This document shows positions 1 to 40,141 of a DNA stretch of 40,141 nt, one piece after another; the stretch's first letter is position 1, and every line of letters starts with the position of its first letter. Below the pieces are notes generated by a model. That model was given only the letters and a program-made list of their open reading frames with translations, did no database searches and had not been told where the DNA came from. The DNA comes from a virus. The position numbers were made by a program, and so were the translations under genes. The stretch spans positions 1-40,141 of IMG/VR virus record IMGVR_UViG_3300030118_001776; one strand, written 5' to 3'.

Positions 1-15
1 TCATACACGGAAGGC

Positions 16-110
16 GCGCGGCTTTTGTGGATCATAAAAGAAATATGCGCGGCTTTAGTAAAGCATAAGAAAAACCGCCGGCGGCTCTGGGCGGATACGC
101 GCGGCGGCTT
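16..110. repeat. G+C-rich end with GCGCGGCTT repeats
   Basis: GCGCGGCTTT occurs at 16-25 and 47-56, and a longer variant, GCGCGGCGGCTT, at 99-110. This stretch lies downstream of the last minus-strand gene and has no credible reading frame; the longest open stretch is about 17 codons. The local composition is far more G+C-rich than the rest of the window. It could be a module boundary, part of a terminator or a protein-binding array; the sequence does not decide. Confidence 0.4.
70..94 (-). terminator. Probable rho-independent terminator
   Basis: On the minus strand CCGCC (90-94) can pair with GGCGG (75-79) across a 10-base loop, followed directly by five T (70-74). An alternative longer-loop pairing uses 103-108. 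It lies about 60 bases beyond the stop of the last leftward gene, where an operon terminator would be expected. Confidence 0.5.
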
Positions 111-156
111 CTCTCTAGTACGTATAAGCTAACAAAGGGCAAATGAATTGCTTATA

Positions 157-690
157 CTATAAATTTCTTTGCTTCAAAATATATCCTTTGTCTGATTCTT
201 TAAAGTCCCCGCGAACGTCTACAAATAGCCGGCTAGATAAGTTATATATTACGTGAAATCTCATATCCATGCCTGCGCCTGTTACTTTTATAACAGGTTC
301 ACCATAACTATTTTGTGGCGCGTCCTTGCCTTCTAATATCTGACTAACAAGATTAGTTATATTATATATTTCTGGCGGTTGTGATAAACGGCGCTTTGAA
401 TCAATAGCAAAAAAAGATATTTGCCGATTCATTCCGTTAGCGCTTACACGTCTAACAAGCGCATAAATACAGACTGTTTCACTCTTTATAGATTCTAAAG
501 CGCTTTTAAATATTTGCCCTTCTTTGTTGTTCTCTATATGCTCGGCTAGTGTTATTCCGTTATATTCGAATTGCTTTGTATCTTCATTATATTCATCAAC
601 ATCAAAGAAAAAACCATACAAAATATTAAATAAATTTATCTTGGCTTTTTCTTGTGTTGTTTGTTTTACTGTCATTTTTTTTGTTTTCAT
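157..690 (-). CDS. Hypothetical protein, 177 aa
   Basis: I do not recognise this protein. It is soluble, with a Lys/Thr-rich N-terminus (about residues 1-18), an acidic stretch near 30-45, and mixed alpha/beta character after that; there is no signal peptide, membrane segment or Cys cluster. It is the last leftward gene before the hairpin at 70-94. Its ATG sits inside the 3' end of the upstream 80-residue gene (ATGA overlap), which implies translational coupling. The DNA is richer in GCGC than the rest of the window, so this gene may have a different history from the virion genes. Confidence 0.7.
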   Translation of the reverse strand: MKTKKMTVKQTTQEKAKINLFNILYGFFFDVDEYNEDTKQFEYNGITLAEHIENNKEGQIFKSALESIKSETVCIYALVRRVSANGMNRQISFFAIDSKRRLSQPPEIYNITNLVSQILEGKDAPQNSYGEPVIKVTGAGMDMRFHVIYNLSSRLFVDVRGDFKESDKGYILKQRNL

Positions 691-929
691 TGTATCCCCT
701 TCAAATGTAGTTTAAATAATCTTTTGGCTTCTTGTATTCCATAACCCATATAAACCATTTTTGTTGTAAAATCGTTTGCGTCATGCAATATAAAAGCGCC
801 GTTAACTTTGTTTTTATATACACTAATATTTTTAGTGCTTGATTTTTCCAGATATTCCGGATATTCCCAAAACGTCAAATTATCTCCTTCCTTTTTATTA
901 AGTTTAGAATAAAACTCATTCAAGGTCAA
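687..929 (-). CDS. Hypothetical protein, 80 aa (TTG start)
   Basis: Unrecognised small protein. The frame opens at TTG (929), because no ATG lies near the 5' end and the next Met is deep in the protein. Charged N-terminal third with a Trp/Tyr patch, then a beta-like stretch and an amphipathic basic C-terminus. It overlaps the downstream 177-residue gene by ATGA and the small membrane-peptide frame upstream by 14 bases. A purine-rich AGGGG lies about 14 bases before the start, which is distant, so the exact start is uncertain. Confidence 0.6.
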   Translation of the reverse strand: MTLNEFYSKLNKKEGDNLTFWEYPEYLEKSSTKNISVYKNKVNGAFILHDANDFTTKMVYMGYGIQEAKRLFKLHLKGIQ

Positions 930-1014
930 GGATATATTTTATCCCCTGCCATATAAAAGCTATTAACAAAATAAAGCCGCTGATTAATGATAATGTTATA
1001 AATATATTTTTCAT
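916..1014 (-). CDS. Possible 32-aa membrane peptide
   Basis: Starts MKNIFITLSLISGF and continues with a hydrophobic run of about 18 residues ending in IWQGIKYILDLE. It would be a single-pass peptide. Its ATG overlaps the stop of the 26-codon frame upstream (ATGA), with GGAAG a few bases before it. Small size makes it uncertain; support is the coupling pattern seen throughout the window and the clean membrane-segment profile. Confidence 0.4.
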   Translation of the reverse strand: MKNIFITLSLISGFILLIAFIWQGIKYILDLE

Positions 1015-1091
1015 TGCTTCCGGGCTTCTCTTCTCTTCTTTATCTCATCTAGATTCTTTTTATATTGTTGATATTGTTTTAATTTATACAT
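1011..1091 (-). CDS. Possible 26-aa basic micro-ORF
   Basis: Encodes MYKLKQYQQYKKN followed by a Lys/Arg/Glu-rich helix-like tail. Its TGA overlaps the ATG of the next frame. No ribosome site is visible, so this rests only on the overlap and biased composition. It could be untranslated leader. Confidence 0.25.
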   Translation of the reverse strand: MYKLKQYQQYKKNLDEIKKRREARKQ

Positions 1092-1151
1092 AATTAATTT
1101 TTAGATCTAACCAATAAAACCGCCGACTTTTGATAAGCATACGACTTTGAC

Positions 1152-1319
1152 TTAGTATCTCTCTAAATGTAAATACTTTGCCGCGCTAAATTCTACGCCG
1201 TTAACAGTCTTATCTTGTCCCTGTCCTCCTCCTTTTACTATCTTTATTGCTTCTTCTTCTGTCTCTGCTGTTACTTTATGTGTATAGGTAACAGTCTCAA
1301 ATACTAACCAGTTATCCAT
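1152..1319 (-). CDS. Hypothetical small protein, 55 aa
   Basis: Begins MDNWLVFETVTYTHKVTAET and runs on with acidic EEEAIKIV then a GGGQGQ turn. The beta-strand, helix, beta-strand pattern resembles small phage proteins in which a short helix follows a V-x-A-x-T-E-E-E-A motif, but I cannot name a family. The ATG overlaps the stop of the upstream 100-residue gene by 8 bases. The stop at 1152 is followed by about 60 bases without a clear frame. Confidence 0.6.
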   Translation of the reverse strand: MDNWLVFETVTYTHKVTAETEEEAIKIVKGGGQGQDKTVNGVEFSAAKYLHLERY

Positions 1320-1614
1320 ATACTGTTATATCCCTTCCATCGTGACTAACTTCTGTTACGTAGTAACAAAATCTATCTACAATTCCTACACCGCTAGTTA
1401 GATACGGCTTATCGTCTTCATCATAACGTTCAGTCCATACTGTATTAGGTTCAGCATGTGCCATCATTATGTCATAGTCTTCTTTATTTGTATCAAACCA
1501 GGTATATATCGGCGTACTATTTTTGTTGACGATTTGTCTTCCTTCTCCTGCCGCTTCTATAACACGTGGCTTATACTTCTTCTTCCATTGCTTGTATGTA
1601 ATTACTTCGTCCAT
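1312..1614 (-). CDS. Hypothetical protein, 100 aa
   Basis: Unrecognised. It begins MDEVITYKQWKKKYKPRV, and aromatic and acidic residues alternate through the middle (YTWFD, DYDIMM), with a beta-rich C-terminus ending ITVYG. No metal-binding or membrane motif. It overlaps the gene upstream by 13 bases and the 55-residue gene downstream by 8, so it is part of the coupled left-hand operon. Confidence 0.65.
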   Translation of the reverse strand: MDEVITYKQWKKKYKPRVIEAAGEGRQIVNKNSTPIYTWFDTNKEDYDIMMAHAEPNTVWTERYDEDDKPYLTSGVGIVDRFCYYVTEVSHDGRDITVYG

Positions 1615-1886
1615 GATTCGACTCCATCTTCTACAACTGTAGATAAACCTAGCTCTACACCTATACCTAAATCATTTAACCAAGATGTACATTCATTAAC
1701 AATACATTCTTTAATTACATCTACAATCGTATCCGCATTGTATCTTTTTTCTTTGTATATATATACACCTAAATCATCTTCTTCTATGCTATGTGCTTCC
1801 ATAAAATCATTGTCAAGATTATTAACATCGATACTAAATTCTACAGTGCCTTTGTAAGTTAATAATTTTTCTTCATTTTTTGGCAT
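1602..1886 (-). CDS. Hypothetical acidic protein, 94 aa
   Basis: I chose the ATG at 1886 (MPKNEEKLLTYKG) because GGAGG sits six bases upstream; a longer frame to 1928 lacks a ribosome site. Acidic protein with a beta-strand (TVEFSIDV), a helix (ADTIVDVIKECIVNECTSWL) and a C-terminal strand. The layout recalls small phage proteins of unknown role. The 5' end overlaps the upstream 58-residue gene. Confidence 0.65.
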   Translation of the reverse strand: MPKNEEKLLTYKGTVEFSIDVNNLDNDFMEAHSIEEDDLGVYIYKEKRYNADTIVDVIKECIVNECTSWLNDLGIGVELGLSTVVEDGVESWTK

Positions 1887-2049
1887 AGTTATCCTCCGTA
1901 TCATGTATTGGGCAATAACACTGGTCAAATATTGTACCTTCCTGGCATACTAACTCACTGTCATACTTTATAGGATAATCATTATCCATTAAGAATCGCA
2001 TGAAGCGTTCTGTCATAGAGTGTATAAACTGTAGTAGTCTATCTCTCAT
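1873..2049 (-). CDS. Small Cys/His protein, 58 aa
   Basis: Starts MRDRLLQFIHSMTERFMRF, a basic amphipathic helix, followed by an acidic stretch and C35, C44, C46 and H49, which could bind one zinc ion. Its ATG lies inside the end of the upstream 69-residue gene (11-base overlap) and AAGGAG lies just before it. It ends inside the 5' end of the 94-residue gene. Unrecognised; the zinc suggestion comes only from residue spacing. Confidence 0.55.
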   Translation of the reverse strand: MRDRLLQFIHSMTERFMRFLMDNDYPIKYDSELVCQEGTIFDQCYCPIHDTEDNYAKK

Positions 2050-2248
2050 CGTTCTTCTCCTTCCGTAAGTTAAAGTTTATATCTTCAACTATATCTATAT
2101 GTGATTTTAAATGTTGCTTCTCTGTTTGTAAAGCTCTTATCTTTTCTTCGATGTACAATCTCTTGTTATATTGTGATGTACCGTAACCAAAAAAGAATCC
2201 AAGTATAAAACTAAACAGACTTCCTACTGCTGTTAATGGATCTAGCAT
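2039..2248 (-). CDS. Membrane-anchored coiled-coil protein, 69 aa
   Basis: One N-terminal hydrophobic segment (about residues 5-22, AVGSLFSFILGFFFG), then a charged helix of about 45 residues with heptad-like spacing (IEEKIRALQTEKQHLKSHI). It looks like a small single-pass protein with a cytoplasmic coiled coil, the shape of a spanin-like or membrane-scaffold protein, but its place among replication-type genes gives no support for lysis. Starts directly at the stop of the clamp-like gene. Confidence 0.6.
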   Translation of the reverse strand: MLDPLTAVGSLFSFILGFFFGYGTSQYNKRLYIEEKIRALQTEKQHLKSHIDIVEDINFNLRKEKNDER

Positions 2249-3115
2249 TTATATCACGCCGATTTTAGTTTTATCATCACTACGTCCAGTCATTACAAAA
2301 GTCTCTATGCTTTGTACATTATCTTTACGTAGTATGTGTTTGGTAGCGCCGGATAAGTAGTTTTGCCATATATACCATTTATTCTTCATGTACTTCCAGT
2401 TCATACGGCTATCATACTTGCCAGTTTTATTTACGTCATAAACTTTGCATGCTCTCATAAGTACATGCGCTGTCATTGATAATACTTCTGGTACTTCTTC
2501 GTATATAGATAAGTCTTCGTCTGTCCATATCTTGTCAATTAACGTATTTACATTTAGGTCTTGTACTTGTATGTGTGGCTTCACATTAAATTGATTGTAA
2601 TAATTTTCACTGTTGTCACTATAGTCAAAATTAAAATTCATCATGTGCAATAGTTTGTAACCATCAGTCTCATGTAATGTTTCGTAATCAACTGGTCTTA
2701 TTACTCCATCTTCTAAATAATAATCTAATGATTCATTTGTATGATATGTCAAGTAGCATGTGCTATCTATCGTAGATTTTTTATGCTTTAGTATTTGTGT
2801 CAATACTAATTTTAACTGGTCGGCTCTTACAACTGCTATGTACTTATCATCATGCTGCTCTAGTCTAAGTTCTTGTTCAACGCCAGTTGGTCGCTTCCAT
2901 TGATAATACATTTCCGGCTTGTATATCTTACCGAATCTAACTCTATGTGCTATAAAAGAATCAGTTGCTTTTACTTCTAAGCTGTTACCTGGTCTCCATA
3001 TAAACACTAATTTATGTAATTGTTCACTTTGGATTCCTTGTGCAAACTCACATAAGTTTTTTAATACACGTAAATCGCATGTATCCATTTTTATTTTTAA
3101 CGTTGCTTGTCTCAT
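2249..3115 (-). CDS. Possible sliding-clamp-like protein, 288 aa
   Basis: Residues about 47-60 read GNSLEVKATDSFIAHRVRF, resembling the conserved LxLxATDxxxxxxx strand of the bacterial DNA polymerase III beta clamp, and about 93-108 (YIAVVRADQLKLVL) resembles the next strand-helix unit. The C-terminus (about 265-288) returns to beta strands with a T-G-R patch where clamps carry their last strand. At 288 residues it is shorter than a three-domain beta subunit (about 370), so it would be a reduced version. The middle (about 130-200) is acidic and aromatic and matches nothing I know. ATGA overlap with the next gene. Confidence 0.4.
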   Translation of the reverse strand: MRQATLKIKMDTCDLRVLKNLCEFAQGIQSEQLHKLVFIWRPGNSLEVKATDSFIAHRVRFGKIYKPEMYYQWKRPTGVEQELRLEQHDDKYIAVVRADQLKLVLTQILKHKKSTIDSTCYLTYHTNESLDYYLEDGVIRPVDYETLHETDGYKLLHMMNFNFDYSDNSENYYNQFNVKPHIQVQDLNVNTLIDKIWTDEDLSIYEEVPEVLSMTAHVLMRACKVYDVNKTGKYDSRMNWKYMKNKWYIWQNYLSGATKHILRKDNVQSIETFVMTGRSDDKTKIGVI

Positions 3116-3327
3116 ACTTCGTTATCCGTCCCTCCTAATTTATTTATTTCTTTTAACAAAAATACAAACGCTCTTTGTATGCTGCTAAAAGAAAATATCT
3201 CATCACTGTTAGTGCATAGTCCTTGCTTCTCCCAATCTATTAATTGGTTCTCTGCTTCGCTAATTGTTTTACACCTGGTATAACCAACGCTGTTACCTTC
3301 GTATGATTTAATTAGTACAATTTTCAT
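3112..3327 (-). CDS. Hypothetical protein, 71 aa
   Basis: Unrecognised. A beta-strand start (MKIVLIKSYEGNSVGYTRC), then a helix (ISEAENQLIDWEKQG) and a second helix near the end. A strong AAAGGAGATAAC leader precedes the ATG. It overlaps the gene before it by 20 bases and the clamp-like gene after it by ATGA. Confidence 0.65.
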   Translation of the reverse strand: MKIVLIKSYEGNSVGYTRCKTISEAENQLIDWEKQGLCTNSDEIFSFSSIQRAFVFLLKEINKLGGTDNEV

Positions 3328-3505
3328 TTGTTATCTCCTTTATTTTTTCAATCGAAAATTGCAATCCTGCATAAAAACCTATTTCCCAACTCTCATTGTC
3401 AGTTTCCATCGCATTAGAAATAAATTTATTATCTGGATAATTTTCTTCCCAATATTTTTCACTGTGTTGTTGTCTATCATGTAACGCTTCTATTACTTGA
3501 TTCAT
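3308..3505 (-). CDS. Hypothetical protein, 65 aa
   Basis: Helical, charged small protein; the part NESWEIGFYAGLQFSIEKI resembles the helical ends of many small phage proteins of unknown role. Starts by TAATG overlap with the 73-residue gene. No motif that assigns a function. Confidence 0.65.
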   Translation of the reverse strand: MNQVIEALHDRQQHSEKYWEENYPDNKFISNAMETDNESWEIGFYAGLQFSIEKIKEITNENCTN

Positions 3506-3726
3506 TATTTCTTGCCTTGTATCTGCATGATTTTTAAATACATATCATGCGGCTTAGTGTCTTCTGGTACTGGTACTAAGATTAATGTTTCACTACTACT
3601 ATTTATAATAGTTTGTCCTAGTCCGTTCTCGTCTACCCATTGGTGAATGTGGTCAAGTGCGCTATAAGTTTTTCCGCAATCATCTGTCACAATATCAATA
3701 GTTAGTCTCTCTATTAATTGATTCAT
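3505..3726 (-). CDS. Hypothetical protein, 73 aa
   Basis: Unrecognised. Two strands flank a helix, with ETLILVPVPEDTKPHDMYLK near the C-terminus. The ATG follows an excellent GGAAGGAGATAAC leader and is the first gene after a candidate promoter at 3755-3783, so a transcript may restart here. Confidence 0.65.
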   Translation of the reverse strand: MNQLIERLTIDIVTDDCGKTYSALDHIHQWVDENGLGQTIINSSSETLILVPVPEDTKPHDMYLKIMQIQGKK

Positions 3727-3754
3727 GTTATCTCCTTCCTAAAAGATATTTATT

Positions 3755-3783
3755 ATTTAACTACATAATGTAATTTAAGTCAA
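3755..3783 (-). promoter_or_regulatory. Candidate sigma-70 type promoter
   Basis: Minus-strand TTGACT (3778-3783), a 17-base spacer and TTAAAT (3755-3760). The -35 box overlaps the stop codon of the preceding gene. The AT-rich gap that follows leads into a strong ribosome site for the 73-residue gene. The -35 box matches 5 of 6 consensus bases and the -10 box 4 of 6. Confidence 0.45.
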
Positions 3784-3977
3784 GCATTCCATCTATTACG
3801 TTTTACTATTTGTTTACGTTCATCATCTGTCTTGCATGGTAACCCATCTACATGGTGCATAAATTTTTCCCGGCATACTAAACATGATTCGTGTCTGTTG
3901 TAGTCATACTCAACTATTGCCATCAAGCTCTGTAAAGTTAGTGCTGTACGTCTTCCAATCTTATCTATATCTGTCAT
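3780..3977 (-). CDS. Small Cys/His protein, 65 aa
   Basis: The start is set at the ATG at 3977, which overlaps the TGA of the nuclease gene (ATGA); a TTG further upstream would give five extra residues. The protein has a helical N-terminal half, then ESCLVCREKFMHHVDGLPC, whose C-x2-C, H-H and final C could bind zinc, and a basic C-terminus (KQIVKRNRWNA). This resembles small zinc-binding phage proteins often found beside replication genes. Function unknown. Confidence 0.6.
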   Translation of the reverse strand: MTDIDKIGRRTALTLQSLMAIVEYDYNRHESCLVCREKFMHHVDGLPCKTDDERKQIVKRNRWNA

Positions 3978-4351
3978 GGAAGCTGTGACCAAAATGGATC
4001 ATCGTAGAATTTATTACCGACTTTAGTCTCTACTATTTCTATAAAGGTATCTAGTGGTAAGCATACAATTATAGGTACGCCGTCAGGTTGTCTTCTTTGT
4101 CCGCCAGTTTTTACTAGCCGCTTCCATACTAACGCTGTAAAGTTCGACTTTGACTTCTTGATTGCCTTTGCTAACTCACGTGTAACATTTAGACTTTGCC
4201 TAGCTTTACACTCTACAAAAAACTCATTGCCATTCCAATGAAACAACACATCACCTTTGTCGTTCTTGCCACCTTCTGCGATACGTTGTCCATCTAACAT
4301 TTTTGCTACAAATGTTTCTAGCTTTGTACCCTGTTGTTTTTGTTTGCTCAT
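3974..4351 (-). CDS. PD-(D/E)XK nuclease, resolvase-like
   Basis: The core is KGDV (D34) followed by FFVECKAR (E47, K49), the D...ExK active site of the PD-(D/E)XK superfamily, with an N-terminal helix GTKLETFVAKML as in archaeal-type Holliday-junction resolvases. The length (125 aa) fits a single catalytic domain. It probably cuts branched DNA during replication or recombination; a VRR-NUC-type enzyme is the alternative. The ATG at 4351 is preferred to a GTG one codon upstream because AGGA is better spaced to it. TGATG overlap with the gene upstream, ATGA with the gene downstream. Confidence 0.65.
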   Translation of the reverse strand: MSKQKQQGTKLETFVAKMLDGQRIAEGGKNDKGDVLFHWNGNEFFVECKARQSLNVTRELAKAIKKSKSNFTALVWKRLVKTGGQRRQPDGVPIIVCLPLDTFIEIVETKVGNKFYDDPFWSQLP

Positions 4352-4788
4352 CACTCTTCCTTTTTAATTAATTTTCTCTCCTTCAATGCCTTTGGTGAGT
4401 TCAGCACACGTGCTACTGCTGATAAGTATGCGTGCATTTCACCACGATAAAACCTACCGTAGTCAAGTTGCACACCCCGTTGTACATATTGGTAAGAAAA
4501 CAAATCATTAAAATCTAATAGCAAGTCTATATAACCTACACCTTTACTTGTAACAATTTCGACTTTGACTCCGCCATAATGCGGACAATCTTTTGTAGGT
4601 ATGTTTGGTTCTAACTTTATAACATTTCTATATAGACTGTTGTGTTCTGTTGTATCACCAGGAAAAAAACCTATTCTATCTGCAGGTTCTATCTCTTCAC
4701 AATATGTAATAGCTTCTAAAATACCATCGGACATGTTAAGTAAATCCCATGCAGCTTGTCCGCCTTTAGTTTTTAGAACGTCCTTCAT
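4351..4788 (-). CDS. Hypothetical protein, 145 aa
   Basis: Not recognised. Residues about 70-90 (VKVEIVTSKGVGYIDLLLDF) form hydrophobic strands with an acidic pair, and the C-terminus is a basic helix (NSPKALKERKLIKKEE). The strand pattern plus its place beside a nuclease could suggest a RecB-like fold, but I do not see a complete D...ExK motif, so I leave it unassigned. ATGA overlap with the winged-helix gene upstream. Confidence 0.65.
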   Translation of the reverse strand: MKDVLKTKGGQAAWDLLNMSDGILEAITYCEEIEPADRIGFFPGDTTEHNSLYRNVIKLEPNIPTKDCPHYGGVKVEIVTSKGVGYIDLLLDFNDLFSYQYVQRGVQLDYGRFYRGEMHAYLSAVARVLNSPKALKERKLIKKEE

Positions 4789-5066
4789 ACATTTAATTCT
4801 AGTTGTATCGCATTGTCCAGTCTATTTATTAATTCTTGTTTTTTTTCTTGATCGTTGAGTTTATACATACACAAGTTCTTTGCTTTGTGATAGTGTCCAG
4901 GTATCTTACATGGTGTACCTTCGCCACCTAGTATGTAGTCTTCACCTAAGTCTTGTCGTATCTCTGATATACGATTACGTGCTGATACGCCTAGCTCATA
5001 CAGTTCTCCTGCACAATGCCATTCGTTGTCAGATAATATTTGTAGTATGTCATCTCGCATACTCAT
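4785..5066 (-). CDS. Winged-helix DNA-binding protein, 93 aa
   Basis: Residues 5-40 fit a helix-turn-helix: DILQILSDNEWHCAGEL, a turn, then the recognition helix ARNRISEIRQDLG. A beta wing follows (YILGGEGTPC ... CMYKL), with C and H residues that could stabilise it. Similar small winged-helix proteins are frequent in phage early regions and act as regulators or DNA-processing accessories. A strong AGGAAGGAGATACT leader precedes the ATG. The tail after residue 70 is a charged helix. Confidence 0.6.
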   Translation of the reverse strand: MSMRDDILQILSDNEWHCAGELYELGVSARNRISEIRQDLGEDYILGGEGTPCKIPGHYHKAKNLCMYKLNDQEKKQELINRLDNAIQLELNV

Positions 5067-5078
5067 AGTATCTCCTTC

Positions 5079-5384
5079 CTATAACTTATACCATTCGTAC
5101 TTCAAGCATAATTCACTTCCCATAGGTATGTCAACGACTGTGTATACAAAAAATAATCTACGGTCTTGTACTTTTTTTAGATTAGGTGTGTCGCTGTGAT
5201 TTATAAAACCACCTAAAGGTGTGCGCACAATCTCATCAACATGTGGATATTGGTCTAAGTCAACTTGTATGTGCGTTACACCTAAGTTAACACCTTTATC
5301 AATGTCAACTAATGTAAATAATCCGAGTCCATCTATCTTGCTTGGTTTTATTGTAAGGTAACTAGGTAATGGTTTATAGGTCAC
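5079..5384 (-). CDS. SET-domain protein, putative lysine methyltransferase
   Basis: All three hallmark blocks of a minimal SET domain are present: SKIDGLGLF (15-23), GGFINHSDTPN (58-68, the N-H-S element that contacts S-adenosylmethionine) and GSELCLKYEWY (89-99, the catalytic Tyr region). At 101 residues it is almost only the SET core, without pre- or post-SET cysteines. SET proteins transfer methyl groups to lysine side chains; small viral examples act on histones or host proteins. The target here is unknown. It starts at GTG, overlapping the stop of the 45-residue gene (GTGA). Confidence 0.75.
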   Translation of the reverse strand: MTYKPLPSYLTIKPSKIDGLGLFTLVDIDKGVNLGVTHIQVDLDQYPHVDEIVRTPLGGFINHSDTPNLKKVQDRRLFFVYTVVDIPMGSELCLKYEWYKL

Positions 5385-5518
5385 TTTGTAAGATCAAAGT
5401 CTTCGTCAGGATTATTATGTTTATTTATCATTACACCTAACACCATATTCTTAAACTCTTCTGATCCAACTTTTACTCCTGGACCATCAAACGGATTATC
5501 TTTTTTATTCTTCGCCAT
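5381..5518 (-). CDS. Hypothetical small protein, 45 aa
   Basis: Begins MAKNKKDNPFDGPGVKVG and ends DEDFDLTK. AGGAG sits nine bases before the ATG. Likely unstructured at both ends with one short helix (SEEFKNMVLGVMI). It is coupled to the SET gene by a GTGA junction, so the two may be made together. No family recognised. Confidence 0.6.
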   Translation of the reverse strand: MAKNKKDNPFDGPGVKVGSEEFKNMVLGVMINKHNNPDEDFDLTK

Positions 5519-5624
5519 CTACTATCTCCTGTCTTACATTAACTGGTATGTGCATAGGTGCGTCTTCAAAATCTATGTCAACAAACTCACCGCTGCTTGT
5601 AACTTGTACTACTACTGTAAACAT
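5505..5624 (-). CDS. Hypothetical small protein, 39 aa
   Basis: Begins MFTVVVQVTSSGEFVDIDF, a short beta hairpin followed by an acidic tail. AGGAG lies seven bases before the ATG, and the 3' end carries the ribosome site of the 45-residue gene downstream, so the overlap is functional. No family recognised. Confidence 0.55.
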   Translation of the reverse strand: MFTVVVQVTSSGEFVDIDFEDAPMHIPVNVRQEIVDGEE

Positions 5625-5669
5625 CAATCATCTCCTGCCCAGTTTGGATTACCTTTGTATATATGTTTT

Positions 5670-6449
5670 TTAGAACGGCGCTTCGTTTTCTTTGATTTCT
5701 TCAACGTCTTTTGCCTTTACTAACTCTGGCATATACCATTCTTCTGGTGCCTGTTGTTCTGCGTTAAAACTCTCCATATAGTAAGCACGTGGTTTACCAT
5801 CTTTGCCTGCTTTACAATCTCTGTTTTTACATTTCCAATCAGGATAACCTTGACTGATTTTACCAGTAGCTTTGTCCATTCTGTTGTCCCATAGTTCACT
5901 GTCACAACTTATACATCTTGGTTCTACTGTGCCTTTTGTAATTACTATTTTTTCTTCTATCTCTACACCTATTGTATCTAGCTTCTCTTGTACAGATTTA
6001 CCTTGTAAGTCTTGTTCAGTCACTGCACCTTCTAATTTTTTTTGTACGCTAGGTGGAGGACTGTAAGTATTGCTATTGCTAGTTTTACTTACAGTCTTGG
6101 TAACCTCAATGTTGCCACTTAGGTTCTCCACTTTTTGCATTTCTGTGACTGAAGGACGCTTCTTTGCAGCGTACTTCCAATTAGCTAAAGCTCTTCCTAT
6201 TGCAGATGTCTCACCGTTCTCGATCCATGATGTTTTGTTTGCGCCTACTGGACCATGTTGGTCTTGCGCTATGCCTGTAGCTACAGGATTATCGTCTGCA
6301 ATATCTTTGTATATCTCACATCTATGTATTGCATTCTTAAAATCTTCACTTACGTGTATTATTTTTGTATCAACTCTTCCGTTTGGATTGTCCTTCCAAA
6401 ACTTTTTAAGTCTATCTTCTACTTGATCGTACTCATCTTGCCATGCCAT
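5670..6449 (-). CDS. Putative ssDNA-annealing/recombination protein, 259 aa
   Basis: The block WIENGETSAIGRALANW (75-91) is the signature of phage single-strand annealing and Erf/Rad52-like recombination proteins. A Ser/Thr/Pro linker (about 118-135) follows, then a zinc-finger region with C179, C182, C207 and C212, and an acidic C-terminus ending ENEAPF. That tip resembles the acidic, Phe-ended tail by which bacterial SSB recruits partners. It probably binds ssDNA and anneals complementary strands during recombination-dependent replication. AGGAGATATATA leader; TAATG junction with the upstream gene. Confidence 0.6.
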   Translation of the reverse strand: MAWQDEYDQVEDRLKKFWKDNPNGRVDTKIIHVSEDFKNAIHRCEIYKDIADDNPVATGIAQDQHGPVGANKTSWIENGETSAIGRALANWKYAAKKRPSVTEMQKVENLSGNIEVTKTVSKTSNSNTYSPPPSVQKKLEGAVTEQDLQGKSVQEKLDTIGVEIEEKIVITKGTVEPRCISCDSELWDNRMDKATGKISQGYPDWKCKNRDCKAGKDGKPRAYYMESFNAEQQAPEEWYMPELVKAKDVEEIKENEAPF

Positions 6450-6727
6450 TATATATCTCCTTCTTCTCCTTTTGTTTTTAGTTCTTCTTTTAGTTCATCT
6501 GAAATTGGCTCTAATCCATTCTCTCTAATTGTTTCCTTTGCTATGTTCTCCATAGCTATCTTAACCATAGCATTGTAATCAGACACAAATTTTATTGTTA
6601 AGTTTTCTATTTTTTTTGGACTCTGCTTTTTCATTATATTATTTTGTACTACTTCCATGCCGCCACAAGCATTAGCCATAGATATAGCCCACTTCTTTAA
6701 CGCCTTTTGACTTGTAAATATGTTCAT
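6449..6727 (-). CDS. Hypothetical helical protein, 92 aa
   Basis: Nearly all-helical and rich in Lys, Asn and Glu, with an N-terminal helix (TSQKALKKWAISMANACGG) and a C-terminal acidic tail. It is coupled to the annealing-protein gene by TAATG, so it may be a partner or loader of that protein, but this is inferred only from position. Confidence 0.6.
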   Translation of the reverse strand: MNIFTSQKALKKWAISMANACGGMEVVQNNIMKKQSPKKIENLTIKFVSDYNAMVKIAMENIAKETIRENGLEPISDELKEELKTKGEEGDI

Positions 6728-6730
6728 GTG

Positions 6731-6964
6731 TTAGTCGCCGCCACGTTCTGACGCTACAAATACATAATGTAAGACACCTGTAAACTCAAACGTCTCTATG
6801 TATAGCCCATGCCTACGTAACCAATTACGTAAACCACTTATACTATCTATGTATGTTGGATTGCTTTTCCAGAACACGATAAAACCACGTCCTGTATTAC
6901 CAACAGAATCAGATAACTTGGCAAACATACCATTACTATCAAATGTAGTATTAATTGCAGTCAT
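6731..6964 (-). CDS. Hypothetical protein, 77 aa; first left-module gene
   Basis: The ATG at 6964 (MTAINTTFDSNG) is chosen because GGAGG lies five bases upstream; a TTG would add four residues overlapping that ribosome site. The sequence is mixed alpha/beta with a central GRGFIVFWKSNPTY and a basic helix (GLRNWLRRHGLYI). Not recognised. It is the first gene after the structured intergenic region and a candidate promoter. Confidence 0.6.
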   Translation of the reverse strand: MTAINTTFDSNGMFAKLSDSVGNTGRGFIVFWKSNPTYIDSISGLRNWLRRHGLYIETFEFTGVLHYVFVASERGGD

Positions 6965-6973
6965 TACTACCTC

Positions 6974-6991
6974 CAATATAATTATATACTA
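6974..6991 (-). promoter_or_regulatory. Candidate -10 element for left module
   Basis: Minus-strand TATAAT (6981-6986) within CTAGTATATAATTATATT lies about 17 bases before the ATG of the 77-residue gene. The predicted transcript start would fall on the ribosome site. No good -35 box is visible, but the inverted repeat at 7004-7033 lies where an activator or repressor could act. Confidence 0.35.
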
Positions 6992-7003
6992 GATTTTACT
7001 GAC

Positions 7004-7033
7004 ACACCAGATTAAAATAAAATAACCTGGTGT
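7004..7033. promoter_or_regulatory. Inverted repeat ACACCAG, possible operator
   Basis: ACACCAG (7004-7010) and CTGGTGT (7027-7033) form a perfect 7-base inverted repeat with a 16-base AT-rich spacer. It lies just upstream of the candidate -10 at 6981-6986 on the minus strand. The spacing of about two helical turns centre to centre suits a dimeric regulator. Confidence 0.4.
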
Positions 7034-7036
7034 CAC

Positions 7037-7063
7037 GATAGAGTAAAGGAGGAAACCTCTATC
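7037..7063. other. Stem-loop GATAGAG with AGGAGG in loop
   Basis: GATAGAG (7037-7043) pairs with CTCTATC (7057-7063). The 13-base loop on the plus strand reads TAAAGGAGGAAAC, which would present a ribosome-site sequence, though only a tiny frame follows. On the minus strand the loop reads GTTTCCTCCTTTA, which could base-pair with ribosome sites in the phage mRNA. Confidence 0.45.
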
Positions 7064-7103
7064 AGTGAATTGATTGCACTTAATTATAGCATGTGTTATA
7101 TTG

Positions 7104-7142
7104 GGAAGATCAGATAACATCTTAACGTTGTTATCTCCTTCC
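7104..7142. other. Long stem-loop containing GGAAGGAGATAAC
   Basis: AGATAACA (7112-7119) pairs with TGTTATCT (7129-7136) across a 9-base loop, and outside a small internal loop GGAAG (7104-7108) pairs with CTTCC (7138-7142). On the minus strand the 5' arm is GGAAGGAGATAACA, the same leader that precedes several phage genes, yet no ATG follows at the usual distance. Confidence 0.5.
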
Positions 7143-7174
7143 GAATGAGTCGGTCCTGTGAGACCGACTTATTC
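7143..7174. terminator. Strong 13-bp hairpin
   Basis: GAATGAGTCGGTC (7143-7155) pairs with 7162-7174 over 13 base pairs, including one G-U pair, across a 6-base loop. It is the most stable short hairpin in the window. Neither flank has a run of T, so it is not a classical intrinsic terminator; it may be a processing or anti-decay structure, or part of a small RNA. On the minus strand it immediately follows the two tiny frames after the metallophosphoesterase gene. Confidence 0.45.
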
Positions 7175-7184
7175 ATTTGTAGCG

Positions 7185-7244
7185 TTATTCTTCTTCTTGT
7201 GATTTTGCTAAAGCAAACTCTATATCTAAATCAGGTCCGCCCAT
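7185..7244 (-). CDS. Possible 19-aa micro-ORF
   Basis: Encodes MGGPDLDIEFALAKSQEEE. The ATG overlaps the stop of the 27-residue frame (TAATG) and AGGAGG lies four bases before it, which is strong local support for translation. Too short to assign. Confidence 0.4.
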   Translation of the reverse strand: MGGPDLDIEFALAKSQEEE

Positions 7245-7327
7245 TACTCCTCCTCAAACTCTGTATCTATCCAGGACACGTGTACGCGCGATCCATCATC
7301 AAGTATTATCCACGCGTTTTCGTTCAT
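7244..7327 (-). CDS. Possible 27-aa acidic micro-ORF
   Basis: Encodes MNENAWIILDDGSRVHVSW followed by IDTEFEEE. The beta-hairpin-like opening and acidic tail look non-random. It starts by ATGA overlap with the metallophosphoesterase stop, and its own 3' end carries the ribosome site of the next micro-ORF. Confidence 0.45.
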   Translation of the reverse strand: MNENAWIILDDGSRVHVSWIDTEFEEE

Positions 7328-8544
7328 ACAATCTCTTTATTATTATGTCCATTCTTGTCTACAACCATTGTCATTATGCCCTGCTTAGTCTTCTTACCTG
7401 CTTGCTGTTCAAACCAAGTACTCTCATCTAGTGCAGGAACTTGTATCCATGTACGCCCGTCATGTAATTCACGATGATGATGGTAGTGACCTGTAACAAG
7501 TATACTACTAGCACCTGCATGGAAGCCGCCAAATGTCTGGTTCTTCCACCAAGTCATAAGTTTATTTTCTACTGTCCCACTGTAGCCCGCCAAATGTCCG
7601 TGCGTAAAACTCATGTTGGTGCCACAAACGTTTAGTGATAAGTGTGGTTCATCAGGTATTACAAACTTTATATGATCGAACTGTGGTTTGTCTGCAAATA
7701 TTTCTGCTATCTGTTCAAACACTTCTATGTCATAGTTGTCCATCTCACCTGTAGGTGCTAAGTTTTTTGCAATCCTTTTAGTCCCATGATTTCCGGGAAC
7801 TGCACCGACTACAACTACATCAAAATCTTTTGACCATTCTATTAGTGACTTAGCAATTAATCTTCTAGCTAACTTCATTTGATTACGATAATCTAACTCG
7901 ACTCCGTTAGGTCCCATTGCTTGGGGGTAGAAGCCAACGCAACCTTCGACAATATCACCAAGTCCTATGACTGTAAGCTGATCTAACTTAACACCTGCCT
8001 TACGTAAAAAATTATATCTATCTCGTACTGTATCTATCTTCTCCAGGTATCTTTTTACTATTGCTTCTGTACCACCGCCATCTCTTTTACCTAGTTGTAG
8101 ATCAGATATAGCTACAAAGAAACTTGCCTTTGGTTTTTTTATTTTAGGTTTTGATTTACGTTTGTATGATTGTATCCAGTTAGATAGTTTCTCATATTCT
8201 TTTTCGTCTATTGTATCTTCTGTTAAAACTATCTGTGCTTTGTATGCCCATGCTTGTTGCACGTCTCCTTTTCCCAAATTCATATCCCACGTGCTTACAC
8301 GAATTGTGTCATTCAGGATAGAATATTTTTTAGGATCGAATCCCCACGACTGTAACAGCTCGTCAAACTCTGGGTTAGCTTGTTGCAATGCCCTTGTAGT
8401 TATCGTTCCAGTCTTTTTCTTGTAGTCAAACTTAACACCTGGTTCCCAACCATTAGGGTGGTTAGGTGTATCAGACTCCTCGTTGTGTGGTACGTCCTGT
8501 TGGGTTGTAGTAAGTTTACTTACTTGTGAGTTGTTTTTTTGCAT
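7324..8544 (-). CDS. Metallophosphoesterase, 406 aa
   Basis: The calcineurin-type phosphoesterase motifs are all present: SDLQLGK (D148, with Gln where His is usual), LGDIVEG (GD at 196-197), GNHG (251-254), THGH (314-317) and GHYHHH (352-357). These ligands hold two metal ions for hydrolysis of phosphodiesters or phosphomonoesters. The first 140 residues are an extra domain ending in a basic KRKSKPKIKKPK stretch, perhaps for nucleic-acid binding. The family includes SbcD/Mre11 nucleases and many phage enzymes of unknown substrate. The start lies 29 bases inside the holin gene, so expression should be tied to it. Confidence 0.8.
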   Translation of the reverse strand: MQKNNSQVSKLTTTQQDVPHNEESDTPNHPNGWEPGVKFDYKKKTGTITTRALQQANPEFDELLQSWGFDPKKYSILNDTIRVSTWDMNLGKGDVQQAWAYKAQIVLTEDTIDEKEYEKLSNWIQSYKRKSKPKIKKPKASFFVAISDLQLGKRDGGGTEAIVKRYLEKIDTVRDRYNFLRKAGVKLDQLTVIGLGDIVEGCVGFYPQAMGPNGVELDYRNQMKLARRLIAKSLIEWSKDFDVVVVGAVPGNHGTKRIAKNLAPTGEMDNYDIEVFEQIAEIFADKPQFDHIKFVIPDEPHLSLNVCGTNMSFTHGHLAGYSGTVENKLMTWWKNQTFGGFHAGASSILVTGHYHHHRELHDGRTWIQVPALDESTWFEQQAGKKTKQGIMTMVVDKNGHNNKEIV

Positions 8545-8707
8545 ACTCTTTTAGTATCACAATAACAGAACCACCACCTGCAATAGCTGCAGCTTGGATT
8601 GTGTTTATGTCTAAATCGAGTGCAGGACCTACAAGCAAAGCACTACCAAATGCTTCGATGAATGTCCATACAACTTTTTCAAGTAGTCCTTTGAGTTCAT
8701 CACTCAT
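8516..8707 (-). CDS. r1t-type holin, 63 aa
   Basis: The pattern VVWTFIEAFGSALLVG, an acidic turn DLDINTIQAAAIAGGGSV, and a hydrophobic end followed by KEYAKKQ matches the small two-helix r1t holins of Gram-positive phages. It should oligomerise in the cytoplasmic membrane to time lysis and release or activate the endolysin. It sits next to the DUF5675-like lysis candidate upstream. ACGGAG lies six bases before the ATG. Confidence 0.7.
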   Translation of the reverse strand: MSDELKGLLEKVVWTFIEAFGSALLVGPALDLDINTIQAAAIAGGGSVIVILKEYAKKQLTSK

Positions 8708-8720
8708 TATTACTCCGTTC

Positions 8721-9287
8721 TTATATAATTCTTCCTCTTAACTTAGTCTCTATACGTGACACTTTTTCAAGTATCTCATCTAGTTTTTGTTGTTCGGAAG
8801 TCTCTATAATTTTTTCTCCTTCTGATTTAAGATTTATATGTGTATATTCTATTGTTACTTTTTCATTATTTTGTAAAGCATTTCTTACTTTAGGATACAT
8901 CTTTTTGTATGCGTCGCCTGAACCACCGACAAATCCATCTTTACCTTTATCTAAATCTTGTTGTGTCTCACCAACTAAAAGACAACCTGCGGTATGTTCG
9001 TCGGTATTCCCTGTGTGAATTAAGATCCATTCAAATCCTGGTACGTCTTGTATCCACAACATGCCCTTGTGCCAGGTATTGCCATATTTTGCACTATAAC
9101 GTTCATCAAATTTTCCTGCTTGACGTAGCACTACGTTGTATGAACCTAGTGGTATAGCGGTTTCAGAATGTATTTTTACAGCTTGTTCTTGATCTTCAAG
9201 AGTAAAGCACTCAAACACACCATCAATAAATAGCATGCCGTTTGTAGCGTCTTTGCCAAACTGCGTTCTAACTACTTGTAGTTTCAT
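8721..9287 (-). CDS. DUF5675-like protein, probable lysis enzyme
   Basis: The signature ILIHTGNTDEHTAGCLLVG (88-106) with an upstream IPLGSYNV block matches the DUF5675 family, which has an L,D-transpeptidase-like core with His and Cys in the active-site position. The last 40 residues form a coiled coil (SEQQKLDEILEKVSRIETKL). Position directly before an r1t holin points to peptidoglycan processing at lysis; this is a context inference, since the family reaction is not well established. GGGAGATATA leader. No signal peptide, so export would depend on the holin. Confidence 0.6.
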   Translation of the reverse strand: MKLQVVRTQFGKDATNGMLFIDGVFECFTLEDQEQAVKIHSETAIPLGSYNVVLRQAGKFDERYSAKYGNTWHKGMLWIQDVPGFEWILIHTGNTDEHTAGCLLVGETQQDLDKGKDGFVGGSGDAYKKMYPKVRNALQNNEKVTIEYTHINLKSEGEKIIETSEQQKLDEILEKVSRIETKLRGRII

Positions 9288-9301
9288 TATATCTCCCTGT
9301 C

Positions 9302-9412
9302 TTACTTTTTATTATAGTTAAGACATTGCAGATTTCTACACTTTATAGAAAAAGTTTTTAGATCAACTCGCATTGGTTCCCTACATCTGGGACAATGGAC
9401 CTTCGTATAATC
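9302..9412 (-). other. Zinc-ribbon sequence in frame after a TAG stop
   Basis: Directly after the TAG of the 52-residue gene (9413-9415) the same frame stays open for 36 codons and encodes a zinc ribbon: VHCPRCREPM ... FSIKCRNLQCLNY, with C-x2-C and C-x4-C. It resembles Com-type small zinc-finger proteins. There is no ATG, GTG or TTG before the first Cys pair. Either the TAG is read through, or translation starts at ACG (AGGTAGGA is well placed for it), or the reading frame has been damaged. The codons look real, not random. Confidence 0.5.
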
Positions 9413-9571
9413 CTACCTGCTAGCTGCCCACATGTTGTCAACGAGATTAGGATACTTACGACCATTAGCTTTAGCTCTAGCTTTTGCTTTTGCCTTTTGT
9501 GCAGGCGTTAGCTTTTTACTTTTGCCTAGACCTTTTGGTCTTGGTTTATCCCATACTGGTTTTTTAGCCAT
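9413..9571 (-). CDS. Small basic protein, 52 aa
   Basis: Starts MAKKPVWDKPRPKGLGKSKK, then a Lys/Ala helix (AQKAKAKARAKANGRKY) and PNLVDNMWAASR. Small proteins with this Lys-Ala helix followed by a YPNLVDN motif occur in marine phages; their role is unknown. I place the start at the ATG at 9571, one base after the previous stop; a longer frame overlapping the poly-Lys tract upstream is less likely. It is one of five consecutive very basic proteins. Confidence 0.65.
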   Translation of the reverse strand: MAKKPVWDKPRPKGLGKSKKLTPAQKAKAKARAKANGRKYPNLVDNMWAASR

Positions 9572-9572
9572 G

Positions 9573-9701
9573 TTATTTACCTTTTTTCTTTTTCTTCTTC
9601 TTCTTCTGTAGCATAGCAAAGTCTGCACCGGTTATTTTGTTAAATGGTGGTGCTACGTTAGCTATTTTCTTTTGCTTTGCACTATATTTTTCGTACGGCA
9701 T
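9573..9701 (-). CDS. Small basic protein with poly-Lys tail, 42 aa
   Basis: Starts MPYEKYSAKQKKIANVAPPF, continues with NKITGADFAMLQ and ends in eight consecutive Lys plus GK. The ATG at 9701 has GAGGAAGC just upstream; longer frames to 9860 have no ribosome site. This short protein type appears in marine phage genomes without known function. The poly-Lys tail suggests binding to nucleic acid or membrane. Confidence 0.65.
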   Translation of the reverse strand: MPYEKYSAKQKKIANVAPPFNKITGADFAMLQKKKKKKKKGK

Positions 9702-9711
9702 TGCTTCCTCT

Positions 9712-9981
9712 CTAAGTCCACTTAGTCTTGTTAGCCCAGAATGCTGCAGACATTTTACCTTTTGCAATATTCTTTGCATGTCTAGCTTGAAATGATTTTC
9801 TTCTAGCTTTAGACTTTGCGTCCTTTTTTTTACCTGCGCCGCTGACTCCTTGTTGTCCATAGCGGATCAACTTTATTTTGTCTCCTTCTTTGGCAAGGAC
9901 AGCATGCGACTTTGTTGGGTGATTAGGTGTTCTCTTTGGTTTGTTATATCCAGAAAACCTCTCACCTCTATACGTAATCAT
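9712..9981 (-). CDS. Conserved phage basic protein, 89 aa
   Basis: The features KSHAVLAKEGDKIKLIRYGQQG and the Arg/Lys-rich helix SFQARHAKNIAKGKMSAAFWA ending in NKTKW match a small protein common in marine phages, which I know only as a protein of unknown function. The first half looks like beta strands and the second like a basic helix. It begins by TAATG overlap with the 57-residue gene. Confidence 0.7.
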   Translation of the reverse strand: MITYRGERFSGYNKPKRTPNHPTKSHAVLAKEGDKIKLIRYGQQGVSGAGKKKDAKSKARRKSFQARHAKNIAKGKMSAAFWANKTKWT

Positions 9982-10154
9982 TACTTACCTACCTTTTTTT
10001 GTGCATTCTTATGCGCCTTACTAAAGGACGCACCTCTTCTCATACTGTTGTACATGTATTGCATGTGCTTTTTAGTATGATGTACAGAATGCTTTTTCAT
10101 TGCCTTCTGTTGACTCTTAGTCAACTTACTAACATCTACACCTTTAACCTTCAT
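9981..10154 (-). CDS. Small basic protein, 57 aa
   Basis: Starts MKVKGVDVSKLTKSQQKAMK and continues with KHSVHHTKKHMQYMYNSMRRGASF and a Lys-rich end. A helical, His/Lys-rich protein resembling small phage proteins with the VDVSKLTKRQQ motif. TAATG overlaps at both ends tie it to its neighbours. Unknown function. Confidence 0.65.
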   Translation of the reverse strand: MKVKGVDVSKLTKSQQKAMKKHSVHHTKKHMQYMYNSMRRGASFSKAHKNAQKKVGK

Positions 10155-10222
10155 TAGTAGCCCATTCTTTTTTTCTTACGCTTAGAAGAATATCTTTTCT
10201 TCTTACCTTTTTTCATTGGCAT
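10154..10222 (-). CDS. Very basic micro-ORF, 22 aa
   Basis: Encodes MPMKKGKKKRYSSKRKKKRM plus GY: 13 of 22 residues are Lys or Arg. It starts one base after the stop of the membrane-protein gene, with AAGGTGAG about 11 bases upstream, and ends by TAATG at the next gene. The junctions on both sides support translation; it looks like a protamine-like or ribosome-like basic peptide. Confidence 0.55.
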   Translation of the reverse strand: MPMKKGKKKRYSSKRKKKRMGY

Positions 10223-10223
10223 A

Positions 10224-10451
10224 CTATCTACTCACCTTCCTAACTGTTTGTTTCTCTTCTGGTTCTTTACGCATACTTATCGTAAGTAACCATAACACAG
10301 TGCTTATAATTATAGCAATACCTACAATATCTTTTGCAGTTCCGGTTAATGTTAACCATGCAATAAAGAATCCTAATAGTGTAAATGTTTGTGCTATTGT
10401 TTCCTTCAGCACTTCATATAACCACTTAATTATTTTTTTAATGTATTTCAT
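10224..10451 (-). CDS. Two-helix membrane protein, 75 aa, holin-like
   Basis: Two hydrophobic segments (about 20-36, AQTFTLLGFFIAWLTLTG, and 41-57, IVGIAIIISTVLWLL) with a charged N-terminus and a basic C-terminal tail. This is the shape of a class II holin or antiholin. It follows the exported acidic protein by ATGA overlap. The better holin candidate is the r1t-type gene at 8516, so this one might be an antiholin or serve the surface protein. Confidence 0.6.
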   Translation of the reverse strand: MKYIKKIIKWLYEVLKETIAQTFTLLGFFIAWLTLTGTAKDIVGIAIIISTVLWLLTISMRKEPEEKQTVRKVSR

Positions 10452-12589
10452 ATCCTACGTCTTATTCTAACTGGTACGACTTGCACGCTTGCTACAATTT
10501 GCGAAGCTATGATGACAGGAACAACAACTTCTTGTGCTTTTTCTTTTTGTGTAGATGTCATTGTGTCACCAATAGTTGTAAGATCTATTGCTGCTACATC
10601 TATATCTGTAAATGCAGCTACTGGATCTGCTAAAAATTCTTCTGTTTGTACCTCTGTAACAACGTCAGCAAGGTTGTAATCTTCTACATCAGCATTCTCT
10701 ACTGCACGTTCTACGTATTCTTCTACAGCTTCTGCAACTGCTTCATCTTCTTTTACAGCTTCAGCAATAATTTGTACGTCTTCTGCTTCGTCTAATTGTA
10801 AAACTTCCTGCACAACTTCTACTTGTTCTTCAGTAAGTTCTTCTTCTGACGCTATCTCTATGACTTCTTCTACGACTGCACTTACAACTTCAAGTACATC
10901 TTCGCTAACAGATTCAAGATTCTCCACTCCGACTGTAGCAACTTCTTCAAGTATCTCCACAACTTCTTCTGTTTCAAGTTCTTCAACATACTCTTCTATA
11001 ACTTCTTCTGTTATTTCTTCTTCAACTACAGGTAACTCTATAACCTCTTCTATAACTTCTTCTAATACTTCTACTTCTTGTTCTATTTGTTCTGTTGTTT
11101 TTTCTTCTGGTTCTGGATTTGTGTCTTCATCTTCTTCTTTAGATTTCTCTTCTCGTTCCACGTCATCTCCAGGTATCTCTTCGTCCAACTCATCTTCTTC
11201 TTCCTCTATAATCTCTATCTCTACTTTAGGTTCAGGTTTATCATCATCTGGTATAACTATAATAATATCTTCAGGTATCTCAATATCGTCGAGATCAATG
11301 ATCGGCACGTCAACAATATCCAGGTCCTCGATCGGTAGTATAGGTGGTAAAGGTTCTCCCTTATTTTCTCCTTCAGTATCTGTATCTTCAACGTCAATGA
11401 CCACCGTAGGTACCACATCATCATCGCTAGGAAGCTCTGTTTTTTGTTCTGGTTTTTGTTCGTCATCATCTACTTCTATTATAACGTCTTCTTCGTCAGG
11501 ATATTCTATAGGTAAAGTTTCTGGTATATCACAATCACCACGATCTATCTGTGCGTCTGTCATATAACAACCGTATGCTGCTTCGTTTGCAGCACGTTGG
11601 TTATCTCTATCTACTGTACCATCTGCAACCTGTGTAGGTGTATAGTCAGATACTGTGCCATCGTCCATAACAACTTCTACTTTTTCAGGTATTGTTGTAG
11701 GTGGTACATAAGGTTCTGGATCTGGTTCTGGTGCAGGTGCTTGTGTAGTAGGTGGTGTAGTTTTAGGTGGTGTATATTCTGTTGTTTCAAAATTATTAGA
11801 ATCTGAATCTGTACATGACTCACCATTTTCAAGATCGCCACAAACAGAAAAGGTCCAATAAAATGTACCTGTTTCTATATACTCATAACCTAATGTATAT
11901 TCTCTAAGAGTTGTATCGTCTATGATTACACGTGTAAAGTTTGTATTGTCATAGCTGTAATTTATATGAAATGAATGTGCGTCTACATCACCATCTGCAT
12001 ACTCCCACTCAAAAAATACATCTTGTCCTTGATAATTTACAGATACATTTATTGCATTGTTAGGTGTAACTGGTGGTGCAACTGTCGTTGTAGTTGTTGT
12101 ACTTGTATCATTACAAGTTGTTTGTGGTAAACCATTCCATACTAAATTTACAAAAGGTAACTGGTTAGGTATATCGATATTCATTTGTGCTGTTAGATCA
12201 GAAAAACTATTATCTGTATCATTATCTCCTCTGATCTTTACTCTAAAGTTACCGTATGGATTCTCAAAATATGTTTGTAAATCTGACAAAGAAAACGTAT
12301 GGTAGTTCCATTCTTGATTACCTGTATGACCAAATGATGTACTTACGCAAAAACTATTTGTTGTCACGTCATTATCTATGTCAAAAAATATTGTGTATTT
12401 TTCTGGAGGACTATCTTCTAATCCATCAGATGTAAATATACCAATAGTTATATCACCAGTTGTAGTGTCTATTGCTAATGATTGATTGTATGGTGCCTGT
12501 GTAGTTACATGATATGCAAAGACAGGAACAGGTACGACTAGGAATATAACTAGACCTAGTCGAACCAGTGTATTAAATTTGTGAAGCAC
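10448..12589 (-). CDS. Exported acidic surface-type protein, 713 aa
   Basis: The N-terminus (GTG start) is a signal peptide: short basic region, then LGLVIFLVVPVPVFA with likely cleavage after residue 25. The first 170 residues are beta-rich; residues about 178-270 resemble a fibronectin type III module (VFFEWEYADGDVDAH). Thr-rich linkers (TTTTTTVAPP and later PPTTQAP) follow, then about 320 residues of extreme Glu/Asp/Val/Ile content with EEV and EVIEE repeats. The last 30 residues are hydrophobic and end RIRRRI, which fits a C-terminal membrane anchor. I infer display on the host surface; a virion adhesin is the alternative. Confidence 0.6.
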   Translation of the reverse strand: MLHKFNTLVRLGLVIFLVVPVPVFAYHVTTQAPYNQSLAIDTTTGDITIGIFTSDGLEDSPPEKYTIFFDIDNDVTTNSFCVSTSFGHTGNQEWNYHTFSLSDLQTYFENPYGNFRVKIRGDNDTDNSFSDLTAQMNIDIPNQLPFVNLVWNGLPQTTCNDTSTTTTTTVAPPVTPNNAINVSVNYQGQDVFFEWEYADGDVDAHSFHINYSYDNTNFTRVIIDDTTLREYTLGYEYIETGTFYWTFSVCGDLENGESCTDSDSNNFETTEYTPPKTTPPTTQAPAPEPDPEPYVPPTTIPEKVEVVMDDGTVSDYTPTQVADGTVDRDNQRAANEAAYGCYMTDAQIDRGDCDIPETLPIEYPDEEDVIIEVDDDEQKPEQKTELPSDDDVVPTVVIDVEDTDTEGENKGEPLPPILPIEDLDIVDVPIIDLDDIEIPEDIIIVIPDDDKPEPKVEIEIIEEEEDELDEEIPGDDVEREEKSKEEDEDTNPEPEEKTTEQIEQEVEVLEEVIEEVIELPVVEEEITEEVIEEYVEELETEEVVEILEEVATVGVENLESVSEDVLEVVSAVVEEVIEIASEEELTEEQVEVVQEVLQLDEAEDVQIIAEAVKEDEAVAEAVEEYVERAVENADVEDYNLADVVTEVQTEEFLADPVAAFTDIDVAAIDLTTIGDTMTSTQKEKAQEVVVPVIIASQIVASVQVVPVRIRRRI

Positions 12590-12594
12590 GAAAC

Positions 12595-12633
12595 TTACTT
12601 AGTTCCGCAACAACCACCGCCACAACATTCCAT
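12595..12633 (-). CDS. Possible Cys-rich 12-aa micro-ORF
   Basis: Encodes MECCGGGCCGTK. AGAGG lies seven bases before the ATG, and the frame sits alone in the 46-base gap between two genes with its stop just before the GTG of the exported protein. Two CC pairs in 12 residues could bind metal or be a leader peptide for the downstream gene. It is short enough to be chance. Confidence 0.35.
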   Translation of the reverse strand: MECCGGGCCGTK

Positions 12634-12635
12634 AG

Positions 12636-12911
12636 TTATACCTCTCTCCCATTCATATCGTTATGTGTTTTACTATCGAGGATACCGAATGCCTGATTGA
12701 CTTCCTCCATTGTAAGTTGCCCATCATTAAGATATTTTCTAGCGAGTATCTCTAGTACGTTAGCTACGCCTAGTAGTCCGGCAAGTAAAGATGACTCTAG
12801 GACATCAATTCCTACAAGACTACCTGCACCGATAACACTCAATGCTTGTGCTATAAATACAGCAATCATGCGTTTTGATATATTCCAGTACAATGCGTAA
12901 CCCTTCATCAT
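12636..12911 (-). CDS. Membrane protein, 91 aa, holin-like
   Basis: Two or three hydrophobic segments (MIAVFIAQALSVIGAG, SSLLAGLLGVANVLEILA) followed by a charged tail with DGQLTMEEVNQAF, which has the look of an EF-hand-like helix. The C-terminal charged tail and short loops fit a holin-like or membrane-accessory protein common in marine phages next to tail fibers. TAATG overlap with the upstream gene. Confidence 0.6.
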   Translation of the reverse strand: MMKGYALYWNISKRMIAVFIAQALSVIGAGSLVGIDVLESSLLAGLLGVANVLEILARKYLNDGQLTMEEVNQAFGILDSKTHNDMNGREV

Positions 12912-13093
12912 TACATTATACTATTTAGGAATGCAGCACTAGACGTAATTGCAACGAGCCAACCTAAAATTTCTTGACGTGTAGGAGACTTATTTATCTT
13001 CTCATGTAACTCATCAATACGATCATTAGCTTGATCTATGTCTTCTTTTATCTGTTGTAGGTATTCTTTTGTTGTAAAACCGTTAGTACTCAA
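12911..13093 (-). CDS. Tail-anchored coiled-coil protein, 60 aa
   Basis: TTG start right after the stop of the gene upstream (TAATTG). Residues 8-40 form a charged coiled coil (YLQQIKEDIDQANDRIDELH); residues 43-58 are hydrophobic (LGWLVAITSSAAFLNSI). This matches the small phage proteins of the hemolysin XhlA type in shape: an N-terminal coiled coil and a C-terminal membrane anchor, usually beside a holin. Confidence 0.55.
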   Translation of the reverse strand: MSTNGFTTKEYLQQIKEDIDQANDRIDELHEKINKSPTRQEILGWLVAITSSAAFLNSIM

Positions 13094-13219
13094 TTACTTG
13101 ATCCAGTCCCAATCATCTTCTTTGTAATGTTCTGGTATTTTTGGTTCTGCAAAATCTTTTATCCAATCTAAAAATTGTCTAAAGTAATAGCCAAACAGCA
13201 ATCCTATTAAGTAATCCAT
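13094..13219 (-). CDS. Small membrane protein, 41 aa
   Basis: Starts MDYLIGLLFGYYFRQFLDW and goes on with an acidic, Trp-rich tail (EDDWDWIK). One short membrane helix with an aromatic belt. Directly abuts the TTG of the 60-residue gene. The start is preceded by a perfect TGTGA-N6-TCACA palindrome and no obvious ribosome site. Confidence 0.55.
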   Translation of the reverse strand: MDYLIGLLFGYYFRQFLDWIKDFAEPKIPEHYKEDDWDWIK

Positions 13220-13220
13220 T

Positions 13221-13236
13221 TGTGAATTGTATCACA
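13221..13236. promoter_or_regulatory. CRP/GlxR-type palindrome
   Basis: TGTGAATTGTATCACA carries both perfect half-sites of the CRP-family consensus TGTGA-N6-TCACA, one base before the ATG codon of the 41-residue gene and just after the last fiber gene. A CRP-family protein bound here would block transcription or translation start. GlxR of actinobacteria uses this same half-site. An exact match by chance in 40 kb is roughly a few percent. Confidence 0.35.
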
Positions 13237-13240
13237 AAGT

Positions 13241-13768
13241 CTATGAACCAATACCGTAAATTGTAAAGCGACCTGTTAAGAAATTGTTATTACTTTTTAT
13301 ACGGAAAAGTAAACCTTTATTTATTGCTGCAGCTGTCATAAAAAATCCACCAGTCTCTGTATTTACTTTACCGCTTGCGTCCTGAAATACACAATCCATG
13401 TGTCCTGTAGAAACTTTTGTTGCGTCATTAAAATCTTGTAGTAAAAATTCTGCACCAAACATTGCACCTGTGCCAGTGCCTGTCGTTCCTATTTGTATAT
13501 CATCTGTGTTTGTGTTCTTTACAGTTGATTCTGATGTACCTTGTGTAGATCTTTGAAAAGAATAACTGTATGTACTAGAAGTAATTTCTGCATTTGCAGA
13601 ATCTAATAAGTGCATTTGTATTTCATCAGCAGAATCATTTGTAACACCATCTAATATAACCATGTAACTATCGTATGTGTTATTCCAATTAGCACCACCT
13701 AATGTAACTGTAGCTGTACTACTTGTTACTTCTACTGATTCTATAAGTTCTAATTTATTTGCACTCAT
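13241..13768 (-). CDS. Fiber-tip-like protein A, 175 aa
   Basis: Beta-rich, with Thr/Ser/Asn-rich strands and the C-terminal motif RFTIYGIGS. The same layout (an opening ESVEVTSSTATVTL strand, Y-x-x-Y-x-V-x-L, a glycine-rich middle, then F-x-I-Y-G-I at the end) recurs in the next two genes. Such modules are typical receptor-binding tips of marine phage fibers. ATGA overlap with the gene upstream. Last structural-type gene of the fiber block. Confidence 0.6.
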   Translation of the reverse strand: MSANKLELIESVEVTSSTATVTLGGANWNNTYDSYMVILDGVTNDSADEIQMHLLDSANAEITSSTYSYSFQRSTQGTSESTVKNTNTDDIQIGTTGTGTGAMFGAEFLLQDFNDATKVSTGHMDCVFQDASGKVNTETGGFFMTAAAINKGLLFRIKSNNNFLTGRFTIYGIGS

Positions 13769-14277
13769 GTATGTTTTATCCCGTAAACTGCAGCATGTAT
13801 TTCGTCAAACGTATTACCTGCTACTTCTATTTTTAAACCACCTGCTGCTACTTGTGACTTAACCATAGTACCAACCTTGTTGTAACCGCCTGAACCTATG
13901 CAAGCTGCCCATATATATTTATAAAATGTTGTTGATAATGGATTAAATACTTTTAAATGTGCAGAAAAATGATTACCACCTGTAGCTAATACATTTAGAA
14001 TACTGTTGTCTTGATCAGCATTTGCATTATTGTCTGTAATGCTAGATCCATTTAATTCAAAAGATGTAAAGTCGTATATACCTGTAGAAAACTCTGCACC
14101 TGCTGATGTTAACACTTTTAGTTTTGGTCTCTCTGCAGCTATGTCTGATACACCAGTCATACCACCTCGTATATATACATTATAAAAGTTATAGTCCGCA
14201 CTAAATATACTGCCTAGTGTAAGTGAAGTTGCACTAGAATCTGTAAATGTATTTACCTTCTCAAATTTACCTGCCAT
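13765..14277 (-). CDS. Fiber-tip-like protein B, 170 aa
   Basis: Starts MAGKFEKVNTFTDSSATSL, a strand-rich fold ending AAVYGIKHT. Middle section has the DYNFYNVYIRGG and a Ser/Asn-rich turn as in its neighbours, so I read it as a paralogue of the flanking genes, although identity is low. Probably a capsular or envelope-binding tip, or a decoration of the fiber. Confidence 0.6.
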   Translation of the reverse strand: MAGKFEKVNTFTDSSATSLTLGSIFSADYNFYNVYIRGGMTGVSDIAAERPKLKVLTSAGAEFSTGIYDFTSFELNGSSITDNNANADQDNSILNVLATGGNHFSAHLKVFNPLSTTFYKYIWAACIGSGGYNKVGTMVKSQVAAGGLKIEVAGNTFDEIHAAVYGIKHT

Positions 14278-14912
14278 TAGACTGCAACTCCATACAAAGA
14301 TAATCTTGATCCTGTAGCAAAACCATTAGTTGCAGTAGAGTAAACATGTATGTCGCTTACTATACCTACAAGTTTAAAATTAAAACCACCAACACTCTGC
14401 CTACTATTAGAAGCACTAGAGTGTGAGTTACCTCTAAACTCTTGTGTTGCACCTAATGTAGAACTACCTAAGTTATGTATTGTGTTGTATATGTTAAAAC
14501 TTTTTGCATTTGCAGGATCGTCAAATTGTTCACGAAGAAGATGGAAGTTACCTGTTGATTGCCTTGTGCTTCTAGAACCTGATCCACCTTTTATTTGTAC
14601 ATAACGATGTTCATATTGATTACCAGTAACTTCACGTGTTCCGCCTATAGAGTACTGCATTCTTATTTCATATTGTGAACCGTCTGTACCATCTACAGCT
14701 AACTCACCAATGAGAATATGTGTGTCAAATGTGTCAGCTTGTAACGATGAAAATGTAAACTCTGCTTGTGCAGAAGCTAACGTTTGTGTTTCTATAAGTG
14801 TAAGTTTGCCGTTGGCACCACCTGCGTCAGGTAATAAATCTATATCTTCATCAATAGGATTACCGTCTATACCAAGTGTGCCACCTTCTTTAAGCATTAA
14901 TAACATTGACAT
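14277..14912 (-). CDS. Fiber-tip-like protein C, 211 aa
   Basis: The core begins TLIETQTLASAQAEFTFSSL, then DTFDTHILIGEL, a Gly/Ser/Arg-rich loop (KGGSGSRSTRQSTG), and the C-terminal GSRLSLYGVAV. This F/S-x-x-x-x-x-LYG ending is typical of marine phage fiber heads. The first 25 residues before the beta core carry DGNPIDEDIDLLPDAGG and may be a connector. No strong ribosome site precedes the ATG; an internal Met at residue 3 or 6 is possible. Confidence 0.65.
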   Translation of the reverse strand: MSMLLMLKEGGTLGIDGNPIDEDIDLLPDAGGANGKLTLIETQTLASAQAEFTFSSLQADTFDTHILIGELAVDGTDGSQYEIRMQYSIGGTREVTGNQYEHRYVQIKGGSGSRSTRQSTGNFHLLREQFDDPANAKSFNIYNTIHNLGSSTLGATQEFRGNSHSSASNSRQSVGGFNFKLVGIVSDIHVYSTATNGFATGSRLSLYGVAV

Positions 14913-14928
14913 AATTAAAAGTATACCA

Positions 14929-15744
14929 TTAGTTTAATCCCACAAGGTTACCTAAGTACAAGACAATATCACTCATTTGTGTATCAGATAAGGTAGTGTT
15001 GTATTGCCATATACCGTTTATATCAACTGGCGAATGACTATAACTATTCCATTCAGCACCTTTATTTACAGTCATTGGACCAAAATAACCTGAAACACCG
15101 CTGTTTACATTTGCTTTAGTAATTTGTGTAACAAAACCCATTGCATTTCTTGCCCTAACTATGTATGCTGCTTCATTTTGATCAGTAGTGTTAGATCTAA
15201 AACCATGTACGTACCATAAACTACCATTTGCTGCTGAACTTAACGTTGACACTGTATCACCATTGCCACTACTGTCTGGTGTAATTAGTGTGTTTGCAAC
15301 TCTACATTGACCATCACCAAATTCTTGATGACCAAAATAACTTTTTCTACCACTAGAATGATACGCCCTTATAGGTGATCCTTCACCTGCTTCATTACTA
15401 TCAGAAACACCATCACCCCATCTAGAAATCCAAAACGTACTCTGGTTGCTTGCATTTATTTGTATTTGACTTATTTCCCAACCATCATCTGTACCATCAA
15501 ACCTGACTGCAGGAAGTGTTACAGCAGTACCACCTGAATATGGAACATCTGTAACTGCTGCTACATAAGTAGGTGTACCATCAACTATTTGCGTAACTGA
15601 ATTACCTAAATGATCGTCCCATTGATTGCTAGCAGTATTCCAAGAACTAGCATGAAATATATAGCTAGGATCTGCACCTATGTTTGGTGGTATTAAAAGG
15701 TCTCTGCCACCCGATAAACCGAATCTGCCTGATCCAAATGGCAT
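14929..15744 (-). CDS. Lectin-like (LamG/concanavalin A fold) fiber protein, 271 aa
   Basis: The N-terminus is Gly/Phe-rich (MPFGSGRFGLSGGRDLLIPP), then a jelly-roll-like series: ASSWNTASNQWDD, VRFDGTDDGWEI, SLWYVHGFRSN, and the C-terminal GIWQYNTTLSDTQMSDIVLYL. That last block (strand, then helix D-x-x-M-x-x-I-x-x-Y-L) closes LamG-type lectin domains. Probably binds a surface polysaccharide of the host. It abuts the fiber gene upstream. Confidence 0.7.
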   Translation of the reverse strand: MPFGSGRFGLSGGRDLLIPPNIGADPSYIFHASSWNTASNQWDDHLGNSVTQIVDGTPTYVAAVTDVPYSGGTAVTLPAVRFDGTDDGWEISQIQINASNQSTFWISRWGDGVSDSNEAGEGSPIRAYHSSGRKSYFGHQEFGDGQCRVANTLITPDSSGNGDTVSTLSSAANGSLWYVHGFRSNTTDQNEAAYIVRARNAMGFVTQITKANVNSGVSGYFGPMTVNKGAEWNSYSHSPVDINGIWQYNTTLSDTQMSDIVLYLGNLVGLN

Positions 15745-16668
15745 TTAACTAAAATCTTGTAATGAATTAAGAAGTGGTGTAGCACCGTTTACAAATAAAA
15801 ATGTAAGTAAATCTACTTTGTTAGCACCAGTTGTCATAGTAAAACCTGCAGCACCTGGTGTTAATGCAGTAACATTAGATCCTCCATTCACCGTCACAGC
15901 ATTTATAGCAACAGTTTTATCAGAACTTGCATGTTGTGTTATTTGTAATGTAAATGTTGATACACCTACTGTAGGTACATTTGTAAAATCTATATCTGTA
16001 ATATTTTCTGTTAGTGTAATTACACCTGTATTACCATTTGCCATATTGATTGCTACGACACCACTAGAACTTGTAAGTGTTTGTGTAGTTTCTTTGTATG
16101 CTTTTAGTTCTTTGTTACCTACAACCATTGCAGGTGTTTCTAACATATCTTTTACAGCTGCATTTGTAGGTATATGTACGTCATCATCTTGATTTGTAAT
16201 ACCCTCTGCTTCTGTTGTAAGTGAGTCTGCTGCAATTTGTGATACTGAAATATCAGCAAGTGCTGAATTTATTGCAGAACTTTTTATTGTGCCTTTTGTA
16301 CCAGAAGAATAATCTGTATCTACAAGTAAATCTATTGCGTCCCATATATCTTCAAAGTGTTGTTTAGTAGGTACAATACGTACTTTTGTGCCTGCAATAT
16401 GTGCTAAACCACTTGTGTCTGCTGATCCATCTAAATATCTATTTGCAATATCTGTAGTAACAACTGTTGTAGATGTTATGTTACCGTCAACATATACGTA
16501 TTCTCTTGCAGAACTATCGTCAGGATCTAACACCATATAAAAAGGTGCTTGTAATCCTGTTGTAGATTGTAAAAAGAATGTAAGATCTAAAGCATTTGCT
16601 TGACTTGTAAGCTGTGTTTCAAATGCGTTTACATTTTTTGCTTCCCATGCACCTCTAGTTGTAGGCAT
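15745..16668 (-). CDS. Tail fiber with shared N-terminal domain, 307 aa
   Basis: Residues about 12-125 (AFETQLTS ... DPDDSSAREYVYVDG ... NRYLDGSAD ... QHFEDIWDAIDLLVDTDYSSG) match the start of the 587-residue fiber upstream at many positions, so this is the common virion-attachment domain. The rest is a beta-helix-like or jelly-roll segment with NTGVITLTENITDIDF and a strand-rich tip. The two genes are products of duplication of the attachment end with different tips. Confidence 0.7.
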   Translation of the reverse strand: MPTTRGAWEAKNVNAFETQLTSQANALDLTFFLQSTTGLQAPFYMVLDPDDSSAREYVYVDGNITSTTVVTTDIANRYLDGSADTSGLAHIAGTKVRIVPTKQHFEDIWDAIDLLVDTDYSSGTKGTIKSSAINSALADISVSQIAADSLTTEAEGITNQDDDVHIPTNAAVKDMLETPAMVVGNKELKAYKETTQTLTSSSGVVAINMANGNTGVITLTENITDIDFTNVPTVGVSTFTLQITQHASSDKTVAINAVTVNGGSNVTALTPGAAGFTMTTGANKVDLLTFLFVNGATPLLNSLQDFS

Positions 16669-16871
16669 TATCCACCTCCAGGAGGATTGTCTTGTATTGT
16701 ATTACCTGCAGCAACCCATTCTTGTACTAAGTCATACCATATACCCCATGTTTTATTTACAGGTATACATGTTCTATCGCCATTCTTCCATATAATATTT
16801 AATGTTGTTTGTGTGCCGTCAGGATAGTAACCTTTTTCACAATAATCTATAAGTTCTATATCTTCACCCAT
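16668..16871 (-). CDS. Small fiber-associated protein, 67 aa
   Basis: Starts MGEDIELIDYCEKGYYPDG and contains IPVNKTWGIWYDLVQEWVAAGNTI, an aromatic helix frequently found in small marine phage proteins beside fibers. It lies between two fibers, with GCGGAG before the ATG. Could be a fiber chaperone or a linker; unknown. Confidence 0.6.
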   Translation of the reverse strand: MGEDIELIDYCEKGYYPDGTQTTLNIIWKNGDRTCIPVNKTWGIWYDLVQEWVAAGNTIQDNPPGGG

Positions 16872-18634
16872 TATAACTCCGCGTCTGCTATCAAACTAGA
16901 TCCGTTATTCAAGACTAGCACACCACCATGACCATCTGGTTGACCAGAAAAGTCTGTTTCAAATATACCTGTACCAGGTCCTAAACCGTTTGTACCACCT
17001 GTTTGATGGTTAAAACCAGGACTAGGCACATTTACTGTGTCAGTTGATCTATAAAAAGTTAACGAACCACTATTACTAAACGTTGGATCTGTACGCATAG
17101 GTGCTGCTATAGGTACAAAAGCGTCAACAGCGTCTGACCTTGTTATTGCACCAGAAGCTACTATTTGATCTGCACCATTAGCATGGTATCTTTGATAATA
17201 TCTTAAACATTTAGCACGTTCTGTAGCAAAATCTGTAACAACAAAATCACTAGCTTGTGGTCCTCTCTCTAATTGTACTTGTGCAAACTGTACAGAATCA
17301 TTAGCACCACCTTCTAGCATTAAACGTACTTCTAAATAATGTGTTGTACCTTCATCATTAGTACCTGCTGTTTTACCTGATATGCTTGCAGGAGTAAATG
17401 TAAATGTTTTTTTTGTCCATGTATTTAAAGTTGTTGAACTTGTGCCTACATCAGTTGTTACCGCAGTGCTTGGTGAACCACCACTACCAAAGTTTTGTGA
17501 TATTTGTACTTTTATGTTAGGCGTGCCTGAAGATGATTTACACCAAAAACTTAATGTACATTGTGTAGAAGCAAATGTATCTACACCTTCTATTCGCTGT
17601 GCAAGGTAATCATTGTAACCGCTAGTTGTACCACTGCTTTTAGATAATGATATAAAGTGTTTTGGATTGTCAGGAACATCAGTTTGTCCTAATGTAAAAT
17701 TTTCTTGTGATACGGAGGTACTACCAGTCCCAGACTTTTGTAGTCGCCACCTATCTGCTGTATAACCATTAGCAGAAAATCCAGAGTTACCTCTTTGCCA
17801 AACACAAAAGTTACCATTGATAATTTTATTTACAACACCGCCACCAAAACCAATAGCTTGATTACCTGTAGCAAGTTCTATATCGCTGTTAATTGTTATT
17901 TTAGATCCTGTATTACGTTCGCTTATAGAGTCTGTTTGTATACCGTTATTTGCAAGTATTTGATTTGTTACAGATAACTGATTACCTATTGTTACATCAT
18001 TAGGTTGTGATACCGTAAATGTATCTCCTGATAAAGCAACATCTATTTCATTAGTTGTACCTTGTACAGTCAATGTTTCGGTATCTAAATCTACTGTGCC
18101 TGTATTACTACCATCAGATATATTTAAGTCATCATCTATATCTTTTGCGTCAACATACGCTTTTGTTGCAGGTTCTTGTGGATTTGTAGGATCAGGTACA
18201 TTACTTAAAACTTGATTGTTTACATCTACAGGTCCTGCTATTTTTATAGACTCTGCTGTACCACTGCTGTAATCAACATCTACTACTTTACCTATCGCAT
18301 TCCATATATCATCAAAATGTTGTGACATAGGTGATATACGTACACGATCACCAGAGCTATGGTCAATACCAGAACTAGCTGCTGATCCTGCTAAAAATCT
18401 ATTATCTACTGTAGATGTAGTCATTGTTGTAGATGTAATTGTGCCGTCTATAAATATATATTCTCTTTTAGCTGCGTCATCTGGATTTATAACTATGTAT
18501 ACAGGACCTGATCCTGCAAGATTACCAGTAGAGTTTACTGACAATGTAACATCAGTAGAGTTAAAAACAGAAGTTAACGTAGTTTCAAACGCGTTTTCTG
18601 TAAATGCCTTTGCTGCTTTTCTAGTATCTGCCAT
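16871..18634 (-). CDS. Tail fiber with carbohydrate-binding-like tip, 587 aa
   Basis: N-terminal attachment domain (about 10-135) shared with the gene at 15745. Then DPTNPQEPATKAYVDAKD, the coiled or beta-helix entry motif of many fibers, and repeated strands (TVQGTTNEIDVALSGDTF). From about 268 the block NGNFCVWQRGNSGFSANGYTADRW opens the well-known marine-phage carbohydrate-binding-like domain, which ends in FAQVQLERGPQASDF and ERAKCLRYYQRYH. The last 100 residues are a separate small tip. This is the likely main receptor-binding fiber. Confidence 0.8.
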   Translation of the reverse strand: MADTRKAAKAFTENAFETTLTSVFNSTDVTLSVNSTGNLAGSGPVYIVINPDDAAKREYIFIDGTITSTTMTTSTVDNRFLAGSAASSGIDHSSGDRVRISPMSQHFDDIWNAIGKVVDVDYSSGTAESIKIAGPVDVNNQVLSNVPDPTNPQEPATKAYVDAKDIDDDLNISDGSNTGTVDLDTETLTVQGTTNEIDVALSGDTFTVSQPNDVTIGNQLSVTNQILANNGIQTDSISERNTGSKITINSDIELATGNQAIGFGGGVVNKIINGNFCVWQRGNSGFSANGYTADRWRLQKSGTGSTSVSQENFTLGQTDVPDNPKHFISLSKSSGTTSGYNDYLAQRIEGVDTFASTQCTLSFWCKSSSGTPNIKVQISQNFGSGGSPSTAVTTDVGTSSTTLNTWTKKTFTFTPASISGKTAGTNDEGTTHYLEVRLMLEGGANDSVQFAQVQLERGPQASDFVVTDFATERAKCLRYYQRYHANGADQIVASGAITRSDAVDAFVPIAAPMRTDPTFSNSGSLTFYRSTDTVNVPSPGFNHQTGGTNGLGPGTGIFETDFSGQPDGHGGVLVLNNGSSLIADAEL

Positions 18635-20610
18635 TACGATCCAAACTCATATATACCTAGTTCTCCCACACCTAGTACACCTAATGATGTAACTTCATCT
18701 AGTGTATTTGTTACCTGCTGTCCACGTACTTGTATTGTACAAAATACTGTAGATGAACCTCTCTGTACTATTTCAGTTACAGGTAATGTTACATTCTCTA
18801 GAATACCACGCACAATCAGGTCAGGTCTAAAAACTTTGCATGTTACAGATTTACCTTCTAATCTTTGTAAAGTGTTAAATAATTTAGCACCGGCACCAGG
18901 TATAATTTTACCTCTTTTACCAGGTCGTTCTAATTTATCTGACACGTTAACAGGTAAACGTAATATAACGTCTTCCGGTTCTGGGAATGCACGTACAGCA
19001 AAAGAATAAACTTCTGGTGTATGTGTTTTAGCGTCATTAGAACGTAATGTTATTTTAGGTATAAACCATCTAGCAACAACGTTTTGTATTGTAACTTCGT
19101 CTCCGCCTTCTCCTTGTTCTAAGTTTTGTATTGTTGCATAGTTTGTAGATGAAGGTGTAGTTAAATCATTAAGATCATTACTAAAATCAGTTTGTACAGA
19201 TGTATTGTTTGCTATTGTATCTACATAAAGTCTAGATCCTACCCATTGTTTTGGTTGTGATGTAAAGAAGTCAGCAGCTGCCATAATTAAATAGCCATCT
19301 TGTACATAAGTGCTTGCTTCTTGTACTAGACCTACACCTGCTACTAGAAAAAATAGTTGATCTTTAGCTACAACTATATCTAAAACTTTACCTGCTGTAG
19401 AAGTAACAAAATATTTATCTCTAGCATAACCTAATGTTGGTAAATATATAGAATACAAATGTGTCTCTGTTGCACTGTCTATAACACCAAAATATACCTG
19501 GTCTCTTGTTGCATAAAATTTTTCTGGCGAATGATCTAGTGTACTGTCATCAGCACCAAATTCTTTTATAAGTTGTCTGTTAGATACATTATACAAATTA
19601 GTGTCATTGCTTAATACACCTCTATATAATCTACCTACCTTACCACCTCCTGATGTTGACTCTGCTGTAGAAAAAAATATTATACCGTTAGACTCTAATA
19701 CATCTACAATCTCCTCGTTTTCTATATATGTTTGTCCTGCTAGTTCTAAACCGCTAGAACCTTCTTTTATAGAATATATATATCCACCATCACTAGCAGC
19801 TAATATAACTGCACCTGCGTCTTCTACAGCTGCCCACTTCTCACCTGATGGTAAATCTTTTATTAATGTAGGTGTACCTGCACCTGCAAGTTCATATAAC
19901 TTACCGTCTGCTTCTGCTGATATAATAATATTTTTTACAGCAAAAATTTGTTCTATTACTCTACCTGTTGCGGTTGCGTAACTAGAAAAAGTTGATGAAT
20001 CTGCTAAATCTTTTTGTCGTACTACAGAGTCAGTACCATCACTAAAAGCTACATATAAAGTAGAACCATCTAATGCCATGTCTTTTACAGTATTTGGTGC
20101 TACACCATTAGTATATGTTGTTACAGTTGCAAAATTATCTGATGTTATAAATACTTGGTTACCTCTACCTAAAGCAATAATATCTTCATACTCAACCATA
20201 CATTGTATTGCTTCTGTACTTGCTTGTGAAGCTATAGCTTCTGTTTCTTTATGTAAACATAAACTATATGCGTCACCTTTTTCTCCTGCATTCTTAAATA
20301 CATCTACACCTTTACTATCAAAAAATCTTCTAAAATCATTAGGTGCTGCATTTCTTTGATGTGCTTGGTCTAATCCTGCACCACCAGTAAAGTCTGATCT
20401 TGCATAAGTTTGACCAAACTCTGCTCTAAATTCTTCTGGTGTTTGTGCTGTGTTAATCTGTTGCGCAGCTAATGGTGCAGTTGTAACACTAAGTTCTCTA
20501 CCTGGTGCTACAGCAAGTCTAAGTAGTAAGTCTGTAGTACCGTCTGATATTTGTGCCTGGTATCCCCATGCTAATGCCCTGTCGACATTCGATGTATTAG
20601 GTATAGGCAT
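18634..20610 (-). CDS. Beta-propeller-like tail protein, nozzle candidate, 658 aa
   Basis: Repeated strand units of the type NQVFITSDN, GSTLYVAFSDGTD, DGKLYELAG, DGGYIYSIKEGS, GKVGRLYRG, TETHLYSIY and DQLFFLVAG recur every 40-50 residues from about 145 to 430, as in a beta-propeller. T7 gp12 (nozzle) also has a propeller. The N-terminal 120 residues (TAQTPEEFRAEFGQTYARSDF) and the C-terminal part (LRLPVNVSDKLERPGKRGK onward) would dock it to the adaptor and fibers. Position after the adaptor-like gene supports a tail-nozzle or hub role. Confidence 0.6.
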   Translation of the reverse strand: MPIPNTSNVDRALAWGYQAQISDGTTDLLLRLAVAPGRELSVTTAPLAAQQINTAQTPEEFRAEFGQTYARSDFTGGAGLDQAHQRNAAPNDFRRFFDSKGVDVFKNAGEKGDAYSLCLHKETEAIASQASTEAIQCMVEYEDIIALGRGNQVFITSDNFATVTTYTNGVAPNTVKDMALDGSTLYVAFSDGTDSVVRQKDLADSSTFSSYATATGRVIEQIFAVKNIIISAEADGKLYELAGAGTPTLIKDLPSGEKWAAVEDAGAVILAASDGGYIYSIKEGSSGLELAGQTYIENEEIVDVLESNGIIFFSTAESTSGGGKVGRLYRGVLSNDTNLYNVSNRQLIKEFGADDSTLDHSPEKFYATRDQVYFGVIDSATETHLYSIYLPTLGYARDKYFVTSTAGKVLDIVVAKDQLFFLVAGVGLVQEASTYVQDGYLIMAAADFFTSQPKQWVGSRLYVDTIANNTSVQTDFSNDLNDLTTPSSTNYATIQNLEQGEGGDEVTIQNVVARWFIPKITLRSNDAKTHTPEVYSFAVRAFPEPEDVILRLPVNVSDKLERPGKRGKIIPGAGAKLFNTLQRLEGKSVTCKVFRPDLIVRGILENVTLPVTEIVQRGSSTVFCTIQVRGQQVTNTLDEVTSLGVLGVGELGIYEFGS

Positions 20611-21551
20611 TAGGTAAAACTAATTCCGTAAAGTTCTACACCTTGTGGGAATCTTGATCTTTGTTCTCTTCTTGCTCTGTCTAGTAACACTCCGTAATAT
20701 CTTAACAAAGCATTACGTAATCTCTCACCAGAACCTACAGGTATACCTCTTTGTTCTAAGTTTTCTGTTATAAAGTCTTGTGTTGTAACGTCGACATCTA
20801 GTTCTGATAGTAACTGTGCAATAGCACCAACCATAACTATTTGTTCATGGAAATCTTCTAGACCTGATGTAGTGTTTAGATCTGTTGCTTCTGTTGTTGG
20901 TCTTGTAAATTTAGAAGCATATACAACAAATACACTTTTACCTGATGTAGGTGCTGATGGAAACTGTACAGCACATTCTGTTGATGATGGTGTAAAGTCT
21001 GTAAGTAATTCTAAAGGTACATCACTATATACAGTTGTACTAGATCCTGCAGTAGAATTATCTATTTTTGCTTGTAATATTCTTTGTGTACCTGCAGGCA
21101 TTTCTACAAATTGTGTAGATGATGTTGTTAATGTTGTTTTCTTAACTGCATATAAAGCAGGAAACAAACCAACTACCTGGTCACCTATAGCATTTGCTAC
21201 GTTGATTCTAGGATATTTTGGTTTAATAATTATATCTGTGCCAGTTAAATGTTCAGCAGCTGTAGAACCTAATCTACCACGTTCTACTGTAAGTGTTCTA
21301 GCGACAGTGTTAATGTTTTCAACCATGATAAGTTCTTGACCTATCTCTATAACAGAACCTGCACCAATTAATTCTTCTTCTTCCGGTGTTAATAAACCTG
21401 CTTGATATGTAATAGAAGTAGCAGCAGATGTAAGACCTGTGCCACCTGTAATACTATCTGTATTAGCAACCTGTGTAAGAGGTTCTTGCTCTTCTACAGG
21501 TCTAAGATATTCTCTATAAGTTCTGTCTATAAGTTGACCAAACGTTGACAT
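20610..21551 (-). CDS. Adaptor (head-tail connector)-like protein, 313 aa
   Basis: The N-terminus STFGQLIDRTYREYLRP with a helical opening, then an inserted beta domain (VIEIGQELIMVENI ... TVERGRLGSTAAEHLTG), then VANAIGDQVVGLFPALYAV and a strand-rich C-terminus with a long helix (SGERLRNALLRYYGVLLDRARRE). The layout fits the short-tail adaptor (T7 gp11-like) that joins portal and nozzle. The gene order (head protein, this, propeller protein) agrees. GGAGAACC leader before the ATG. Confidence 0.55.
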   Translation of the reverse strand: MSTFGQLIDRTYREYLRPVEEQEPLTQVANTDSITGGTGLTSAATSITYQAGLLTPEEEELIGAGSVIEIGQELIMVENINTVARTLTVERGRLGSTAAEHLTGTDIIIKPKYPRINVANAIGDQVVGLFPALYAVKKTTLTTSSTQFVEMPAGTQRILQAKIDNSTAGSSTTVYSDVPLELLTDFTPSSTECAVQFPSAPTSGKSVFVVYASKFTRPTTEATDLNTTSGLEDFHEQIVMVGAIAQLLSELDVDVTTQDFITENLEQRGIPVGSGERLRNALLRYYGVLLDRARREQRSRFPQGVELYGISFT

Positions 21552-21560
21552 TGGTTCTCC

Positions 21561-21902
21561 TTATGCAGTTCTAAATAATAATTTAATTTTTCTGTCAGCA
21601 GCTTCTGTTGATCCAGATGTGATTCTAATAAAACCACCGCCTGCAAATGCCCAACCACTAGGATCGATTCTTATTGCGTCTCCTGCACTTACTGTGTAAG
21701 ATACTTCGGTGCCATCTGTTTCTTTGATGTCTACAAAGTTTGTTCCATCGACTGAATAGTCAAATGTAACAGCAGTTCCTGTCATAGCTGACGGGAATAC
21801 AATACCGCATAGTAACATGTTGTCACAATTTACTGCGAGACTGTTGCTTGCGTCACTTGATATATCAATTAAAGCTACTTCGCTTTTTGTTCTTCCGTAC
21901 AT
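21561..21902 (-). CDS. Small virion protein, 113 aa, head decoration candidate
   Basis: Beta-rich: DISSDASNSLAVNCDNMLL, FDYSVDGTNFVDIKETDG, and a Gly-rich GGGFIRITSGS near the end. The FDYSVDGTNF motif is common to small structural proteins of marine phages encoded next to the capsid gene. Decoration or head-completion role is inferred from position. AAGGAAACA leader. Preceded by the hairpin at 21928-21955. Confidence 0.6.
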   Translation of the reverse strand: MYGRTKSEVALIDISSDASNSLAVNCDNMLLCGIVFPSAMTGTAVTFDYSVDGTNFVDIKETDGTEVSYTVSAGDAIRIDPSGWAFAGGGFIRITSGSTEAADRKIKLLFRTA

Positions 21903-21927
21903 TGTTTCCTTATTTTAACATACTCCA

Positions 21928-21955
21928 AAGACCGCTACGTTTATATAGCGGTCTT
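21928..21955. terminator. Perfect 10-bp hairpin after capsid gene
   Basis: AAGACCGCTA (21928-21937) pairs exactly with TAGCGGTCTT (21946-21955) over an 8-base loop. On the minus strand it follows the capsid gene stop by about 20 bases and precedes the next gene by 26. No T run follows, so it is probably an attenuator or mRNA-stabilising structure that raises capsid output relative to downstream genes. Confidence 0.55.
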
Positions 21956-21976
21956 GGAATAATCTAATTAGTTGGA

Positions 21977-23023
21977 TTAACCAACTACGTTGTCGATTGC
22001 ACAGTGATATTGTTGTGGTCCGAAATCGAAAGCCATTTCCATATATACTGCTTTTGCAATCCTTGCTTTATCATCTTGATCTAAGTCTCTAACAAACATA
22101 GTTCCATAACCTGGAATGTTAAGGAATACTGGTTTGACGAAGCTAAGGTCAACGATAAATGCTTGCTTAGAACCGGTGATGGTTCCTGCAGGCAAGTAAT
22201 CAGATAATGCGAGACCTAATGATCCGAATGGTGTAACGATTGTATCAATGTCAACACCTCCGACATTTCTGTCTCTTGGTAGGATTCCGTAATTAACAGA
22301 TCCGACTGTTGCTTTAACTAATTCTTTGTTAAGATCCAACAACATTGTTGGGCTAACGAAAAGAACTGGTTGTCTCATTGGCGCACCTGCGTCATAAAGA
22401 GTTTTCATTGCAGAAGCAATGATGTCCCAGTTGATTTTTTGTGCGGCAGGAGTACCTGCACCGTCGTCGTTATTTACAGAGTTACCGCCTGATAGGTCTT
22501 GATGTGCTTTAAGACCTCTCATTTGACGATCACCTGATGTTCCGTCGTTGTATGTTCCATTAAATGCTTGGAACTCAACCTTCTTAGCTACTGTTTCCAG
22601 TACCAATTCCATCTGATAAGCTAACTCATCAGAGATAGGATTATTACCCTCTAAAGATAATGCAGGATCGGAGTTCTTGTAGTTTCCAGATAATTGGAAA
22701 GGTACGATTTCACCTGACGCAGCTTGTGCTGTATAAGATACTTGTGCTGCTTCATGGAAAATCTGAAGAACGCCCTGTTGTGCGCTTCTATTTCTACCTG
22801 AATAGTTAGGTGAACCACCTTCATCATCAGGAGTAACAGAAGAGATTGTTGCATTGTCTTGTGTTTGAAACTGGAAGAATGTACTATTGATAGCATTTCC
22901 GCCGTTCAATCCACCTGCTGCTGCTAGTAGAGGAGTTCTATGTGGTGTTATTTTAAATAGTTCACCAGTAAAATTATTAATATCACTAGCTACTATCGGA
23001 TTTGCACCTGATATTGCACCCAT
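21977..23023 (-). CDS. Major capsid protein, HK97 fold, 348 aa
   Basis: Starts MGAISGANPIVASDINNFTG with the ITPHRTPLLAAAGG stretch typical of SU10-type major capsid proteins, then an E-loop-like region (TPDDEGGSPNYSGRNRSAQQG), a spine-helix region (DELAYQMELVLETVAKKVEFQAFNGTYND) and a P-domain with RQPVLFVSPTMLLDLNKEL. The C-terminus returns to strands (GTMFVRDLDQDDKARIAKAVYMEMAFDF). Sits directly after the scaffold gene and before a perfect hairpin. It forms the icosahedral shell. Confidence 0.8.
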   Translation of the reverse strand: MGAISGANPIVASDINNFTGELFKITPHRTPLLAAAGGLNGGNAINSTFFQFQTQDNATISSVTPDDEGGSPNYSGRNRSAQQGVLQIFHEAAQVSYTAQAASGEIVPFQLSGNYKNSDPALSLEGNNPISDELAYQMELVLETVAKKVEFQAFNGTYNDGTSGDRQMRGLKAHQDLSGGNSVNNDDGAGTPAAQKINWDIIASAMKTLYDAGAPMRQPVLFVSPTMLLDLNKELVKATVGSVNYGILPRDRNVGGVDIDTIVTPFGSLGLALSDYLPAGTITGSKQAFIVDLSFVKPVFLNIPGYGTMFVRDLDQDDKARIAKAVYMEMAFDFGPQQYHCAIDNVVG

Positions 23024-23054
23024 TATATTTCCCTTCTAGTCTTGCGACTTGTTA

Positions 23055-23513
23055 TTAATTGCGTTTCTCTTGTTCTTGTAAAGCTAATTTTGCTCTAAGA
23101 CTATCTCTTACTGACGTATTTGGATCAGAAATAATTTCATTAACACGTTCTGTAAAGTCAGGCGTTTTTATAGCTTGTGAATTTTGTTGTATAGCTTCTA
23201 GTTTCTGGTCACTCTCCATGATCTTCGCAGCAGCTACTTCGTTGTTCTGCTGTACTTCAGTATCAATGTTGTAAGTTTCTTTTAACCATGCACCTAACTC
23301 TGCGGTATCTGGTTTTCCATCATATAGATCGAACGCCATTTTACCTGTGCCAGAGGTAGGATCTAGTCCAACATCTTTAAACAAAGAAGTCTTTACGACA
23401 CTCTTTAGTTCTTTATTCTCTGCTTCTACAGATTTAAGTTTGTCCCTTAAACCTTTTATGCCTTCATTATTTTCTGTATTTTCCATTACTTCGTTTTCGT
23501 TTGTATCAGTCAT
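23055..23513 (-). CDS. Scaffolding protein, 152 aa
   Basis: Acidic, Asn/Glu-rich N-terminus (MTDTNENEVMENTENNEG), a coiled coil (LRDKLKSVEAENKELKSVV), then LFKDVGLDPTSGTGKMAFDLYDG, a block seen in many scaffolds, and a charged helical C-terminus ending QEQEKRN. Length and position immediately upstream of the capsid gene fit a phage scaffold that guides shell assembly and then leaves. GGAGAATATC leader. A candidate promoter lies about 70 bases upstream. Confidence 0.75.
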   Translation of the reverse strand: MTDTNENEVMENTENNEGIKGLRDKLKSVEAENKELKSVVKTSLFKDVGLDPTSGTGKMAFDLYDGKPDTAELGAWLKETYNIDTEVQQNNEVAAAKIMESDQKLEAIQQNSQAIKTPDFTERVNEIISDPNTSVRDSLRAKLALQEQEKRN

Positions 23514-23578
23514 TGATATTCTCCATTTCTCACACTATTACACTTAACTCCAATAAGGTGTGGTACATATTGGGAGTG

Positions 23579-23616
23579 GTTACAGTATTTTATACATGTT
23601 GAATGGGCGCTGTAAC
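23579..23616 (-). promoter_or_regulatory. Scaffold/capsid promoter inside an inverted repeat
   Basis: Minus-strand GTTACA (23611-23616), a 16-base spacer and TATAAA (23589-23594). GTTACAG (23579-23585) and CTGTAAC (23610-23616) form a perfect 7-base inverted repeat that contains the -35 box in one arm and brackets the -10 box. The predicted start leaves a leader of about 70 bases before the scaffold ATG. This is one of the few gaps in the virion operon, so a separate promoter for the most abundant proteins makes sense. The rest of the gap, 23514-23693, shows no reading frame of note. Confidence 0.45.
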
Positions 23617-23693
23617 ATACGCATACAACACCTCTACGAATTTAGTACGTGGACTAGACGTAGGAACCTAATCCAGAATTGTCGATCTATTAT

Positions 23694-23867
23694 TTAGTTG
23701 GCGGATACAGACCACGCCAATAAGATTATTATAACACAAAAAATCACTGCTAACGCATTTTTTCCTGGTTGTGTCAATTTTATTTTATAAGCGTCATTCC
23801 AAAAAGTCCATGCCTTGTCAGCAATAAAATGACCTTTTTTATTTCTAGCTCTTACCCATTTAAACAC
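23694..23867 (-). CDS. Small membrane protein, 57 aa (GTG start)
   Basis: Begins VFKWVRARNKKGHFIADKAW and ends with a hydrophobic segment (ALAVIFCVIIILLAWSV). GAGGAGG stands four bases before the GTG, which overlaps the stop of the 429-residue gene (TAGTG). A basic, aromatic N-terminus plus a C-terminal membrane helix would suit a protein that sits in the membrane during ejection or assembly. Unrecognised. Confidence 0.6.
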   Translation of the reverse strand: MFKWVRARNKKGHFIADKAWTFWNDAYKIKLTQPGKNALAVIFCVIIILLAWSVSAN

Positions 23868-25156
23868 TATACCTCCTCTAGTCCTGTGACACCTCTAGCA
23901 GTAACAGCAGCACCACCTTCTCTTGTAAATGCTGTTTGTGCTTCTGCTTCTAGTCTGTCTCTTATTTGATCTGCAACACCTGCACCGAATACTTCTGATT
24001 CAATAAACTCTGACAAACCAAATATATCTTCTCTACCTGTAAATCTTCTAGCAAGTCTTTGTAATCTAGGTAATTGTGTTTCTGCTCTAGCTGCTAATCT
24101 TTGTGCGCCTTCTCCTGTTAATCCTGCACTTACTAATCTTGTAGCTTGTTCTGTAGATATAGCAAAACCTTGTTCTTGTAATGCACCACCTATTTGTGCT
24201 ACGTCAACACGTTGTTGTATAATTTCTTCTGATATATCTTCAGATATAAAACTAGCAAATATTGCTTCATCTGTTATATCTTCTGTACTAGGAAATACAT
24301 TTGGATAGTTATTAACGTAATATTGTTTTACTGCGTCAAACTGGTTAAACAATGCGTTATATGCCGTACTTAATCTGTCTTCAAATGTTCTAGGTGACAC
24401 ATCATTTTGAAACAATGTTTCTATTTGATTTTCAAAATACTCTGGATTTAGATTGTAGTCTTGTAATAAGTTAGAATAATCTTCTTTTCTTTTAATATAA
24501 TCTAACTCTGGTGTAGCAGATTCTGAACGAATAGTTACACCATCTTCTCTAAATATACCTGGAAACTTGTCTTTGTATGCTTGTGTAGTTCTTATAGCTC
24601 TTATTGCTTCTTGTTCATCACCACCGTTTGTATTAAATTCATCTATAAATTTTGTTACAAGCTCATCGCCTAACCATGAATAATTTTCTTTTGCAAACTG
24701 TAAACCGTCAAATTCTTCTACAGGATCACCAGGTACAATTACTTGTGGACCAGGTAATGGTGGAGGTTGTCTATTAGCTAGATCTGCTAATCTACGTCTC
24801 TCTTCTTCTAGTCTTGCTGCTTCTTGTGCAAGTCTTCTTCTCTCTGCTTCATTAGCAGCTCGTCTTGCTTCTTCTGCTGCTGCTCTTGCTTCTTCTGCTG
24901 CTGCCGCTTCTGCTTCTGCTAAAGCGTCTGCAGCTGCACGTTGTCTTGCTGCTTCTTGTGCTGCTGCTTGTCTATCAGCTTCTTGTTGTGCTAAAAACTC
25001 TCTACGTCTTCTCTCTGCTTGTACTGCTGCATTCTTTGCTGCAGCTTCTCTAATAGCGCCTATATCATCATCAGCACTAAGTTCTCTTGCACCAGTTAGT
25101 ACATCATTAGGTTTAAAACCTCTCTCTATATCTAAAAATCTTTGTAATATACTCAT
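23867..25156 (-). CDS. Coiled-coil virion protein, 429 aa
   Basis: Residues about 35-130 are a long Ala/Glu/Arg coiled coil (EEARAAAEEARRAANEAERRR); a Pro-rich break (PPPLPGPQVIVPGDP) follows, then a helical C-terminal domain of about 280 residues with LARRFTGREDIFGLSEF. It looks like an internal virion or ejection protein, lying in the run of large proteins between portal and scaffold. No enzyme motif. The DNA of the coiled coil is repetitive (GCT/TCT-rich on the plus strand). Confidence 0.55.
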   Translation of the reverse strand: MSILQRFLDIERGFKPNDVLTGARELSADDDIGAIREAAAKNAAVQAERRRREFLAQQEADRQAAAQEAARQRAAADALAEAEAAAAEEARAAAEEARRAANEAERRRLAQEAARLEEERRRLADLANRQPPPLPGPQVIVPGDPVEEFDGLQFAKENYSWLGDELVTKFIDEFNTNGGDEQEAIRAIRTTQAYKDKFPGIFREDGVTIRSESATPELDYIKRKEDYSNLLQDYNLNPEYFENQIETLFQNDVSPRTFEDRLSTAYNALFNQFDAVKQYYVNNYPNVFPSTEDITDEAIFASFISEDISEEIIQQRVDVAQIGGALQEQGFAISTEQATRLVSAGLTGEGAQRLAARAETQLPRLQRLARRFTGREDIFGLSEFIESEVFGAGVADQIRDRLEAEAQTAFTREGGAAVTARGVTGLEEV

Positions 25157-26397
25157 TAGAATCTACTATTTCCTGTTGCTCTTTGACCTGCTTTACCTAG
25201 TACGTTTGTCAATCTTGATTGTAAAGTATCTTTGTATCTTTGTGTACCTAACTTTGCTGCAGCTTCAAATGCAATATCTTCACGTTCTTTTACATCATTT
25301 GTTGCTAAAAACTTTTGCCAGTCATTTGATGTTTCATCAGGCGCTTGTCCTGTTATAGTTTTCCATTCACCTCTAAATGCACCTGCTGCAGTTTCATAAC
25401 TTTTTACATTTGTACCTGCAAATTGTGTATATTTATTCTGGAATGCACCTTCTAATTCTGGAATAAATACTTCGTTATACCATGCAGGATTTGCTTGACC
25501 TTCTTGCAATATTGCTTCTAGATCATAATTCTCACTAGCACCAGGTCCAATCTTTGCGTCTATTGCTTTTGCTAAATCGTTTGTAGCTAAGATAGTATCA
25601 AAACTTTGTCCTGTAAGAACTGCTTGTACTTCTGGACTCACTGTATATCTAATACGATCGTTAACCATTTTGTCTAGTATTCTTCCTAGTTCACCTTCGT
25701 TAGGAATCTCACCTGTATTTACTAACTTAGTAAGACCTGCAACAACATCTGGATTTATTGTTTGCACACCTCTACTAATCATTCCATCAACAATACTTTG
25801 TTGTGTATTTAGAGAGTTTTGTGCATACTGTGCAGGATCACTTGCAAATAATTCTGCTGCTGCTCTCTCTGATGGTGTATGTGTTTGCCACCATGTAGTA
25901 CGCTCTAAATCTGCTTGTCGTACTGTTTCACCTTCTAATGCTGCTTCTATTGCCACTGCTAAAAAATCTAATCTACCATCATCAGTTTCAGATAATATCC
26001 ACTCACTATACTTTGCTTCTTCCATAAGTGCGTTTACAAGATGATCGTAAGGTTGTGCGCCTGGTTCTGCTGTATTAAATAATAATTGATTAGCATTACC
26101 AAAATAAAAACTATTGTTATATTCCTGTCCAGTAATATCTGTAGTGCCTTCTATAATATTGTAATTACTATCAACAACAACATTTGCTACTAAATTTGTA
26201 CTAGCTGTTTTATCTTTTATAGCGTTGTAATCTGTAATTTCATAACGCCATGTAAATGCACCTGCTGCACCTTCAAATGCAGGTAACTGTGCAACTAAAT
26301 AAAATTTACTACCAAACTCTGTTATTTCTTCCCATATCTCAAAATCTTTAGATATAGTATTAATTAATTTATTTTGATCTTTTTCTACTACTGCCAT
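25156..26397 (-). CDS. Virion protein, 413 aa, unassigned
   Basis: N-terminal 125 residues are beta-rich (FGSKFYLVAQLPAFEGAAGAF, NVVVDSNYNIIEGTTD), the rest helical with APDETSNDWQKFLATND near the end. No motif I recognise. TAATG junctions with both neighbours, within the internal-protein cluster, suggest an ejected or inner-core protein. Confidence 0.55.
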   Translation of the reverse strand: MAVVEKDQNKLINTISKDFEIWEEITEFGSKFYLVAQLPAFEGAAGAFTWRYEITDYNAIKDKTASTNLVANVVVDSNYNIIEGTTDITGQEYNNSFYFGNANQLLFNTAEPGAQPYDHLVNALMEEAKYSEWILSETDDGRLDFLAVAIEAALEGETVRQADLERTTWWQTHTPSERAAAELFASDPAQYAQNSLNTQQSIVDGMISRGVQTINPDVVAGLTKLVNTGEIPNEGELGRILDKMVNDRIRYTVSPEVQAVLTGQSFDTILATNDLAKAIDAKIGPGASENYDLEAILQEGQANPAWYNEVFIPELEGAFQNKYTQFAGTNVKSYETAAGAFRGEWKTITGQAPDETSNDWQKFLATNDVKEREDIAFEAAAKLGTQRYKDTLQSRLTNVLGKAGQRATGNSRF

Positions 26398-28230
26398 CTA
26401 CTTTGTAAACTTCCCACTAAATGTTCTTCTAATTCTATCATACATTGGATCCTCAACCTTTTCTTCTTCTGGGCTTGGAGACTTAATTGTTTTTGTTAGT
26501 TTATCTGCAGTTGTAGGTACATAACCAAAACCTGTTACCATACCAGTTTCTGCTACACCTTCTATAAGTTCTCCTGTCTTCTTTATAATTATATCTGTAG
26601 GTGTTATTCTCTCTGCGTTTTCAAGCTGTTCGTTTATATATTTCCAATCTGGTGTATATTCATCTCTGTTAATTTTAGCACCGTATGGCTCTGCCATAAT
26701 GTTGTACATGTCAATCATGTAGTTTGTAGCAAGTTTTTCTAGCTCTGGTTTTGCTGCAACAAGTCCGTAGAATAATAAAACAGCTGTCTCATATATATCT
26801 AATAACTCACCTGCACCAGAAAATGTAGTCCATCTTACTGTCATCTCTGATAATTTTTTACTTAACTTGTTTCTTACAACAGTTTCTAATGGTAATTTAT
26901 TAGCTATTTCATCTGCTTTGTTTTGAAATATACCTGTCATTTCTTGTAGCTCTCGTGCTTGTTCCGGTGTTATTCTTGTGTTACCATTTGCAAACTCTTC
27001 AATATCATTCATGTCATAAAACTGTGCTTTAGTTTCATCGTCTGCTAAATTATCTAGTTTATCTTTTGCGTCATCAGATAAATTAGATGTATCCATAGGT
27101 CCTTCTTCTACTATTCCTAACTCTCTAGCTAATTCTAATTCATCAAGTTCTCTAGCTGCTTTATCTACTTCATCACCTTCATCTAAAAATCGCTCTGTCA
27201 TTGCGTCACCGTCAGCTAAATCATCTTCATCAAGTCCTAAATCTGCAATGTCATTATCCGATATTATTTTACTTGCAGAATAGTCATCGAGAGTTTTTTG
27301 TAATTCTTTTGGATAATTTTCTAGATCATCTTGTATTTGTGCATTTATAAGATCTAATTCTTCTAATGACAAATCTTGATCAGGTGTTACAACTATTTTA
27401 AATAAATCTCTACGGTCCGAATTTATAGCAGGTCGTTCTTGTAACATTAAAACTCTATTATTTTGTGCTTCTAATAATGCTATTTGTTCATCAGCAGGTA
27501 AATCTTTTGCAAATTCATAAAACATGTCGTATTGGTTCAATACTAATTCTCTAAATTTTCCGCTTAGTATTTCTTTTTCTACACTTGTTAACATTATTTG
27601 CGCTCTTTGATATGGACCTGATTGCGCTATATCGTCAAATGCTTTTGGTAATTTATAATCATAAGGATTACTTGTTATTCCTGCAAATTCTTCTAAAGGT
27701 ACATTCTCACGATATTCATATCCTGGTCCTTTTCTAGTTATAGATCCGTCAGGATTTTCTATTATTTCTTCATCTAACGCTTCGTCAATTTCATCTAATA
27801 TGCCAGTTATTTCTTCTTCTGCTTCACGTCTTAATCTATTTGCTTCATCAATATCATCATTTATGCCACTAATATCGTCTGGTGCTTTTGCAGAAAAATT
27901 GTCCCAATCTTTTATATCTGTTTTGTGAAAACCAAATTGATTATGTTCTATTATAAAATTTTCAGTAAAAGATGTTCCATTTTTAGTAGGTGTTAATCTA
28001 TTATCTAAACTATTTGCTATTTCTTTAAATTTAATCAATTCATCAGTTTGTTGTGATGTCATAAAAACTTCATCTGCATAGCTATTCAGATCTTTTGTAT
28101 CCATCACATCAGAATGTATAACGCTTGCATTAGACGTATTTAAACTATCGCTTGCTATTTCTGATAATTTGTAATATTGTTTTTTAAATTCTTCAAACAA
28201 TTCTTCTATAGTTAAGTTATCGTAATCCAT
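26398..28230 (-). CDS. Acidic virion protein, 610 aa, unassigned
   Basis: Helical and very acidic (for example EANRLRREAEEEITGILDEI, DADLGLDEDDLADGD-type runs in the middle third). One stretch near residue 480-500 (DIYETAVLLFYGLVAA) is hydrophobic enough to touch a membrane. C-terminal SGKFTK is basic. I infer an internal virion protein from its cluster. No enzymatic motif. Confidence 0.55.
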   Translation of the reverse strand: MDYDNLTIEELFEEFKKQYYKLSEIASDSLNTSNASVIHSDVMDTKDLNSYADEVFMTSQQTDELIKFKEIANSLDNRLTPTKNGTSFTENFIIEHNQFGFHKTDIKDWDNFSAKAPDDISGINDDIDEANRLRREAEEEITGILDEIDEALDEEIIENPDGSITRKGPGYEYRENVPLEEFAGITSNPYDYKLPKAFDDIAQSGPYQRAQIMLTSVEKEILSGKFRELVLNQYDMFYEFAKDLPADEQIALLEAQNNRVLMLQERPAINSDRRDLFKIVVTPDQDLSLEELDLINAQIQDDLENYPKELQKTLDDYSASKIISDNDIADLGLDEDDLADGDAMTERFLDEGDEVDKAARELDELELARELGIVEEGPMDTSNLSDDAKDKLDNLADDETKAQFYDMNDIEEFANGNTRITPEQARELQEMTGIFQNKADEIANKLPLETVVRNKLSKKLSEMTVRWTTFSGAGELLDIYETAVLLFYGLVAAKPELEKLATNYMIDMYNIMAEPYGAKINRDEYTPDWKYINEQLENAERITPTDIIIKKTGELIEGVAETGMVTGFGYVPTTADKLTKTIKSPSPEEEKVEDPMYDRIRRTFSGKFTK

Positions 28231-29039
28231 TAGTCTCTCTTAACCATCTTTGCTATTTGATCACCTAGCAAACCAAATCTACCTTCTGGTTTTGGTCCAC
28301 CAGGTATTATGCCAAAAAATTGTTTTACAATAGTTTCAAAAGATTTAACAGCTTCTTCTACATCGTCTTCTATGAATGTTTTTTTAGCTAATGCTTCTCT
28401 TTGTTTTCTTCTACGTTCATCTTCTAAAGGTGTGCCTGTATCTCTATAGACAGGTATTCTAGGTCCTACTGTTGTAGTTGTAGTTGTAGAAGTTGTTGAC
28501 GTTGTTGTAGGTGTAGGTGGTTCTGTTTGTAAATATTCTATTTCATCATTAACTCTTACTGTTAATCCTTCTTTAACATTTTTATCTGATCCACTAATGC
28601 TATCTAACATTAAAACTTGTAAAGTATCATAATCTTTATTAGCAGCTGCTGTATACATAGCTTTATTAGATATTGCACTACCTCTGTTAAATGTTGCAAT
28701 AACCATGTAATCGAATGCTTTTTGATCTAATCGCACACCAAAATTATTCATACGATTATTAACTCTTAGTTGATGTTCTTGTAGATCATCTAGTAATAAT
28801 TGTTCTGCTTCTTCTATTGTTATTACTGTGCCTGGTTGTACTGGTGTACCTGATGACCTACCTGTATGACCGTAGCCAATAGTTTGTACGCCAGTGCCAT
28901 CGTCATACGCTTCTAATCTAAGTGTTTCTTTTTCTTTTATGAACTCAATACCTTCAGGAGATATTGTCATATCCCCTTCGTTATCCACTAGCCAACCTGG
29001 ACATAGTGTCGAGAGTAGTAAACAAGTAGCTAAGATCAT
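28230..29039 (-). CDS. T4-type lysozyme (GH24-like), 269 aa
   Basis: KETLRLEAYDDGTGVQTIGY carries the E38, D47, T53 triad with the E-x8-D-x5-T spacing of T4 lysozyme. The lysozyme domain spans about 27-175; a Thr-rich linker (PTTTSTTSTTTTTTVGP) and a basic C-terminal domain follow. Two starts are credible: ATG at 29039 (AAGGA five bases before it) gives a hydrophobic leader ILATCLLLSTLCPGW, while ATG at 28970 (AAGGGG close by) gives a leaderless enzyme. The first 59 bases overlap the upstream virion gene. Position in the internal-protein cluster suggests a virion-borne wall-cutting enzyme used at entry. Confidence 0.8.
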   Translation of the reverse strand: MILATCLLLSTLCPGWLVDNEGDMTISPEGIEFIKEKETLRLEAYDDGTGVQTIGYGHTGRSSGTPVQPGTVITIEEAEQLLLDDLQEHQLRVNNRMNNFGVRLDQKAFDYMVIATFNRGSAISNKAMYTAAANKDYDTLQVLMLDSISGSDKNVKEGLTVRVNDEIEYLQTEPPTPTTTSTTSTTTTTTVGPRIPVYRDTGTPLEDERRRKQREALAKKTFIEDDVEEAVKSFETIVKQFFGIIPGGPKPEGRFGLLGDQIAKMVKRD

Positions 29040-30681
29040 TACGTTCCTTTGTAGCTTTTTCTTTTGCTGCTACTTCTGCACCAAATAAACCATCAGCGTA
29101 TTCTTCTAGACTAGCAGTTGGTGTCTCTGGAACGACAAGGTTTTTATCTGCACCAGGAAACATACGTTGTGCTAAATCAAAGTTCTTGTTATAATCTGCT
29201 ACTGCTGTTTGATAGTCTTTACTACTCGCTACATAGAAGTCTGCTAATGCAACCATCTCTGCTTCTGATAATTCTCTATCTATACCTATAGCACGTAAAG
29301 CACCGTCTATCTCTGTTTTTACAGCTGATGGACTAGGTTCTATAAATACTTTAGGTAATAATGGTGGTCGTTTGTATAACCTATCTTTTTCTGCTGCTAG
29401 ATGTGTACCTATATCTGATAACTCATAGTTAGCATTTGTCATTGCTGACAACATAGCTGTTTGACTTGCAGCACCCCAACTACCTTGCTCAAAAAACCAA
29501 TCATCATAACTTAAATATCCTGCTTGTAATAAATCTGTTTGTACAGCTAGTCTCTCTTGTGGCAACATGTTAAAACCTATTTGTATATGATCTTGATTAC
29601 CATACCTATTTTTTACATCTTCTTCTGTAAGTGTTATTGTTTCTGCTGCCATGTCACTAGGTGTAAGTTCTCTGCCTTCTTCAAACACTGCTGCTAAATC
29701 AGGATTCTTATATACAGTGTATCCTGGTGTAATACCACCAAACAAACCATAATTACCAGAAAACTCACTTTGTCCTAGTAATGTTTCTCTTGCTTGTTCG
29801 ATTGCTTTGGCTTCTTGTGTTCTTAATAATGTATACCCACCATCAAGTTGACCTTCTTCTAATTGTACGTACTCACTCTCTGTAACAACTCTTTGTTCTA
29901 TTTCGCCTGTGGCATTGTTCATTATTGTTATAGCACCACCTGCTTCTTTAACAGTTTTGTATGTGCCATCACTTATATCTTTTACTCTATCGTTGTATTC
30001 TCCGCTAAATTCATAGTTGCCTGGATCACCTGACATAATAGGTTCATACAATACAGTAGGTTCTGCTCTAAAACCTTGTTTAGGTACTTTTGTTCTACCA
30101 GGTTCAACTTCTCTAAATAATTGCATAGTATCTTCTGGATTGTCATAATTTTTTTTGTATGCGTCATACTCATCTGTAGAGAACAACACAACACCTTTAC
30201 CACCACCAGGTTTTACTAATGCACCTATTTGTCCTGTAGAGTCATACCAATCGTCTAATTTATCTACTAAATAATTAAAATAATCTACTGCTTCATCTGC
30301 TTGTATAACACCTGCTGATATATCCATACCTTTAAAAACATCTATTCTTACGTCTAAAGGTGTATTGACTAACCATGTTTCATATTGTCCTGGTGCATAT
30401 CCTGCAGGATCACCTTCTAGTTCTACTGCACCTATTGCGTCATTTAGTGCATTTGTAAAAACATTTTTTGTAACGCTTGTCATACCTAAACCAGATACAG
30501 AATCTTGTGATTGTGCTGTATCGTATATTTTTAATGCAGTGTTTACTTTTGCAATAAATAAAGAATCAGATATGTTTTCTTTTACATAACCATTTAGTTC
30601 TGCAACAAAAGGATCGTTGTCTGGTACTTGTCTTTGTGCAATAATGCTGTCAACTATAGATTGTTTATATTCTTCTGTCAT
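28981..30681 (-). CDS. Virion protein, 566 aa, unassigned
   Basis: Mostly helical with an N-terminal TEEYKQSIVDSIIAQRQVP, a long Gly/Glu-containing middle and a C-terminus that overlaps the lysozyme leader. Contains YNKNFDLAQRMFPGADKN and LPQERLAVQTDLLQAGYL, a helix type seen in internal proteins that line the ejection channel. No catalytic motif. ATGA overlap with the giant gene upstream. Confidence 0.55.
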   Translation of the reverse strand: MTEEYKQSIVDSIIAQRQVPDNDPFVAELNGYVKENISDSLFIAKVNTALKIYDTAQSQDSVSGLGMTSVTKNVFTNALNDAIGAVELEGDPAGYAPGQYETWLVNTPLDVRIDVFKGMDISAGVIQADEAVDYFNYLVDKLDDWYDSTGQIGALVKPGGGKGVVLFSTDEYDAYKKNYDNPEDTMQLFREVEPGRTKVPKQGFRAEPTVLYEPIMSGDPGNYEFSGEYNDRVKDISDGTYKTVKEAGGAITIMNNATGEIEQRVVTESEYVQLEEGQLDGGYTLLRTQEAKAIEQARETLLGQSEFSGNYGLFGGITPGYTVYKNPDLAAVFEEGRELTPSDMAAETITLTEEDVKNRYGNQDHIQIGFNMLPQERLAVQTDLLQAGYLSYDDWFFEQGSWGAASQTAMLSAMTNANYELSDIGTHLAAEKDRLYKRPPLLPKVFIEPSPSAVKTEIDGALRAIGIDRELSEAEMVALADFYVASSKDYQTAVADYNKNFDLAQRMFPGADKNLVVPETPTASLEEYADGLFGAEVAAKEKATKERNDLSYLFTTLDTMSRLASG

Positions 30682-33600
30682 GCTTCTCCCTGCTGCGTAG
30701 GCAAATAAGCGCCATATTCAACCATTGTATCATAATCATACTCTAGATCCTCTAAGAACTGTGTCCTCTCTTGGAATAATGGTAATAGTAAGTTTTGTGC
30801 AATAACATAGAAATCATCATTAGATACTGCTATTTGTCCAATAAAATCTCTAAGTTGTTGTCTCTCAACTAACATTGTACGTGATGTACGCCAACCGTTA
30901 GATGACAAACCTTTACCTAATGATTTCTTTTCTAGTATTGCTATATAATCTAATACTTGTGCAACAGCTTTACCTGTTTCTGTTTTACGTAACTTAGGAC
31001 TATTTTCCCAGTTTTTTAACTCTTCGTATTGTGCGTCTAATGTACCACGCTGTGGTAAACCAGGTATCGATGTATCAAATCCTGGATATTTAGTTGCAGC
31101 TATATTTCTTTTAAGTGCTAATAATCTTGATCTTTGTTTTGCCTGGTATGGATCTGTAATGTCAAACTGTGCTAAAGAAGCTACTCTCTCTTCTTCCATA
31201 AAAAATTCACCTAATCTTTGATTACGTGTAGCTAACCATTCTTCTGGTGTTAAAGGTTCTCTTTGCTCATTGTATATAGTTCTTGTATATGCTTCGTAGT
31301 CAAAAGGACCACCACCGCCATTTGGTACTGCATAGAATGCTGTAAGTTTATATTCTTCAAATAACTCTGGATTCTCTTTTTCAAACTGTACACCACGTTC
31401 ATCTACAGGTCTAGGTTCTACAACTATAGATTTAGGTGTAGCAATATCTAACGGATTAAAACCAAACTCATCTATAAAATATTTTGTAGCAGAATAATTA
31501 TCACCAGGTGCAAATAATAAATTACCTGTGACTGGATCTTTAGGTGGTGTTTCTATAAGTTCTCTATATCTATCTGCAAGTATTTGCATAGAATATACGT
31601 TGCCTGCATTCTTAGGATCACCTATATCAAATCTAGGATTTAATCCTGTAGGACCTACAAACTGTGAAAACATCTTTATTAATGTAAGATTTCTACCTAC
31701 AGTTCTAGATCTCTCTAATAATCTTTGTTGTGCTTCTGGTGTCATATCATCTTCACCATTTGCTTTTAGTATTCTATATACATCAATAGTTGTATTAGCT
31801 GCAATACGTGACAACTCACCTGGAGGTGCGTCTTCGTTAAACATAAAAGCAGCACGTACACCGTTCTTTAACCATGCCGGTACACCTGCTTCTTGTATCA
31901 AGTCACCTGGTGTTTTGACTGTAGGTAAACCATAAGGAAATAAAAACTTTTGTGTTTCTGTAAATTTAGGTGTACCTTCTAAAAAGAATGCTGCAGGTAT
32001 AGCAGCTGTAGGACCGATACCTGGTACAACTTCTAATGCAATGTTAAGAGAACCTGCATAACCTGGTAATCTAACGCCTACATTTCTATCTTGACCAAAT
32101 ATAGCGTCAGATACTAAATCATCTACTAATGGATAATAAAATATTTCTTCGCCTGTAACTTCGTCTTCTGATAAAAACCCTTCTCCTTCTACAGGACTAA
32201 ATGGATTTTTGTCACGTGCAGCTTGTACAGTTACTTGACCTCTTCTTACAATCTCTGGATTCTCTTTTAGTAACTTAGCCCATGTAGATAATATTTCTAC
32301 GTATGCTTCACCAAATGGGAATATACCTCTAAGGTTGTAGGTAATCTTACTACGCTTACTTAGATCGTATAACAAACCTTGTAGTTCTTCTAGTGCTATA
32401 GCTTTTGCAAAGTTATCTACATATTCTGCGTCTACAATGTTATTGTCAAATCCTGCTACTGCATTTAGATCGTCTATAGCAGTGTTAAAACTTGTAAGAC
32501 CATCGTTTAATTCATCTATTAATGCTTCTTTTTGTGCTAATAATGCGTCAACATCTATATCATCTGCGCCTATATTTATTTGATCATCTATATCATCAAT
32601 AAGTTTTTGTTGTTTTCTTTTGTATATAGAAACATCTCGTTGCATTTTTTGTATCATATTTGTATTGTCTACAAACTCTCTACCTGCTTTTAGATCAGCT
32701 TGATTTAGTTCTAGGACTCTTCTCTCAAACATATCTAGATTTATTTCTGTATCAGCTTTACGCAACTTAACAGAAGGTAAACCAATATCTGCTTTTATAC
32801 TTGCTAATAAATTTTCGTTAGGTATGTTTGAGTTTCTTGCACCACTAACTTTTATATTCTTGCCACCTTTTCTGTATGACTTACCTTCTAACAATACTGT
32901 GCGCATTGCAGGTGTCATTCTTGGTAACAAGTCATATACAGCACGCCAGTATGCTTGTCTAAATACTGGTGACCTAGAAGCGTTATCTGTTCTTTGTCCC
33001 ATAATCTCGTCAAACATTTTATTAACAAATCTCTCTATCCATTTTGTATCATCTAATACTGTGCCATCTAATGGTGCAGTCACATACTGTGGTAAATCTT
33101 CTATGTAATTATTAAGTATTGTGTCATAGTATGAATTTGCTGCTTTTCTCATACTCTTGTCATCTAGTGTTGTAAAACCTTTACCAAATATTTTAAATAA
33201 GTCATCTAGATCTTCTATACCATCAAGTCCTTGACCTTCTTTTATAAGATACATAGTCTTACCTGCATGTTCTACAGAACCTGCTGCGTTCTTAATTTGT
33301 GCAGGTGTAAGCAATGCAGCGTCTGTCCATACACCTTCTGTTGCTTCTGTAGCAATATGTTTTAGCTTACCTGTTGTAATCATGGCATATAGATCTTCAT
33401 TACGTGGTTTATCTATACGTAATGGAAATGGATTTTTACCAAAATCTATATCTTCAAACTCTAATTTATTCATAACATCTTCTAGAACTGTTATATCTTC
33501 GTCAAATGCACCACCTGCAGCTTGATGTAATCTTGCTTCTATAGATTTTGCATAAGCATATCTACCACCTGCTGTAGACATAACATCTTCATATCTTGTA

Positions 33601-36179
33601 CCACCTTTTGCATATTCTTCTATAACACGTTTAGCTTTAGGTGATTTACCTTGTACCCATTCTTTTAGTGCGTTTTGTCTAGCTTTAGGATTAGATTTAT
33701 TTTTGAATAACAAATCAAACAAATCATCTTGATATAGTTTTGCAACTTCATTTGTCCAACTTCTTACAAACTTATTACCAGTAGCTCTATCACCTGTAGT
33801 CATACCACGTATAGCGTCTAGTTTGTCTAATACGTCATAATCGTGTGGTCCTGCTTTTTTACGTCTACCTTGTTGTTTTCTTTGATTACGTGCAGCACCG
33901 CCAAATAACTCATCGTTATTATTAGCACCACGCATACGTGATGATCCTTGCTTCCACTCTAAACTCTCACCTAATGGATCACCTAACAAATCTTTAAACT
34001 CTACATTCTTTTGTGTCCATCGTTTTGCTTGTGCAGCTTCTTTACCTGCACCTGTAGCTTTTGCTAAACCTAAAGATAATATTGATAATGGTCTAGAAAA
34101 TATGTTGTCATAACCTCTAGTAAACATACGTAGCTGTTCTTCACCTACAACACGTAATAACCATGCACCACGTAACAAAACAGCAGGTTTCCAGAACTCT
34201 GTGTAATACCAGTCAACTGTTCTACCAGTTATACCTTTTTGCATTTTTTTAGGATATTTAGCTAAAAAGTTATCAAATGCTTTTGTACCACCCATTTTAG
34301 ATCTAAGTATTGACATGCTATTCATAGCTTTTGCAAGCTGACCTGCGTCTGGCATAGGTATAGTTCTGTTAATAAACTCTGTAGTAAGGTGTGCGTCAGG
34401 CATTGCCTTCATCTTGCCTTCTACTGTTATAGGATTCATCTTCATACCTGGTTGTCTAACATTGTCACCTGTATAACCATCTATAAAATATTTACGCATA
34501 TCGTCGATTGTTTCTTCAAAAATACGTGTAAATGTTTTAGCGTCCTGTACAGATACTTGTCCGTTTTCTACTAAATCTCTACCTGTTTCTTCTAACATGT
34601 TTACAGCTACTCTAAACAAACCTGCTTGGTCTCTGTTTTTAAGATTCATAGTATCTTTTAATATTGAGTCTTTTGTGTTTCTATTTAGATCTGTTTGATC
34701 TAACCATTTTTTTATTTGGTCAAATGATTGTTCTATGTTTTCGCTATCTAAATAACGTAAAGGTAAGTCTTTTGTATAGGTTGCCATAATACGTGCAGAC
34801 CTAGAATTACTATCCATAAGTGCCAACTTAAATACTTTTTTAGCACCAAACAATGTCCCGGTACCTGTAGGTACGTTTGTACCTGCTATAGCTTCTGCTG
34901 TGCCACCTAAAAACCTACCTATAGCACCTACTGTAGGTCTTACATTGCCAAATGGCATATCTCTAAAACCTATAGCTTTATCTAGTAAATTAGCCATATC
35001 TATTATTTTTTCGTCTGCAGTTTTTGTAAAGTCTTGTGATACCTTCATAAACTCTTTTACAACGCCAGGATCTTTTATACCTGTAATATCCATAAATTTA
35101 GATTCTGACTCTATCTTTGATAAATACTTAACAAGTTTCATACCACCTGGATCTTTGTTTAGATAATCTGTTACAGACTTAGGTGTAACAAAAGATAGTC
35201 CCCAACCTCTGTTTATCATACCTATTTCAGCTAGCTGTGCTTTGGTCATTTTTTCTGGATCTTTAAATCCCAGTTGTTTTATAAGATTATTACTAGGTCT
35301 TAGTATTTTTCTACTTTTTGCTGCTGCTGCAGCACCTAATGTAAGGTAGTTAGCAGGATCTAAAAACAATGCTTTACCTGCGTCTAGTACACCTGATATA
35401 GCGTTAAATGCGGTTGTACCAGGTTCTGACACACCTAATGCAACAGTTCTACCTAATGAAATAGGTGTTTGTACAGTTTCTCCTGTACCTAATGTTGTAG
35501 AAATATTAAACAAACCACTGTCTTCTTGCATATTTCTATCTATTTCTGTAATAGCAGAACCTAATTGATTTTGTATTATGCTTTGCGCACGTTCTTGGTC
35601 AAAACCAGATTGTATAAGATATTTGTATTCGTCAAACATTTTACTGTTAGGATTGTCTGGATCAAACACTTCTGACTGTGGTAACAATCCATCACCTAAA
35701 TTTACTTCTTTACCTTGTGCTAAGTTCTTAAATACTTGTTTTACTGTAGATTTACCAGATTGTCTGTATGCGTCTGCAAATGACAAGTTTTCTGCATTGT
35801 CACCTATTGTTGCTGCAATCATAGAGTTTATAGGTCTATCTACTGTTGTTCTGTATAAATCTTCTAATGCAAGCAAACCAAACCTTACAGCACCTTTTAG
35901 TGGATCAAATATCTTCTCTACAGTGTTTTTTTTGTTATGTTCTACGATTCTTTGTGACAATGTATTTAATACTTCTGCTTCTGGTTTTACCTGCAGCATT
36001 GTCAATGATGTAATAACATCTGGTGAAAAGTTAGGATATAACTGTGCTATTGCTGTAGCACGTTCTGCGTCAGCTTTATTTACAGAAGACTGCGCTCTTG
36101 TCCATTGTGTTTTTCTTTGTCGTAGCTCTTTGTATAAGTCTTGTTCTGACTTAGGATTGTCAAAATGATATACGCCCAT
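30678..36179 (-). CDS. Giant virion protein, 1833 aa
   Basis: The largest gene in the window, 14% of its length. It is helical with few cysteines. Hydrophobic stretches lie near 105-140 and 250-295; a basic patch (AARNQRKQQGRRKKAG) is near 765, a coiled coil (QKMQRDVSIYKRKQQKLIDD) near 1180, and FPFGEAYVEILSTWAKLL near 1295, a motif of large phage polyvalent/internal proteins. The size matches T7 gp16-like or N4-type ejected proteins, which form a channel across the envelope. It lies between portal-adjacent genes and the 566-residue gene. No polymerase or protease signature seen. Confidence 0.6.
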   Translation of the reverse strand: MGVYHFDNPKSEQDLYKELRQRKTQWTRAQSSVNKADAERATAIAQLYPNFSPDVITSLTMLQVKPEAEVLNTLSQRIVEHNKKNTVEKIFDPLKGAVRFGLLALEDLYRTTVDRPINSMIAATIGDNAENLSFADAYRQSGKSTVKQVFKNLAQGKEVNLGDGLLPQSEVFDPDNPNSKMFDEYKYLIQSGFDQERAQSIIQNQLGSAITEIDRNMQEDSGLFNISTTLGTGETVQTPISLGRTVALGVSEPGTTAFNAISGVLDAGKALFLDPANYLTLGAAAAAKSRKILRPSNNLIKQLGFKDPEKMTKAQLAEIGMINRGWGLSFVTPKSVTDYLNKDPGGMKLVKYLSKIESESKFMDITGIKDPGVVKEFMKVSQDFTKTADEKIIDMANLLDKAIGFRDMPFGNVRPTVGAIGRFLGGTAEAIAGTNVPTGTGTLFGAKKVFKLALMDSNSRSARIMATYTKDLPLRYLDSENIEQSFDQIKKWLDQTDLNRNTKDSILKDTMNLKNRDQAGLFRVAVNMLEETGRDLVENGQVSVQDAKTFTRIFEETIDDMRKYFIDGYTGDNVRQPGMKMNPITVEGKMKAMPDAHLTTEFINRTIPMPDAGQLAKAMNSMSILRSKMGGTKAFDNFLAKYPKKMQKGITGRTVDWYYTEFWKPAVLLRGAWLLRVVGEEQLRMFTRGYDNIFSRPLSILSLGLAKATGAGKEAAQAKRWTQKNVEFKDLLGDPLGESLEWKQGSSRMRGANNNDELFGGAARNQRKQQGRRKKAGPHDYDVLDKLDAIRGMTTGDRATGNKFVRSWTNEVAKLYQDDLFDLLFKNKSNPKARQNALKEWVQGKSPKAKRVIEEYAKGGTRYEDVMSTAGGRYAYAKSIEARLHQAAGGAFDEDITVLEDVMNKLEFEDIDFGKNPFPLRIDKPRNEDLYAMITTGKLKHIATEATEGVWTDAALLTPAQIKNAAGSVEHAGKTMYLIKEGQGLDGIEDLDDLFKIFGKGFTTLDDKSMRKAANSYYDTILNNYIEDLPQYVTAPLDGTVLDDTKWIERFVNKMFDEIMGQRTDNASRSPVFRQAYWRAVYDLLPRMTPAMRTVLLEGKSYRKGGKNIKVSGARNSNIPNENLLASIKADIGLPSVKLRKADTEINLDMFERRVLELNQADLKAGREFVDNTNMIQKMQRDVSIYKRKQQKLIDDIDDQINIGADDIDVDALLAQKEALIDELNDGLTSFNTAIDDLNAVAGFDNNIVDAEYVDNFAKAIALEELQGLLYDLSKRSKITYNLRGIFPFGEAYVEILSTWAKLLKENPEIVRRGQVTVQAARDKNPFSPVEGEGFLSEDEVTGEEIFYYPLVDDLVSDAIFGQDRNVGVRLPGYAGSLNIALEVVPGIGPTAAIPAAFFLEGTPKFTETQKFLFPYGLPTVKTPGDLIQEAGVPAWLKNGVRAAFMFNEDAPPGELSRIAANTTIDVYRILKANGEDDMTPEAQQRLLERSRTVGRNLTLIKMFSQFVGPTGLNPRFDIGDPKNAGNVYSMQILADRYRELIETPPKDPVTGNLLFAPGDNYSATKYFIDEFGFNPLDIATPKSIVVEPRPVDERGVQFEKENPELFEEYKLTAFYAVPNGGGGPFDYEAYTRTIYNEQREPLTPEEWLATRNQRLGEFFMEEERVASLAQFDITDPYQAKQRSRLLALKRNIAATKYPGFDTSIPGLPQRGTLDAQYEELKNWENSPKLRKTETGKAVAQVLDYIAILEKKSLGKGLSSNGWRTSRTMLVERQQLRDFIGQIAVSNDDFYVIAQNLLLPLFQERTQFLEDLEYDYDTMVEYGAYLPTQQGEA

Positions 36180-36180
36180 T

Positions 36181-36645
36181 TTATCCGAATTGTTGTGGTG
36201 TTCTGTTTATCTTCTGTTCTGCAAATTGTAATAAACTAATTAACTCTTGTGATGGATTAATTTTTGCCATTGCTCTAATAAGCATTACATCATCAGGTTC
36301 TAATAACGCTGATGATTCTTGTGCCATTGTTGATGGTGTATCTGCAGGTAATTCATCACCTGCTGCAAATATTTCTGCGGCACCTGCAGGCAATGTTGTT
36401 ATTTCTGTTGATACTTCTTCTGGTGGTGCAGCAACAGTTGCAGGTGGTAATGTTACATTACCTTGTCTTACTTGATTTACTAGATCTGTTTCTTCACCTG
36501 CAGACTCTGTAATCATACCTCTAACATCTTCTATTGTTGGTGCTGCGCCATCTGTTCTACGTGATAATTTACCTGGTCCGCTTGTAGGCGCAGGTCTCTT
36601 TACGCCACCTCTTCTACCTCTAGCTCTACTAGAATCCGTACTCAT
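36181..36645 (-). CDS. Small virion-operon protein, 154 aa
   Basis: The ATG at 36645 is chosen because GGAGG lies seven bases upstream; a TTG would add one codon. Basic, Gly/Arg/Pro-rich N-terminus (RARGRRGGVKRPAPTSGPG), a disordered Ala/Pro/Thr-rich middle, and a C-terminal helix pair (DDVMLIRAMAKINPSQELISL). A disordered linker with a folded end suggests a portal-associated or head-assembly factor. Not recognised. Confidence 0.6.
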   Translation of the reverse strand: MSTDSSRARGRRGGVKRPAPTSGPGKLSRRTDGAAPTIEDVRGMITESAGEETDLVNQVRQGNVTLPPATVAAPPEEVSTEITTLPAGAAEIFAAGDELPADTPSTMAQESSALLEPDDVMLIRAMAKINPSQELISLLQFAEQKINRTPQQFG

Positions 36646-36865
36646 CAAAATCCTCCTCTATTGGTTGTCCAAAAAAAATAAGTAAACCGTTTGGTATGTA
36701 TTGCACAACCATACCTGTAGGCATAGGTGCTACTGTAGGTTCTCCTATTTCGTTTTCATAATCTAATATTTCTTCTGAAGCACGTTGCCATACATCGATA
36801 AGAGAGTTTTCGCATATATCTGCAAACTGCATATTCATTATTTCTCTATCGTATGGATTAGGCAT
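36629..36865 (-). CDS. Small protein after portal, 78 aa
   Basis: Starts MPNPYDREIMNMQFADICEN at the ATG at 36865, with AGGAGG eight bases upstream; a GTG would overlap that ribosome site. The C-terminal half is acidic and hydrophobic (MVVQYIPNGLLIFFGQPIEEDF). It overlaps the portal gene end and the next gene start. Unrecognised. Confidence 0.6.
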   Translation of the reverse strand: MPNPYDREIMNMQFADICENSLIDVWQRASEEILDYENEIGEPTVAPMPTGMVVQYIPNGLLIFFGQPIEEDFDEYGF

Positions 36866-38603
36866 TTTGCGCACCTCCTAATAATAATGATCGTATATCT
36901 GGTGCAGCGCCTGGTGGTGCAACTGCTTGTTGTGGTTGATCACCTATAAGTGCAGCTTCTGCTTCAGGTACTTCTGGATCTTCTGCTGTATAAAATTTAT
37001 CTAGTATAGATTGCATAGAGTTAGGATTTTTATATATCTGTACTAATGCCATCGTAGCTTTTGGATCACCTTGACTTGCTTGTACTTTTAGTGTCTCAAA
37101 CAATGTACGTTCTGCTTCGTCTTTTAAGATTCTGTCGTTTATCTTTTGTACATTGTCTAGTCCGTCCATGTTTTCTTGCAATGTCTCTTTGTCAATAATA
37201 CCTGCTTGTAATAACTGTAAACCAGATACTATCTTTGTAGGTTCATCAAAACCTGCCATGACACCATAAACACGTCTTGTCTTGTACATACCTTGTATAT
37301 CTGTGCTAGGTGTATATTGTTCTGCAAAAGCAGTCCCCTTCATAAATCCTGCTAATGGTTTTTTAGTTGTACCGTTAAGTGCTTCGTCCATTTCTAAACG
37401 TTTATAATCTAGCTCTTCCATAGCTTTTTTTAGTGATAGCTGATATTCTTTTACGTTTAGATCAACTGAAGATAATAGTTCTTGTAGTCCTCTACCAGTT
37501 ACAAAACTGTTAGGTGATATAGCGTCATCACTAACTGGATAACTAGAACCAACTCTTAACTGTCGTTCTATTCTGTCTATTTGTGTAAATAGCTGATATG
37601 GAATATTGTTTGGTGGTTTAGCTATTTGTGAACCAGGTGTAAGGTAATTGACTGCAAATCTACCGCGCTTGTAGTTCCCACTCTCTAATTCACCAATAAT
37701 ATTCGTCTCTGTAAATACACTGTCTTCCATAGCAATTATTGACAAAACATTTATTTTTGCCATAGCTGCCATCAAACCTAGTACATGGTCATACTGACCT
37801 GACAATCTGTCAAAACTAAATCTTTTAGATATAACAAATCTTGGTCCCGACTTTAATGGATTAGGTGTAAAATCTAATATTTGTTTTGTTTCTGGTAAGA
37901 ATACGTATGTACCTTCTTCGTCATAAAACTCTACAAGTTCTGTACCATCTGCTAAGTGGTTCCCCCAACTTCTTTGGTAACCGTCATGGTATTTAAATTT
38001 ACTATAACCAGATGGGAATTGACTTGACTCATCTACTGCAATCTTTGCTGCAGGATACATTTGTTTTATAACAGCGTTAGGTACTAGACGTATAAGTGCT
38101 AATTCTTTTGGATCTTGGTCTGGACCGTAATATCCTGGAAAACAATCATAAGGATCGCGGAGTTCTGCGTGTGGATATAACACACCATCAGGTCCCATTT
38201 TTTGTCTAATGATCCATACACAAAAACCATAACCAGGTAACCATCTAGCTGCCTGTGGCATTTGTTGATCCATTTTAGAATGACCATCTAATGCAGTAAC
38301 AATACGTTCTAGTTTTTCTGATTTGTTTTTTGCTCTGTCACTATCTGCGTATGCGTCTACTTTTATATCTGGCATACGTCCTAGTTTTTGTGCAAGGTGT
38401 TCTAGACCGGAGTTTATAAGATTAGGTATAGGTAAGTCAGTGTCATAGTTTTTTGCACCGTCACCTAGTAATGCGCCTATACCGTTAGCACCACCGTTCA
38501 TAATAGAACGGACTCTATCTCTATATTCGTAATGTCCACTCTGTTCGTGCATGCCACGAAGGTCGTCTGTCTTAATTAATAATTCGTCAGCGGTATATAC
38601 CAT
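36858..38603 (-). CDS. Portal protein, 581 aa
   Basis: Has the helical wing and long crown helices of phage portals: EYRDRVRSIMNGGANGIGALLG, a stem region (NLINSGLEHLAQKLGRMPDIKV), YPHAELRDPYDCFPGYYGP, a FDRLSGQYDHVLGLMAAMAKIN helix and, near 380-420, GSSYPVSDDAISPNSFVTGRGLQELL with a following coiled helix. It forms the dodecameric ring for DNA entry and tail attachment. ATG at 38603 overlaps the terminase stop (TAATG); a TTG two codons earlier is less likely. Confidence 0.8.
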   Translation of the reverse strand: MVYTADELLIKTDDLRGMHEQSGHYEYRDRVRSIMNGGANGIGALLGDGAKNYDTDLPIPNLINSGLEHLAQKLGRMPDIKVDAYADSDRAKNKSEKLERIVTALDGHSKMDQQMPQAARWLPGYGFCVWIIRQKMGPDGVLYPHAELRDPYDCFPGYYGPDQDPKELALIRLVPNAVIKQMYPAAKIAVDESSQFPSGYSKFKYHDGYQRSWGNHLADGTELVEFYDEEGTYVFLPETKQILDFTPNPLKSGPRFVISKRFSFDRLSGQYDHVLGLMAAMAKINVLSIIAMEDSVFTETNIIGELESGNYKRGRFAVNYLTPGSQIAKPPNNIPYQLFTQIDRIERQLRVGSSYPVSDDAISPNSFVTGRGLQELLSSVDLNVKEYQLSLKKAMEELDYKRLEMDEALNGTTKKPLAGFMKGTAFAEQYTPSTDIQGMYKTRRVYGVMAGFDEPTKIVSGLQLLQAGIIDKETLQENMDGLDNVQKINDRILKDEAERTLFETLKVQASQGDPKATMALVQIYKNPNSMQSILDKFYTAEDPEVPEAEAALIGDQPQQAVAPPGAAPDIRSLLLGGAQNA

Positions 38604-40141
38604 TACCAAAAAACCTCATTGTAATCACTTGTTTTATAATAACTATAACTAGGAGTATAGTCGCTATCTGCTTCTGCTAACATCATTTTTACACTTGTAC
38701 GTATACGTTTCATAGGGAACCAACTAGCCATAACTAAGTCAGTTTTTGTTTTTACATTACGTGAATTAGAAGCACCTGCTTGTGAAAAATATAAAAGTTG
38801 TTGTCTAAATATATTTACTTTACGTTTTGTTGCAGCGTCTCCCCATGCTAGATTTACTTTTTGATTTTCATACATACCTACCATACTTGTAACACCAAAC
38901 GTAGGATCCCATTTGTTTTTGTATGTCTGGTGTCCTTCTATTCTTACACCGTTTGCTGCTGCCCAGTTACGTATCTCTCTATCTTGACCTATAGCTTTTT
39001 GGAAACCGTTTTCTTCTATAATCCAATGTGATAACCAATACTTGTCATACCATTCCTTCATCAAGTCATGTGCTTTTTTGATACCACCACCTTGATCATT
39101 TTTTATATCTACTAACCATATCTGTTGTGTTTGTAGATTATATGCCCACAATACTGCTGCCTGGTATCCTGTACTTGCCGGATCGAGTCCTGCTATCAAT
39201 GCAGTATGTGGCGGTATGTCACCTAGTTTTCTTGACGGATCTAAACAACTATCTACTGCTTCTGCTGTAAACAAACTCATGCCATCAGGTATAGCTTTGT
39301 TTAGATATACCATCTCAAATATGTTTCTACCACCTGTTGTCTCTGCTGCAGATAATTGTTCTAATAACCATTTATGACTTCTTTTTTCTGCCCATAACAT
39401 GTGTTTTGATTGGTCTATAGTTTCGTCTTCTAGTGGTACTTCTAGGTCATGCGCTCTATCTATGATAGATTCCCATGCTCTGTTATCTAAGAGGTGATGG
39501 TATAAATCGTCGGGGTGTTGCCGTGATCCGATAACGACCATACCTGTATGTTCTTCTTTTCTTGACTGTAGCGTTGTGGTCCACCAGTTTCTTGTGTTTT
39601 CTCTAGCACTAGGTTGCACAGTTGTGCCATGATCTTCGATGTCGTCTGCAATAATAAGGTCCGCGTCTCTGGAGAGAATTTTACCTCCTTTTCCAATAGC
39701 AACAAGAGTTGGTGACTTGATACCAGAGACTGTTCTAGTTGCAACAGTAAATTGACTGGACGACCAACTTTTTCCGCTTCTATTAGCAGGTCTAAATCCG
39801 TCCCAGTCTCCGTAATCTTGTATGAGTCCTTCATTATTCTCCAGGTGATCTAACACTGCGCCAACACTGTTCTTTGCTATATCCTCGTTACCACCGCACC
39901 ACATGATACGTATGTTCGGATTCTTTGCAATCATATAGACACAAAAGTGTGTTAACAAGTCTGTCTTACCATGTCTAGGTGGTGACAGTATCATCAACCT
40001 TTTACCGTGTTGTATACTATCTAAGATAGCACTAATCCACCTTCTTTGGAAGTCTGGTGTCTCATAATTTTTACCTTGTTCTGTTAAAAAATAATCATCT
40101 CTAAATTTTACGAAATCGTCGACATCGGCTTCCTGTATCTC
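38603..40141 (-). CDS. Terminase large subunit, 5' end missing
   Basis: Frame is open to the right edge; the visible part begins at EIQEADVDDFVKFRDDYFLT and covers 512 codons. The ATPase has Walker A SPPRHGKT and Walker B DLIIADDIED; MVVIGSRQHPDDL is the coupling motif after it. The C-terminal RNase-H-like nuclease starts at ALIAGLDPASTGYQAAV (catalytic Asp), with HWIIEENGF as the second acidic site. It pumps genome DNA through the portal and cuts the concatemer. An internal TTG/ATG near 39994 cannot be the true start because it would remove conserved N-terminal sequence. Confidence 0.9.
   Translation of the reverse strand, partial: EIQEADVDDFVKFRDDYFLTEQGKNYETPDFQRRWISAILDSIQHGKRLMILSPPRHGKTDLLTHFCVYMIAKNPNIRIMWCGGNEDIAKNSVGAVLDHLENNEGLIQDYGDWDGFRPANRSGKSWSSSQFTVATRTVSGIKSPTLVAIGKGGKILSRDADLIIADDIEDHGTTVQPSARENTRNWWTTTLQSRKEEHTGMVVIGSRQHPDDLYHHLLDNRAWESIIDRAHDLEVPLEDETIDQSKHMLWAEKRSHKWLLEQLSAAETTGGRNIFEMVYLNKAIPDGMSLFTAEAVDSCLDPSRKLGDIPPHTALIAGLDPASTGYQAAVLWAYNLQTQQIWLVDIKNDQGGGIKKAHDLMKEWYDKYWLSHWIIEENGFQKAIGQDREIRNWAAANGVRIEGHQTYKNKWDPTFGVTSMVGMYENQKVNLAWGDAATKRKVNIFRQQLLYFSQAGASNSRNVKTKTDLVMASWFPMKRIRTSVKMMLAEADSDYTPSYSYYKTSDYNEVFW

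Follow-up and report, generated by a model that had tools for sequence, protein, structure and literature searches.

A compact variant of the SET fold common to marine phages and bacteria

The open reading frame at positions 5079-5384 of the window (the whole 40,141-nucleotide stretch of viral DNA analysed here) encodes a SET domain, as established by both its sequence and its predicted fold, and represents a distinct compact variant of this known fold that is common to marine phages and bacteria. The protein is likely an active SAM-dependent methyltransferase. We lend roughly even confidence to its being a compact, catalytically competent class V (SET-fold) SAM-dependent enzyme, most likely a protein-lysine methyltransferase acting on a host or phage protein, where we infer both the acceptor, lysine, and the nature of the substrate, a protein.

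Identification of the gene and its SET domain

The gene call places a 101-aa product with a GTG start on the minus strand. The sequence-only reading had proposed a stand-alone, minimal SET protein at this position, and the ORF is borne out, scoring well above chance against the Pfam SET model (PF00856; 31.5 bits, E = 2.5e-7, against a curated cut-off of 22.4 bits). The gene and its immediate upstream neighbor are:

5079..5384, minus strand: compact SET-domain protein, phrog_28741 (ORF call, Pfam, PHROG, AlphaFold2, Foldseek, dN/dS about 0.14)
5381..5518, minus strand: 45-aa ORF directly upstream, whose TGA stop overlaps the GTG start of the SET gene (AAGTGACC); neighbor cluster 24, 7 loci

As the GTG lies within the upstream stop, translation of the two ORFs is probably coupled. 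Comparison with four close relatives (L002-L005) gives dN/dS values of 0.17, 0.12, 0.14 and 0.24, respectively, with substitutions mostly at third codon positions; these low ratios and the third-position changes identify it as a real gene under purifying selection at the protein level.

The assignment to the SET superfamily is supported by several profile comparisons. The Pfam SET model is also matched by all 64 of the 64 aligned relatives, profile-profile comparison with canonical bacterial SET proteins yields E-values of 2e-14 to 5e-16, and a profile search of the PDB recovers KMT2D (1.6e-9) and the viral protein vSET (1e-5, or 5e-9 with a broader profile). Residues 1-100 align with positions 1-97 of the 100 positions of PHROG 28741 (E = 8.2e-23), and on account of this full-length match the protein belongs to that family, which carries no assigned function and is here identified as a SET family. 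Sub-threshold matches to a large SET-containing NCBIfam family fell far below its 550-bit cut-off, and naming by that family was dropped.

The predicted structure agrees with the sequence evidence. An AlphaFold2 model built from the 64-sequence alignment has a pLDDT of 90.5 and a pTM of 0.78, with residues 99-101 at pLDDT below 50, and all 50 of the 50 Foldseek matches listed against the PDB are SET or PR domain proteins, headed by S. pombe Set7 and then vSET. The predicted fold is thus that of SET, although the low confidence of the last three residues, at the C-terminal end expected to be threaded as the pseudoknot, counts against the protein-lysine reading. The notion of a stand-alone minimal SET domain is thus upheld by fold as well as by the active-site residues considered below. 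Among named entries of BFVD, the best matches are to SET proteins from uncultured phages and from giant viruses, indicating that phage SET domains as such have already been annotated automatically.

Conserved residues and missing SET elements

Conservation was computed over 142 relatives and resolves into five blocks, all encoded on the minus strand:

5364..5378, minus strand: family-specific N-terminal Y/W-x-P-L-P, residues 3-7 (L6 in 100%, P5 and P7 in 97-98%)
5316..5342, minus strand: SET-N block SKIDGLGLF, residues 15-23, aligned to canonical SET (S15 and G21 invariant, G19 in 99%)
5271..5285, minus strand: LGVTH, residues 34-38, signature LGx[TS]H (G35 and H38 in 100%)
5181..5225, minus strand: RTPLGGFINHSDTPN, residues 54-68, SET-C NHxxxPN block with family-specific RxPLGG prefix (R54, P56, G58-F60, N62 and H63 in 100%)
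5088..5120, minus strand: GSELCLKYEWY, residues 89-99, SET-C E..L..xY block with the presumed catalytic Tyr96 (E91 in 100%, Y96 in 99-100%)

The complete set of invariant positions comprises L6, S15, G21, G35, H38, R54, P56, G58, G59, F60, N62, H63 and E91. The invariance of PLGGFINH is in part a product of selection, because this string served as a search pattern; the pattern used for the genome scan did not include H38, R54, E91 or Y96. Profile alignment with canonical SET proteins of the Pelagibacteraceae equates N62-H63-S64 with their NHS, E91 with their Glu and Y96 with the Tyr of ELTYDY, making N62, H63, E91 and Y96 the counterparts of canonical active-site residues. N62, H63 and Y96 are not lost among the relatives (100%, 100% and 99% of the 142), and the GxG loop of SKIDGLGLF is expected to contact SAM. 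Elsewhere in these blocks Ser64 is variable, being replaced by A, L, K, Q, T or H, while Y99 is invariant in phages and often Asn in bacterial relatives.

The claim that the three SET blocks are intact has to be qualified in this light: SKIDGLGLF, GGFINHSDTPN and GSELCLKYEWY are present as quoted, but EYxG, most of SET-I and the post-SET region are lacking and the Ser of NHS varies. The EYxG strand motif is typical of canonical SETs (it is not required by the Pfam cut-off), and LGx[TS]H with the invariant His38 stands in its place; likewise, canonical Y31 and G33, invariant in the canonical set (alignment A3), are unmatched in the compact family. SET-I is nearly gone, with 22 residues between Gly31 of SET-N and Arg54, and the chain ends at Leu101 with no post-SET, such that the pre-SET, SET-I and post-SET elements of the histone/KMT type are not found. 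The R-x-P-L-G-G-F stretch, on the other hand, is family-specific.

In known lysine methyltransferases SET-I takes part in binding the peptide, and its near loss, together with the absence of EYxG, counts against the protein-lysine reading. The same reductions, including the missing post-SET, could also be taken to mean that the domain is non-catalytic or very weakly catalytic, acting as a small module that senses SAM or binds protein, for instance as an inhibitor or adaptor of a host protein, in keeping with the many short phage proteins that bind host enzymes. However, non-catalytic domains usually lose their active-site residues, whereas N62, H63, E91 and Y96 persist throughout a diverse set of 142 relatives, also at positions outside the search patterns, and we consider a non-catalytic role decidedly unlikely.

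Phage gene neighborhoods

The sequence-only reading had placed the gene in a DNA-metabolism region, and this proved correct, with a resolvase downstream and an exonuclease upstream in the same gene block:

3974..4354, minus strand: RusA-like Holliday junction resolvase family protein, downstream, same gene block (PHROG match phrog_244, 3.7e-10; cluster 10)
4785..5066, minus strand: 93-aa downstream neighbor, which accompanies SET among close relatives (cluster 8, 17 loci)
5670..6449, minus strand: 259-aa upstream neighbor, phrog_11717 without assigned function, the most frequent neighbor (near SET in 26 loci)
7324..8544, minus strand: exonuclease-family protein, upstream, same gene block (PHROG match phrog_284, 1.7e-52; cluster 1)

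The 93-aa ORF matches nothing in PHROGs or Pfam. About 16 close relatives share the gene order of the window: phrog_11717 (with the exonuclease-family gene beyond it), SET, the 93-aa ORF, a 145-aa ORF and the RusA-like resolvase. In other phages the SET gene lies by terminase, baseplate or nrdAB genes, and neighbor clustering over 84 sources recovered no partner gene constant across phage lineages, a result that counts against the protein-lysine reading.

Concerning the phage itself, no Pfam match was obtained for ten window proteins and no tRNA was found in the window. The capsid protein (21977-23023) shares 33% identity with its counterpart in mycobacteriophage Bernal13, and the terminase (38603-39997) shares 28% with Streptomyces phage terminases. 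The two resemble proteins of actinobacteriophages (Mycobacterium and Streptomyces phages) at 27-33% identity, hinting at a possible actinobacterial host. Other unusual ORFs of the window include one of 1833 aa without any Pfam match (30678-36179) and one of 713 aa (10448-12589) with a signal-like N-terminus, a net charge of about -150 and only 2.2% K, which has no Pfam or PHROG match and lies close to very basic small ORFs. Four of the latter follow each other in overlapping frames at 9413-10154, the fourth at about 9981-10154; two match PHROGs 7595 and 34011, neither with an assigned function.

The Lys-rich small phage proteins encoded at 9413-10222 had been suggested as the substrate of a lysine methyltransferase. 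These ORFs do exist and are very basic, with net charges of +16 to +23. However, phrog_7595, the best-defined Lys-rich family among them, occurs in just 5 of 18 SET-carrying records and in 4 of the 12 that exceed 37 kb, and the SET family is present in bacterial chromosomes too; hence, the suggestion is not supported and we regard it as very improbable. Host RNA polymerase and chromatin-like proteins, put forward in the same sequence-only reading, are no more than hypothetical targets.

Distribution in phages and bacteria

A scan of IMG/VR recovered at least 594 encoded relatives, from which 80 were retained (45-97% identity, about 94-113 aa with the gene calls used here), none of them seen fused to another domain. 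Annotated phage carriers include Pelagibacter phage Kolga, the cyanophages P-RSM6 and P-SSM7 and the single-cell record marine virus AG-345-P14; in the cultured phages (Kolga, P-RSM6, P-SSM7) the relatives are annotated as 'hypothetical protein', just as PHROG 28741 is without function. The open-access literature yielded nothing relevant on SET proteins of phages or pelagiphages, and no function was reported for the compact variant in the open-access literature searched.

A further 49 relatives come from bacterial genome contigs. HMM searches of genome samples gave strong matches over nearly the full length in 6 of 150 Flavobacteriaceae (two more being weak), in 5 of 98 Porticoccaceae (with three further matches that were weak or partial) and, for the Pelagibacteraceae, in about 22 of 147, at least two of these phage-type; the many weak Pelagibacteraceae matches, where fetched, were a separate canonical SET protein. 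On one MAG contig the gene (L092) hardly differs from that of phage Kolga, and two others (L088 and L093) share a block; all three are probably phage contigs, so that not all 'bacterial' matches are chromosomal. The groups from Flavobacteriaceae, Porticoccaceae and Pelagibacteraceae nonetheless show conserved synteny with ordinary cellular genes. Hence, the sequence-only description of a SET protein in a phage was right as to its being phage-encoded and too narrow in scope, as the family is common to many phages and several marine bacterial lineages.

In a tree of 132 sequences the phage label requires 9 changes, at least 6 of them forced by well-supported branches, in an alignment of few columns whose deep forks lack resolution and with mis-binned phage contigs explaining some of the changes. 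From these changes the SET gene would appear to have moved repeatedly between phages and cells. A Pelagibacteraceae copy (L097, 4998-5279), which adjoins a PagL-like gene in a run of cellular-looking genes and is apparently chromosomal, groups with the cyanophages P-RSM6 and P-SSM7 (support 100/94), suggesting possible exchange between cyanophages and SAR11.

This distribution also bears on an anti-restriction role as a 'SAM sink', modelled on phage SAM lyases, in which methylation of an abundant acceptor would lower the SAM pool and blunt SAM-dependent host defence. Placement of the gene with DNA-metabolism genes and its spread over unrelated phages speak for such a role, but it leaves the chromosomal copies in bacteria unexplained and sits poorly with the slow turnover of SET enzymes; we deem it extremely improbable.

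Chromosomal contexts and a possible small-molecule substrate

Most Pelagibacteraceae copies examined follow genes for a class-III aminotransferase and alanine dehydrogenase, with gene ends overlapping or adjacent, and a DAO-GCV_T oxidase gene often comes next; two others lie near genes for a DAO-GCV_T oxidase, a Rieske oxygenase, a homocysteine S-methyltransferase and an M24 protein. These chromosomal relatives (L140-L149) are 123-146 aa long, and those behind the aminotransferase and alanine dehydrogenase genes sit in operon-like runs. Three Bacteroidota copies (L087, L089, L096) lie in a run of GNAT, argG, argC, SET, proC (pyrroline-5-carboxylate reductase) and class-III aminotransferase genes, an arginine/proline biosynthesis run with adjacent or overlapping gene ends. 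The Porticoccaceae neighbors are fabA/ketoacyl synthase and redoxin genes, and those in Flavobacteriaceae encode an SBF transporter, a GDSL lipase and a glycosyltransferase. No one functional operon accounts for the chromosomal copies, as the contexts differ between lineages.

The SET enzyme BurB S-methylates free Met, which it binds through main-chain contacts (PMC12542666), making a small-molecule acceptor conceivable for the compact family. The open, SET-I-less pocket might accordingly take a free amine or amino acid, with phages using the enzyme to adjust host metabolism or osmolytes. Besides the BurB precedent, this is favored by the Pelagibacteraceae copies beside aminotransferase/alanine dehydrogenase or oxidase/oxygenase/homocysteine S-methyltransferase genes and by the three Bacteroidota copies between argC and the pyrroline-5-carboxylate reductase gene. 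Against this, the BurB entries are absent from the 60 best PDB profile matches and the 50 Foldseek matches listed, the Porticoccaceae and Flavobacteriaceae neighbors are unrelated, and neighbor clustering found no amine-metabolism partner at the phage loci; we consider such an activity unlikely. That the whole compact family methylates small molecules (amines or amino acids) and not protein lysines, which would make it a metabolic gene in phages, we think slightly less likely still. We know of no description of a SET enzyme that is encoded by a phage and serves metabolism. Still, the amine/amino-acid operons of some chromosomal copies, along with the BurB precedent, do count against the protein-lysine reading.

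Proposed mode of action and significance

In favor of protein-lysine methylation is the fact that Set7 and vSET, the closest solved folds among those listed, are stand-alone SET lysine methyltransferases. The SET matches in sequence and fold, the retained active-site residues, the low dN/dS (about 0.14) and the gene block with resolvase and exonuclease families, itself preserved among close relatives, also speak for this reading. Under this preferred reading, the phage enzyme would be made together with replication and recombination genes, to go by its placement, and would recognize a short segment exposed on some host or phage protein. SAM would bind at the GLGLF loop and the N62-H63 pair, while the acceptor amine would enter a channel from the opposite face; Tyr96, set by the knot between NHxxxPN and ELxLxY, would then orient the amine for in-line methyl transfer. 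Given how little SET-I is left and the lack of a post-SET, specificity must have another origin: candidate sources are the LGx[TS]H and RxPLGG surfaces, a dimer partner, should the protein dimerize as vSET does, or the target's own binding surface.

Eukaryotic chromatin is the setting in which SET enzymes are best known. The compact family is among the smallest complete-looking SET folds, a very small scaffold (94-113 aa) with a distinct invariant signature. Phages that infect ocean bacteria carry it widely, as do some of these bacteria, yet it lacks functional annotation in PHROGs or cultured phages. It raises the question of what marine phages methylate, and the operon contexts of the chromosomal copies supply concrete candidate substrates.

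Comparison with known SET proteins

The same fold has been annotated automatically as 'SET domain containing protein' in uncultured Caudovirales phages (A0A6J5PTS6, A0A6J5L8Y2) and in giant viruses; the viral SET records of BFVD and UniProt are mostly larger (100-971 aa), share 12-28% identity and are known by name only. The BurB/MSMT methionine S-methyltransferases (SET fold, 172 aa; BurB structures 9L4T/9L4V) are bacterial and without a histone context (PMC12542666), but show no special closeness to the compact SET, judging from the sequence and fold matches listed.

Canonical SETs of the Pelagibacteraceae (alignment A3, about 150-165 aa) are homologous by profile comparison (E = 5e-16) and share the NHS..PN and E..Y blocks; they differ in that they possess EYxG and a post-SET rich in Cys (CxC) and have a longer SET-I, features that the compact family lacks. 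Many of the sampled SAR11-family genomes also encode such a second, canonical SET of 150-165 aa with a Cys-rich post-SET (L151-L165), for which no described role was found in the literature searched.

S. pombe Set7 (PDB 5H6Z), the top Foldseek match listed (E = 8e-6), is a compact SET with an LGSMFNH block, but is eukaryotic, larger and directed at a histone. The second Foldseek match listed, vSET (PBCV-1 A612L, 119 aa; PDB 1N3J, 3KMA; TM 0.71; profile E = 5e-9), is similarly a stand-alone viral protein with a compact SET-I and has an FGAIFNHS-type block comparable to that of the phage protein. It differs in being 18 residues longer, in coming from an algal virus, in methylating histone H3K27 and in sharing about 19% identity, and the LGx[TS]H and RxPLGGF signature is what sets the compact family apart from it.
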